A stretch of DNA of 64,000 bases from Porpolomopsis calyptriformis (taxonomy: Eukaryota > Basidiomycota > Agaricomycetes > Agaricales > Hygrophoraceae), in assembly GCA_951640195.1 (NCBI GenBank), contig OX621172.1, positions 1,426,001 through 1,490,000 on the forward strand, read 5' to 3'. Below, piece by piece: positions 1-64,000 of the stretch. The translations under genes were made by a program, and so were the position numbers. The notes beneath the pieces were generated by a model that worked only from the letters and a program-made list of their open reading frames with translations, did no database searches and was not told the origin of the DNA. The first letter of the stretch is position 1. Each line of letters starts with the position of its first letter.

Positions 1-455
1 CGACACCACCTAAGTCTGAAATTCGGGATGAATTTCCTTTGAAGCCGAGGTGTATGTTACGGTTGTAATTTTTCTTCTTTCTCTTATCTTATCATATGCA
101 AAACCTATATCTTATCTTGGGATTCCCCACATTCTTTCGTTGGGATTCCCCATTACCTTTCTCCAGGATTCCCCATCACTCTATCCATATGCAGATACTT
201 TTCATTTCCATCTATGTTTCAACCCCTTATAATTTGTCATTGATCACGATGACTCACCCTGATCTTTGACTCATGTTTATGTTGCACTAACTTACACAGA
301 TAAGTAGTCAGTATATAAAGAGTACCTCTTGTATGTATCAGACCTTAAGTCTGATTCCTCATTAGCTACTCATAACAAGGACTTAGAACTATACCTTCAT
401 CTCTTAGGACAGAACACCTGAAGTAAAACGCATTCTAAACAACTGGTTTATAACA
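1..455 (+). mobile_element. 3' end and 3' LTR of a Ty3/gypsy chromovirus (family C)
   Basis: The window opens just inside the 3' end of a gypsy element. A stem-loop with arms GAAATTC/GAATTTC (18-36) precedes a purine-rich tract, and the LTR runs 55-455 from TGTTACGG to TTTATAACA. The LTR holds two TGACTCA motifs, a TATA box (312-320) and, about 33 nt further on, AAGTCTGATTCC (347-358), the position of the RNA start in families A and B. The U5 part shares AGTAAAAC with the LTRs of A and B. Immediately right of the LTR is copia coding sequence (AAAGCCTTCTGG), so this element landed in a copia pol gene. Its left part lies outside the window, so the target duplication cannot be checked. Confidence 0.8.
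18..36 (+). promoter_or_regulatory. Stem-loop upstream of the polypurine tract (family C)
   Basis: GAAATTC-GGGAT-GAATTTC is a perfect 7-bp inverted repeat with a 5-nt loop, about 20 nt before the LTR. The same structure with swapped or altered but still pairing arms precedes the 3' LTR of elements A (17851-17869) and B (19536-19552) and, with one mismatch, C' (9829-9847). It is probably an RNA element of the retrotransposon 3' end; its role is unknown. Confidence 0.6.
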
Positions 456-2377
456 AAAGCCTTCTGGCTGGCGCATATAGACCTCTTCTTCAAGTTCACC
501 ATTGAGGTAAGCTGAAGAGATATCAAGACTTTCTAATTCAAGGTCTTCAAGTGCAGCCAATGCCAGGATAGCTCAGAGTCAAGCCCACTTTGGAGTAGGA
601 GCAAAGGTCTCAGTAAAGTCAAATCCAGGTCTCTAGGCAAATCCTTGGGCTACCACTCTACCTCTATAGCGCTCAATGGATCCATCAGCTTTCCTTTTGA
701 CCTTGAACACCCATCGGCTGCCAATAGCTTTGCAGCCAGGTGGGAGTTGTACAAGCTCAAAGGTGCCATTTTCAATAAGTTGTTGGATCTCATATAAAGC
801 AGCCTTGTGCCATTCTTCCTTCTCTTCAGGGGAGCGCTGCATTGCCTCATAGTATGTGTTAGGTTCACCATCATGAGTAGCTGTCTTAAATGCATGCTGA
901 GAAGAGTTGAAAGCATACTCCACTGCTTGGTCAAGAGTAAGGTAATCGGTCTCTTGACCACTGCACAGATACTCAAATCCAGATTGGATGGCATCTAGAT
1001 ACTCAAGTTTACCATCACTAGGGTCTCTAAGCAGAAGTTCATTATAACTGCTAGACTTATTGACTGGAGATAATAGAGGTGAATGCATTTGGTGAGAAGC
1101 AGGAGGTGACATTGCAAGTGGGTCAGGAGTAGAAGCAGGTGGAGAAGCACTATTTGGAGTTAGAGAGGGAGTTGATTGGGGAGGCACAGAGGATTGACGA
1201 CTAAGTAGAGTCTCATTAAGGGAGCCTTGAGGACGACTGGCATGAGGAGGGTTTTAACGTCTTGAAGGTCCAGGTGGATTAGGGGCAGGTGCCTGATGTG
1301 AAGAAGGAACTGGGATAGCAGGGGTAGATTGGGACCAGGTATAGGTGCAATTTGTAGTAAAGGTAGTACTGGATGTGGTACTGTATCATCACTATGGTCA
1401 TCATCTCCCCCTTGATCCAGCACCACTACAGATGGTTCAGAGGGTGCAGAGTGACCAGGTAATATGGAAGGGGAAGAGACTAGATTGATAGCCACTGTAA
1501 GAGTTACCTAGGAAGCACCTTTCATCAAACACAGCATAACTGCTGATAATGATCTTCTTAGCTACTGGGTCCCAGAATTTCCATGCTTTCACACTATTAT
1601 CAAGGCTGGAAGCTACTGCCTTAAGAACCACACCTGGTGTCAAGCTTCACTGTCAATACTAAGGAGCAGTGAGCTTGACACCAGAGACTTTGGACGCATT
1701 TTTGACCAAATAAGAACAAACAAATCAGCCACAACTTCGGACTAGTACAAACCAGTACTACTCTATGCAGAGGAGATCATCACATCCTAACAACCATCAG
1801 GGTAACCAACAAAGATGCACTTCCTAGAATGAGGTTGGAGTGCTTTCCTTTTCTCTTGGTGCACTAGCACATAGGTAAGGCAGCCAAAGATATGGAAGTA
1901 AGAGATGTCTGGTTTCTTCCCTTTCCAGTGGAAATATGGAGTGTCTCTATTCAAAGCAGAAGTGGGTGTCCTGTTCCTAGTATGCACATAGGTAGAGACA
2001 GCAAGTACCCAAAAGGAGGGAGGAAGTTTAGCCTGAACTAGAAGTGCAGTGGCAGCAGCAGCAATATCTTCATTTGCGCACTCAGCTACTCCATTTTGAT
2101 AAGGTTCATTTGGCTCAGTGTGCTGATGCATAATACCATGGTCTGCACAGAACTGGTTGAACTCCCTACTAATAAATTCACCTCCTTTATCATCCCTAGA
2201 CATCTGAAGGCGTCTTCCAAGCTTGGTCTCAGCATAAGCCTTGAATTGCTTGAATGCAACAAGAGCTTCTGGTTTACATCTCAGGAAAGCAATCACTATA
2301 AACCTTGACTTGTTATCATTGAAGGGTTGCCAATAGTGGTATCCCTCAGGTATCTGAATAGGGAGAGGGTCCTTTAA
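456..2377 (-). pseudogene. Truncated Ty1/copia pol (integrase to RT), copy 1
   Basis: Read on the minus strand this fragment runs from the integrase core (about 2300 to 1795) through the proline/serine-rich linker to the start of the copia reverse transcriptase, with the motif SRWVFKVKRKADGSIER near 700. It closely matches the copia copies at 36.3-38.7 kb and 40.6-44.9 kb, which supply the domain order. It is broken by an LTR insertion at 1598-1792, by frameshifts near 1250 and 1500, and by loss of the gag, RNase H and LTR ends. The left end is cut by gypsy C at 455 and the right end joins a family D LTR at about 2377. It is non-functional. Confidence 0.85.
1598..1792 (-). mobile_element. Solo copia LTR (195-bp form)
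   Basis: The element runs TATCAAGGCTGG to CATCCTAACA on the plus strand, which is the reverse of the copia LTR TGTTAGGATG to CCTTGATA. It sits inside the copia integrase/RT linker. The uninterrupted sequence at about 42830-42850 shows the empty site, and the insertion is flanked by ACTAT (1593-1597) and ACCAT (1793-1797), a 5-bp target duplication with one C-to-T change. A copia LTR therefore inserted in an older copia copy and recombined to a solo LTR. Confidence 0.85.
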
Positions 2378-3377
2378 GTATCAAACTTAACTAAAGATCA
2401 TGCATTCAGTAAGTAGCATCTATAGCTCAAATATCCTTTATCTTATCTTATCTTATCTTATCTTAGATAAGATATCACTGTCCCTCACATATTATCTAAT
2501 CTCAGATAAGATACACTACTGTCTTTACCTATGCTATCTTATCATGGACAATAGCATTTTATTATGGACAATAGCATTCTTCCCTATTGTTCTCTGAGTC
2601 AGAATGACTCATATCCCATTTCTCTATTGTTCTGTCATCACTCCATTGTTCTCTGAGTCACTATGACTCATATTAATCTTCTCCATTGTTCTCCTCATTG
2701 TCTAACTCATAGTGAGTCACAATTCAAACTCCCCATTGTTCTTTTATCCATTGTTCTCATTGCCCATTGTTCTCAAACATATATAAAGGGCCCCCTTTTG
2801 ACCAGTGAGGAGTTCAGTTCACTTTTACCCCACTTTATCCCCCCTCCCCCCCACTCTCCCCTTTCCCTTGAACTCACCCCTAGTACTCAGTACCTAGTGC
2901 TATCCCTTATTGATACTACTTGTCTGTAGTCAATACATCCAATCTAGTCTAGTCTATTAAGCTTATACCCTGTGTGATTTCGCCTAAGCCCTCTTACGTG
3001 AAGAATCAACTTAGGAATCACCCCTTGACGTTTTCTGTAAGTTGAAGATAGCCATCGTGGACTATCTTATCTTACTTCAGCCCCTGCTTATTCATCACAC
3101 ACTCTAAGTCTCAGTCCTTATTGGAGAGACCTCACTGTGATACATATTCTTCTAAGTCAGCTGTTGACTTAATTCTTGTTCTCCCAGCCAATACTATCCA
3201 TTCAGTTTGGATAGCCTGTTTATCTGTATATCCTAGCCAAGGATTACTCAAGCCCCATCAAAGGAGGAAGTGACCATTACTCAATCAATTCACATCTCCC
3301 CCAAACAACTAGGACTTACTTGATTGACGTATGACTCCAGTAGTTCTAGAAGTGAAGTATTTATATTTCACTTGATA
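2378..3377 (+). mobile_element. Family D LTR (about 1 kb), 5' end truncated
   Basis: This LTR matches those at 55027-56047 (reverse) and 18628-26627 (reverse, interrupted) but lacks about 25 nt at its own 5' end, where it abuts copia sequence. It contains an array of TTATCT/AGATAA (GATA-type) motifs at about 2436-2545, several CCATTGTTCT repeats interleaved with TGACTCA/TGAGTCA motifs (2560-2780), then TATATAAAGG (about 2780). The 3' end is TTTCACTTGATA, followed by CCTGT, which pairs as the reverse complement of ACAGG at 56045-56049 flanking the LTR of the large D element. This suggests it is the displaced 3' LTR of that element. Confidence 0.75.
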
Positions 3378-3590
3378 CCTGTCAGGGGTCACATCCAGCA
3401 ACAGAGTAGTTGTCTGGCTTGAGGTGTGCAGGGTAGTAGTATAGAAGTCCCTGTTTATACCAGCCAGGTAGTAGGCAATAGATCTGGCAGCTATTTTTTC
3501 CATGATGGCTAACAAACCCAGTAAGTGATGCTATAGTAATTGCATCTGCATATACAAGGAAGAGAAAGACCCTAGACAGGAATAGTCAGT
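3378..3590 (-). pseudogene. Middle fragment of a Tnp2-type (CACTA-like) transposase
   Basis: On the minus strand the frame ending at the LTR border reads a segment with SLTGFVSHHG, then CLLPGWY, then YYYPAHLKPDNYSVAGCD. This is the region of fungal Tnp2-like transposases that follows the part encoded at 7570-7785 and precedes the part encoded at 56048-57540. At its upstream end (about 3580-3600) it changes without a gap into gypsy integrase sequence, which marks an inversion breakpoint. A stop codon interrupts the frame near its end. Confidence 0.65.
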
Positions 3591-6260
3591 CATATTCTAG
3601 ATAGAAGGGTGATTGTGAAGTGGCAGAGTGTTATTAGTTGTTATAAGTGAATTTGGCAGAAGCCAGCCATTCAGACCAGTCATCCTGCATGAAGTTGGTA
3701 TAGAACCATAGGTAGACTTTGAGTTCTTGATTTGTTCATTCAGTCTGACCATTAGTTTCAGGATAATAAGTGGTAGAGAGTCTGGAAATGGTTCCTAGAA
3801 GTTTGTTGAGGGCTTCAGTGAATTTCAATGCAAATTGAACTCCACAATCAGAAATGATCTTCTTTGGCTATCCATGGTGTTTCCAGATGTGATCACAGAA
3901 GAGTTAGGCAGCACCTTCTAATGAGAGATTGGAAGTCATTGGAATAAAATGGGCATGTTTCATAAACCAATTGATTAACTACCATCACAACATTGTATCC
4001 AAATGAATCAGGTAGTTGAACAATGAGATCGACAGTTATCTCAGTCCATGGTTCAGTAGTGGGGGGTATTAGTTGTAAGAGTCCTGTTAGTTTTGAGGGG
4101 TAATTCTTATTTTGTTGACAAGCAGGACAGGATTGAATGTAGTTGATGATGTCTTAAGGGGCACTATCCCAAATAAGTTTTGGGGCACCAGCTCCTTCAT
4201 CTTCTCAATACCAGGGTGTCCAACATGGGGGTATGCATAGGATAGTCATATTATGTCTGTGTACAAAGATACTTCCTCCAGCACTACAATTCAACCTTTA
4301 ATATTGTGAACCAACCCATTAGCTTGGTTCCAAAACAATGAGGCATCCTCAATTTTCAGTAAGATCTTGTCTGGTATCAGTAGCTTGAAGCATACTCTTG
4401 TGAAAAAGTCTAGTTTAGAAAGTTTAACAATTGAATTGATCTAGTGGTCTTCTGCAATTAAAACTTCATTTTCCACCTCACCTTTACCTTCATCAAAATA
4501 GTCTGGATGCCTGGATAAACTATTGGCCTTGTTCTTTCTCCCTGGGATGGACTTGATTTTATATTCATATCTTGATAGAATTTCTGACCAACAAGTGCAT
4601 CATCCAAACAACACATGAGCAATACTGAAATATTTGAGGGCAAGACTGTCAGTATAGATCAGAAGGTCATGTCTTGAGCCTTATAGAAGATGTTGCCATG
4701 TTTTGAGATAGTCCATTATAGCTAAAAGCTTGGCATTATGAGTTAGATACTTCTTTTTAGCAGGGGTTAATAATCTTGAGTGAAAGCCTATGGGTTTCCA
4801 GTCATTTCTGTGTAGCTGAGACAGTATACCTCCAAAGGCAAATCCAGAGGTGTTAGTCTCCAAGCAATACAGCAGGTCTTGGTCTAGTACTTCAAGGATG
4901 GGGGCATTCATGAGGGAGTGCTTCAATTGATTAAAGGCACATTGTCATTCGGGTATCCATTCCTATATTGTATCTTTATAGAGTAATTGGTTAAGTGGTT
5001 GAGCAATCTTTGAAAAGTCCCTGATGTATTTTCTCTAGAAGTTCATACTTCTGAGGAAGGATTGAAGTTGTTTAATGGTTTGAGGCTCAGGCCATTCAAC
5101 TATGGCTTTGATCTTCTTGGGATTAGTTCCAATACAGCCTTTCGACAAGGTTATTCCCAGATAGATCACCTCTTCCTTCTAGAATTGGCATTTGATAGGC
5201 TTATAGGAGAGTTTGTGTTTCTTCATGATATCAAGGGTTTTGAATGTCCAATAATATAATTCTTCTAGATTATCTCCACAGATGAGAATATTATCAATAT
5301 AGTGTGAACAATGTGGCAGATTGCAGCTTCGGTTGTTGAATGATTTGGTATAAGAGTGGTAGGGGATAACAGTTGGGAACTGTAAAATGATTTAAATAGT
5401 AATAATCTTTGATTGGTCTGTATCCAGCATCTTGTCCTTTCACATTGATTTCTTCAGCTTTCTTTCCTAAGAAGAAGGGAGTAGATTGAGGCAAAGATCC
5501 TTTGAATATCTATCCAGTGGCCACATTTTCAGCCAAAAATTTCTTCAGGAATTCTATCTCTCAAGGGGACATCAGATAAATCACATCAGTTTGGAGTATG
5601 AAGTCATCTCTAAGGTTAATGATGTGATTGAACTCAGAATGCAGTAGAAGATAGTCAAAAGACTCCTTGGCAAAGACACTAGTATAGTCTTCCAATAGAC
5701 TTCTACTACAAATTTTCACATATCTTCCTCCACTGTGCTAGCTTGAGCTTCATCTGATTTTGAAATACTTGTAATTGCCAGTAAGACCGATTCTACCATA
5801 GAGGGCTCTGCTTCACTGCTACAATACCAATGAGAAGTCTCTTTGTTTCCAAGAGCCAGTGTTAACTTCTCCCAATCAATACTAGGGTTTTAAGCTCTAA
5901 GCTATAGGTAGCTTAGGATAATATCAATTTTGGATCTGAGGTTGGTCACTTCCAAACAGATCCTTTCAGTATGTCCACCAGGAGCTTCTATCCAGACATC
6001 TGTGTCAAAAATAATCAGGCCTCCTCAGTTCTCTAACCTATATCACATTCTGTACAGGGATTGGGGTTTCCAAATCCTGAAGAGTAAATTCATAACAAGT
6101 TGCAAAAGTCTCATCTATAAAGTCTCCAGAAGCTCCACTATCAATGAGACACATGGCAGGGACACATTAGCCAGTATCTGAAGCCCAGTGAAAAACATGC
6201 CTATTGAGACTGGCTGTTAGCAGCTGTAACAGATTGAAATAGGAAATACCTATTCTCACT
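3590..6260 (-). pseudogene. Decayed gypsy pol: protease, RT, RNase H, integrase (family H)
   Basis: Read on the minus strand the order is protease (LIDSGASGDFIDE, about 6160), RT (YYYLNHFTVPNCYPLPLL, about 5400; YIDN instead of YIDD at about 5300), RNase H (LETNTSGFAFGGIL, 4930-4680; the first catalytic Asp is Asn), then the integrase zinc region and core (4250-3650), ending with FYLEYD at about 3600. Many stops and frameshifts are present and CpG is scarce, so this is an old copy. Gag and the 5' LTR are missing. The integrase stops exactly where Tnp2 sequence begins, and the missing C-terminal part of the protein is found on the opposite strand from about 7795. It is related to A and B but clearly diverged. 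Confidence 0.8.
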
Positions 6261-6600
6261 GTCTCTGGCCAATCAACTTCCTGTTCAATATTATTTCATG
6301 TCTACTTCCAGCTACCCTAATTCATATTTGAGTAGAAAACTTTTAATGAATCAAGTGTCTAACATTTTTTATGGCAAGTCCCCTCCATACCTGTTTGTGG
6401 CTGTAAAAAACTTTGCAGTAGTGCTCCTTAAGAAGTGTCCCATACAACTTACTACTGACATTCACAGTACCATGTATTGGACAGCTTTACACCCTAGCTC
6501 TGTAGCTTTATAGCTACTCAAAAATCGAAAGGCTTGAACCTATCTCATCAGTGTAAACAGCCTCAACGAAATGCAATACCTCCAAGCTAAGTCAACAATG
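6261..6600. other. Low-information stretch between gypsy H and Tnp2
   Basis: I see no reliable coding signal here. It may hold the eroded first exon of the Tnp2 gene and the edge of gypsy H. No LTR ends or terminal repeats are evident. Confidence 0.3.
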
Positions 6601-7790
6601 CTGTGATCACGCATGCCTCTGAAGGGATGGATGATTTCAAACTGACAGAGAACAGTGGTGTGCATCTAATTGCTCATACATGTTGCTAACTCTGAGTTAT
6701 CCCACCAGTTCCCCTTTGAAGACTATTCTGATCACAGCTATGGTTTGACACTATCTAGCCTACTGCCAGCTCTACCTGAGCATGGTTCTAACAGTCCTGC
6801 ACCTTCTAATCCCAATACTGGAAGCATAGAAGACCTATGAAATCAAGATCGACAACTAAATATAAACTCACCAGTTGCACCAAACCAATCTGATAACAGC
6901 AATGATCTGGATGACTATGTGCACAACTCATATTAGGTTGAAGACATCGAAAATTGCCTCAAACTCATCTCGCTTATCAAAAATGCTTAGCTAGGTGATC
7001 GATATGACAAACTTGATGACCATTTCTATGAACACCTTTATAATCCACCTCAAGAACCTCTGATCATGGATGATCCCAATCTACAATTGTCCCTCAAGGT
7101 CTTCCTTGCAACCAGACAGGCTTCTCAAGATGCTTACAACAAGGTCTGCAAGAGTATCCATGAGCACTTACTAGACTGCAAGATGCTTTCTCTTGATCAA
7201 GTCAAACAGTGTCTTGCCGAGTTCACTAGTGTTGTTCCAATTATAAACAACATGTGCCCAAACAGCTGCCTAGCATATGTTGGTCCATGGTTGGAGCTCA
7301 ATTGCTGTCCAAGATGTGGTGAAGATGGATACAAGAACTCTCCTGGAAATACTTCTATACCATCCCTATTGGTCCACAGCTCTAGGCTTTGTGGAGGTCA
7401 CCAGAAAGTGTGGAAGAGATGAAGTATCAATGATGATGCACTACTGAACTGCTCCAAGAGGTAGAGGAAAATGGGGGTAATATTTCACTCTACAATAACA
7501 TCCTCTGTGGTATGGAATACTTGCAAAAAGTTATCAATCATGAAATAACTAACAATCGATATAGTTCTCATGCTTTCAATTGACAGAGTGCAACTTTACA
7601 AGAATAAATCATCTAATACCTGGATCTGGATCTGGGTTGTGATAGACTATGACCTAGGTCTTCACTACCAAAAGAAATGGGTTCTCTCTGGTGGTTGTAT
7701 TCCAGCCCAAACCCTCCTAAAAGGCATCCCAGATATTAAGCCCTTCATTTTGAATCACACTAAGGTGATGGAGGCCAGCAAATAGGAAAG
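6600..7790 (+). pseudogene. N-terminal half of a Tnp2-type (CACTA-like) transposase
   Basis: The best frame (7066-7422) gives NPPQEPL, then SLKVFLATRQASQDAYNKV, then MCPNSCLAYVGPW and CPRCGEDGY, a Cys-rich segment typical of fungal Tnp2-like transposases. A second piece (7570-7785) contains MLSIDRVQLYKNKSSNTWIW and YQKKWVLSGGCIPAQ, corresponding to the start of the catalytic RNase H-like core, in which the Asp of LSIDR is the likely first acidic residue. Stops and frameshifts lie between and around these pieces. The protein breaks at about 7785; its continuation is found at 3590-3378 on the other strand and then at 56048. No terminal inverted repeats were found. Confidence 0.65.
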
Positions 7791-8960
7791 AGTCTAGGAT
7801 TCACCCTCATTTACTGATTACCATCAATTTCCCAAGTAATGTCCCCACAGCAAACACCTTCCATGAATGTCTCACGCATGCTCAGAAGAGTACTGGCAAA
7901 TCACTGTCACACACTGCAGAATTGATGAAGAAGTATACCAATCAAAAACAGAAACTCTCTCTCTCCTTCAAAGTTGGAGACCTGGTTTGGTTAGATACCA
8001 AGAATATCAAGACACCTCAACCTGCCAAGAAGCTAGATAACTGAAGAACTAGACTATTCAAGATTCTGAAACAAGTATCAGATCTTGCATATCTTATTGA
8101 CATTCCCAGAACTTGGAAGCTCCATCGAGTTTTTCATGTATCACTCCTAAAACCTAACATTGAAGATAAGTCACTCCACCCTAATGTTACTGATACATCT
8201 TGACCTCCCCTAGATTTAATCAAGAATGAAGAAGAATATGAGGTCAAATCTATTCTACAACACTCTGGAGCTAGACGCCAATGAAAATATTTGGTCAAAT
8301 GAAAAGGCTATCTGATGATGTGATGTGGAGCCATCTGAGCTCTGGAATCTGCCCTAAGAGATGATTGGAGGTACAATAGAAAGGAGCTATCAAAGAAATC
8401 ATGAAAATTGAAGAAATAGAAGAAATCGGAAAATCGGAGCACTCTCTAGAGTGCTAGAGGCAATCAAAGAGGCTCAAACATGAAGGACTAGACATGGGAT
8501 GATGGAATCTATCTTCCTTCTCTTGATACAAATATATCTACAAGTAAATATATCTGTGAAAACAAAGATCCCTTTGTATGCTATATAGTAAAGGGATGAG
8601 ACTTCTGAACCAAGCCACTAGTGAAAGGGTTGATAGAAACAATGGAAATCTACACAATGGATGTCTGGCTATCAGATGTATCCTTTGATATAAGCTGCGA
8701 TTGCGAATCAAAGAAATTTGCAGAATTTGGGGATAAATTGATAGACAGGAAGCCAAATCACATAGTCGAGGACATTATAGTAGTGTAGTATACATCTTGG
8801 GGATCACATCAATATATAAAACATGCCCTCTGGAGCTCAGGGGACTAAGGGGTCATATTACTGATTGAAGAAGCTACTTGGGAAGAATGATCAAACATCT
8901 TACAACATGCTAAGGAAATTGTGAAGACTTCTGAAGACTCAATTCAAAGAGTGACTTAAC
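7791..8960 (+). pseudogene. Gypsy H integrase C-terminus and chromodomain, split by an insertion
   Basis: This is the C-terminal end of a gypsy pol: PSNVPTANTFHECLTHAQK, then VGDLVWLDTKNIKT, then HRVFHVSLLKPN (GPY/F region), and a chromodomain with EEYEVKSILQHSG, KYLVK, and the end ATWEE followed by SNILQHAKEIV. The same domains close the pol proteins of A and B. It is broken by stops, including TGA in place of the cage-region Trp codon (KYLVK-stop-KGYL), and by a 544-bp insertion inside the chromodomain (8317-8860). It complements the integrase that stops at about 3590 on the other strand, so the two were once one gene. Confidence 0.75.
8317..8860. mobile_element. 544-bp insertion in the chromodomain, probable solo LTR
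   Basis: The chromodomain coding sequence GGCTATCTGAT/TGAAGAAGC is interrupted here, and CTGAT is repeated on both sides (8312-8316 and 8861-8865), giving a 5-bp target duplication. The insert starts GATGTGATGTGGAGC, ends GGGGTCATATTA, has no convincing ORF and holds an ATATATAAAA box near its right end. This size and duplication fit a solo LTR of a family not otherwise seen in the window. The ends are not a clean TG...CA pair, so another non-coding element is possible. Confidence 0.6.
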
Positions 8961-9093
8961 ACATTTGTTATCATTCTGGCTATCTATTTTATAATTCTAT
9001 TCTTAGATTTGAGTAGCATTTATAAACTCAGAGTCATTAATACAACTCCATCCAATCTTTCCCCACTTTTGATAACAAGACCACTTAACTAAA

Positions 9094-9830
9094 ATGTCGC
9101 AGAACTATTATTCAAAATGCCTGCCACTTGTACCCCCAAACCTAAATACCAAGTTGCCACCTGCTACCAAGGACAGATCCCTTCTCCTTGTACCTGTTCC
9201 CCTACCCCCAGTCCCTCCACCACTGCCACTATTCCCATCTCTAGACAGTTATACTGATAGCCTCATCTCACTGCCACTAACCTCTTTAGAAATGAGTCAA
9301 CTCCTCCCCCTGAAGACCCTAATATCACTATCACTTGCCTCAATATTAATAATGAAAGCATTGGTTAGTGGAACTGCAAGTTGTGAGTGGAACTAGAAGT
9401 GACAAAGGCAGAGTTGAAGGTGACAGAGAAACATATTACATTTTGGAAGGATAGGTATGATGCACTCAAACTCAAATGGTGGATACTCGAGCAAGAAAAG
9501 AAAAGAAACTGGATCAATTGCAGAAACACCACCACCCACACCCTCTTATCCCAAATGCTGGAGGACTGTCAAGTCATCAAAGGCTTGACATGAGAGGACC
9601 TCATGATGAGAGAGACTCTGATTAAATACAGGAGTTCTATGGAACACCCTATCAATCTCAATTTAGAGTACCCAGATAATGACAATGTTACTGCTGCCCT
9701 TGCCCCCACTCAGCCAACTTTGGAAGTTGATCCCATTGCTTCCCTCTCAGTAGCCATTGAGGCCCCCACTATTGAGGAAATCCAGACCCAGGCCTCAGAG
9801 ATCGAAACAACCAATATTGCCCAGGTTTGA
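9094..9830 (+). pseudogene. Third ORF of gypsy H/C' (proline-rich plus coiled coil), degenerate
   Basis: Downstream of the chromodomain, two overlapping frames give a Pro/Leu-rich segment (9094-9396) and then a charged helix with VTEKHITFWKDRYDALKLKW (9387-9593), followed by an acidic Thr/Ala-rich tail ending at 9830. The helix resembles the coiled-coil part of the third ORF of element A (SEHWREQAKHWEAKYEEV), and the position between pol and 3' LTR is the same. No histone-like N-terminus can be seen in this copy. Frameshifts make it non-functional. Confidence 0.5.
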
Positions 9831-10086
9831 AATTCAGGTCAAATTTCCTGAAAAGTGAGGTGTATATTATATTATGGATATAAATTTTCCTTCTCAATCT
9901 ATATTTGTCATTATAGTTTAGTTAGACTTCTCTTATCTTGCTTGGGATTCCCCACAATTGCGTTATAGGATTCCCTATAGCCTTATATCTTTCATTTACC
10001 CAAAGTAGGAGTGTTTTCATTTCTAACTCATTATGTTTCATCTCTTCACATACTCCAAGTTCTTATCATGTATATCTCTTACTTAC
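9829..10086 (+). mobile_element. 3' stem-loop and truncated LTR of gypsy H/C'
   Basis: The stem-loop GAAATTC-AGGTC-AAATTTC (9829-9847, one mismatched pair) and a purine tract precede LTR sequence beginning at about 9865 (TATTATATTATGG, where the TG start has mutated). The LTR shares GGGATTCCCCAC and neighbouring blocks with family C at 55-455. It is cut after about 222 bp by the insertion of a family B LTR at 10087. Confidence 0.7.
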
Positions 10087-10447
10087 TGTTAGAGATATAT
10101 TTTTTCTTTTTCCTTTGCTTGTCTATTCCTATTTACATCAGACAGTTTACATTAATAACTGCTTAGCCACCCAAGCTCCACTTAGTAATAGAAGGTGACC
10201 AAGCCATATCTATATTTAGTCTACCATCACTCTCCTTATCTACATAACTCATCTATAATTGTTTTATGACTCACACATAGTCAGTATGACTCATACTTAG
10301 CTAGTATATAAAGCTAGCAGTAGATAGACTTAGGATAAGTCTGTTTCTTTCATTAACACCCAAATCAGTAGTCTGCTAACCCTTTAAAACCCTACACCCA
10401 GAGCCTGAAGTAAAACCTTGCAACCAACCCTAGACTGCCATCTAACA
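10087..10447 (+). mobile_element. 5' LTR of gypsy B' (family B)
   Basis: A 361-bp LTR runs from TGTTAGAGATATAT to CATCTAACA, homologous to the LTRs of element B (19158-19517, 25783-26141) and B'' (63120-63479). It contains a TATA box followed by AAGTCTGTTTCT (10337-10348). The adjoining primer site AGAAACAGACTA (10448-10459) pairs with that segment at 11 of 12 positions. Compared with element B, about 22 nt after the primer site are deleted. Confidence 0.85.
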
Positions 10448-10545
10448 AGAAACAGACTATACAACCTCTACTCTATCTGGCCAGCACTGAAGGTCTTCAC
10501 CCACCAGATCACTTTCACCCCCCAGACATCAACATTGATTAGGCT

Positions 10546-11566
10546 TGCTCTCTCCCCTTGTATTCCTATCAAGCCCCCCAATATCTAACTGCCACCATTC
10601 TACCAATAGTTTTGACTTATTCATCATCCACTATCCCTCACCCTGCTGCCCCTCCCTCCCAGGAAGGCTCTCTCCCTCCTGTCCCAGCTCCCTTCCATGA
10701 TGAGACAGTTGACCCTACCCAAGAAGAAGAACAAGAACAAGAACAAGCAGGTCCCTCTCACTCAAAAGGGAAAGGTTGAGCTGAGGACAATGATGAGGAT
10801 GAAGAAGAAGATCTACATGTAGCCTTCGAAACTATGAAGCAGGACTATCACTAATTGCTGCAGGTCCAACAAGACCAAGTGCAAGTGAGTCACAGAATTG
10901 AACAACAACTCCAAGTATTAATGGCCAACCTCATAGGCCCCCAACCCCCTCTCTTGGGCCATTCCCCTAACCCTTCTAAGCACCCCTAGTATTTCCCCAA
11001 CCTATCCCTGCCCCTGCCCCTGCCCCTGCCAAGATCAAGATGAACCCTCCTGACAAATTCTCTGGTGACTCCACCAAGCTTTGCAACTTCCTGCATCAAG
11101 TGAAGCTGAATCACTTGGGATGACCAGGAATCTCAGAGGCCAATAAGATTATCTATACCTTGTTGTATATAATCAGAGGAAATGCAGAACTATGGGCTGA
11201 GCATCAAGTAGATGCGTATACAATGTTGAACTGGGTTGGTACCAATTAGGCTGTCTTTGAACAAGCCCTTGCCCAAGACTTTGGAGACCTGGACCCCAAG
11301 TCAACTACTCAACTGAAGATCAAGGATATTAAGTAGTTCAACAAGAGTGCAGAGGAGTACAACATTAATTTCAATTGATGGGCCTATGATACTGGATACA
11401 GACAAGAAGCTTTGATGACTTTGTATAAAGATAGACTCAACCCCTCCCTTTTGCAACAGATCTACCTTTCAGATCGTCAACCAACCACTCATTGAATGGC
11501 AGTCTCATGCTGCTGAACTTGACAGGCAATATCAAGAATTTCTAGCTAGAACATCTTCTAAGCCCC
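10546..11566 (+). pseudogene. Gag of gypsy B', decayed by CpG-to-TpG changes
   Basis: This aligns along its length with the intact Gag of element B. It has the Ser/Pro-rich N-terminus, the acidic EEEQEQEQ run, the coiled-coil region and the capsid-like core up to LARTSSKP, where element A interrupts it. At least three in-frame TGA stops (10777-10779, 11121-11123, 11376-11378) stand where element B has CGA, and other stops replace CAA/CAG. CpG is nearly absent here but frequent in the homologous part of B. The gag resumes for about 50 bp at 18254-18303. Confidence 0.85.
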
Positions 11567-11933
11567 TGTCACGAACACTTTTTTCTTTTTCTTTTTAGTC
11601 ATACTTGATTAGTCTCTATTCCGTTCATCCTTCCACTTTACCACTTTATATGTAGAGACTGATTACATGTACCTTCCTTCCGACTCTTCACGAGTCACAT
11701 TCCATTTCCATTATTCTTTTTGTGACTCTTCACTAGTCACATTCCGGATTCCGCTTTGTAATTGTACATACGACTGACTCATGGTGACTCAGGTAGTTAG
11801 TATATAAAGCCTGACCTCTAGTCAGTAGGTTAAGTTCGATTCCTAGTTAGCTCCCCACTCTTTAGTCGAATTCATATTCCTTATCAGCCCCTCCAACGCG
11901 AGAAGTAAAACCTTCAACTACCGAATCATAACA
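11567..11933 (+). repeat. 5' LTR of element A
   Basis: The LTR runs TGTCACGAACAC to CGAATCATAACA. It has two adjacent TGACTCA motifs, a TATA box TATATAAA (11801-11808) and AAGTTCGATTC at 11832-11842, 31 nt downstream, which is the likely RNA 5' end. Confidence 0.92.
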
Positions 11934-11945
11934 AGAATTGAACTT
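11934..11945 (+). promoter_or_regulatory. Self-priming primer-binding site of element A
   Basis: AGAATTGAACTT follows the LTR directly. It pairs with AAGTTCGATTC of the predicted RNA 5' end (11832-11842) over 11 positions with one G:U pair. This is the arrangement known for Tf1-type elements, where the RNA folds back to prime its own minus strand. It does not begin with the TGG expected for a tRNA 3' end. Confidence 0.75.
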
Positions 11946-12108
11946 CCTTCTTGCGCACTAAACCACTTCCACTCTGGATCCTGCTGAAGACTTAACAAGG
12001 TCAATCTTCTCATCTGCAGATTCAGATACTCCCTTTCAACCCATAGTATTCCAAACCCCTGCACAATCCATCATCCCCCTTTCCCCCTCATCATCATCGC
12101 TAACATCA

Positions 12109-13542
12109 ATGTCTCAAACATCTCAACAAGAGTACGAAGCCAATCAAACCGTTCCCGCACCCGGACCCAGCAACATCCCCCCTACTATCCAAGAAGAAGA
12201 AGAAGTCGTCGTCCCATTCAACATGGAACAGGAGCTCAGAGACCTAAGAGCACAAATCGACCAGTTCCGTGGCTGGTACTACAATGAAGTCGACGTCAAC
12301 GACGAGCTCCGAAAGGAACTGAAGACTCTCAAAGAAAGTCGACAAGAAGAATCTGAACCAGCCACCCCTCCCCCACGACGACGATCTGTACTTCAGGGAC
12401 CTGGACTTTCCCCTTCGAATCCTTTCGTTTATGCTCCAAGAAGAACCCAATCTGTCCAACCTCCTTTCCAACCAACCTTTCCCACTCAAACCCAACCACC
12501 CACCCAGACGACTGCTCCCCCCACACTTCCAGCCCCCACCAAAATCAAAATTGCCGATCCAACCGAGTATGATGGAACCTCTGAGAAGCTTGAAGATTTC
12601 ATTCACCAATGTCGACTCAATTTTGTGGTCAAGGACTACAATGACAAACAGAAAATTATCTACATGCTCTCTTATCTTGGTGACGGCAATCCATGGGCTT
12701 GGGGACGACTGTTCACGGAAGGAGTTGATAGAACGAGAAACTATGTGTGGGACTACGCAACATTTTTGGACGATTTTCGGGAAGCTTTCAGAAGGATTAA
12801 CCCAGCGGCGAAGGCGCGGATTGAGCTAGAGAAAGTGAAGATAACAGGAACGATTGAAGACTACAACCTTCGGTTCATGCAACATGCAGCAAGAACTGAG
12901 TACAACGAGGCTGCCTTACTTCGGTTTTACAAAGCCGGACTCCCCCAGCCAATCCGAATGTGGATTTACTCGATGGACAATATGCCGACGACCTTGCTGG
13001 ACTGGACAACGAAAGCAGCCCAGTTCGAAGAACAGTACCAGGAGCAATGAGCTGAACAAGCATTGTGGTCAAGTCGAGATCAAAAAGGAAAGAAGTCCGA
13101 AGCCAAATCAAATCCCCGAGGAAACCCTTCCCGCTCCACCACCACCACTTCATCCCCAATCAAACAAGAATCGAGAGAAGCCTCTCTCAAGACAGCAAAA
13201 CGAGACAACTCCTCCATCACCTGCTACAACTGTGGCAAAAAAGGACACTATGCCAACGAATGTCGAAGCCCACGTGCTGAAGACATTCCGGCACATCAAG
13301 AGACCTCAACTTCTACTCGAGGAAAAGGAGGAAATCACGGTTGAGGCAAAGGACGAAATGTCCGAATGATCAATCGGGTCGATACAGAAGAATCGGAAGT
13401 GTGGATAGAGGAAGTACCAGAGGACGACGAAAAAGAGAAAAGGACGGCAAAGGACGACTTGAAGGATATGGGAATCGCGAATTGGGACAAGGAGAGACGG
13501 GCTGCACTAGCTCGAGCGTTAAAAGAGCAAAAGGATTTTTAG
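12109..13542 (+). pseudogene. gag: Gag of element A with two nonsense codons
   Basis: Counted through its stops the frame is 477 codons, matching the 473-aa Gag of element B. It has an acidic/proline-rich N-terminus, a helical segment (ELRDLRAQIDQFRGWYYNEV), a capsid-like core (DPTEYDGTSEKLEDFIHQC, then WDYATFLDDFREAF) and one CCHC zinc knuckle (CYNCGKKGHYANEC, about residues 373-386). TGA codons at 13048-13050 and 13342-13344 interrupt it; both read as likely CGA-to-TGA changes. The normal stop TAG (13540-13542) overlaps a slippery sequence leading into pol. Gag would form the virus-like particle and package the RNA. Confidence 0.88.
13533..13539 (+). promoter_or_regulatory. Candidate -1 frameshift site, gag/pol of element A
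   Basis: The gag frame reads AAG-GAT-TTT-TAG and the pol frame continues GGA-TTT-TTA-GTC, so a single -1 slip on G-GAT-TTT moves ribosomes from gag into pol at the last codon. The heptamer is of the GGAUUU type used at the mouse mammary tumour virus pro-pol junction. Element B has G-GGT-TTT in exactly the same place. Confidence 0.65.
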
Positions 13543-16500
13543 TCTGGCCAAGTGCTAAAAGCCTGAGCACTTTGGCTGTGTCCCATGTATGTGTACCACC
13601 ATCTATGAAAAGTTTTCGTTTTCTTGGCACACTTGAACAGGGCAAAGGCGCTCTCGAATTCTATCTTTGGATCACGAGTGCTGACAATCTTCAACAAGTG
13701 GCTATCATAGCACTCATTGACTCTGGCGCCTCAGGGAATTTTATTGATGAAGTATTCGTTCGTCAAATGGAGATATTGACCTATCCGTTGGATGAGGTTG
13801 TACCGGTACGAAACGCTGATGGTTCCGAGAACCAAGGAGGTCCCATCACGCACAACACAGACCTGTTTATCGAGGCACCAGATCTATCTTTTCGAGAACG
13901 AATCCGGTTGGAGGTCACCAACTTAGGAAGAAAGCAACAGGTCATCCTCGGCTTCCCATGGCTCTTGCGACACAACCCCACCATCAATTGGACAAAAGGC
14001 ACCTTAACCTTTGCGTCTGGTGACACGCTGTTCAGTAGTATGCAAGTCGGAGTGTTGCCCCCACAGGAAGAACTCTACGTCTTTGATTCGAGTCTGAAAC
14101 ATGACTCCTTTATCTGCTTGGTTGGAGTTGACCACTCCCGACCAGTTTCCATTGAGGAGGACATCAAATCCTTCATTCCCAGTCGTTATCACAATTTCTG
14201 GCGTGTTTTCCATACCACAGAATTCGACAAACTTCCTCCTCGACGTCCCTTTGATCATGCGATCAACCTCTACCCGAACACCAAATTTCAAGTCAGAAAA
14301 CTCTATCCCCTTTCCCCCTACGAACAGGTGGAACTTAATAAGTTTATTGACGAAAATCTCAGAACAGGTCGGATACGTCCATCGAAATCGCCACAAGCTG
14401 CTCCTTTCTTCTTTGCAAAAAAGGCTGAAGAGATCAACGCCAAAGGTCTCAGTGCTGGTCTACGTCCCATCCAGGACTATCACTATATCAACTGAAAGAC
14501 CATTCCTGATCGTTACCCCCTTCCCCTTTTGTCGGAAATCCTCCAAGTACCGAAGCTTGCCACTGCTTCACTCTTCACCGTTATCGATATTCGATGGGGA
14601 TTTAACAACATACGACTCAAGGAAGGCGACGAGTGGAAAGCGGCTTTTATCACCAATCGAGGACTCTTTGAACCAACCGTTATGTTCTTTGGACTACGAA
14701 ATTCCCCAGCATCTTTTCAGCGAATGATAGATGTTCTCTTCAAACCCATCTTGGACTCTGGCTGTGTCCACATTTATATTGACGACATTCTCATCATGGG
14801 CGACACCCCCAAAGAAATTCGCCACTAGACCGACGAAACACTCAAACTCATGGAGAAAAACCAATTGTCCACCAAACCTGTCAAATGTCAAATGGAGAAG
14901 ACCTCTGTTACCTACCTTGGTACAATCATCAGCAAGGGTCAACTCGCTATCAATCCAAAAAAGGTGGATGCCATTATTAATTGGCCAACACCCCAAAAGC
15001 TGCAAGATCTCCAATCCTTCCTTGGCACCACCAACTTTTGGCGTCGTTATATCAAAAGTTTCTCCTCAGTCATTCGTCCCCTCTGTGGCCTTTTGCGAAA
15101 AGACCAACCTTGGGATTGGTCTCCTTTGTGTCAAAAAGCCTTTGAACAACTCAAATGTCTTGTCACTACAGCCCCTGTCCTTCTTACCCCGCGGCCAGAC
15201 CTTCCTTACCTCTTGGAGACCGATGCCTCTGATTTCGGTATTGGCGCAGTCTTATCTCAAAAACACGACAATGGTTGGCACCCTGTTGGCTTTTTCTCGA
15301 AATCCTTGCTCCCTGCTGAGTACAACTATCCTACCCATGATCTGGAGATGCTTGCAATCATCACTTCCCTCAAGTATTGGCGCTATCTTTTAGAGGGTGC
15401 AAGGGATACTGTATTGATAAAAACAGACAATTTAGCGCTCAAGTATTTCATGCAGAATAGATCCCTCTCCAGACGACAAGCACGTTGGATGGAATTCTTA
15501 GGCAGATTCGACTTCAAAATTGAGTATTCCCCTGGAGTCAAGAACAAAGCCGATGGACTCTCCCGCCGACCCGACCACCGTCATACAGAAAAAGAAGAAT
15601 TAGAAGGCCAAGCCCTCCTCCCCCCCGAACGTTTCATCAATGCTATCATTTCCATGTCCGAACCCTCTTTCATGTCAAGACTTTGCTTCCCCGACTTCAA
15701 CCAAATCCTAGAGGACATTCGCATCAAATTATCCGATCCCTCTTCCGGCTACTCCTTCACTGATGGAATTGTGAGAGATGCAGGAGATCGTATTGTCGTG
15801 CCAGCGGATGTATCGCTACACACAGAGATAATTCGATTGACCCACTCCCTACCCCATGGAGGCCATCCCGGAATCGAGAAGACACGTGAGCTTGTGTTGC
15901 GGAACTACACCTGGAGTAGTGCTGCCCCTGACATCCGTGTATTTGTATCATCCTATCCGACCTGCCAACAAGTCAAGCTTTATCCTTCAAAGCCTGCAGG
16001 TCTCCTGGAACCCATTCCCCCTTCATCTCGACCTTGGGAAGAAATCACCGCCGATCTAATCGTGGAACTCCCCCAATCATCTGGCTATGATGCTGTCTTA
16101 GTCGTTGTCGACTGCTTTACCAAACGCGCTCACTTCATCCCGACGACTTCAAACATTTCTGCAGAAGGAGTCGCAAAACTCTTTAGGGACAATGTATGGA
16201 AACACCATGGTTGGCCAAAGAAGATCATAACCGATCGAGGAACTCAATTCGCTTCCAAATTCGCGAAAGCTCTCAATACTCATTTGGGAATCATCTCCAG
16301 TCTATCCACTGCTTATTATCCCCAAACTGATGGTCAAACGGAACGCACCAATCAAGAACTTGAACAATACCTTCGTTTATATACAAACTTTATGCAAGAT
16401 GATTGGTCCAACTGGCTATCCCCAGCTGAATTCGCATATAATAACCGACAACACTCCTCGACGAAACACACTCCCTTTTACCTTGATACTGGCCAACATC

Positions 16501-17102
16501 CCTTCGTCCCATCTATCCCCGTAACCCCTACTCCCAACCCTGCAGCAGATGCCTTTCACGATCATCTCACAGAAGCCCGTGAAGAAGCCACAAAAGCTCT
16601 AGAAACAACGGCCGAAACCATGAAATGCTTCGCAGATCGCAAACAGAAAGATACCCAACTCCAAATAGGTCAATTTGTTTATCTTGATACCCGTAACTTA
16701 AAAACAGGTCGTCCAACCCTCAAACTCAATGTCCGATGCACTGGACCATTCAAAGTTCTAGAAAGAATCGGAAAAGTCTCTTATCGCCTGGCCCTTCCCT
16801 TATTATGGAAAATACATGACGTCTTTCACGTTTCACTCCTGAGACCCGCTAACATTAACTCCGATCTCCACCCAGAGGAAGTAGACGATAATCTCTGCCC
16901 ACCTCCGGATGTCATTCAAGAGAAAGAAGAATATGAGGTCGAACAAATTCTCCAACACCACGGGTCTACCCAACGTCATATGTATTTGGTCAAATGGGTT
17001 GGCTATCCCATTGAAGAAGCAACTTGGGAGCCGAAGAAAAATCTCATCCATGCAAAAGAACGAATTCTAGAATACGAACAATCAATTCAAATGGCGACTT
17101 AA
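13539..17102 (+). pseudogene. pol: Pol polyprotein of element A: protease, RT, RNase H, integrase, chromodomain
   Basis: A single frame of 1,188 codons is broken by TGA (14493-14495) and TAG (14826-14828); every other codon is open. It shows an aspartic protease (ALIDSGASGNF), RT with YIDDILIMG (about 14777-14803), RNase H (LETDASDFGIGAVL) and integrase with the H-H half of the zinc motif and core residues in DLIVELPQ, ITDRGTQF and QTDGQTERTNQELE. A GPF module and a C-terminal chromodomain (EYEVEQIL, YLVKWVGYP, ATWEP) follow. The Tyr, Trp and Tyr of the methyl-lysine cage are all present. One oddity is that the first Cys of the integrase zinc site is Tyr (SSYPTCQ, against KSCLACQ in B). The chromodomain is expected to steer integration to H3K9-methylated chromatin. 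Confidence 0.93.
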
Positions 17103-17226
17103 TCATTCTTTCACGGTATCAACTCCCCTCATTTATATTTTTCACCTTTGTCACCTTTTCCAAACTCCGACTCATCCTTATAATCCCTTTCATCTCCGTC
17201 TTTCACTCTCAAAAATCGACATCGCT
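17103..17226 (+). promoter_or_regulatory. Possible internal promoter of the third ORF, element A
   Basis: Between pol and the third ORF lie TATAAT (17179-17184) and then a CT-rich run reaching to the ATG, about 48 nt away. Element B has TATAAGG at nearly the same distance from its third ORF, again followed by a pyrimidine-rich run. This order (TATA, CT block, start) is common in fungal promoters. The alternative is a spliced or downstream-translated genomic RNA. Confidence 0.4.
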
Positions 17227-17805
17227 ATGCCCACAGAATGCTCTCACCAAACTGCCTGCAAGTCTACTGGTGGTCGTCCACCCCGTGCTCCCCATATGTC
17301 CACTGGAGGACAACCCCCTCGTCGCGCTCTCCCCCCGCTCGCTTCCACCTCCTCTGCCTACGGTGAAGCTGAGCTCGCCGGACAACTCTGGCAACACAAT
17401 TGATGCGCATGTAATCGGGACCTTCCCATATGGCCAGAGGAAATCGTCGCACCACCCATCCCGCCTGAGCAGATCATCGAGTCGTTGAAAAAGCATGTCG
17501 AATACTACAAGAGCGAAATCGCAAGATTGAATGAAGAGTTGTATAATCAAGGAATGAGCTTGGATGGAAAGAGAAGAGTGAGCGAACATTGGCGAGAACA
17601 GGCCAAACATTGGGAGGCAAAATACGAGGAAGTCGCAAAGGTACTTCCCCATCTCAATTCCCCCGCTCCCCCTGTTTTCCCAGGTCCACTCATTGTTCCC
17701 CCCGGTTCGTCGTCGAACCCCATCGCCATCCCCGACAATGACGATACTTCCCCGGCCGACATTATTTCCCTGTCGACCGCCGTCTCCAACAAGGACTTGT
17801 CTTAG
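17227..17805 (+). pseudogene. Third ORF of element A with a histone H3-tail-like N-terminus
   Basis: The frame has 192 codons after an ATG at 17227 and is broken only by TGA at 17401-17403. Residues 8-21 read QTACKSTGGRPPRA, close to QTARKSTGGKAPRK of histone H3 (residues 5-18). The Cys codon TGC is a likely CGC-to-TGC change. A second block, STGGQPPRR, resembles H3 STGGVKKPHR. After a Ser/Pro-rich part comes a coiled coil (HVEYYKSEIARLNEEL, EHWREQAKHWEAKYEEV) and a proline-rich, acidic end. Element B has the same plan. I know no assigned function for this protein; binding to chromodomains or to H3-modifying enzymes is an inference. Confidence 0.7.
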
Positions 17806-17850
17806 TCCTTCCCCTCCTCCGCACCCATCAACATTCTCAAAGGTTACCTC

Positions 17851-17886
17851 GAATTTCGGGATGAAATTCCTTTTAGTGTGGGTGTA
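17851..17886 (+). promoter_or_regulatory. Stem-loop and polypurine tract of element A
   Basis: GAATTTC-GGGAT-GAAATTC (17851-17869) is a perfect stem-loop, followed by the purine-rich AGTGTGGGTGTA directly before the 3' LTR. The tract would prime plus-strand DNA synthesis. Its arms are swapped relative to family C, so pairing is conserved while the sequence is not. Confidence 0.65.
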
Positions 17887-18253
17887 TGTCATGAACACTT
17901 TTTTCTTTTTCTTTTTAGTCATACTTGATTAGTCTCCATTCCGTTCATCCTTCCGCTTTACCACTTTATATGTAGAGACTGATTACATGTACCTTCCTTC
18001 CGACTCTTCACGAGTCACATTCCGTTTCCGTTATTCTTTTTGTGACTCTTCACTAGTCACATTCCGGATTCCGCTTTGTAATTGTACATACGACTGACTC
18101 ATGGTGACTCAGGTAGTTAGTATATAAAGCCTGACCTCTAGTCAGTAGGTTAAGTTCGATTCCTAGTTAGCTCCCCACTCTTTAGTCGAATTCATATTCC
18201 TTATCAGCCCCTCCAACGTGAGAAGTAAAACCTTCGACTACCGAATCATAACA
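17887..18253 (+). repeat. 3' LTR of element A
   Basis: The LTR is 367 bp and starts TGTCATGAACAC. It differs from the 5' LTR at seven sites, all C/T or G/A; six sit in CpG dinucleotides that became TpG or CpA in one copy. Confidence 0.92.
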
Positions 18254-18303
18254 GCCCCAGACTCACAACACTCACATTACCAACACCCCCTACCAATAAG
18301 GAC
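18254..18303 (+). pseudogene. Continuation of gypsy B' gag
   Basis: About 50 bp corresponding to Gag residues NTRITNTPYRQG of element B resume after element A and end at AGGAC, where a copia LTR begins. The rest of B' is not found in the window. Confidence 0.75.
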
Positions 18304-18498
18304 TGTTAGGATGTGATGATCTCCTCTGCATAGAGCAATACTGGGTTGTACCAGTCTGAAGTTGTGGCTGATTTGTTTGTTCTTATTTGGTCAAAAATGC
18401 GTCCAAAGTCTCTGGTGTCAAGCTCACTGTTCCTTAGTATTGACAGTGAAGCTTGACACCAGGTGTGGTTCTTAAGCCAGTAGCTTCCAGCCTTGATA
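18304..18498 (+). repeat. 5' LTR of the plus-strand copia (195 bp)
   Basis: It runs TGTTAGGATGTGATG to CAGCCTTGATA. It is the short LTR form, without the internal duplication seen in the 258- and 269-bp copies. Confidence 0.88.
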
Positions 18499-18510
18499 GG
18501 TTATGAGCCC
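18499..18510 (+). promoter_or_regulatory. Copia primer-binding site (half initiator tRNA-Met)
   Basis: GGTTATGAGCCC directly follows the LTR. It is complementary to GGGCTCATAACC, the anticodon loop region of an initiator methionine tRNA (anticodon CAT). Priming from the 5' half of that tRNA is the known habit of many copia elements. The same site occurs, reversed, at 46117-46128. Confidence 0.8.
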
Positions 18511-18627
18511 TGCTGCAAATTTCACCTAAAATCACCCCCTATTGTGTCTAACAGCTCCTGCATACTCCTGGACCATTACAACCACTCTCCAGACCTCTCA
18601 CCAGCACCAGTGATATAAATCACCCTG

Positions 18628-19157
18628 TATCAGGTGAAATATAAATACTTCACTTCTAGAACTACTGGAGTTGTACGTTAATCAAGTAAGTCCTAGTTGT
18701 TCGGGGGAGATGTGAATTGATTGAGTAATGGACACTTCCTCCTTTGATGGGGCTTGAGTAATCCTTGGCTAGGATGTACAGATGAACAGACTATCCAAAC
18801 TCAATGGATAGTATTGACTGGGAGAACAAGAATGAAGTCAACGGCTGACTTAGAAGAATACGTATCACAGTGAGGTCTCTCCAATAAGGACTGAGACTTA
18901 GAGAATGTGATGAATAAGCAGGGGCTGAGGTAAGATAAGATAGTCCTCAGTGGCTATCTTCAACTTACAGAAATACGTCAAGGGGTGATTCCTAAGTTGG
19001 TTCTCAACGTAAGAGGGCTTAGGTGAAATCACACAGGGTATAAGCTTAATAGACTAGATTGGATTGGATGTATTGACTACAGACAAGTAGTATTAATAAG
19101 GGGTAGTACTAGGTACTGAGTACTAGGGGTGAGTTCAAGGGACAAGGGGGAGGGGGG
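18628..19157 (-). mobile_element. Family D solo LTR, left part
   Basis: This is the 3' end of a family D LTR (TATCAGGTGAAATATAAATAC on the plus strand), inserted in the copia leader between CACCCTG and CTGGTCC. It continues after gypsy B at 26142-26627. CCTG is repeated at both borders (18624-18627 and 26628-26631), while the uninterrupted leader near 46010 shows the empty site. About 1 kb in total, with no internal D sequence, so it is a solo LTR. Confidence 0.85.
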
Positions 19158-19517
19158 TGTTAGACGGCAGTCTAGGGTTGATCGCAAGGTTTTACTTCAG
19201 GCTCTGGGTGTAGGGTTTTAAAGGGTTGGAAGACTACTGATTGGGGTGTTAACGAAAGAAACAGACTTATCCTAAGTCTATCTACTGCTAGCTTTATATA
19301 CTAGCTAAGTATGAGTCATATTGACTACGTGTGAGTCGTAACGACTATGGATGAGTCATGTAGATAAGGAGAGTGATGGTTGACTAAATATAGATATGGC
19401 TTGGTCACCTTGTATTACTAAGCGGAGTTTGGGTGGCTAAGCGGCTATTGGTGTAAACTGTCTGATGTAAATGGGAATAGACGAGCAAAGGAAAAGGAAA
19501 AAATATATCTCTGACAT
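19158..19517 (-). repeat. 3' LTR of element B
   Basis: The LTR is 360 bp; read on the minus strand it runs TGTCAGAGATATAT to CTGCCGTCTAACA. Two TGACTCA motifs, a TATA box and the predicted RNA start AAGTCTGTTTCT are present. Confidence 0.93.
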
Positions 19518-19552
19518 TCACCTCCACAAAAAGGAAATTCGTCCCGAATTTT
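19518..19552 (-). promoter_or_regulatory. Stem-loop and polypurine tract of element B
   Basis: On the minus strand AAATTC-GGGAC-GAATTT forms a perfect stem, followed by a purine-rich GTGGAGGTGAA directly before the 3' LTR. It corresponds to 17851-17886 in element A. Confidence 0.65.
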
Positions 19553-19679
19553 GAGGAGACCCTTCGAAGCGAAGGAAGGGTGTCAAGGGGAGGTGTAAAG
19601 GGATGGTAGAGGTGGGTAGAGGGGTGATGAGATGGGTGAGCGATGAAGAGGAGGGATGAGTGGATAGTTGTCGGATCAA

Positions 19680-20488
19680 AGACTATCCACTAGGTATACT
19701 TTTCCTCAACTCTCCAGTAGATATCACCTTCTCTAACCACACATCCAGAAGGGAGGCGTAAGGAATACTGTTCGTTCGGAAACAGCATCCGGTCCCTAGG
19801 TCGCGCCATCATAAACTGGGGGTTGAAGCAGGTGTCCATCTGGGTCAAACCAGTGGTAACGGCCATCCAACTCCCGGGCACGTCACAACCAAGTTTCAGC
19901 CAGCTCCCTACACATCACAGCATTCTCCTCCAGGTCAAGGATCCTTTCGTACTTGGCATCCATCATCGAGCGGTACCCGTTTCGGGCAGCATAGAGTCGG
20001 TCGGCGACGCGATGGATGCGGTGCGAGATGGGGTCTTCGGGGATAGTGGGGGTGGTGACGTCGGATTCGTCCTGGTCTGGTATAACCATCAAAAGTTGGC
20101 GCCCAACTTGGTACGCCTCCAGCCAATCTTCAAGTTGATTCTTCTTGTCGTCAAAATCGCTGTCCTTGTTGAACGTGTACCAGTGACGGTCGTAGTTAAG
20201 TTCGCATCGACGTGCTCCAGAAATAAATGGGACGTAGGTTTCGGGACACCCAGATAGGTGCTCGACCTTGGCAAAGGGGAGCCCTCGATAGTTACGGTTT
20301 CGTCCCGGCTTGTCGATAGTATCGGTACGTCGCTTCGGCTTCTTGAACCGTCGGGTAACCAAGACACTGTCGGACGAGGAAGAGGAGGAAGAAGAATCGG
20401 GGGGGAGGTTGGAGGTAGAAGCAGTGGGATTCCCTCGAGGTGGACGCCTCCCAGTCGACTTGCGAGCATAAAGAACTTGGCGGGGCAT
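19680..20488 (-). CDS. Third ORF of element B with a histone H3-tail-like N-terminus
   Basis: The open frame covers 201 codons (20488 to 19883). It begins MPRQVLYARKSTGRRPPRG, which aligns from its initiator Met, without gaps, to MARTKQTARKSTGGKAPRK of histone H3 and keeps A7-R8-K9-S10-T11-G12 and P16-R17. A Ser/Pro-rich part, a basic patch (TRRFKKPKRRT, a possible nuclear signal) and a mixed alpha-helical region follow. After the stop at 19883 the frame continues to look coding (ELDGRYHWFDPDGHLLQP), so the original protein probably extended to about 19680. The ORF lies 114 bp downstream of pol. Function is unknown; H3 mimicry is my reading of the sequence. Confidence 0.7.
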
Positions 20489-20602
20489 TTCGTGCTTCTT
20501 TTGATGATTGTCGGGAAGGGGAAGTCCTTATAATTGTCGGAGATTGAAAAGGAGAAAAAGAGGCTCAACGATCGTGATGTCGGTAGTATTTGTGAAAGAG
20601 AG
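20489..20602 (-). promoter_or_regulatory. Possible internal promoter of the third ORF, element B
   Basis: On the minus strand TATAAGG (20526-20532) lies about 44 nt before the ATG and is followed by a CT-rich stretch. Spacing and composition match the corresponding gap of element A. Confidence 0.4.
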
Positions 20603-23600
20603 TTAAATCACCGCTTGAATAGACTTTTCATAATTCATTAAGACATCTTTTGCGTGCTTGAGGTTCCATCGTGGTTCCCAGGTGGCTGCCTCTATTGGGT
20701 AGCCTTTCCACTTGATTAGGTATTGTCGGTTCCGTTTTCCTGGGGTGTGATTGAGAATACGTTCCACTTCATACTCGGGCTCTCCTTCGATCACATCTGG
20801 AGGTGGTCGGAGATTGTCATCTTCTCCGATCGGGGGGTGGAGATCGAGATTCTCTTCTAGAGCCTTGAGTAGTGAAACGTGAAACACGGGATGAATCCTC
20901 CATAACAGCGGTAGCTTTAGTTGGTAAGCCACAGGCGATACTTGTTTTAGAATTATAAAAGGTCCGAGCCGGCGGACATCCAGTTTCTTTGCGGGCCGGC
21001 CAGTTTTCAAATTCTTGGCATCAAGCCAGACCCTTTGTCCTTCGTAAAACGTGGGTTCCTTTTGACGTTTTCGATCGGCATAGAGCTTCATTGAGTTAGC
21101 GGTCTTTTGAAGAGACTCTTCAGCATTCTCTCTAGCTCTAGTAAGCTGCACATAAAACTCGTTGGCATCGGGATTTGAGGTTTGGGTTGGAACTGATAAG
21201 GGGGTGTGAGGGTGTCGGCCATATTCAAGCCAGAAGGGGGATTGGTGAGTGGAGGAATGTTCTCGGTTGTTATAAGCGAACTCCGCCGGAGCTAACCAAT
21301 CTTTCCAATCGTCTTGCATGAAGTTAGGGTAGAGCCGTATGTACTGCTCTAACTCTTGATTGGTTCGTTCGGTTTGTCCATCTGTTTGGGGGTGATAGGT
21401 GGTAGAAAGCCCAGAAGTGGTTCCTAGGAGTTCATTCAATGACGTAGCGAACTTCGATGAGAATTGGGTTCCTCGATCAGTAATGATCTTCTCTGGCCAT
21501 CCATGGTGCTTCCAGACATGTTCTTGAAATAGCGCAGCAGTTCCTTTAGCAGACAGGTTTCCAGTTGTTGGGATGAAGTGAGCCCGTTTGGTGAATCTGT
21601 CCACCACAACTAGAATAGCATCGAATCCTTTTGAGTTAGGGAGTTCCACGATAAGATCAGCAGTGATCTGTTGCCACGGTTTAGTAGGAGGGGGTAACGG
21701 TTGGAGAAGTCCAGTAGGTTTCTGTGGATAAACCTTGGTCTATTGACAAGCAAGGCAGGACTTCACGTAATTGGTGATATCTTGTGGGGCACCTTCCCAT
21801 GTGTAATTACGGAGGAGCAATTCCTTCGTCTTCTCAATACCGGGATGGCCACCAGTGGGTGTGTCGTGGGTCAATCGAATAATTTCTGTGCGCAAAGATA
21901 CGTCCTTTGGCACAACTATACGATCTCCAGCATCGCGCACAATGCCATCTACGTGGGTGTATCCGGAAGAGGGATCTTCAATTTTGGCCATGATCTCGAG
22001 AGGTAGGGGGGAATGAAAACAAAGCTTGGATAAAAAGTTGGGGGACGATAAACTGATAATCGCATTGATGAAAAGCGCATTGACAAAAAGTTCTTTTGGC
22101 AGAAGGACCTTGTCCTCCACTTCCTCATAAGACTCCAGGTAATGATCTGGACGTTTGGAGAGTCCATCAGCCTTATTCTTGATTCTAGGCTGGTAACTGA
22201 TTCTGAACCAAAAGCGAGCTAAAAATTCCGACCATCTAGCCTGGCGCCTGGAGAGTTGATGACTGGTCATGAAATATTGGAGGGACTGGTTATCAGTCTT
22301 GATCATAATAGGCTGTCGTGTCCCTTGTAGAAGGTATCTCCATTCATTCAAGGCAGATATGATGGCCAAAAGCTCTTGGTCATGGGTGGGGTAATTTCGT
22401 TCAGCTGGGAGGAGGGTCTTGGAGTAGAAGCCAATGGGATGCCAATCTTCTTCATCATTCTCTTTCTGGGTCAAGACTGCACCCAGTGCAACACCAGAGG
22501 CATCCGTCTCCAGAAGGTAAGGAAGGTCTGGCTTCGGGGTCCTCAAAACAGGAGCAGAGGTAAGCGCATTCTTGAGGGTATCAAAAGCACGTTGTTGCCT
22601 AGGAGTCCAAATCCATTCTTGATCCTTTCGTAGGAGCTCATTAAGAGGACGAGCAATCAGGGAGTAATCCTTGATAAACCTCCGCCAAAAGTTGGCAGTG
22701 CCAAGGAAGGATTGGAGATCTCGTTTCTTCTGGGGGATAGGCCAGGTTCTGATCGCCTCAACCTTCTTGGGGTTAATAGCAATGTGGCCTTTTGAGATCA
22801 TCATCCCCAGATAAATCACTTCCTTTTTCTCAAACTGGCACTTGACGGGTTTGCAGGACAGTTGGTTCTTCTCCATGATCTCTAGAGTTCGTTCCGTCCA
22901 ATAGGTGAGTTCAGTGAGGTCCTTTCCCATGATCAGGATATCGTCAATATAGATATGGACCTGCTTGGAATCGATAACCTCTTTGAAGAGAACGTCGATC
23001 ATTCGTTGGAAGGAGACAGGCGAGTTTCGCATTCCAAAGAACATAACGGTGGGCTCGAACAGCCCTCGTCGAGTGTTGAAGGCTCCTTTCCATTCGGCTC
23101 CTTCTTTGATACGAATATTGTTAAAGCCCCATCGGATATCCATGACTGTGAACAGTTCCGCTTCTGATAACTTGGTCTGTTGAATAATCTCAGAGATGAG
23201 AGGTAAGGGATAGGCGTCTGGGATTGTGTGAGCATTCAGATAGCGATAGTCTTGGATTGGACGTAGTCCAGCATCTTGTCCTTGGGCATTAACTTCTTCA
23301 CCTTTGGCAGCAAAGAAGAAGGAGGCAGCTTGTTTGGAGTTCGATCGTCGTATTCGTCCACTTGCAAGTTGTTCCTCCAGGAATTCATTCAGCTTTCCCT
23401 GTTCGTACTCAGTGAGTTTGTACACCTTTCCGATCTTGGGTCTAAAGGTAGGTTCGAGATCGATCGCATGGTCAAATTCTGGTCGTCGTGGGGGAAGTTC
23501 ATCGAAGGTGGTCTTCATAAACACCTTCCAGTGCCTCCAGTATTTCTTCGGCACATACTTCTTCATATCTTCCTCCACAGTAGTGGGTCTTGCATGGTCT

Positions 23601-24184
23601 CCCAGTGAGACCAATCTGATAATCTTGGCATAGGAGTCGCCATTCAATGTAGAGCCTACTCGTGACACTATCACTCCAGCCTGAGAAGTCTTGGTTGGGG
23701 CCACAGTCTGACGTGAAGTCAGTGTTCCAGCCTTCCAGTCAACCAGGGGATCGTTACGTTTGAGCCACGGGTAGCCGAGGATAACCTGTATCATATCTCC
23801 TAAATTTGTCACTTCCAAATGGGTTCGTTCCCTAGGAAAATCCGGCGTCTCCATCCACAGGTCTACAGCATATTCGATGGGACCTCCTCGGTTGTCTGTC
23901 CCATCTGCGTTCCGCACGGGGATTGGTCCTTCCAATCGATAAAAAGGGATATCGCGCTCCTGCACAAAATTCCAGTTTATAAAGCATCCAGAGGCGCCAG
24001 AGTCTATCAATGCACTGGCGGCAATTCATCTACCAGTGTCTGTGGTTTCCAACCAAAGGGGTATGGTTAAAGCTTCTTCGCTCGAATCAAGTGCACCAAG
24101 AATTTGGGAAATAGATTGCATAGGGGTAGTGGTACACATAGAAAAGGAGTCCGCAACGCATGAGCTATTGTCCGGACTGTTCAA
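20603..24184 (-). pseudogene. pol: Pol polyprotein of element B: protease, RT, RNase H, integrase, chromodomain
   Basis: Entered by a -1 shift at the gag stop, the frame has 1,194 codons and is broken only by TGA (24026-24028, just before the protease) and TAG (21740-21742, in the integrase zinc region, where A has CAA or CAG). Motifs in order are LIDSGASGCF (protease), YIDDILIMGK (RT), LETDASGVALGAVL (RNase H), HDTPTGGHPG with SCLACQ (HHCC zinc), ADLIVELPNSKG, ITDRGTQFSS and QTDGQTERTNQELE (DDE core), RRLGPFIIL, and a chromodomain (EYEVERIL, YLIKWKGYP, ATWEP) with the full aromatic cage. Length and order equal those of element A. The two stops would block a full-length enzyme unless supplied in trans. 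Confidence 0.94.
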
Positions 24185-25602
24185 AAACCCTGTTTCTCCA
24201 AAGCTCTCTTCAGCTCTTCTTTCCTCTTAGGCTCCCAGTTGACGATACCACACTTCTCGAAGTCTTGACGAGAATCTTCATTGGAGTTGACCTCCTCAAT
24301 CGAGGCTGAGGTCTCCAGAACTCGAACGTTTCTTCCTCGACCAGGTTTCTTTCCTCCACAACCTCTAGCTGCTGGGGTGAAGGGGCGGCTTCCAGAACCA
24401 GAAGTACTCGTCCTAGGAGCATTGGGACAAGAACTGGCAAAGTGGCCAAATCGTCCACAGTTGAAACATGCTCCTTTGGGAATTCCTCCTAGTGAAGCAG
24501 GCTTTTCTTCTTGTTTGATTCTGGGGGCAGCAGGGTTGGAATAAGTGGAGGGACCAGCAGGTGGTCCTTGTCGGTAGGGGGTGTTGGTGATGCGGGTGTT
24601 ACGAGTCTGGGGCTTAGAAGATGTTCTAGCCAGGAATTCTCGATGTCGTCTGTCAAGTTCTGCAGCACGAGACTGCCATTCAAAGAGGGTGGTGGGTTGA
24701 CGATCTGAAAGGTAGATCTGTTGCAAAAGGGAGGGGTTGAGTCCGTCTTTATACAAAGTCGTCGAAGCTTCTTGTCCGTATCCAGTATCATGGGCCCATC
24801 GATTGAAATTGATGTTATACTCCTCTGCGCTCTTGTTGAACTGCTTGACGTCCTTGATCTTCAGTTGAGCAGTTGACTTGGGGTCCAAGTCTCCAAAGTC
24901 TCGGGTGAGGGCTTGTTCAAAGACAGCCCAATCGGCACCAACCCAGTTCAACGTTGTGTAAGCATCTACTTGACGCTCAGCCCATGGTTCTGCATTTCCT
25001 CCGATCATAAACGACAAGGCATAGATAATCTTGTCGGCCTCTGAGATTCCTGGTCGTCCCAAATGGTTCAGCTTCACTTGACGCAGGAAATTGCGAAGCT
25101 TGGTGGGATCACCAGAGAATTCGTCAGGAGGGTTCATTTTGATCTTGGCGGGGGCAGGGGCAGGGGCAGGGACAGGGGCAGGGGCAGGGACAGGTTGGGG
25201 GAATGCTGGGGGTGCTTGGAGAGGTTGTGGGAATAGCCCAAGAGGGGCAGGGACAGGTTGGGGGCCTATGAGGTTGGCCATCAATACTTGAAGTTGTTGT
25301 TCGATTCTATGACTCGCTTGCGCTTGGTCTTGTTGGACCTGCAGCAATTGTTGATAATCCTGCTTCATGATCTCAAAGGCTACGCGTGGATCTTCTTCTT
25401 CATCCTCATCATTGTCCTCAGCTCGACCTTTCCCTTTTGAGTGAGAGGGACCCACTTGTTCTTCTTGTTCTTGTTCTTCTTCTTCTTGGGCAGGGTCAAC
25501 CGTCTCGTCGAGGATGGGAGCTGGGGCAGGAGGGAGAGAGCCTTCCTGGGAGAGAGGGATAGCAGGGTGAGGGATAGTGGATGATGAACGAGTCAAAACC
25601 AT
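24181..25602 (-). CDS. gag: Gag of element B, intact
   Basis: The first ATG in frame is at 25602 (MVLTRSSSTIPHP), giving 473 aa; the frame is open a further 16 codons upstream without an ATG. It has a Ser/Pro-rich start, an acidic run, a helical QQDQAQASHRIEQQLQ segment, a Pro-Ala-Val repeat encoded by a GGGGCA microsatellite (about 25150-25195), a capsid-like core (DEFSGDPTKLRNFLRQVKL, then NRWAHDTGYGQEA) and one zinc knuckle CFNCGRFGHFASSC. It ends QGF at a TGA that overlaps the frameshift heptamer. It should assemble particles and bind RNA. Its intactness while pol carries two stops fits a very recent copy. Confidence 0.92.
   Translation of the reverse strand: MVLTRSSSTIPHPAIPLSQEGSLPPAPAPILDETVDPAQEEEEQEQEEQVGPSHSKGKGRAEDNDEDEEEDPRVAFEIMKQDYQQLLQVQQDQAQASHRIEQQLQVLMANLIGPQPVPAPLGLFPQPLQAPPAFPQPVPAPAPVPAPAPAPAKIKMNPPDEFSGDPTKLRNFLRQVKLNHLGRPGISEADKIIYALSFMIGGNAEPWAERQVDAYTTLNWVGADWAVFEQALTRDFGDLDPKSTAQLKIKDVKQFNKSAEEYNINFNRWAHDTGYGQEASTTLYKDGLNPSLLQQIYLSDRQPTTLFEWQSRAAELDRRHREFLARTSSKPQTRNTRITNTPYRQGPPAGPSTYSNPAAPRIKQEEKPASLGGIPKGACFNCGRFGHFASSCPNAPRTSTSGSGSRPFTPAARGCGGKKPGRGRNVRVLETSASIEEVNSNEDSRQDFEKCGIVNWEPKRKEELKRALEKQGF
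24184..24190 (-). promoter_or_regulatory. Candidate -1 frameshift heptamer, gag/pol of element B
   Basis: On the minus strand the gag frame reads CAG-GGT-TTT-TGA. G-GGT-TTT is a standard X-XXY-YYZ slippery site, and slipping back one base continues as TTG-AAC-AGT in the pol frame. It lies directly before the gag stop, as in element A. Confidence 0.7.
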
Positions 25603-25770
25603 TGGTGGAACGGTGGCAGTTGGATATTGGGGGGCTTGACGGGAATACAAGGGGAGAGAGCAAGCCTAATCGATGTTAATGTCTGGGTGGTGAAATTGAT
25701 CTCGTGGGTGAAGACCTTCAGCACTGGCCAGACAGAGTAGGGGTTGTATAGCGTGGAGTGAGCAAGAAGG

Positions 25771-25782
25771 AAGTCTGTTTCT
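25771..25782 (-). promoter_or_regulatory. Self-priming primer-binding site of element B
   Basis: On the minus strand AGAAACAGACTT follows the 5' LTR directly and is perfectly complementary over 12 nt to AAGTCTGTTTCT (25893 to 25882), which starts about 32 nt after the LTR TATA box. This implies Tf1-like self-priming. Confidence 0.8.
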
Positions 25783-26141
25783 TGTTAGACGGCAGTCTAG
25801 GGTTGATCGCAAGGTTTTACTTCAGGCTCTGGGTGTAGGGTTTTAAAGGGTTGGAAGACTACTGATTGGGGTGTTAACGAAAGAAACAGACTTATCCTAA
25901 GTCTATCTACTGCTAGCTTTATATACTAGCTAAGTATGAGTCATATTGACTACGTGTGAGTCGTAACGACTATGGATGAGTCATGTAGATAAGGAGAGTG
26001 ATGGTTGACTAAATATAGATATGGCTTGGTCACCTTGTATTACTAAGCGGAGTTTGGGTGGCTAAGCGGCTATTGGTGTAAACTGTCTGATGTAAATGGG
26101 AATAGACGAGCAAAGGAAAAGGAAAAAATATATCTCTGACA
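25783..26141 (-). repeat. 5' LTR of element B
   Basis: The LTR is 359 bp, identical by eye to the 3' LTR except for one A fewer in the A-run near its left end. Confidence 0.93.
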
Positions 26142-26627
26142 GGGGGATAAAGTGGGGTAAAAGTGAACTGGAAGTGAACTGAACTCCTCACTGGTGAAAA
26201 GGGGGCCCTTTATATATGTTTGAGAACAATGGGCAATGAGAACAATAGGAAATAAGAACAATGGATGAAAGAACAATGAGGAGTTTGAATTGTGACTCAC
26301 TCTGAGTCAGACAATGAGGAGAACAATAGAGGAGATTAATATGAGTCATAGTGACTCAGAGAACAATGGAGTGATGACAGAACAATAGACAAATGGGATA
26401 TAAGTCATTCTGACTCAGAGAACAATGGGGAAGAATGCTATTGTCTATGATAAGATAGCATAGGTAAAGATAGTAGTGTATCTTATCTGAGATAAGATAA
26501 TATGTGAGGGACAGTGATATCTTATCTAAGATAAGATAAGATAAAGGATATTTGAGCCATGGATGCTACTTGCTGAATGCATGATCTTTGGTCAAGTTTG
26601 ATACCAAATCAGTTTGGGATCATGACA
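26142..26627 (-). mobile_element. Family D solo LTR, right part
   Basis: This resumes the LTR interrupted by element B. It contains the AGAACAATGG repeats, TGACTCA/TGAGTCA motifs and the AGATAA array, and ends at GGGATCATGACA before CCTGG of the copia leader. Confidence 0.85.
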
Positions 26628-27236
26628 CCTGGTCCTCACCCAATTTTCACTTCCTGACTTCGAAACTTTGGGGACCATTTTTAGACGCTCCCTTCTGCGC
26701 CTCTACCAATTTACACGTTGCTGGCTTCATTTCCCTTGCCAGGACATCCCAATCAATTATCCACATCACCATTCACTATCTGTGATAGGCCTACCCATCC
26801 CAATCCATCCCAGTCACTGCCAGCTCATCAGTGGGCACTTGTGGACACTTGTGGGTGCTTGTTATCAACTCCATTCATTGTGGCCATCTGTAACAGCCCC
26901 ACTACTCCAAACCACCATTCTGTGATCTGACACATCATTCCTGTGCCCACCAACTCAAATCGCTCTGAATCACTCCGAAATTACTTGTGGACATTAAAGG
27001 CCACATCCGAATCAGGTTCCCTCGCTTATACGCTTACTGCCTTTGCGGATCACCTGGGAGCGCTCCATCATTATTTACTACTCCTATCTACCTCCCAATC
27101 ATTCCCATTCATGTTCCATCGCTTCCATTGCTCCCAGGATGTTGTAATCGCTTCAAGACACTCTAGGACGTGCCCTCTGTCCTCTGGCAAAAATTTGGAC
27201 TCTTGGGACCTCTCTGGACTCTAGGACTTGATCCAT
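26628..27236 (+). other. Copia 5' leader, middle segment (non-coding)
   Basis: It matches, reversed, the leader of the minus-strand copia at about 46005-45395. No ORF of note. It is the untranslated region between primer site and gag and ends where the KDZ transposon begins (GATCCAT/CAGCG). Confidence 0.8.
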
Positions 27237-27454
27237 CAGCGAAAAGTTCAAGTTATGATAAGGGCATATATGGACTTGTAAGATGTATTATGCCCACCAA
27301 TGCTATACACCTGGCAGCAGCACAATAAGTCCTTATAAGGGTCAGTCGAAATCACCAGTGTGTTGTCAACAATACTATACTGGCCATATTTCACCAGACT
27401 TCCGCAATGGATGTCAGTGCTGTCAGTCTGGTCTGCCCCATTATCAATACTTGG

Positions 27455-27710
27455 CCTTGTCGGCAACAACAGGGTGACTGATGTGGTCACCCTTATCGTT
27501 TTCACTGCTAATACTCAGCCTTGTCAGCAATATCAAACTAGCTGACATGGTCATTCTGGCGCTCAATACATGGCCTTGTCAGCAGTACCAGGTTGGGTGA
27601 CATTGTTATCCTGGTGCGTCTCATTATCAATACCTAGCCTTGTCAGCAATACCAGGATGACCGAGATCATTATCCTGGTGCGTCAATACCCACCCTTGTC
27701 AGCCTTATTC
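27455..27710 (+). repeat. Subterminal tandem repeats of the KDZ transposon
   Basis: CCTTGTCAGCAATACC-like units begin at 27455, 27519, 27574, 27638 and 27694, spaced 55-64 bp, with related TTATCCTGGTGCGTC blocks between them. Subterminal repeats of this kind bind transposase in CACTA/En-Spm elements; that role here is inferred. Confidence 0.6.
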
Positions 27711-28039
27711 CAGCTCACCAGTTCTACTAATCACACCAGATGTTTACTGTTTGCGGACCCATGTAAATTAATAAAAATGCAATGCAATTCACTAAAGAAA
27801 ACAGAAGTGGGAGTCCGACAACAATATCACAAACAACAATGTGATTGAACACATGCGATGGTGCAGGGAAACTGAGGTGCGACTAGTTGATCGTCCAATG
27901 AGCACAGCGAATTCCAGCCAGAAGTATTGCGACAACGAGAGTGGAGGGTTTTTTTGCCAAGATTGTGGGTATAGCATGAGTCTAGCCATGCTGATGTTAG
28001 TCTGACGAAACCAATGGTGATCTATGAACATATGGGTAT

Positions 28040-29819
28040 TAACAATTAGTGCAGATACTTGATTTTTGCGGGTGTTGAGCTTCGGTTGAGAATTAGTGGT
28101 GATCTAAGTATGGAATTATTGTTTACGGCGGGAGCCAGTTTTTTTTTGCGTATGACCAGTGCGAGAGGCGACGGATTTGTCAATTGGAGTAGGGGCAATG
28201 AATTCTTGACTATAACCAATAGGAGTGTCGGATCCATCTTGATTGTTAGCTCCATCTTCAGAAGGGATGGGGGATTATTGGGAGCAATCATTCATATTAA
28301 ATTCATGAGTATGACCAGGGTTGGGAGGTTGAACAGGTCCGGGAGGTTCACTGGCGTTTGAAGCCATTCATTCGGCACGCTGGCGCATTAAACATGCTTT
28401 TGCAGTCTCCTGAACTAGTCGGCAGCCTCTTGAGGATGCACTCTGGGCTGTTGATCCAAAAACGTGTCTATCGAATCGCAAAACTAATTAGCCCCAGTAT
28501 CATATATTGTATATACATACTGATTCCACCAGTGTAATGTCTCAACTGTCCAGTCATTGTCGGGAGCTGACTCAAAGACTTTGATGATGTTGTCGAAGAA
28601 TTTCTTGAGGTTGAATGGACCATCTTCCGCAGTCCACGTCTGAGCACTGCTCAGTGTGAAATAGCCCTTGAAATAAGAATACGATGTCAGATCCTGATTG
28701 CTCTGATATTTGCACTCACCTGAACAGCCACGTAGGCAATCGTTTGAGGTGTGATCTTTGTGAGCCCATGTAACTTGGCATTATTTTGTTTAGTGCCTTT
28801 CCCGCCAGGTGTGGATCTGAGAGCTGAAGACAGGGATATAAAGATGTGTCAATACACCTCACAGAGAATACAGTCAGTACACATAGCATAAGAGGAGAGA
28901 ATTCTTACCCGCAAGAGGAATGTCCCACAGAAGAGTCCTACATCGCTATGCACAGAATCGTATGAGACGTTCTCATCGTAGAGAAAGGCTGGCCAGTCTT
29001 CCTTGCAAAAGTCAATCTTGCTGTCACATAAATCTTGCCGGAATCTATAGAAGATATAAGTTTAAAATTGAGATGGCATTTGACTTACTGAACTGGGTTC
29101 CTATCGAAATCCTTCAAGTAATCCATCGGGTAAAGCATGCGCGCCGTCATCAGATGATTGAACCCTCAATCAGATTTTGATTCTGACTTCGGGATTGGGG
29201 GGTCTATGATATCAATATTGGGATTTTGACACATGTATGGAAGGCCATTATGCTTGAGGCTCCCAGAATCATTTGCTCGAGCTTTGCTGGCAGCTTCATT
29301 CATCTGTCAGGATTGAATTTAGTATGATTCCAAACTGACTTTATGCAGACTCACCAGTGTGATTACCTCAGCCAACGACTGTGAGTCCTCAACCTCTAAT
29401 TCTTTTAATCTTTTCCTAAATCCAGGAACAAGTGCTGTAACTGCATCATACGCCTGTAAATATCTGTTCAATTCAGCCCTGGGGGATGAATAATATCAGT
29501 ATGTTAAACCAGACAGATATATCCATGGCATATTACTGAGTTAGTCGAGGAACATCATCATCTTCATTTAAGTCCACTTTGAGTCCCCAATGAAAGACAC
29601 CATCGATATTTAAAAAAGGGTCAATGGATCGTGGAATCCAATGCCCGGTATGGATAAACCCTGTGAGCCTTTCATTTCTGATTTAGATTAGAACTAAATT
29701 TTTCAAAGGGCAATACCACTGAGTGAGACATACCTTTTGATCCATTTCCCTGGGTCCATGACAAGCTGTTCAAGGAGGTCATCAAACATACATTTCGGGG
29801 GAGGGGTGGGGGATGACAT
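28040..29819 (-). pseudogene. DUF6698-like passenger gene with introns, decayed
   Basis: Read on the minus strand from an ATG at 29819 (MSSPTPPPKCMFDDLLEQLV), exon 1 ends at a GTATGT donor (29733). Further exons give GFIHTGHWIPRSIDPF, then YDAVTALVPGFRKRLKELE, PYMCQNPNIDIIDPP, TARMLYPMDYLKDFD, DWPAFLYDENVSYD with LFCGTFLL, and a C-terminal part near 28700-28500 (FNLKKFFDNIIKVFES, then WTVETLHWWN). This series resembles the DUF6698 proteins of mushrooms, which I recall as common near KDZ transposases; the function is unknown. Stops (for example after KSESKSD) and frameshifts suggest it is no longer functional. Family assignment is from memory and not tested. Confidence 0.55.
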
Positions 29820-29958
29820 GGCAGGGATGAAAGGGGGGGGGATGATGGTGGTTGTAGACAGACAGGTTGGGGACGTAAGTTTTGGGGTTTGACACGACTT
29901 GATGCAATTTGGGACACGTGACACAGGAAGCAGAAGTAAACGATTAAAATTCTGCTAA
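29820..29958. promoter_or_regulatory. Shared divergent promoter region in the KDZ transposon
   Basis: About 140 bp separate the start of the minus-strand passenger gene from that of the plus-strand transposase, so both probably used one bidirectional promoter. No clear TATA box was identified. Confidence 0.4.
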
Positions 29959-32900
29959 GTGCATTTTCCGTTGTCTATAACTCTCTGTCCAGTATGTTGC
30001 CAGGAAGTAACCAACACCAAATGTGGATTTACCATGCATATACAGGCCTGCAGAGCAAGAGCATCAAGAGCCAATCCTGTTGATGTGCTTACTAGCAAGA
30101 AATGGCAGAAGAGTGAGGTTGAAAAGGATTCTGAGATCCCTGAAGAGATTCATGCTAGATTTGATGGGACATCCATGGTATGTTTCACAAACTTGTGATC
30201 TTTCTTATTATTATTCGTAAACAATGATGTCCTCATGGATATTGATCCAGGACCTGTCATCGCGGATCTGGTTTCTAACATCCCTGAGCCGAATCCTCTA
30301 TCACAGCATACCACCCCTCCTGTCACCTCTTCCAGCTGAACTGGAAGAGCTCACAGGCTTCCAAAATGCTACAATGATTATTTACCATCTATAGCGACTT
30401 CCCTGACCCACATCCCTGATCCATCACCCTGGCGCTCCTCTTCTCCTGACTCCCCACCTCCTGAAAACCCTGATATGTCTGGTCCTGTCCAGACTGAGCC
30501 TAATGAAATGGGCTTATACCGTATTTACCCTGTATCCCTGTCTTTCGATCCAATGGAAGCTATCTCTATTGATGACGTTTGTGACTCAAAGGGACTTGCA
30601 GTTCCTGAACCTTCTACACCAAAACCAATGTCCCCATTCAGCGCCTCATCAGTAATCTCATCAGTATCAAATGTCTTCACCCCATTCCTGAACATGATGG
30701 TTTATCTCCTCATGAGCTGGTTCTACTTGGGATCAAATATGAAATCACTTGCTGAACTGGATCGCCTCGTAAACGATGTATTGCTTCAAGATGATTTCAT
30801 TCCGGATGACTTGAAGGGTTTCCAGGCATCAGCAGAAGCGAAACGGATGGACCAGGCCATAGGGGATTGGAACGATACCTTCTCCAAGCTGGATGGATGG
30901 ATGGAGTCATCTGTGAAAATCCAGTTACCAGCATGTGATCGGGTAAATGGTAGGTATAAATCTGAATCCGAGGCCCCCAAATTTGAGATTCTAGGTATCT
31001 GGCATTGGGATATCGTGGAGCTGATAAAGTCGGCTTGGACAGATGATACATCAGACTTGTATCACACTACTCCTTTCGAGGAGTATGTTCATATTTCACT
31101 GGAGAAGCCTCCTGAGTGTGTGTTTGGAGAGGCATATACCACTGACACCTTCCTCAGACTTGATGAGGAAATCTGCGCACTCCCCTGCATACCTGGATGT
31201 AATGCCATACCAACCGTGGCTGGTATAATACTATGGTCAGACTCAACTCATCTCGTGAGTTTCGGGAACACTTCACTATAGCCTATATACATGAGTTTCG
31301 GGAATCAATCCAAGTACACCTGTGCCAAACCCACATCATTCGCTTCCCACCACTTGGCGTATATTCCCTCAGTAAGCCTTTTTGTTTCCGGATGTCTTTT
31401 ACTCACTTTGCTCAGCTTCCAGACACTATTCAAGAGTTTTACTGTGCCAAATTTGGGAAGTCTCTATCCAATGAGACACTCAAACACTGTAAATGAGACC
31501 TGATGCAAGCGATCTGGGTGTGTTTGCTTGATCCAAAATTCTGCCATGCATACACGCATGGGATTGTGCTCATGTGTGCAGATAGTATCCTCTGCCACCT
31601 TTTCCCTCAATTTCTAACCTACTCTGCAGATTATCCAGAAAAGTATGTACCCGAGCTTCCTCACTCATTTTAGATCATTAATAAATGTGTACAGGGTTTT
31701 ACTCGCATCCATCAAATATCTTGGCCAATGTCCATGTCCCCACTGTCTCATCCAACTGTCACAGGTCCCTAAGCTTAGTACAGATCTCGATACTCACCGC
31801 TGAGAGAACCTTAGAAGGATTGACACCAAGGCCCACCAGCATGACATAAACATGGCTCGAGGCTTTATTTACAAGCATGGCGTGGCTACAGATGGAACTC
31901 ATGTGGAGAAAATCCTAAGTCCCAAATCTCATATTCCAACTCAAGTATGTGGTCTCACTATTTACTTCTTGTACTTTCTCATCAGGTTGTCATAGAATGC
32001 ATTTTCCGACTTTTTATTACCATTTCAAATCAACTACTACACCATGTTTGTAGTTGATTTGCTACACGAATTCGAATTGGGCATATGGAAGGCTATTCTA
32101 ACACATTTAATCCGTATTCTGTATGCAGTGCATGACAGTGCTATTGTCCAACTGAATGAATGGTGAGTCTTTGAGTTACTCTTATGAATTCCTATTCATC
32201 ATGATACATAGTTTCCATGCTGTTCCAACATTTGGATGCGATACTATACAGAAATTCCATTCAAACATCTCTGCGATGAAAAAACTTGCTAGCCGAGATT
32301 TTGAAGATATACTTTAGGTAAGCAAAACTCATATTTCATCCTGATAACAGGCCCTTACACAATTGCAGTGTGCGATGCCTGTTTTCGAGGGGCTTTTCCC
32401 CCAGCCATTTGATGGCTCGATTCAAGACTTACTATTCAACTTAGCAATATGGCATACTTATGCAAAACTATGAATACATATGGAATCGACACTCTCTGCA
32501 TTCCAGGTATTAACCACATCTTTAGGTCACTGATTGAGGAATTTCGCAAATCAAGTATGTGCTGCATTCAAGACAAAGGAAACACCCACTGAAAAAGCGG
32601 TGTGTGGACGGCGGAATGCTGGACAAGGTGCCAACAATGATGTATCACCAAGAATAAAAATGTTTAACCTTTGCACATACAAGCTTCATGCCCTTGGCGA
32701 CTACCCTGATACTATCCAACGCTTCGGTAAGACTGATTCTTATTCAACACAAATTGTATGTTTCACTTGATTTTGAGGATTTTCACTCATTTTTGCATGG
32801 CCAGGGTGAACTATAGAACATTGGTGGGTGAAATGGTTCTATGTTCGGACAAACAAGAACCAGTTCATGTGGCAATGTACTAAACATGAGCGGCGTGAGT

Positions 32901-34136
32901 GGGTATTGTTAAAAATTCAGGCCCAGAGAGTGAAGAGAAAAGATATGGCAATTAAAAACCAGGGTGCAACTGTCGATTTCGTAGAGTGTGAGCCTTTGCC
33001 GCCCACCCCCCCTGATACTCACCACCACATTGTGAGCATGAGACGATTCAAGACCAAGCTCTCTACTTGGCTTCGTCAGAATAAAAATGATCCTGCTCTC
33101 AAGGTATGTGTTTCAATTGATATCATTTACACTATCTTACGAAACTTAATACTAGGATTTTATTCCACAGCTCAAAAATCACCTGCTTGGTCAGTTGATC
33201 AGTCAGCCATGGTTAGGAGAGGACGCAGAATTCACTAACGAGTAACGGCACTGCGTTACCTTTTCCAATGACACCCTCTATTGGCACAAGGTTCTGCAGA
33301 TAAACTATATGACTTACAATGTATGAAGAGCGCAAGATTCACTCAATCCATGCACCTATCCCGACTTCATGGTTTTCTCTCATGAAGACAATGAGGATGA
33401 TACGTTATAACACCCATATTGGTATGGTCGCATCCTTGGGATATTCCATGCTGACATATTGACATATACCATGTTAGACCTTTATTAATGTCTATCAACC
33501 CTTGACATATGGAATTTTTGTGGGTACGTTGGCTTGGCCGTGACCTGTCATACAAGGCAGGATTTCAGGCTAAACACCTTCACTGCATTGGATTTGTTGA
33601 TAGCAGTGATCCAGAGGCATTCAGATTTCTTGACCCTAGTTAAGTGATCTGTGCTGTTCACCTGGTCCCTGCATTCACTTATGGTCATACAGCAGAACTA
33701 CTCAAGCCTTCAATTGCCCGCCAGCCGAAAGACAATGATGAGGATTGGCAATATTATTATATCAATATGTACGTATCCCAACTCTGGTAAATTTCCTACT
33801 AACTGTTCACTACACTACAGGTTTGCTAACCGTGATATGTTTATGCGATTTGCTAGTGAAGGGATTAGACACAAGGTACTGTGGGAAGTAGGAGTCTATT
33901 TCAAAAGCAATGACTACCTGTGTGAAGATCAAGATGGATTAGAAATACCTGCAGAAGATGTTCAGGTAGAAGATGAACTGGAAGACAAGGATGATTATGG
34001 GTATAGTTTCAATGAAACTCAGATGGGTGAGGGTGAGGACGAGGGAGAAATTGAAAGTGAGGATGAGAATGTGCTCGGTCCAGAGGATGGCGAAATGCCA
34101 GGTGATGATGATGAACTTGAATATGTAGATTTTTGA
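29959..34136 (+). pseudogene. KDZ/Plavaka-type transposase, intron-containing, decayed
   Basis: The N-terminus has a C2HC-like finger (CPVC then GFTMHIQAC). A long exon (30475-31281) leads to WSDSTHLVSFGN. After a clean GTAAGC...CAG intron (about 31370-31419) come LPDTIQEFYCAKFGK, DLMQAIWVCLLD, HGIVLMCADS, QCPCPHCLI, DLLHEFELGIWKA (about 32050), YKLHALGDYPDTIQRFG (about 32690), WYGRILGI, DWQYYYINMFANRDMFMRF (about 33745-33850) and a very acidic tail ending at 34136. These blocks in this order are characteristic of the large basidiomycete KDZ/Plavaka transposases with an RNase H-like core. Several stops (for example 31278-31280) and frameshifts show that it is dead. Its product would have cut and pasted the element. 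Confidence 0.8.
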
Positions 34137-34685
34137 TGTGGGACACATGTTGACTGTGGACATTATGATATACATCTCATGTATTCTCGTTACAAAGTGA
34201 ATGCAAGATGTGTGTTCTACTGATTTGATCTTACTATCATGTTGCAAGACTGAGTGTCACTTTATTCACCCTTATCATTCCAATACAACATTGATGGACT
34301 CTCATTAGGCTACAGCAAGTTGACGATACATTTACAATGTGACTGCCAACCTAACGCTCAGCTTATATGGCCTGATATAACTGGTAAGTGGTATGTACTT
34401 CTACACCTAGTTGAAGTTATCTGATATGGGACAGCTCAACTTGGTAACAGCCTGGTGGGGACTGACAAGGCAGTACAATTTGACTGTCAAGTTGACAGCC
34501 CTTTTGTCATGCAATTGCCAATCTGTGGGCATTCTTGTATGTAGTATAAATTTGATAATTGCATACATGGTCTTGTAGGAGGGCCAACAGTCTGAACTAC
34601 GCATATATGCTTTAACAAGGGTCCTTAAGTCTGGCTGGCACTCAAAAGCCAAACATGGCTATATAAGTTTTGGACCTTTTCGCTG
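34137..34685 (+). other. Non-coding right end of the KDZ transposon
   Basis: No ORF is convincing. The segment includes the right terminal repeat (about 34660-34685) and a TATATAAG sequence near the border. Confidence 0.5.
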
Positions 34686-35055
34686 ATGTCATTCACTGTG
34701 CACATTGGTTTATTGAAAGGAGATTAGAACAAAGTGAAGTGCAGTGAAGTGCTACCTCCCTGGGCTCTCTTATCAGAGTGTTACCCTAGTTGCTATTTGG
34801 CTTGGTTCACACCAGTCAGCACCTCTCTCTGCACGCAGTGTTGTAAGGAGATTGGGTTGGCGGGTTTACAGTTGCCTCCCCTTCCAATATCAACTACCAC
34901 TGCTAGTACTGATTTTATTAACTTGAGAATAAGCTGGTAGTGTGTGTGAGACCCACAGAAGACTGATTTACCAACCTCACCCTATCCCTACCATCCACTA
35001 CCCCTTTATACTCCATAATCCATTTATCACCTACCTACACACCATCATCATCATC
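34686..35055 (+). other. Copia 5' leader, last segment
   Basis: It matches, reversed, about 45375-44989. It ends in a (CAT)n run directly before the gag ATG. No coding signal. Confidence 0.8.
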
Positions 35056-36252
35056 ATGTCAGCCTCCACCAATGAATCAAAGAGGACATTCCCCTACCTC
35101 ACTCCCACTAATTGGGGGCAGTGTGCTGACAATATGGAGGCTTACCTTCACACCAAAGAACTCTGGGAGTATGTGGATGGATCTCTGCCTAGGCCTACTG
35201 CTGCTGACCCTGTCAAACCTACCCCTGCTGAAATCACTGAGCTTAGGGACTGGAATCGGAAATCTGGAAGAGCTAATGGAGAGATATGGCTATGCCATTG
35301 AGGACAGCCAGAAGGTGCATGTGAAGGATGCCAAAGCTGACCCTGCAGCAATGTGGGCTAAGTTAGAGGCTGTCTATCTGCAGAAGAGACCAGGAACGCG
35401 CTTCAATGCCTATGATGCACTGTTCAGTATTAGGAAGGATGATGCTGAAACCCTGCCTGCCTTAATGGCTAGAGCTGATAAAGCTCTGCAGGATATCAAA
35501 GCTCTCCGTCCATCCAACTTCACACTAGACAACCTGGATAAAGAACTTCTCTGCATGACCCTCATCCGTGCCCTTCCTGCCGAATACAACAACTTTGCAT
35601 CCTCCCTCCTACTTATCAACTCCCTTGATATCGATAAACTCCAATCTGCCTTCCAGAATGAAGAAAGCCAGCAGCTTGCCAGAAATGTCTCCTCCTCATC
35701 TCCCAGCCTTGCCTACCAATCATCATCATCTGCTTTGCTTTGCTCCTTCTGTGGCAAAACCAACCACACAGAGGACAAGTGCTTCAAGAAGCAGAAGGCT
35801 TCTGCTGATGCCAAACAGCAGACTGCCCAATGGCAAGGTCATGGTCGAGGTGCTAGGGATAGAGGCAACAAGCCTGCTGCAAAAGAAGCATCTGAAGATA
35901 CCACCATTGAATTTGCTGGTTATGCAAGTGCTCTCTCTTCATCCCATCGCTCCCTATGGCTCAAGTCTCAATCCTGTGCTGACTGGAACACTGATACAGG
36001 TGCTACATCACATATGACCCCTCACAAACACTGGTTTCATTCATATTCTCCCCATGTCACTGCTATTCAACTAGCTGACCATTCAACAATCTACTCTGCT
36101 AGTATTGGTTCAGTTGAGTTCCAACCAGTATACCCAAGCAACCAGTTGTATTTCATGATGTACTCCATGTCCCTGATCTTGGCAGTAATCTACTTTCACT
36201 CTTCCACCTTACTCGTGGTGTTAAACAATATACCATTATTGGCAACCCTTCA
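35056..36252 (+). pseudogene. gag: Copia gag and protease, plus-strand copy
   Basis: It starts MSASTNESKRTFPYLTPTNW at 35056. A one-base insertion near 35290 shifts the frame, after which the gag (UBN2-like) domain continues (AMWAKLEAVYLQKRPG, then LTLIRALP-type helices), with a zinc knuckle CSFCGKTNHTEDKC and the protease motif DTGATSHM (about 35990). The sequence then leaps, at about 36120-36240, over some 0.4 kb that the minus-strand copy retains (the GAG-pre-integrase region). The protein cannot be made in full. Confidence 0.85.
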
Positions 36253-39062
36253 TTGATGACAAGTCAAGGTTCATGGTGATTGCTTTCCTGAGACGTAAAA
36301 CAGAAGCTCTTGTTGCATTCAAGCAATTCAAGGCTTATGCTGAGACCAAGCTTGGAAGACACCTTCAGATGTCTAGGGATGATAAAGGAGGTGAATTCAT
36401 TGGTAGAGAGTTCAACCAGTTCTGTGCAGACCATGGTATTATGTGTCAGCACACTGAGCCAAATGAACCTCATCAAAATGGAGTAGCTGAGTGCGCAAAT
36501 GAAGACATTGCTGCTGCTGCCACTGCACTTCTGGTTCAGGCTAAACTCCCTCCCTCCTTTTGGGCACTTGCTGTCTCTACCTATGTGCATACCAGGAACA
36601 GGACACCCACTTCTACTTTGAATGGGGACACTCCATATTTCCACTGGAAAGGGAAGAAACCAGATATCTCTTACTTCCATATCTTTAGCTTCCTTGCCTA
36701 TGTGCTAGTGTGCCAAGAGAAAAGGAAAGCACTCCAACCTCATTCTAGGAAGTGCATCTTTGTTGGTTAACCCTGATGGTGTGAAAGCATAGAAATTCTG
36801 GGACCCAGTGGCTAAGAAGATCATTATCAGCAGTCATGCTGTGTTTGATGAAAGGTGCTTCCCTGGCAACTCTACAGTGGCTATCAATCTGGTCTCTTCC
36901 CCTTCCATATTACCTGATCACTCTGCACCCTCTGAACCATCTGTGGTGGTGCTGGATCAAGGGGGAGATGATGACTATAGTGATGATACAGCACCACATC
37001 CAGCACTACCTTTGCTACAAATTGCACCTATACCTGGTCCCAATCTACCTCCTGCTATCCCAGTTCCTTCTGCACATAAGGCACCTGCCCCTGATCCACC
37101 TGGACCTTCAAGACGTCAAAACCCTCCTCATGCTAGTCATCCTCAAGGCTCCCTTAATGAGACTCTACTTGGTCGTCAATCGTCTGTGCCTCCCCAATCA
37201 ACTCCGTCTCCAACTCCAAATAGTGCTTCTCCACCTGCTTCTACTCCTGACCCACTTGCAATGTCACCTCCTGCTTCTCACCAAATGCATTCACCTCCAT
37301 TATCTCCAGTCAATGAGTCTAGCAGTGATGATGAACTCCTGCTCCGAGACCCTAGTGATGGTGAACTTGAGTATGCAGATGCTATCCAATCTGGATTTGA
37401 ATATCTGTGCAGTGGTCAAGAGACTGATTACCTTACTCTTGACCAAGCAGTGGAGTATGCTTTCAACTCTTGTCAGCATGCATTCAAGACAGCTACTCAT
37501 GATGGTGAACCTAACACATACCATGAGGCAATGCAGTGCTCCCCTAAAGAGAAGGAAGAATGGCACAAGGCTGCTTTATATGAGATCCAAAAACTTATTG
37601 AAAATGGCACCTTTGAACTTGTACAACTCCCACCTGGCCGCAAAGCTATTGGCAGCCGATGGGTATTCAAGGTCAAAAGGAAAGCTGATGGATCCATTGA
37701 GTGCTACAGAGGCAGAGTGGTGGCACAAGGATTTGCCCAGAGACCTGGATTTGACTAATACTGAGACCTTTGCTCCTACTCCAAAGTGGGCTTCACTCCG
37801 AGCTATCCTGGCATTGGCTGCACTTGAAGACCTTGAATTAGAAAGTCTTGATATCTCTTCAGCTTACCTCAATGGTGAACTTGAAGAAGAGGTCTATATG
37901 CACCAGCTAGAAGGCTTTGTTGAGAAGGGCAATCACTGGGTCTGGCACTTGCTCAAATCTATCTATGGCTTAAAGCAGGCTGGCAGGTGTTGGCACAAGA
38001 AACTCAATGAGGTCTTTGAGAAGATGGGCTTCAAGAGGATCACCTGTGAACACAGTATCTGGATCTACAAGAGGGATGATGTGCACATCATAGTGCCAGT
38101 CTTTATTGATGATATAACTATTGCTGCAAAGTCTACTGCAGAGATTGCTCATGTCAAGGATGAACTTAGGAAGTACTTCCAACTACATGATCTTGGGACT
38201 ACCTCATGGCTACTGGGTGTTGAAATCACTCAGAATTGTTCTGAACATTCCTTATTGTTGTCTCAGCGCCAATATATCCTTGACTCGCTTAAACACTTTA
38301 ACCTCTCTGATTGCAACCCAGTTGGCACTCCTCTTGATCCTGGCATCAAACTCAGCACATCTATGTCTCCCACTTCCTCTAAAGAGATTGAAGAAATGTG
38401 CTCCATCCCATACCTCCAAGCTGTTGGTTCATTAATGTACTTGGCCACAGCTACTCAACCAGATATCTCTTATACTGTTGGTGTCTTAGCTCGCTTCAGC
38501 AAGAACCCTGGCATGCAGCACTGGAAAGCTGTCAAACATCTCCTCCGTTACCTCAAAGGCTCTCTTGATTTTAAATTAACCTACTCACTACTTTCCAACC
38601 CATCTGAAATATTCACCACTTATACTGATGCTGACCATGCTGGCAATCCTGATAATGGGCATTCCACTGGAGGCTATATAGTCAAGATGGGTACTGGTGC
38701 TATCAGTTGGTCTAGTCGACTCCAGGCTATATATAGTTGCACTATCCACCACTGAAGCAGAGTATGTTGCAGCTACTGCAGCTAGTCAAGAAATCCTATA
38801 GTTGAGAAATCTGTTCACTGAACTCGGCTACCAATTCACATCCCCTTCCACTCTGTTCATTGATAACCAATCTGCCTTATCTGTTGCCAAAAATCCAGAA
38901 GCATCTGGACTTGCGCTTTTACTAGTTGAGGAATGAAGTGGAGAAGGGAACCATCAAGCTGATCCACCTGAGAACAGATGCCATGCCTGCAGATATCTTG
39001 ACCAAGGCCTTGAGTAAAGTGAAGGTGTTAGAGATGTTAGAAAGGTTGGAATTGAAGAAGTA
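36253..39062 (+). pseudogene. pol: Copia integrase, RT and RNase H, plus-strand copy
   Basis: The integrase core has DDKGGEFIGREF and EPNEPHQNGVAECANEDI (36380-36500). After the Pro/Ser-rich linker come RT motifs SRWVFKVKRKADGS (about 37660), GLKQAG and FIDDITIAAKS (about 38105), then RNase H with DADHAG (about 38630) and ADILTKAL near the end. The copia polyprotein is split by a stop at about 36768, a shift near 37750 and an inserted TA near 38735. A CAAGGGGGAG polypurine tract precedes the LTR. Closest relative is the copy on the minus strand. Confidence 0.88.
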
Positions 39063-39087
39063 GCAGAGTTGTCTCATCAAGGGGGAG

Positions 39088-39282
39088 TGTTAGGATGTGA
39101 TGATCTCCTCTGCATAGAGCAGTACTGGTTTGTACCAGTCCGAAGTTGTGGCTGATTTGTTTGTTCTTATTTGGTCAAAAATGCGTCCAAAGTCTCTGGT
39201 ATCAAGCTCACTGTTCCTTAGTATTGACAGTAAAGCTTGACACCAGGTGTGGTTCTTAAGGCAGTAGCTTCCAGCCTTGATA
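39088..39282 (+). repeat. 3' LTR of the plus-strand copia (195 bp)
   Basis: It starts TGTTAGGATG right after the polypurine tract and ends CCTTGATA. It differs from the 5' LTR at about half a dozen sites. The right flank AGTTC does not match the left flank of the element. Confidence 0.88.
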
Positions 39283-40276
39283 AGTTCTTGGCCCAGAGAC
39301 ATTATATGGGGGGTGGCTGTTTGATTTCGACCAAGGCGTGGAAAAGACGAGATTCGTGAAGGAGGGTGTGTGTGTGGACGAGTTGGCGGTATCCTCATAG
39401 TTAGATTCAGGGATAGAAGTGAGGGAAGTGGATGATTGCATTGTGACAAAAAAGAGTAAAGGTTGAGGGTGGTGTTGGATAGCGGTGAGTGCAATATCGT
39501 GGCTTGTGAACTGAACCCGGTTTATAGGCATGTGACTAGCCTGAGCTGAAATCTTAGTCGATCCTTTAATGATTCTATCACTTGTAGAGGGTTTAGATAT
39601 TTAATTATTTACCCAATGTCTCTCCTATTTACATGGATTTACTCCTAATAAGAGATTCTTTATGTAACTTTGTGGTAAAAGGAGTAAAAAGGACTATACA
39701 AAAATAAAACAAAGAATTGACGGCGCGTGTATAGGGAAGGACTACTACTCCCTATCTAAGGGTTCTTCCTCCATGGGGCTATTGGCACCAATGAGAGATG
39801 AAGGAGGGATAATGACATTGGGGGGAAGGGGGGGGATAGATGGGATGAATGCGCTTTGCCCATATACTGTTACACACCTAGACTCCCAGTATGTAGCTTG
39901 ATCCATCCAATACTCAATCATTTCCACCCTTAAATGTAGCACTAGCTCCTGCCCTACAAGTTTGCCATTGAGCTCAAAGAGCTCGCTCTCGAGCCTTCGG
40001 AGGTATGCGTCTTGCTGTTGTCGATCCCTAAGTAGGGTCACGATGATTTCATCCTTTGATGGATTAACTGGTGCCTCATCCATTGCAGGCATGAGAGTAT
40101 TAAGGGCTTGGTGGGGGTTATGGCAGTTGTAGGCAGTGAGAGGTGGGGGCAGCAACACATGTGTCATAGGTGGGGGGAGGCTGCTGGGCGCAGCTTGGTT
40201 GTCCAGGTTTGTCTGGTCCCAGTTGAACTATTGGCATTGCGCTTCGGTGGAGTAGGGTGTCGACATTACTGAGGGG
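39283..40276 (-). other. Unassigned 1-kb block between two inverted copia elements
   Basis: On the minus strand there are two coding pieces. The first is a proline-rich, coiled-coil ORF (separate entry, 40267-39745). The second starts MQSSTSLTSIPESNYEDTAN at 39441, about 85 nt after CCTATAAACC, and is cut at 39283 by the copia LTR. About 300 bp of AT-rich sequence lies between them and could be an LTR or a promoter; I could not find its ends. It is either the remnant of a further gypsy family or host sequence. Confidence 0.4.
39745..40267 (-). pseudogene. Coiled-coil ORF resembling a gypsy third ORF
   Basis: From ATG at 40267 (MSTPYSTEAQCQ) one in-frame TAG follows, then 140 open codons. The core LLRDRQQQDAYLRRLESEL and EYWMDQATYWESRC resembles the coiled coil of the third ORF of element A (SEHWREQAKHWEAKYEEV), and a proline-rich segment with an acidic tail follows, again as in A. 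No H3-like start is visible. A copia LTR lies only 9 bp upstream. Assignment as a gypsy third ORF is tentative. Confidence 0.45.
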
Positions 40277-40545
40277 TATCAAGGCTGGAAGCTACTGCCT
40301 TAATAACCACACCTGGTGTCAAGCTGGTGTCAAGCTTCACTGTCAATACTAATAATATGGTAATATAAATACAGGGAGTAACTAACCTGGTGTCAAGCTT
40401 CACTGTCAATACTAAGGAGCAGTGAGCTTGACACCAGAGACTTTGGACGCATTTTTGACCAAATAAGAACAAACAAATCAGCCACAACTTCGGACTGGTA
40501 CAAACCAGTACTGCTCTATGCAGAGGAGATCATCACATCCTAACA
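40277..40545 (-). repeat. 3' LTR of the minus-strand copia (269 bp)
   Basis: This is the long LTR form: the segment ending GCTTGACACCAG is duplicated around a TATTTATATCACCATATT block, plus an 11-bp duplication (AGCTTGACACC type). The adjoining ACTCCCCCTTGATG is the reversed polypurine tract. Confidence 0.88.
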
Positions 40546-40559
40546 CTCCCCCTTGATGA

Positions 40560-43500
40560 GACAACTCTGCTACTTCTTCAATCCCAACCTTTCTAACATC
40601 TCCAACACCTTCACTTTGCTCAAGGCCTTGGTCAAGATATCTGCAGGCATGGCATCTGTCCTTAGGTGGATCAACTTGATGGTTCCCTTCTCCACTTCAT
40701 TCCTCAACTAGTAAAAACGCAAGTCCAGATGCTTCATACATCCATGGTGTTCTGGGTTTTTGGCAACAGATAAGGCAGATTGGTTATCAATGAACAGAGT
40801 GGAAGGGGATGTGAATTGGTAGCCAAGTTCAGTGAACAGATTTCTCAACTATAGGATTTCTTGACTAGCTGCAGTAGCTGCAACATACTCTGCTTCAGTG
40901 GTGGATAGTGCAACTATAGCCTGGAGTCGACTAGACCAACTGATAGCACCAGTACCCATCTTGACTATATAGCCTCCAGTGGAACGCCCATTATCAGGAT
41001 TGCCAGCATGGTCAGCATCAGTATAAGTGGTGAATATTTCAGATGGGTTGGAAAGTGGTGAGTAGGTTAATTTGAAGTCAAGAGAGCCTTTGAGGTAACG
41101 GAAGAGATGTTTGACAGCTTTCCAGTGCTGCATGCCAGGGTTCTTGCTGAAGCGGGCTAAGACACCAACAGTATAAGAGATATCTGGTCGAGTAGCTGTA
41201 GCCAAGTACATTAATGAACCAACAGCTTGGAGGTATGGGATGGACCGCATTTCTTCAATCTCTTTAGAGGAAGTGGGAGACATGGATGTGCTGAGTTTGA
41301 TGCCAGGATCAAGAGGAGTGCCAACTGGGTTGCAATCAGAGAGCTTAAAGCATTTAAGCAAGTCAAGGAATGTTCAGAACGATTCTGAGTGATTTCAACA
41401 CCCAGTAGACATGAGGTAGTCCCAAGATCACATAGTTGGAAGTACTTCCTAAGTTCATCCTTGATATGAGCAATCTCTGCAGTGGACTTTGCAGCAATAG
41501 TCATATCATCAATAAAGACTGGCACTATGATGCGCACATCATCCCTCTTGTAGATCCAGATACTGTGTTCACAGGTGATCCTCTTGAAACCCATCTTCTC
41601 AAAGACCTCATTGAGTTTCTTGTGCCAACACCTGCCAGCCTGCTTTAAGCCATAGATAGATTTGAGCAAGTGCCAGACCCAGTGATTGCCCTTCTCAACA
41701 AAGCCTTCTGGCTGGCGCATATAGACCTCTTCTTCAAGTTCACCATTGAGGTAAGCTGAAGAGATATCAAGACTTTCTAATTCAAGGTCTTCAAGTGCAG
41801 CCAATGCCAGGATAGCTCAGAGTGAAGCCCACTTTGGAGTAGGAGCAAAGGTCTCAGTATAGTCAAATCCAGGTCTTTGGGCAAATCCTTGGGCCACCAC
41901 TCTGCCTCTCTAGCGCTCAATGGATCCATCAGCTTTCCTTTTAACCTTGAACACCCATCGGCTGCCAATAGCTTTGTGGCCAGGTGGGAGTTGTACAAGT
42001 TCAAAGGTGCCATTTTCAATAAGTTTTTGGATCTCATATAAAGCAGCCTTGTGCCATTCTTCCTTCTCTTCAGGAGAGCGCTGCATTGCCTCATGGTATG
42101 TGTTAGGTTCACCATCATGAGTAGCTGTCTTGAATGCATGCTGAGAAGAGTTGAAGGCATACTCCACTGCTTGGTCCAGAGTAAGGTAATCAGTCTCTTG
42201 ACCACTGCACAGATATTCAAATCCAGATTGGATAGCATCTGCATACTCAAGTTCACCATCACTAGGGTCCTTGAGCAGGAGTTTATCATCACTGCTAGAC
42301 TCATTGACTGGAGATAATGGAGGTGAATGCATTTGGTGAGAAGCAGGAGGTGACATTGCAAGTGGGTCAGGAGTAGAAGCAGGTGGAGAAGCACTATTTG
42401 GAGTTGGAGACGGAGTTGATTGGGGAGGCACAGACAATTGATGACCAAGTAGAGTCTCATTAAGGGAGCCTTGAGGACGACTAGCACGAGGAGGGTTTTG
42501 ACGTCTTGAAGGTCCAGGTGGATCAGAGGCAGGTGCCTTATGTGCAGAAGGAACTGGGACAGCAGGAGGTAGATTGGGACCAGGTATAGGTGCAATTTGT
42601 GGCAAAGGTAGTACTGGATGTGGTGCTGTATCATCACTATGGTCATCCTCTCCCCCTTGATCCAGCACCACTACAGATGGTTCAGAGGGTGCAGAGCAAT
42701 CAGGTAATATGGAAGGGGAAGAGACCAGATTTATAGCCACAGTAGAGTTGCCAGGAAAGCACCTTTCATCAAACACAGCATGACTGCTGATAATGATCTT
42801 CTTAAGCCACTGGGTCCCAGAATTTCCATGCTTTCACACCATCAGGGTAACCAACAAAGATGCACTTCCTAGAATGAGGTTGGAGTGCTTTCCTCTTCTC
42901 TTGGCACACTAGCACATAGGCAAGGCAGCCAAAGATACGGAAGTAAGAGATGTCTGGTTTCTTCCCTTTCCAGTGGAAATATGGAGTGTCTCCATTCAAA
43001 GCAGAAGTAGGTGTCCTGTTCCTGGTATGCACATAGGTAGAGACAGCAAGTGCCCAAAAGGAGGGAGGGAGTTTAGCCTGAACCAGGAGTGCAGTGGCAG
43101 CAGCAGCAATATCTTCATTTGCACACTCAGCTACTCCATTTTGATGAGGTTCATTTGGCTCAGTGTGCTGACGCATGATACTATGGTCTGCACAGAACTG
43201 ATTGAACTCCCTACTGATGAATTCACCTCCTTTATCATCCCTAGACATCTGAAGGCGTCTTCCAAGTTTGGTCTCAGCATAAGCCTTGAATTGCTTGAAT
43301 GCAATAAGAGCTTCTGTTTTACATCTCAGGAAAGCAATCACCATGAACCTTGACTTGTCATCAATGAAGGGTTGCCAATAATGGTATCCCTCTGGTGTCT
43401 GAACAGGGAGAGGGCCCTTTAAGTCTGTGTGGACAAAGTGCAAGAAGAGAGGTTCGACGAGAGGCTGTCTTAGGGATATTATGACGGTGCTGCTTTCCAA

Positions 43501-43563
43501 AGATGCATGGCTCACAGATAGGGTCTGGAGATGAGTTGGACTGGATGACCATGCCTGAGACAA
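40560..43563 (-). pseudogene. pol: Copia integrase, RT and RNase H, minus-strand copy
   Basis: The integrase (43563-42802) carries HTDLKGPLP, DDKGGEFISREF and PNEPHQNGVAECANEDI. The linker and RT follow (SRWVFKVKRKADGSIER, VFIDDMTIAAKS at about 41520), then RNase H (DADHAGNPDNGRS, AEYVAATAASQEIL) ending ADILTKALSK near 40630. Frameshifts sit near 43440 and 42810; TAG interrupts IER-RGRVV at about 41912 and TGA replaces CGA at about 41817. A short deletion near 41370 removes part of the RT connection. Most of the protein is otherwise very close to the plus-strand copy. Confidence 0.9.
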
Positions 43564-44988
43564 GTTTATGGAGGTGCATATGCTTCAAATCACCAAAGTT
43601 AAGGTGAGAGCAACGCTGATGCCACAGAGTAAGATCCAAGGGAAGGGTTGACTGAGCTGACTGAGCTGACTGAGGAACAATGATCTTGCCATCAAGATAG
43701 CCAATATTGCACTCATTGATGGAGGCAGTGAAATGGAGTTCATTGTGATAATAGAACTCAACTCGAGATTGTTGGATTGAAATGGTATATTGTTTAACAC
43801 GAGTAAGGTGGAAGAGTGAAAGTAGATTACTGCCAAGATCAGGGACTTGGAGTACATCATGAAATACAACTGGTTGCTTGGGTATACCATCTATGCCTGG
43901 TTGGAACTCAACTGAACCAATACCAGCAGAGTAGATTGTTGAATAGTCAGCTAGTTGAATAGCAGTGACATGGGGAGAATATGAGCAAAACCAGTGTTTG
44001 TGAGGGGTCATATGTGATGTAGCACCTGTATCAGTGTTCCAGTCAGCACAGGATTGAGACTTGAGCCATAGGGAGCGATGGGATGAAGAGAGAGCACTTG
44101 CATGACCAGCAAATTCAATGGTAGCAGTATTGGCATTGGTGGTATCTTCAGATGCTTCTTTTGCAGCAGGCTTGTTGCCTCTACCCCTGGTACCTCGACC
44201 ACGTCCTTGCCATTGGGCAGTCTGCTGTTTGGCATCAGCAGAGGCCTTCTGCTTCTTGAAGCACTTGTCCTCTGTGTGGTTGGTTTTGCCACAGAAGGAG
44301 CAAAGCAAAGCAGATGATGATGATTGGTAGGCAAGGCTGGGAGATGAGGAGGAGACATTTCTGGCAAGCCGCTGGCTCTCTTCATTCTGGAAGGCAGATT
44401 GGAGTTTATCGATATCAAGGGAGTCAATGAGTAGGAGGGAGGATGCAAAGTTGTTGTATTCAGCAGGAAGGGCACGGATGAGGGTCATGCAGAGAAGTTC
44501 TTTATCCAGGTTGTCCAGTGTGAAGTTAGATGGACGGAGAGCTTTGATATCCTGCAGAGCTTTATCAGCTCTAGCCATTAAGGCAGGCAGGGTTTCAGCA
44601 TCATCCTTCCTAATACTGAACAGCGCATTATAGGCATTGAAGCGCGTTCCTGGTCTCTTCTGCAGATGGACAGCCTCTAACTTAGCCCACATTGCTGCAG
44701 GGTCAGCTTTGGCATCCTTCACATGCACCTTCTGGTTGTCCTCAATGGCAAGCCATATCTCTCCAATAGCTCTTCCAGATTTCCGGTTCCAATCCCTAAG
44801 CTCAGTGATTTCAGCAGGGGTAGGTTTGACAGGGTCAGCAGCACAGTAGGCCTAGGCAGAGATCCATCCACATACTCCCAGAGTTCTTTGGTGTGAAGGT
44901 AAGCCTCCATGTTGTCAGCCCACTGCCCCCAATTAGTGGGAGTGAGGCAGGGGAATGTCCTCTTTGATTCATTGGTGGAGGCTGACAT
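43361..44988 (-). pseudogene. gag: Copia gag, protease and GAG-pre-integrase, minus-strand copy
   Basis: It starts MSASTNESKRTFPCLTPTNW at 44988; two extra bases near 44851 shift the frame after SLPRPT, and the long frame 44728-43361 continues with AMWAKLEAVHLQKRPG, the knuckle CSFCGKTNHTEDKC, the protease DTGATSHM and a GAG-pre-integrase region (LTLWHQRCSHLNFGDLKHMH, CEPCIFGKQHRHN). The latter is missing from the plus-strand copy. An extra T near 43440 breaks the join to integrase. Confidence 0.88.
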
Positions 44989-46116
44989 GATGATGATGAT
45001 GGTGTGTAGGTAGGTGATAAATGGATTATGGAGTATAAAGGGGTAGTGGATGGCAAGGATAGGGTGAGGTTGGTAAATCAGTCTTCTGTGGGTCTCACAC
45101 ACACTACCAGCTTATTCTCAAGTGGATGAAATCAGTGCTAGCAGTGGTAGTTGATAATGGAGCTACTTCCAATGAATTGGAAGGGGAGGCAACTGTAAAC
45201 CCGCCAACCCAATCTCCCTATACAACACTGCGTGCAGAGAGAGGTGCTGACTGGTGTGAACCAAGCCAAATAGCAACTGGGGTAACACTCTGATAAGAGA
45301 GCCCAGGGAGGTAGCACTTCACTGCACTTCACTTTGTTCTAATCTCCTTTCAATAAACCAATGTGCACAGTGACAGCCACAGCACAGACTGATGAATGAT
45401 CAAGTGCTAGAGTCCAGAGAGGTCCCAAGAGTCCAAATTTTTGCCAGAGCACAGAGGGCACGTCCTAGAGTGTCTTGAAGCGATTACAACGTCCTGGGAG
45501 CGATGGAAGCGATGGAACACAAATGGGAATGATTAGGAGGTAGATAGGAGTGGTGAATAATGATGGAGCGCTCCTGGATGATCCGCCAATGCAGTAAGCG
45601 TATAACCGAGGGAACCCGATTCGGACGTGGCCTTTAATGTCCACAAGCAATTTCGGAGCGATTCGGAGCGATTTGAGCTGGTGGGCACAGGAATGATGTG
45701 TCAGATCACAGAATAGTGGTTTGGAGTGGTGGGGCTGTTATAGATGGCCACAATGAATGGAGTTGATAACAAGCACCCACAAGTGTCCACAAGTGCCCAC
45801 TGATGAGCTGGCAGTCACTGGGATGGATTGGGATAGGTAGGCCTATCACAGATGATGAATAGTGATGTGGACAATTGATTGGGATGTCCTGGCAAGGGAA
45901 ATGAAGCTAGCAACGTGTAAATCGGTGGAGGCGCAGAAGGGAGCGTCCGAAAATGGTTGCAAAAGTTTCGAAGTCAGGGAGTGAAAATTGAGTGAGGACC
46001 AGGGTGATTTATATCACTGGTGCTGGTAAGAGGTCTGGAGAGTGGTTGTAATGGTCCAGGAGTATGCAGGAGCTGTTAGACACAATAGGGGGTGATTTTA
46101 GGCGAAATTTGCAGCA
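44989..46116 (-). other. Copia 5' leader (non-coding, 1.1 kb)
   Basis: This uninterrupted leader serves as the empty-site reference for the insertions at 18628 and 27237 in the plus-strand copy. I see no ORF of note. Confidence 0.75.
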
Positions 46117-46128
46117 GGGCTCATAACC
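46117..46128 (-). promoter_or_regulatory. Primer-binding site of the minus-strand copia
   Basis: Reversed, this is GGTTATGAGCCC, complementary to the anticodon region of initiator tRNA-Met, as at 18499-18510. Confidence 0.8.
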
Positions 46129-46397
46129 TATCAAGGCTGGAAGCTACTGCCTTAATACCCACACCTGGTGTCAAGCTGGTGTCAAGCTTCACTGTCAATA
46201 CTAATAATATGGTGATATAAATACAGGGAGTAACTAACCTGGTGTCAAGCTTCACTGTCAATACTAAGGAGCAGTGAGCTTGACACCAGAGACTTTGGAC
46301 GCATTTTTGACCAAATAAGAACAAACAAATCAGCCACAACTTCGGACTGGTACAAACAAGTACTGCTCTATGCAGAGGAGATCATCACATCCTAACA
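46129..46397 (-). repeat. 5' LTR of the minus-strand copia (269 bp)
   Basis: It carries the same 11-bp duplication as the LTR at 40277 and differs from it at only a few positions, so it is a fairly recent insertion. Confidence 0.88.
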
Positions 46398-46950
46398 GTT
46401 CCATAACTCCATTGGCATGCTTGTTATATGGAGAGATCTGAACTTGGGGTATATTCAGTCTCTGCAGCAGTATTTCAAATGCTCCTCTGACTTCACTTCC
46501 ATTATCTGTCACAACATGACCAATTGCTCCATATCGGCAATAAAGTTGTTCCCAGAAGAACTTAGCTAGGCTCTGGGAATCATTCCTACGTAAGGCCTTG
46601 GCTTCAACTATTCCAGTAAGGTCATTACAAGCTGCAACAATGAAGTGGAATCCAGCAGATGGGGGCATGAACATAACATCAATATACACTTTTTCAAAAA
46701 GAGTAGTAGGTGTGGAATTTATAGGAGGTAACTCCATTCGTTTGAGGCTTCGGATTTGGCACTCATGGCATGAGGAGATATAATAGTGGACATCTGTTCT
46801 AAGATGTGGCCAGAAGAATCATATACAGATAATTTCAAAGACTGCTTGTTCTCCTTTATGGCCTAGGTTTTCGTAGGCTTGAGTGAGGATAGCAAGCCTC
46901 TTGTTTGGCTTTAGAATTACTAGTAATGGTAACTTGTTGCTTCTTTTAAA
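46398..46950 (-). pseudogene. Gypsy D integrase, N-terminal two thirds
   Basis: On the minus strand a CHECQIRSLKRMELPP zinc half-site (about 46770) leads into the catalytic core: YIDVMFMPPSAG (first Asp), VVTDNGSEVRGAF (second Asp) and SPYNKHANGVMELL, after which the copia LTR begins. The residues after the catalytic Glu are lost. Confidence 0.8.
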
Positions 46951-47138
46951 CATCTTTTCTTCTTTCACAAAGAACTGTGTGGCTTTCTTGATAAATCTTT
47001 TTCGCTCCTGTAAACTTGAGAAATGGGGTACATGAAAAGTAGAAAGGAATTTATAAATTTCTAATAATGAAAGGTCTTAGCGTGATCTTGTGGATAATGA
47101 AGGAAGGGCATATGAAGAGTAAGGGAGGGATGTAGCAG

Positions 47139-48471
47139 TTACAAATGAAAAATCTTTGATTGATTGAAGTAAAGGAATGTGGATAAGTAATGCAAAGTTA
47201 TCCAACCACATGCATCACTATGAATAGGGAATTCTTCATCCTCTGCTAACTCTCTTCTAGAAAGGGCATCTGGTCCTCTGAATTGAGTGGCAGGTATGTG
47301 AATAAGTTTGAAATCAAATAATAGAATCCCTTGGATCCATCTGTTAACAGCAGCATTGGGTTGGAGATCTGGTTCATTAAGCATGCCTTTGATATACTTG
47401 GCATCAACTTCAACATGGAGATTCTTAACCCCAATAAGATATAGTCTCCAATGGCGTAGTGCACGATATAGTCCATATAATTCAAGTTTAGGCTGGGAAT
47501 ACCTGGCCTCTCTTTCATTCATGGGTAGTGAGCTATATCTAGCTGGACAACGTTTTCCTTCATCATCAATTTGGGACAGGATAAATCTTGCAGCAAATAA
47601 AGCTACTATCTACAGATAATATAACTGGATTGTCTGATTGATAGTCAATTGGACGTAAGGCTGGAGCTAAGGCGATTTTCTGTTTTAGTGTATCAAAGGC
47701 TTCTTGTCTTCTATCATCCCAAATGAACTCTGCATTATGAATCAATTCTGTGAGAGGTCTGGCCAGATGAGAGTAGTCTTGAATCCAAATACGTACTGTT
47801 CCATATAATCCTAAGAAGCCTCATACTTCTTTAGGAGTCTTGAGAGGGGGCCATTTGAGGATCTTGGATACTTTGTCATCCTCTGGACAATGTCCTTTAG
47901 GGGTACACTTCTGTCCAACTATAAGCACATTAGGTCTACATATCTGGGATTTCTTAGCAGCAAAGGTTCCACCTGTACATTTTACTTGGTACATCACACA
48001 GTGTACATCTAAGGCATGTTCCCAAATAAATCTTCTGATTCCAGGGTTATCAGGAAGTACTTCTGGCTTTCCATCTTTATCTGGAAATCTTGAGGGAGGC
48101 CCTTTAATTGGCAAGTTATCAATAAAGATGTTTGCAACTACAGGGATTTCATCTTGAAGAATGAAAGTCATACATTTCTGGAATTCAGCTGGTGAGTTAG
48201 TGAATCCCATGGGCAATGAAGTGATACAAAGAAGTCCAAGTGGTGTATAAAAGGCAGTAAGATCTCATGAGGCTGGATGGACCTTTCTAGTATCAAATCC
48301 CCAGAAAAGGTCAAAGACTGTGTAACATTGGCATCCTGCAAATGGTTCTACAAAATCATCCACAATGGGAGGGAGACTAGCATCTCTAATGGTAACTTTA
48401 TTTAGGGGCTGAAGGTTATGAACAATTCTTAAGGTTCCATTCTTTTTCAAGACACAGAACCATCGTGATCG
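47139..48471 (-). pseudogene. Gypsy D reverse transcriptase and RNase H
   Basis: The RT begins RWFCVLKKNGTLRIVHNLQPLN (48470-48400) and continues YTVFDLFWGFD, MPMGFTNSPAEFQ and FIDNLPIKGPPSR (about 48110). The usual second catalytic Asp of the F-x-D-D box is Asn here, so the enzyme would be inactive. The RNase H part has NEREARYSQPKLELYGLYRA and HVEVDAKYIKGML. Stops, for example after KVHPAS (about 48265) and near 47600, interrupt the frame. Confidence 0.82.
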
Positions 48472-48729
48472 TGTTAGGATGTGATAATCTCCTCTGCATA
48501 GAGCAGTACTGGTTTGTACTAGTCCGAAGTTGTGGCTGATTTGTTTGTTCTTATTTGGTCAAAAATGCGTCCAAAGTCTCTGGTGTCAAGCTCACTGCTC
48601 CTTAGTATTGACAGTGAAGCTTGACACCAGGTTAGTCACTCCCTGTATTTATATCACCATATTATTAGTATTGACAGTGAAGCTTAACACCAGGTGTGGT
48701 TATTAAGGCAGTAGCTTCCAGCCTTGATA
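48472..48729 (+). mobile_element. Solo copia LTR (258-bp form) in gypsy D RT
   Basis: It runs TGTTAGGATGTGATAATC to CCTTGATA and is flanked by a perfect duplication GATCG (48467-48471, 48730-48734). It carries the internal duplicated segment of the long LTR form. It splits the N-terminal part of the D reverse transcriptase. Confidence 0.92.
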
Positions 48730-48734
48730 GATCG

Positions 48735-49010
48735 ATAGGATGATTGACTTGGCTCATAGACTCCTGCATCAATCTTGGTTTCAAGAGTTCTATGACTTTC
48801 TCATGAATCCCTGGAGGGATAGGGATATTCTTGTACACCCAAGGGGTGTGCGGGATAGTTGGAATAATAATATATGGTGAAAAGTATGACTTTTTGAGTG
48901 TTCCTTGTTCTAGATCTTCAAAGGCAATGGCTTCCTGGTTAAGCCACATAACATGATTGAATAGTTTCTCTTCTTCAGGGAGAAGGAACCCTTCTTCATT
49001 TACCTTTAGA
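48735..49010 (-). pseudogene. Gypsy D pol, segment before the RT
   Basis: The frame gives AIAFEDLEQGTLKKSYFSPY, then IPHTPWVYKNIPIPPGIHEK, matching IPHTPWVQKNIPIPPGIYYE of gypsy F (62950-63020). This is the start of the RT region, interrupted by the solo LTR after QVNHPID. Confidence 0.75.
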
Positions 49011-51790
49011 AATTCTAGTCGAGCTTTGGTGAGTCTTGGAGTTGGAGAGACATCAGGGGCTGTCTTGGCAAGGAAGGGAGAGTGGATAAAGGGTTATGAG
49101 GGAACTTTCTGATTACTCTAGTAGCTTCAGGGAATGTCCCAGACATAGGGTGAGTCCTTTGACTAACCTTCTTGTAGGCTGTGAACACTTTGGGGAAACC
49201 TTCGTTATCTAGGTTATCAGATGGAATCATAACAGTGTCGTTAATGTTGAGGTATTCTCTTGCTATCTCGTTTTCATCTGTAAAGTAGTAGTAGTTGGCT
49301 TCTGAATTGGTAGGTGTAGTTTCATTATCATCTTCAGGGTAGGCTGGCTCTGGTTTATCAGAGGGGGTATACTCAGTATCTTCTTTTATAGTCATTGAAT
49401 AGCATTTGATGTAACAACTCTGAGGATTATTGATTTGAGGTGTGCATAATGCATGTAGTTTCTTATTACTAGGATTGGGTGACATGGGGTTGGTATGGAG
49501 AGTAGCTAAACTAGGTGGGATTGCCTTAGTATAAATCATATTTAAGGAGGATAGTGGGCAAAATGATTGGTCTGAGCATAGAAGAGGGTATCTTGGTGCA
49601 GGGGACAAAGTAAGTGAGTTTTGCATATGGGAGAGGGAGTTAGCTGTAGGTTTAATCCTGAGGATAAACCTGAAGGTCTCTGGTGTTAAAGTAAGGACCA
49701 AAGTACCCTTCATTAAACAGATCTGAGATAAGGGAGGGGTTACGAAATTCCATGTTAAGAACTGCATTGATTGCATCAGCAAGAAGTAGTCTGTTTGCTG
49801 CTTGAAATATAGCAGCTGAATACAGAAAAAACTCTGCTTCTTCTTCTGAGAGCAATGGGTTACACCCAGCTCTCTCCTGCTCAACAGGAAAAACAAATGG
49901 ACTGGGATAAGGGCACCAAGGCATCTGGTATGGGGTGCATGAGTCTTCTTTCCTCTAATGAGGAAACAGCTGGCTGTGGTATAGAAAGTAATAGTGGGCT
50001 GGGTTACTAACTGGCATGGTATAGACATAAGTCTTCCAGGCAGGGGTGTTGAGGATAGTAGCAGTATGCCCAATGCATAAATGAAGGGCCTTGCAGATTC
50101 CAGCCAAGAAGGCTAGGTGGACCTTGGCACTATCAATGAAATGGTCAGGCCCAATGAGGGACTGCATAGTGGGGTGTGTGGGTGAAGGCAAGCCTTCCCC
50201 CTTGGCTGTGATATTCAGGATGTAGATGGGCTCTGCTGAGCTGAGTACAGGTTCTGCCTGCAACTAGTTGAGCAGGGTCTGCTCTGGATAGTGAGTTGAT
50301 TGAAGGGAAGTAAGGGTATTGGGGGTGTCTCTGAAGACCATGGGTTTCATAGGGGAGGGAGGACAGATATGAGTCTCTTGATTGTGACTTAGATCAGACA
50401 TGTAAAGGGAAGATAATGTATTGGAAGGGTATACAAATGATACATCATCTTCAGAGGAAGCATCTGATTCTATGCAGACATCCCAATGGTGCCCAGCACC
50501 ATTTACATATTCGTGATATCTATTATACAATGTATTTATGAAGGGGTCCCTGCACTTGTGCAGGGACACACTGCTGTCGTACAATACGTCAGTGGGTGAG
50601 TATGGGGTATATGGGGGGGAATCAAGGGAAGGGCGTGACGGGTGGTAGACACTGTTGTCATCATTGGACATGGAAGTGGGCAGTGACAGGAGAAACAAGG
50701 GGGGGAGTGGGGAGTAGCGAAGTGCGGGGGCTGGTGGGCAGTTGTATGGGCTGTAGTCCCACTCTGGGAAGGACTGAGCGTGGGGGCGCATGTAGGTACA
50801 CCCATACAAGTGAACTAGCGATGTCAGGGTGTCGCTAGTGGGGTATCGAGTGGGGACGTGGATGGTTGTGGTTGTGGGGGCTAGGCCAACCGCGTCGAAT
50901 GGGGAAGTTGGCGGTGGGGGCAGGGGCAACGCTGAGTCGCAGGTCCAGGCCCGCTGTGCGTCGAGTGACAACTGGGCATCACTGAGGGGGCGTCGGAGTG
51001 GGAGAGGGTGTTGAACGGGTGGGGGGTCATGTGGATGTAGCAAGTAGGACCATGGGTGGGGGCAACGGGGGCGCGCGCGGCTCCTGGCTGTCAACTGGGT
51101 AATTGCCCCACCCATGCTCTACTTCCATGGGCAACAACATTTCCGTGTTGGTGTCATCGCCCTTGTAGTCGTGGTCAACAGACGAGGGGGCAGGGACGTA
51201 GCGATTGGACCTAGGTGGGTCCATTCGCAGGTCGCGAGTGGGGGGATGGAAAGTGTCGACACACTGTGTCACTGGAGGTACGTCAGTTTCCATTTAATCT
51301 ATATCTTCCAGGTACTCACAAATCACTTCCAGGCCACTTCTCTAGGCTAGAGATGGCTTGGTAGGGATGCGAGAGCCCCCAGCACCCAGGGAAGGAGGGG
51401 GTATGGCTAGGGCTACTTCCCCAACCGCCAATGCATTGGGGTAGAACTTGAAGTAGAGCTGCCCCACCCTCACAGAGGGGGGGGCATAGGGATTGTCAGA
51501 AGTGATGGCTGTGAGAGTAGCATTGAGGAGGATCCTATGTTCGAACGGGATCCCGCGCTTGTCCAATTGAGGAGGGAACCGTTGGGTGTAAGGAGACACA
51601 ACCATAAAGGTTGCAGAGGGAGCCATGGGATGGGCGATGCGCTCAGCAATGGCTCGAGCTATCAGGCTGAACATGTTGGGACCCTGGTGAGGGAGGGGTC
51701 CCCAGTCGATGTGCACCAGGAGGGGGAGAATGTTGGGGGAAAAGGGGGGTGGTAAAAAGGGCCTCACATAGATGTAGGGAGTGCTTTGGG
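49011..51790 (-). pseudogene. Gypsy D extra pol region between protease and RT
   Basis: About 2.8 kb without a retroviral domain I can name. Coding-like blocks in order are RPFLPPPFSPNILPLLVHID with GPNMFSLIARAIAERIAHP (51767-51342), a proline-rich stretch (51293-50264) ending in an acidic Ser/Asp segment (CIESDASSEDDVSF), then IGPDHFIDSAKVHLAFLAGI (50150) and NPLLSEEEAEFFLYSAAIFQ with NAVLNMEFRNPSLISDLFNE (49924-49652). The frames are open over long stretches, so the region was translated, perhaps as part of pol or as accessory proteins. Unlike the surrounding pol it is GC- and CpG-richer around 50600-51300. Confidence 0.5.
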
Positions 51791-51856
51791 ATGTAGACTA
51801 GGTATGAGGCATCATGTTCAGTGGTAACGATTGCCTCTTTGGAATAACATTTAGAC

Positions 51857-53131
51857 TTATATGCTTATTGGGAACAATGGTGGCATCTTTAAAAATAGAA
51901 TTTCCATGTTAGTAACCAATTCAGTCAGATATGCACTAAAAAACAATAAACCTCCATTATGGAGTCCATTTTTTGGAGGATTTGTAATACCCATAATAGG
52001 ATATATCATGTCTGAGCTTGAATTCTTATTGTTGTCTGTTGGTCCTGAGGTTATGGTTGGTACCGACCCTTCTGGAAGTAAGTTCAAGTAGAGCTTAGAA
52101 CTCACAGGCCCATCAACAGCTGGGCTTGAACTACTTCCAGTGGCTATATTGGTAAGTGCAGCATATACTGCTGCCTCAGACCTAACAGTTGGGCTTGGAT
52201 TAATGTGATACCCTAGGGAGGGAACCTGAGGGGCTACAAATATCTCATATTTGGCCTCTGGATTCTTTGGGTGCTTGAACAAGAGGTAAGTTTCTTCTGT
52301 TCTTTTATTAATAGTAACCAGATTATCATGTAGCCATAGGTGTCCAAGTAATAAATCAAAGGGGACTGACTCCCCAATAAAGAGATTGGTATAGGTAGTA
52401 ATACCTCCACAGGTTAATGGGATATTAGATACTAATCCAGCAAGGGTTCCTACACCTCCATTAGCATTATTCATAACTAATGTCTTAGTTAGGTCCCTAG
52501 GTCTCTGAAGGATTAATTTCCATGCATCCTTACTAACCACATTCAATTGGGAACCTGTGTCAATGATAGCAGATACAGGGCACTTATCACATTTAACCTG
52601 GAGCTTAATCAGTTCCTCTCTGTCTCTAGTGAGAAAGGAAGTAGCTAGGACAGTAGTCTTCACATTCTTCCTTTTGATCATTTCTGAGAGTTTATCAGAT
52701 ATTTCCTTGGATGATCCTAGGACCTCTCTGACTTTCAGGGTGACTGATGTGTCAAGAATCTGATTAACTACCTGGTTGTCACCAATTGTAGAGGATATTT
52801 CTGATTGATGTACTGGAGATTTAGTAGAGACTTGGGGTACTAATTCTGTGGTATCTTGGGGTAGGGGTGCAGTCTGTTTAGCTCTGGATTTTCTAGTTAT
52901 ATCCTTCATGTCAATATCTTTATTAATATCTGTGGGAGGAATTCGTTTAACTCTAGCATCAATAGGTGTAGGCAGTACTTTAATAAAGTCTTTGTTGTGA
53001 TGAGGCTTCAGTACCTCAGTTGGGAGATGAGTTTGGAATCGTAAGGGGGCAGCTTTAGAGGTAGAGCTTGGGAGTGGATGAGAACCCTGGGTAGCAGCTG
53101 TGCTTTCTTTCCCTTTGGTTCTAGACTTCAT
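51857..53131 (-). CDS. Gypsy D protease-containing ORF
   Basis: The open frame is 424 aa (MKSRTKGKESTAATQGSHPL). After a low-complexity N-terminus, the aspartic protease is at about residues 180-290: CPVSAIIDTGSQLNVVSKDA carries the active D-T-G, and LFIGESVPFDLLLGHLWLHD is the second conserved (ILG-type) box. A Ser/Thr-rich tail follows. It would process the Gag-Pol precursor. A solo LTR separates it from gag upstream. Confidence 0.75.
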   Translation of the reverse strand: MKSRTKGKESTAATQGSHPLPSSTSKAAPLRFQTHLPTEVLKPHHNKDFIKVLPTPIDARVKRIPPTDINKDIDMKDITRKSRAKQTAPLPQDTTELVPQVSTKSPVHQSEISSTIGDNQVVNQILDTSVTLKVREVLGSSKEISDKLSEMIKRKNVKTTVLATSFLTRDREELIKLQVKCDKCPVSAIIDTGSQLNVVSKDAWKLILQRPRDLTKTLVMNNANGGVGTLAGLVSNIPLTCGGITTYTNLFIGESVPFDLLLGHLWLHDNLVTINKRTEETYLLFKHPKNPEAKYEIFVAPQVPSLGYHINPSPTVRSEAAVYAALTNIATGSSSSPAVDGPVSSKLYLNLLPEGSVPTITSGPTDNNKNSSSDMIYPIMGITNPPKNGLHNGGLLFFSAYLTELVTNMEILFLKMPPLFPISI

Positions 53132-53162
53132 AGGGGGATAGACTCCATCAAATACTTCCTTC

Positions 53163-53420
53163 TGTTAGGATGTGATGATCTCCTCTGCATAGAGCAGTAC
53201 TAGTTTGTACCAGTCCGAAGTTGTGGCTGATTTGTTTGTTCTTATTTGGTCAAAAATGCGTCCAAAGTCTCTGGTGTCAAGCTCACTGTTCCTTAGTATT
53301 AACAGTGAAGCTTGATACCAGGTTAGTCACTTCCTGTATTTATATCACCATATTATTAGTATTGACAGTGAAGCTTGATACCAGGTGTGGTTCTTAAGGC
53401 AGTAGCTTCTAGCCTTGATA
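53163..53420 (+). mobile_element. Solo copia LTR (258-bp form) between gypsy D gag and protease
   Basis: It is flanked by a perfect 5-bp duplication CCTTC (53158-53162, 53421-53425) and is the long form with internal duplication, like 48472-48729. Confidence 0.92.
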
Positions 53421-54915
53421 CCTTCCTAGCTGTAGTAATCTTGTGAGGGACTCTATCTGCTGCCATAACTTGTGCATCCTCATCCTGGACTTCTGGCTCA
53501 TACTCAGTGGCTAGGATTACATATACACCTGAATCATCTTTTTCAAACTCAGGTTCTAATAGGTAGTAATCTGAACAATCACTTTGCAGAGTAAGGAAAT
53601 GAGTCTGGATGGGCTTAGTCTTGTCTTGAGTGAGTCTTGCTACAGCTTGGATAAAGGTCTCTTCAGGGAGTCGATGAATAAAAGCACCATTCTTGAATAC
53701 TAGCTTCCTGTTTGCATCACATATAAGTGTGCCTGAAGCAATGAGTTCATCAATCTTAGGACAACTAGACATTCCATGTCCTTTACTTCTACAACCATAA
53801 CAGGTGATTGTGTCTCCAGTATTCCTAGGACTAGTATTGGATATAGGGAATGTGTTTGAAGAGGGAAGCATAGAAGATCTTGGTGAAGATACTCGAAGAG
53901 TAGGTGGTTTGATGCACCTAGCAATATCAGGGTCAAGTTTGAGGGCTTTATAGTAGGCAAGTCCATAGCGTAAATCATCTAGGGAGAGTTTTCCCATCTC
54001 TTTGACAAGAGATTCTACTTCATCTTGGACTAGAGTAGTAGACTTGCTAGATGCCTTCTTACCCTTGTGATCTTCTTTCTTCTAACTGGTCTTCTTCGAG
54101 GGTTTCTTGAGATCTTCATCATCAGAATCCCATCTGCTCTTATAGGACTTCTTACTATTATTCTTCTTCTTCCTTCTAGGTCTCCTTTTGGCTTCACTTT
54201 CTTCATCAGATGATGAAGAGTTATCACTTGATGTGTCTAACTGTGTTTCATCATCCCTTCTAGGGATATCTGAGTCAGAGTCAGCTAGGTTGATATCAAA
54301 CCAATTTCATTCAAATAACACTTCAGCTACTTTGATTACTTTCTTCATAGGGAATGGGGAAGTAACATCCAGAGGGATGGTTCCAGAAGCATTAATAAGT
54401 CTGGCTTCAATCACCTATCTGAGAGTCTTGTTAATTCCATTCCAGAAATAAGCAGCTTGTTCGTCTTCTGAGATTCTCTGCTTGGCTTGCAGCCATCCTG
54501 CAATAGTGATGAATCTTCTTTCATACTTCTTCCAACATGTTAATGAATGGATTTGCCTAGTCTTCCACTTATGAGTGAAAGAGAGTAGGTCTTTGACAAT
54601 GTATCGAGTTTCCTTTAAGGCAGCATCATAGTACCTATTGAGATCAGCTTCCAGCTTGGGCCAATCATTGGTCCTATAGCTTTTGAGGGCTTCAATTAAC
54701 TGGACTACTTTACTTGAGCAGTAGTCAATAAGGTGTTCACCCTTCTCCACATCAGGTACATTGTAAACTTTACATAACTAATTAAAGTGTCTGAGGAAGC
54801 ACTTGATCTGTTCATGGCTTCCACTGAACTTAGATAGAGCAGACTTCTGTCCCAGAAGGGGCATCATATCTGGGGTGCGTGTGAACTGAGATTGGACTTG
54901 AGACTGTCCAGACAT
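53421..54915 (-). pseudogene. gag: Gag of gypsy D
   Basis: It starts MSGQSQVQSQFTRTPDMMP near 54915. The capsid-like domain includes GSHEQIKCFLRHFN, YCSSKVVQLIEALKSY and KWKTRQIHSLTCWKKYERRF; an acidic/basic linker follows, then KLSLDDLRYGLAYYKALKL and a zinc knuckle CYGCRSKGHGMSSCP at about 53800. Three in-frame stops (near 54777, 54310 and 54083) break it. It ends near AADRVPHKITTARKV where the solo LTR is inserted. Confidence 0.8.
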
Positions 54916-55002
54916 AGTAAGTATTGAACACTAAGTCAAGAGTTGTGTTGATGAGTGGGGGTCTGAATAAGTTGGGGAGTGAGATTACGATCAATCACAA
55001 CA

Positions 55003-55022
55003 CCCCTCACGGTGGGCTCCAA
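55003..55022 (-). promoter_or_regulatory. Primer-binding site of gypsy D
   Basis: On the minus strand TGGAGCCCACCGTGAGGGG lies about 5 nt after the LTR. It begins with TGG, as expected for pairing with a tRNA CCA end, and predicts a tRNA whose 3' acceptor strand is GGTGGGCT-CCA. I cannot name that tRNA with confidence. Gypsy F has nearly the same site (60006). Confidence 0.65.
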
Positions 55023-55026
55023 ATTA

Positions 55027-56047
55027 TATCAGGTGAAATATAAATACTTTACTTCTAGAACTACTAGAGTTATACGTCAATCAAGTAAGTCCTAGTTGTT
55101 CGGGGGAGATGTGAATTGATTGAGTAATGGTCACTTCCTCCTTTGATGGGGCTTGAGTAATCCTTGGCTAGGATGTACAGATGAATAGGCTATCCAAACT
55201 GAATGGATAGTATTGGCTGGGAGAACAAGAATTAAGTCAACGGCTGACTTAGAAGAATACATATCACAGTGAGGTCTCTCCAATAAGGACTGAGACTTAG
55301 AGTGTGTGATGAATAAGCAGGGGCTGAAGTAAGATAAGATAGTCCACAATGGCTATCTTCAACTTACAGAAAACGTCAAGGGGTGATTCCTAAGTTGATT
55401 CTTCACGTAAGAGGGCTTAGGTGAAATCACACAGGGTATAAGCTTAATAGACTAGACTAGATTGGATGTATTGACTACAGACAAGTAGTATCAATAAGGG
55501 ATAGCACTAGGTACTGAGTACTAGGGGTGAGTTCAAGGGAAAGGGGAGAGTGGGGGGGAGGGGGGATAAAGTGGGGTAAAAGTGAACTGAACTCCTCACT
55601 GGTCAAAAGGGGGCCCTTTATATATGTTTGAGAACAATGGGTAATGAGAACAATGGAAAATAAGAACAATGGATAAAAGAACAATAAGGAGTTTGAATTG
55701 TGACTCACTATGAGTCAGACAATGAGGAGAACAATGGAGGAGATTAATATGAGTCATAGTGACTCAGAGAACAATGGAGTGATAACAGAACAATAGAGAA
55801 ATGGGATATGAGTTATTCTGACTCAGAGAACAATAGGAAAGAATGCTATTGTCCATGATAAGATAGCATAGGTAAAGACAGTAGTGTATCTTATCTGAGA
55901 TAAGATAATATGTGAGGGATAGTGATATCTTATCTAAGATAAGATAAGATAAGATAAGATAAAGGATATTTGAGCTATGGATGCTACTTGCTGAATGCAT
56001 AATCTTTGGTTAAGTTTGATACTAAATCAGTTTGGGATCATAATACA
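55027..56047 (-). repeat. 5' LTR of gypsy D
   Basis: It is about 1 kb. Read on the minus strand it starts near GGGATCAT's complement (ATGATCCCAAACTG), then has GATA-type arrays, CCATTGTTCT repeats mixed with TGACTCA motifs, TATATAAAGG, and ends CACCTGATA. The right flank ACAGG (56045-56049) recurs, reversed, beside the LTR at 2378-3377. Confidence 0.85.
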
Positions 56048-57540
56048 GGGAGCTCAACAGAGGAATACCAGCAAAACCTTAGGCTAGTCAAGACAGCATG
56101 CAACAAGACACAGTATGAGTTGCATCAACTTCAGACAGGTATCTGCAAGCCTAGCATATTTTCAGTACTTCCTTGTATTCTGGAGGTTCCTAAATGCTTT
56201 AGCATCGACATTATGCACCTTCCAGCCCTCAACATACCTGATCTCTTAGTAAAACTGTGGAATGGGACCTTAGACTGTAATCAAGATGATGACAAGGTGT
56301 CCTGGGATTGGGCCGTACTCCAAGGCAGCCTGTAGAAGGAACATGGCAAAGCAGTTGCGAATACGACACTACATCTTCCAGGGTCATTTGACCACCCTCC
56401 CTGCAACCCTGCTGAGAAGATCAATAGTGGTTACAAGGCATAGGAGTTCCTAATGTACCTCTTTGGACTTGGACTAGGCCTGTTCTACAATGTGCTACTA
56501 GAATTATACTAGAAAAACTTCTGCAAGCTTGTATTTGGTATCTGGATACTTTACTAGAAGTCTGTCACCCCTGCTGAACTCATATCTGCTCACTAGGCAC
56601 TCTTACAGTTTGCTGAGGAATTTGAGACTTTGTACTATTAGTGCAAACATTCCTGCCTCCACTTCATGCATCCTGCGATTCACACCCTAGGCCATCTCAC
56701 AGTAGAAGTTATTCAAGTGGGGCCTAGGATTTACTCTTCTCAATAGATGATAGAGCAAATAATTAGAAACTTAGGTCAAGAGGTCAAGCAACCATCAAAT
56801 TCATTCATCAATCTCTCCCAGTATGGGCTTCTCTGATCACAAGTCAATACCTTGAAAGCTATGGTACCTAACCTTGAGCCTCTAACTAATAACCTTCCCT
56901 AAGGATCAATTGACCTTGGGGATGGTTATATTTTACTTTGCGCAATGGACAATGTAGCATGGCTAGTGCAGCTACCTGAAGCGCTTGTAATCACACAGTA
57001 TCTACAAGAATGTTATGCAGACTTAAATGGGTGGAACTCACAAGTTGTACACTGGGCACCCATCTGTCTACCCAATGGGCAAATAGCACAATCAGCATAG
57101 AAGGAGCTGTTGAAAAGATTAGACCAAGTATGAATATCTAGGATGGTTAAGGTACATCTCTACTTGTATTTGTACTAGCGACATTAACTGCTATTGTTGC
57201 AGCTGTGTTGGCATAGGTCCCTCACTTTTGGTGAGGTACTATTTTATTTTAGGCTGCAAGTCTACAATAATGATCTCCATATGCTTGCAGTTATCTCACT
57301 GTTCAGCCCCCCTAACTCGATACTCCTTTCCACATCATTTCACACAGTTTAGTCATGTAGGAAGCAGGGCAATGCTCAATTGGTGGTAGTGAATGTCAAA
57401 CACATCTACTCCATCATTGCAATAGTCCTGCACCAACCAAACATCCCTGGGCACCTAATCTAGGACTTATTTTTTGTGGTTAAGAAGCCTGGGCTCAATG
57501 TAGCAAATATGGGTGGGATAGATGATGATATTGACAAAGA
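56048..57540 (+). pseudogene. C-terminal half of a Tnp2-type (CACTA-like) transposase
   Basis: The frame opens GSSTEEYQQNLRLVKTACN and continues TQYELHQLQTGICKPSIFS, CFSIDIMHLPALNIPDLLV, TLHLPGSFDHPPCNPAEKIN, FGLGLGLFYN, HFMHPAIHTLGHLTVEVIQ, EQIIRNLGQEVKQPSN and SQVNTLKAMVPNLEP, blocks known from fungal Tnp2-like transposases, where IDIMHL carries a conserved Asp. About ten stops show that it is dead. Its missing upstream part corresponds to 6600-7790 (+) and 3590-3378 (-). Confidence 0.75.
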
Positions 57541-58038
57541 GTAAATACATTTATAACTGTATGAGTGACAAGAAAACATGTACCTCTATCATACATATGG
57601 AGTTTCAATTTATCCATAACATCAAATGCCCCCCATCTCAGCATGCTGGGATTGCTCCTATCACCGTTCCCTGTGGATGTGTCTTTATCAAGTGCTCTGG
57701 ATCCAACACCATTGCCTGGAAGTCTAGCTTTTTCCTATTCAGATGAATATCAGCTCTCAAATCAAAGTCAATTATTAGCCAGCAATAATTTGGTATTATT
57801 TATGAAATTATTAGCATTAGTTTTACCATTATCTCAATGAATAAACAGATATACCACCAGCTTGCACATATGCACAAGGAATTAGAAAACATAAAGCAAG
57901 AGAATTCCTACCTGAAAGCACAGAAAGACACATACGAGTGCGTGGTTATCTGTTTCCAAGTAATGTATGCTAATAATCCAAAGAAATGCATACATGCTTC
58001 TTGCCAGTTCTGTACCGCAGGTTATATCTATCACTAAC
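57541..58038 (+). other. Tnp2 3' flank with a short coiled-coil ORF
   Basis: A 66-aa ORF (57837-58037, MNKQIYHQLAHMHKELENIK) looks like a coiled coil, but I cannot tie it to a family. Nothing else is recognisable. The stretch may belong to the Tnp2 transposon. Confidence 0.3.
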
Positions 58039-58233
58039 TGTAAGGGTTGGGGATAAGTTATCACACTTTGCTCAATACCAGGATATGCATAGAACCAATG
58101 TATTGGGGCAATCTGGTATAAGTAGGAGTGGGATGTAAACTTATTGTTTACCTAAGTGTAACCAGTACTTAAGGTATCCAGTACAAATATGTACAAACAC
58201 AGCACAGTGGCTGTATGTAACATATCTGTTACA
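58039..58233 (-). repeat. Small LTR (195 bp), family G
   Basis: Read on the minus strand it runs TGTAACAGATATGTTACA to CCCAACCCTTACA, with inverted ends TGTAA/TTACA, and is directly preceded by a polypurine tract AAAGGGGGAGGA (58234-58246 reversed). That makes it the 3' LTR of an element lying to the right on the minus strand. The size and polypurine tract resemble copia, but the sequence is not that of the other copia LTRs. Confidence 0.65.
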
Positions 58234-58379
58234 TCCTCCCCCTTTGGCTTAACTGCCGGGGTAAGTTAAGCCTGAGAGCCAGGCAGAGTACACATAAAAT
58301 TATCTATATAATACAAAGAAGGAACTAAGGAAAACAGAAACCTAACACTGTAGTAATACAACTGCAGTGACAACTACAT

Positions 58380-59105
58380 TCATCCATAGTCTATTGGGAC
58401 ATCAGGTATCTCTGATGTGCTATCAATATGTTCCTGAAGTGAAGCTGGCTCAGGTTCAGGGATCAGCAAGCCAAGTGATACTTGCTCGCTATCACTGCCT
58501 CACAGCGCAGTGCTGTCTTGCAAATCACACTGTGAATGGCATCGTGAAGTGCAGGATGAGTCCTAGCCATGGGGTGGTCCACGCTCAGCAAGTGTGTATG
58601 TAGTTTGTCCATGCCGAGTGAATGAGTTAGATGCATCAAATGCATCTTGGGTGATAAGGCCCACAGATGAGGTGATAGACTCATCAGTGGATGAGATATG
58701 AGATAGGGGATGTCAGTGGGGACATCTGTCAGGGAACCACGTGTCATTTCTATCACAAAGTGACAGCGGGACACCATTCCTTTCAAGGGTATTACACACA
58801 GATTCTCTGTACATCTCGAGGGTGGATAAGTCTGAGACATTACCCTGGAGGGTGTCCTCGAGCCATTGAAAGGCATATACAAAGGCATCGTCCACCTGTT
58901 TGAATGTAATGCCTTGTCCAGAGAAGAACAGAATGAGGGATTGTTCTGTGATATTAGATAACCCAGAGTACCAGGCTGGTTCTCTGGGGGGTTCCGCAAT
59001 GGACAGGTTTGATCCCATCACAAGTGATTGGTAGTGGCCAGGCATTCCAAACAGGAGGGCCACCGCTCTGATGTATTGCGACTGTATCTGGTTGGCATCT
59101 GTCAA
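58380..59105 (-). pseudogene. Unrecognised ORF upstream of the family G LTR
   Basis: One minus-strand frame with three stops (near 58713, 58563, 58500) reads DANQIQSQYIRAVALLFGMP, SIAEPPREPAWYSGLSNITE, DDAFVYAFQWLEDTLQG and DRNDTWFPDRC, and ends PEPEPASLQEHIDSTSEIPD. The composition looks like a real protein. It ends about 135 bp before the polypurine tract of family G, so it may be the last ORF of that element. I recognise no domain. Confidence 0.45.
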
Positions 59106-59408
59106 TGATCTAGTGGGAGCACAGGTCTTAGGTGACTTCGGTTTGAGTCAACTAACTAGAAGCATCCCACAGAGGCTTCGCAGCGAAATACTGCCATCTC
59201 ATTCCAAGTGCACTCTAGGGTGTGCAGCATAGCAGTTTATGTAAAACCAATGAGCCCACTATTCCAGGGAGCTTGTGGTAGTTGGCTGAGATGGGTTAAT
59301 CCGTCCATGCATAGAAGAAGTTAGCACCTGTACAGGTGAATCGGTGGAGTCACCTGAAGCCTAGGTGGGAACTCTCCAATTGATTAATGCGATGTATTGA
59401 GTATCCAT
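59106..59408. other. Short unassigned spacer
   Basis: No convincing ORF or repeat end was found between the family G ORF and the family F LTR. Confidence 0.3.
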
Positions 59409-60002
59409 TGATATGACCCCTCCATCCCCTGAGCACCATATATTCAACTATACAAATACTAGATGCCTATCAAGTCCTTTGTATATGAACACGAACCCTG
59501 CAAATGCCCCTGATAGCTCCTGAACATCCCGAATGAGTTTGAGAATCATCGAACTCTCCAAACGCGATCGAAGCTTTCCGAACGTGAATGAAAGTTTGTA
59601 TATCAAAGGGAAGACACTATTCAAAGGCATTATTTCTCTTCTATTTCTCCCTTTTCATTTGACTTCTTCATTCCCATTCACTACTTTCCCTTTAGATCAT
59701 TAGAGAGGCTCCCCTTTTATCATATACATTCAAAGGGATCCTTGTACTAGAAGATATATATACTGTATGTTGTAGCTGGTGATCTAACAAGTTAGATATT
59801 TGCTTCTCTCTCACTCTCGAGTCTAGATCTTCTAAGACTTCCTCTTTCAATCTTCTGATTGTCCCGATTCCCCAGTCAATCTCATTTGTGAACAATCAAA
59901 GACTCCCTTTCCTCAATCATTCATAGACTGTGTCGAGACTCTTTATAGTCATCCTCACACCTTGTTCTGTGTTCAGTTCTCATACACAAAGCAGATGTAT
60001 CA
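59409..60002 (+). repeat. 5' LTR of gypsy F (594 bp)
   Basis: It runs TGATATGACCCC to GCAGATGTATCA, with inverted ends TGATA/TATCA. It is followed by TTT and then the primer site TGGAGCCCACCGCGAGGG (60006-60023), nearly the same as in gypsy D. The boundaries are inferred from the end repeats and primer site. Confidence 0.7.
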
Positions 60003-60005
60003 TTT

Positions 60006-60023
60006 TGGAGCCCACCGCGAGGG
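60006..60023 (+). promoter_or_regulatory. Primer-binding site of gypsy F
   Basis: TGGAGCCCACCGCGAGGG begins 3 nt after the LTR and matches the gypsy D site except for one base. It is consistent with priming by the 3' end of a tRNA. Confidence 0.65.
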
Positions 60024-60260
60024 CCCACTAATAAATCTTAAAAGATTCCTTCGACTCAGTCCTTCGAACTGCCATTCCTGACACACAATCGAGTCACTCA
60101 AAGCACTACCCTACAAGATAGATTAACTTGGAACATCAATCTGACCCAACTAGCACTTCCCAACCTACTAATAAATCGAAATTCAACTTCGATCAACCAA
60201 CCCAATTCACCTGATGAACCATCCTCTACCTTATTGCTTTCGTCATTATCTTCGATTTCT

Positions 60261-61766
60261 ATGACAACTATGATGACTCCACCAAATCTAGTTATGCCCA
60301 CTTGTGGTCACTCAACCACCCCGAAGTTCAACCCTGAACAACCTCGAGAACTTTGAAGATACTTCTAAGACCTCAGAGGTCTTTTTGCTAACTGTAGCAT
60401 CAATGACGACAATGCTAAGAAGACTTACACCTGCAAATACATTGACATCAATACCTCTGAACTCTGGGAATACCAAATGGAGTTCCAAACTGGACATACA
60501 TTCAATGAATTCATTGCTGCCATTTACAAGCTCTACCTAGGATTAGAAGACAATTGAAAGTGGTCCATCGCTGATATGGACAAAATAATTGGAGAACAGC
60601 TTCGACTAGGGATTATGAATACGAATGAACTCGGAGTGTATTTCTGATTGTTCCTTGTGATTACCAAATTTTTGTGATCAAAGAATAGAATCTCCGAAGT
60701 GGAACAAAGTCACGCTTTTGTCTGAGGATTCTAACCCAAACTCTAGTCTAGGATAGTCTGATGACTAGAAATCAAGTTCCCTGATCACTTCCCTGATGAT
60801 CCTTATAGGGTAAACGATATCAATGAGGCAGCCCATTGTATTCTCTATGGAACGTCTCCAAACACTTTCTTATCACGCAAAACTATAACTTCAATAATAA
60901 CTACTACCCCTGCCACTAAACAAGAAGACCTCAGCGTCTTCATGGAGAAACTAATGACTATGCTAGTCAAAACCCTGGACAATAGAGGTCCCCTGAAACG
61001 AAACCTGCCCCCTCGATCGCCACAATCTTTGGAATGATGACCTAATGCTCCCAACCTATTTGAGCTGAAAACTTGTATCTTCTGTGGAAGTCCTAATCAC
61101 TTCATCGGAAGCTACCTAACCTGCCGCGAATATATTCAAAATGGTTGATACAAGAAAAACTTCAAAGGAAGGATCATACTCCTGAACAACAGGTTCGTCC
61201 CCTAGCAAATGCTGGGAAAAACCTTGAAAGAATGAATGGACAAATTGTACAAGCAAAACCTGACTCTGACCGCTGGAATAATGTATGGAATTTCAGCAGG
61301 TATTAATCACGATCCAGTGACCAAAACATACCAACTATCCGCCAACAAATGGATCGCTACTCTCGAAAAAGAGATCTTCGCATTAAGGAGCAAAAAGATG
61401 TTCGATAGAGTAGAGATTGTTTGGCCTCGACGATAGCAACCAGATAAAGAGAAAGTGACCAACAAACTATTGAGCACTCCGATCGCAACCACCCCGACTC
61501 AGCCAGCTATGCAGGAACATCCGTTCGCAAAAGTGAAAGAGTCCAACTACATACCACCCCATATCTGGAACTTTAGCTCTCCGATAGTGAAGAGAGACAA
61601 AGACCCCTCATACCACACTCAAGTGCTGATTCAAGACTCGAAAATTGCCTCCGATGTCTATACCCATTTGATGAAAACCCCTTGCATCACACTTTCCCCT
61701 GAAGAGTTGCTATCCCTCTCACCCAAAGTTCGATTGAAGGTTCGAGAGGCAGTAACCCCTAAATGA
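60261..61766 (+). pseudogene. gag: Gag of gypsy F
   Basis: The frame starts MTTMMTPPNLVMPTCGHSTT and continues PKFNPEQPRELRRYF-like sequence, FANCSINDDNAKKTYTCKYI, ELWEYQMEFQTGHTFNEFIA and IGEQLRLGIMNTNELG, a gag type known in mushroom gypsy elements. A zinc knuckle CIFCGSPNHFIGSYLTC lies at about 61075-61130. The later part (61236-61766) includes YQLSANKWIATLEKEIFALR and PYIPPHIWNF-like sequence. Several stops and one-base shifts break it. Confidence 0.7.
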
Positions 61767-62560
61767 ACTCAGCCTACTAGTAGACCAATTGCGGTTAAAA
61801 CCGTTGAAATAGAAGCAATTCTGAATGACGCTCTCCCCTATTGTGATGATGATGATTGTTCAATCACCATTCCCAACCCTTATGAATCGTATCTAAACAC
61901 CCTCTCATCCAATGAAACCCCTCACACTGTTACTGTCACAAAAGAATTGCACACTCTCCGATCGATCATCATGTTGATCAATCATAAAGAAATGATTGAA
62001 TGTATCATTAATCCTGGATCTCAGATAATCACCATGTCCAAAGCTGTTTGTCACAATTTAGGACTAATCTATGACCTGACCATTCAACTCAATATGCAAT
62101 TAGCGAATGGCAAAATAGACCAATCCTTAGGTCTCGCAAGGAATGTCCCCTGTCAGATTGGTGATATAACCCTCTACCTCCAGACTCATGTTATTCGCGC
62201 TCCCACCTACAATATCTTGCTTGGAAGACCATTCGACATTTTAGCACAAAGTCTCGTCAAGAATTTTGCTGACAAAAACTAGACAATCACTATTTGTGAT
62301 CCAAATTGCAGAAGGACTGTCACGATTCCGATGGTTCCACAAGGTCTACTGAAACATCGTTCAGATTTTCCCTCATCAAGGATTTGATTCCTGATCAAGG
62401 AGAGATCACGATAATTCTAGATTACAACCACACTACATCTATGCTATCTGTCAATTCCTGTGTGCCTCTACGCACAACAAATAAAGTTTCAACAGTTTCC
62501 CATGCTTATTTATCCGCTTGTGACCTCCCCAACCTTATCTATAAATCTTGATCGACTAGC
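61767..62560 (+). pseudogene. Protease of gypsy F with a mutated active site
   Basis: The 111-aa frame (61947-62282) reads LRSIIMLINHKEMIECIINP, GSQIITMSKAVCHNLGLIYD, QSLGLARNVPCQIGDITLYL and APTYNILLGRPFDILAQSL. The active-site motif in this clade is I-D-P-G-S; here it is I-N-P-G-S (AAT for GAT), so the enzyme would be inactive. The second box ILLGRPFD is intact. After a stop at 62281 the frame continues to about 62560. Confidence 0.75.
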
Positions 62561-62639
62561 AATTGAGCTTCCAATTCCAACCGTCTTGATCGATTAATAG
62601 AAATTGCAACCTTCCTCACATCAAAAAAGAAATACAAAC

Positions 62640-63119
62640 CTATCTCAAAGAAAGTTCACTCCATAGTAGCTGAACTCCCCAACAAGTTCCGAATAATGTG
62701 AATAATCCTTGGCAGTCCACTCGCAGACATACCAACACTTGACCCGAACCCCCTGACATTTACTCCAACTGAACGATACACAACCAAACAAATGGAGCTT
62801 GTTAATAAAGCTTACCCCAGAGATTTCCTTTGGCCTTAGGAAAGGGCCCTCCTTCATGATTTCATGAGAAAGCAAGATCTCGCCTTTGCCTAGAATGACT
62901 CTGAATGAGGATGTTTCAGATCCGACTTCTTCCCTCCCATTGACCTTCCGGTCATACCACATACGCCTTGGGTGCAGAAGAATATTCCAATTCCCCCAGG
63001 GATCTACTATGAAGTGTGCAAAGTTATCCAGCAAAAAATTGACGCTGGTGTCTATGAACCCTTGAACTCCTCCTATCAATCGCGATGGTTCACCATTCTA
63101 AAGAAAGGAGGGAAAGAAC
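62640..63119 (+). pseudogene. pol: Start of the gypsy F RT region, cut by gypsy B''
   Basis: The frame gives RIMxIILGSPLADIPTLDPN-type sequence, LVNKAYPRDFLWP, then IPHTPWVQKNIPIPPGIYYE, DAGVYEPLNSSYQSRWFTIL and KKGGKEL, where the family B LTR inserts. It aligns with gypsy D at 48950-48470. The remainder of F is beyond the insertion, outside the window. Confidence 0.75.
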
Positions 63120-63479
63120 TGTCAGAGATATATTTTTTCTTTTTCCTTTACTTGTCTATTCCTATTTATATCAGACAGTTTACATTAATAGCCGCTTAGC
63201 CACCTAAGCTCTGCTTAGTAATAGAAGGTGACCAAGCCATATCTATATTTAGTCTACCATCACTCTCCTTATCTACATGACTCATCCATAGTCGTTACGA
63301 CTCACATGTAGTCAGTATGACTCATACTTAGCTAGTATATAAAGCTAGCAGTAGATAGACTTAGGATAAGTCTGTTTCTTTCATTAACACCCCCAATCAG
63401 TAGTCTGCCAACCCTTTAAAACCCTACACCCAGAGCCTGAAGTAAAACCTTGTGATCAACCCTAGACTGCTGTCTAACA
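63120..63479 (+). repeat. 5' LTR of gypsy B'' (family B)
   Basis: The LTR is 360 bp, TGTCAGAGATATAT to TGCTGTCTAACA, inserted in gypsy F after AGAAC. It holds two TGACTCA motifs, the TATA box and AAGTCTGTTTCT (63368-63379). The primer site AGAAACAAACTT (63480-63491) pairs with that at 11 of 12 positions. Confidence 0.9.
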
Positions 63480-63658
63480 AGAAACAAACTTCCTTCTTGC
63501 TCACTCCACGCTATACAACCTCTACTCTGTCTGGCCAGCACTGAAGGTCTTCACCCACCAGATCACTTTCACCACCCAGACATCAACATCGATTAGGCTT
63601 GCTCTCTCCCCTTGGATTCCCATCAAGCCCCCCAATATCCAACTGCCACCGTTCCACC

Positions 63659-64000
63659 AATGGTTTTGACTCGTTCATCATCTACTATCCCTCACCCTGC
63701 TATCCCTCCCTCCCAGGAAGGCTCTCTCCCTCCTGTCCCAGCTCCCTTCCATAATGAGATGGTTGACCCTACTCAAGAAGAAGAACAAGAAGAAGAACAA
63801 GTGGGTCCCTCTCACTCAAAAGGGAAAGGTCAAGTTGAGGACAATAATGAGGATGAAGAAGAAGATCCACATGTATCCTTCAAAACCATGAAGCAGGATT
63901 ATCAACAATTGCTGCAGGTCCAACAAGACCAAGCACAAGCAAGTCATAGAATTGAACAACAACTTCAAATATTGATGGCCAACCTCATAGGCCCCCAACC
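63659..64000 (+). CDS. gag: Gag of gypsy B'' (N-terminus, runs off the window)
   Basis: It starts MVLTRSSSTIPHPAIPPSQE at 63659, the same start as in element B. The frame stays open to the window edge with the acidic run and the QQDQAQASHRIEQQLQ helix. It is less CpG-depleted than B' but more than B. It is partial, so intactness cannot be judged. Confidence 0.85.

Follow-up and report, generated by a model that had tools for sequence, protein, structure and literature searches.

An H3K9-like N-terminal arm in the third open reading frame of two families of fungal chromoviruses

Histone mimicry is already known for viruses and for cellular enzymes. Among the latter, the H3K9 mimics of G9a/GLP and ATF7IP are described as being methylated and read by the chromodomain proteins HP1 or MPP8 (PMC9768651). 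Among viruses, an ARKS core occurs in the accessory protein ORF8 of SARS-CoV-2, whose reported histone mimicry is disputed by one paper (PMC10833455). The ARKS motif alone can mislead, and the ORF8 dispute would caution against claims that rest on a motif only. Basidiomycete Ty3/gypsy chromoviruses, for their part, can have extra coding capacity, such as the dUTPase reported for elements of Postia placenta (PMC2864245); the terms 'additional ORF' and 'ORF3' are absent from the main text of that survey.

Here, we describe two chromoviruses, elements A and B, in which a third open reading frame (ORF3) begins with a segment resembling the N-terminal tail of histone H3 (Table 1). This arm is the same kind of short H3K9-like linear motif as the G9a/GLP automethylation site and the ATF7IP mimic, but it is encoded by a retrotransposon, lies at the N-terminus and has nine contiguous H3 residues in 17 of 25 alignable A copies. 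It shares the ARKS core and the accessory setting with ORF8, but it belongs to an LTR retrotransposon, is N-terminal, stands in register with H3 in element B and is conserved across copies. With chromoviruses of the Postia placenta type, A and B have gag, a pol with C-terminal chromodomain and LTRs in common; what sets them apart is a third ORF that opens with an H3-like arm. By titles and the beginnings of abstracts, among the matches listed from the open-licence literature (which takes in few subscription papers), we found no report of an H3-like retrotransposon ORF, nor of the multi-repeat H3-tail proteins described below.

Both elements lie in the window, the whole stretch of 64,000 nucleotides that was analyzed. 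They follow one plan (gag, pol, third ORF, LTRs) on opposite strands, A being on the plus strand, and both have gag and pol between LTRs and an integrase with C-terminal chromodomain, as Ty3/gypsy chromoviruses do. Pfam models SH3_Tf2-1 and Chromo scored above cut-off in A and B and rve scored above it in A and slightly under it in B, while Ty3_capsid was found in the gag of B, which was the gag scanned. The third ORF of B sits between pol and the 3' LTR, and in both elements ORF3 starts about 0.1 kb past the pol stop. The pol of B runs in a single frame from 24010 to 20603, with a stop between its 5' and 3' parts. ORF3 of B is longer (230 amino acids) in four other copies read (L002, L003, L004, and L008) than in the window copy, and it starts at the first ATG that follows a stop, both in the window and in L002-L008. 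The left flank of A (11001-11573) is an inverted copy, 86 to 90% similar, of B-type gag (24602-25176), which suggests that a B-like element was the insertion site of A.

Table 1. Positions of elements A and B, and of a related third ORF, within the window.
Feature	Position	Strand	Remarks
A 5' LTR	11567..11933	+	98.1% identical to 3' LTR, 7 mismatches in 367
A gag	12109..13050	+	by position and reading
A pol 3' part: RNase H, integrase, chromodomain	14850..17102	+	
A chromodomain	16905..17099	+	
A ORF3	17227..17805	+	stop at 17401 interrupts window copy
A H3-like motif QTACKSTGGRPPR	17248..17286	+	
A second, degenerate repeat APHMSTGGQPPRRA	17287..17328	+	
A 3' LTR	17887..18253	+	
B 3' LTR, 359 nt	19158..19516	-	
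B ORF3	19883..20488	-	201 amino acids in window copy
H3-like N-terminus of B ORF3, MPRQVLYARKSTGRRPPRGNPTAST	20414..20488	-	translation, H3 comparison
ARKSTGRRPPR core inside B H3-like start	20435-20467	-	
B pol 3' part: integrase core (below Pfam cut-off), SH3-like domain, chromodomain	20603..21649	-	
B chromodomain	20606..20800	-	matches Oxpecker, HP1 and MPP8 chains
B pol 5' part	21740..24010	-	domains by reading of translation only
B gag: Ty3_capsid and CCHC zinc knuckle	24181..25650	-	Pfam
B 5' LTR, 359 nt	25783..26141	-	100% identical to B 3' LTR
Third-ORF relative of another element, sharing the A helical domain	39745..40224	-	BLASTP

The third ORF of B opens with MPRQVLYARKSTGRRPPRG, encoded by minus-strand positions 20488-20414. 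Set against the start of H3, MARTKQTARKSTGGKAPRK, this segment aligns with no gap and is identical at 10 of 19 residues (Met, R2, A7, R8, K9, S10, T11, G12, P16, and R17). The gap-free match to the first 19 H3 residues including Met, which an earlier note on this DNA had claimed, is thus exact, and the residues that it listed as kept (A7 to G12, P16, and R17) are all among the ten identities. The core expected of an H3K9 mimic, ARK[ST] with H3-like flanks, is present as QTARKSTGG in A and as ARKSTG in B; A shares H3 residues 5-13 and B residues 7-12. B has L and Y at the positions of H3 Q5 and T6. HP1 also contacts H3 T6 and Q5. The third ORFs differ from H3 in that K4 and K14 are not kept. 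No histone fold was found in ORF3-B, where a Pfam scan gave no family at E ≤ 0.001.

Within the window, B is the best match to the H3 start among 1060 ATGs that are open for 19 codons (9 of 18 residues, Met uncounted; the runner-up has 5). When 67,866 open 13-residue windows were compared with QTARKSTGGKAPR (H3 5-17), the top two were the third-ORF starts of A (10 of 13) and B (8 of 13). Database searches gave less. The first 58 residues of an A copy (L011) ranked H3 chains first in the PDB, at an E value of only 0.064, and the first 33 residues of a B copy (L002) had no PDB match at E ≤ 10. Whole ORF3-B yielded no H3 match by sequence search and no homologous protein in the protein database. 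By sequence search alone, the likeness of B to H3 is not significant. These single-copy statistics are modest; it is recurrence across copies that decides.

The H3-like start does recur. At least 131 stretches genome-wide match ORF3-B and at least 100 match the first 58 residues of ORF3-A, these being counts of stretches, not of copies. We compared codons in 27 A copies and 16 B copies. ARKSTG is kept in all 16 of the latter; in A the motif is alignable in 25 of 27 copies, and every one of the 25 has the K9-like lysine. Of the two findings that the earlier note named as refuting its view, neither was made: many more than two copies show the similarity, and the intact copies read have their start codon ahead of the motif. 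The full QTARKSTGG is read in 17 of the 25 alignable A copies. R8 is likewise kept in 17 of 25 and replaced by H or C in the other eight, the pattern that CpG decay would give. Most codons of QTARKSTGG vary in the third position among A copies (ACC/ACT, GCT/GCC, AAA/AAG, TCA/TCT/TCC), and it is thus the protein sequence of A that is kept, not the DNA.

With CpG-type changes left out, pN/pS in A was 0.033 over codons 8-20 versus 0.205 over codons 21-192 in 24 of the 27 copies, the three omitted (L044, L045, and L046) being decayed or not alignable. The contrast disappears with all 27 copies (0.27 in the motif versus 0.25 in codons 35-192), an effect probably due to L045 and L046, whose N-termini cannot be aligned. 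In the set of 24, 5 of 180 13-codon windows of A, the motif counted, have a pN as low as the motif. For B (codons 8-18, 16 copies), the pair differences outside CpG numbered 78 synonymous and 0 nonsynonymous, a comparison of low power; another 30 nonsynonymous ones were of CpG type. Because copy pairs are not independent, and L037 and L038 are seemingly one captured fragment, these values are support for conservation of the A motif by selection, not a formal test. A check of positions showed that 104 of 106 stretches with A residues 60-192 have, no more than 700 nt away, a match to the N-terminal 58 residues; the 106 are what is left of 125 after 19 belonging to weaker, more distant matches are set aside. 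Note that this match concerns the whole N-terminal part, not the motif itself, and that 97 of 100 such matches begin at residue 7 or before.

Some copies have a history of their own. In L037 (1284-2015) and L038, the end of the A integrase together with ORF3 was seemingly captured in another element and amplified with it. The same seems to have happened at C5:733020, C11:520582, and C9:1165299 of G000. The frame of the captured ORF3 is still open (243 amino acids), and each time there is a distant third-ORF relative no more than 2 kb away. In decayed B copies, TGA accounts for most of the stops, and changes of CpG type are numerous, a pattern that CpG decay or a RIP-like process would produce.

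The arm has relatives outside the two elements. A profile of 12 A ORF3s retrieved five proteins at E ≤ 1 (best 6.2 × 10−6, the other four 0.14 to 0.86), all with H3-tail-like repeats; for the four weak matches, it is the repeats that convince. Searching with one of the five, P0006 of Daedalea, we found among the best 120 of 190 proteins three more that have four repeats each and no histone fold (P0009, P0010, and P0018). Nearly all others among these 120 were H3-fold proteins, and a nematode protein with near-identical H3 repeats (P0008) was among the P0006 matches listed. At least eight proteins without histone fold (P0003-P0007, P0009, P0010, and P0018) thus carry three or four H3-tail repeats. 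Sources are named for three of the eight (Daedalea, Armillaria, and Peniophora), all of them Agaricomycetes. In their 28 repeats, position 9 is K in 28 of 28, position 14 is K in only 2 (R in 15, H in 7), and position 4 is K in 19; the repeat-counting pattern itself required A7, R8, and G12 and allowed K or R at 9. Database listings give these proteins no Pfam annotation, and they look like an undescribed protein family. A short KAEILG-like stretch is common after repeat 1 of P0003, P0005, P0009, and P0010.

Like the ORF3 arm, these proteins keep K9 and mostly have R or H at position 14. The P0006 repeat PRWKLYARKSTGSRAPR shares 13 of 17 residues with B, versus 9 of 17 between B and H3, and includes the LYARKSTG variant of B, while ARKSTGRRPP is identical in P0003 and B. 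The resemblance also holds in the other direction. Of the 15 matches that P0006 had in the window's genome (E ≤ 1, all weak at 0.04 to 0.56), 12 lay on ORF3-B and 3 on ORF3-A, and all 10 matches of P0010 fell on ORF3-A. P0018 had two weak matches elsewhere (L088 and L089, E 0.4 to 0.5), where we found no ARKSTG-like motif. These three queries revealed no stand-alone multi-repeat H3-tail gene in the genome, in searches that are insensitive to short exons and left the H3 genes themselves unmatched. The multi-repeat proteins differ from ORF3 of A in having three to four repeats and no noticeable helical W-rich stretch; A has one repeat followed by a degenerate copy, and B a single repeat. Their sequences, as read, contain no integrase and no chromodomain. 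Viral contigs scanned with ORF3-A and the B integrase yielded no relative.

Third ORFs also occur without the H3-like start. In family C, a related chromovirus, the third ORF has a basic start of other sequence, QVAIRRSGRIPSS. It begins with MPATRSTRSPSPQVAIRRSGRIPSS in six of seven aligned copies and with MPATRSPSPQ in the seventh, and the K9-like lysine is absent from this start in all seven. At least 150 stretches match the family C third ORF (150 of 302 candidates scored). Integrase-chromodomain identity is 63.6% between A and B, 60.2% between A and C (over a longer stretch), and 65.6% between B and C, values that give no grouping of A with B. The earlier note took the two for different families, a view that rests on this A-B identity and on the separate repeat families of their LTRs, which were aligned within each element. 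Profile comparison of the third ORFs gives an A-B alignment of just 43 columns, all N-terminal (probability 65, E = 6 × 10−5), and none between that of family C and either; homology of the B and C third ORFs to that of A outside the start is not established by these sequences.

The minus-strand third-ORF relative at 39745-40224 matches A (BLASTP E = 2 × 10−9, 32% identity over 88 columns) and shares its EYWREQAKHWE stretch; its readable start differs, no H3-like start was seen in it, and it has no match to B. Given the other starts of this ORF and that of family C, the third ORF is more widespread than the arm, which looks like a replaceable module. Among the loci read, chromodomain families with a C-terminal extension had no such third ORF. 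By reading, a Ty1/copia-like pol (40849-45102, minus strand) seemingly inserted between 39745-40224 and an integrase piece at 46330-46737.

The center of ORF3-A, which holds the EYWREQAKHWE stretch, is modeled as helical (helices 80-107 and 112-143, at low confidence). AlphaFold2 models were poor overall, from shallow alignments, with a mean pLDDT of 53 for ORF3-A and 40 for ORF3-B and about 40 at the N-terminus of each. The C-terminus of ORF3-A, NPITIPDDDD (alignment columns ~170-180), is hydrophobic then acidic, which we take to resemble a SUMO-interacting motif.

With the presence of the arm, its recurrence, its amino-acid conservation against synonymous change, and its multi-repeat relatives established, we propose with moderate confidence that the third ORF of A and B encodes an accessory protein in which an H3K9-mimicking arm, joined to a helical domain, would be aimed at the writers of H3K9 methylation or at chromodomain readers. 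The arm, N-terminal and probably disordered, would mimic the H3 tail around lysine 9 through QTARKSTGG in A and ARKSTG in B. The initiator Met would be removed, the next residue being Pro. The K9-like lysine could then be methylated by a host H3K9 methyltransferase, and/or the arm could be bound by a chromodomain, whether of a host HP1-type protein or of the element's own integrase. The replacement of K14 by R should retain the positive charge and lose the acetylation site. Most likely, the element would use the arm for engaging or titrating the machinery by which it is silenced, or for tethering its particles to that machinery. The host genome has one Pre-SET match; a chromo-shadow search gave no match, but its control was silent too, which makes it uninformative on HP1.

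Which chromodomain might be the partner can be weighed from the elements themselves. In a two-part system of the kind that the earlier note envisaged, the methylated arm could bind the integrase chromodomain of its own element, so that ORF3 would be packaged with integrase, or integrase kept off chromatin until arrival. Both integrase chromodomains match chromodomain chains: that of A matches Oxpecker (E = 5.4 × 10−10), HP1 (1kna, 6.9 × 10−8), and also MPP8, and that of B Oxpecker (6.8 × 10−10), HP1 (1kna, 2.4 × 10−9), and also MPP8. The MAGGY chromodomain is reported to bind H3K9me2/3 (PMC3350952), and the short distance from pol stop to ORF3 in both elements would fit such a pairing. However, the motif is missing from the third ORF of family C although that family, too, has an HP1-type chromodomain; the two thus need not go together, and the multi-repeat proteins carry the tail with neither integrase nor chromodomain in the sequences read. 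We therefore consider a system closed within the element unlikely. A host reader or writer would be at least as likely a partner as the chromodomain of pol, and we rank the host silencing machinery higher.

Use of the arm as a nuclear localization signal borrowed from H3 is less probable still. H3 1-28 is described as a signal bound by Kap123, with a minor effect of K14R (PMC5677370), and a retroelement in a fungus with closed mitosis would need import. Nevertheless, the reported contacts of Kap123 are with K14 and K23, where 13 and 15 are small residues (PMC5677370), whereas in register B has R13, R14, P15, and a serine at 23 and A has G13, R14, and P15; with contacts so centered, Kap123-type import becomes less likely, and the residue kept in all alignable A copies is K9. 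Chance, or convergence on a basic linear motif in an Arg/Lys/Pro-rich start with no link to H3 readers, would agree with the nonsignificant search result for B and with the basic but different start in family C. It would leave the nine contiguous residues of QTARKSTGG, conserved amid synonymous change, and the separate multi-repeat H3-tail proteins as coincidences, and we regard it as highly improbable. The earlier note had argued for function rather than chance, and recurrence in two families, amino acids kept under synonymous change, and the wider set of H3-tail repeats speak for it.

If our preferred reading of an accessory protein directed at H3K9 writers or readers holds, one mobile element would encode both a putative H3K9me reader, the integrase chromodomain, and a putative H3K9 mimic. 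The conflict between transposon and heterochromatin would then be testable with two short peptides and few recombinant domains. A wider scheme is possible, though we hold it only tentatively: agaricomycete retroelements and small genes may share a modular H3K9-tail arm without an acetylatable K14, a methyl-only decoy, which transposons would fuse to a helical accessory protein and pair with an integrase chromodomain, so as to capture both writers and readers of H3K9 methylation and thereby evade or steer heterochromatin.

The host genome has three H3 loci that carry this tail. A possible origin of the A motif is capture of exon 1 of a host H3 gene. Compared with the H3 gene L021, the A copies L011, L015, L020, and L017 differ at 1 of 27 nt; the other alignable copies differ at 2 to 7 of 27, and a recent capture is not borne out. 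As for common descent of the A and B motifs, some codons for shared residues are the same, in numbers too small for a test. By reading, the host H3 genes (L021, L022, and L023) have an intron (GT...AG) in codon 13, near the end of the contiguous H3 identity of A, and in L022 another intron seems to end right before Q5.
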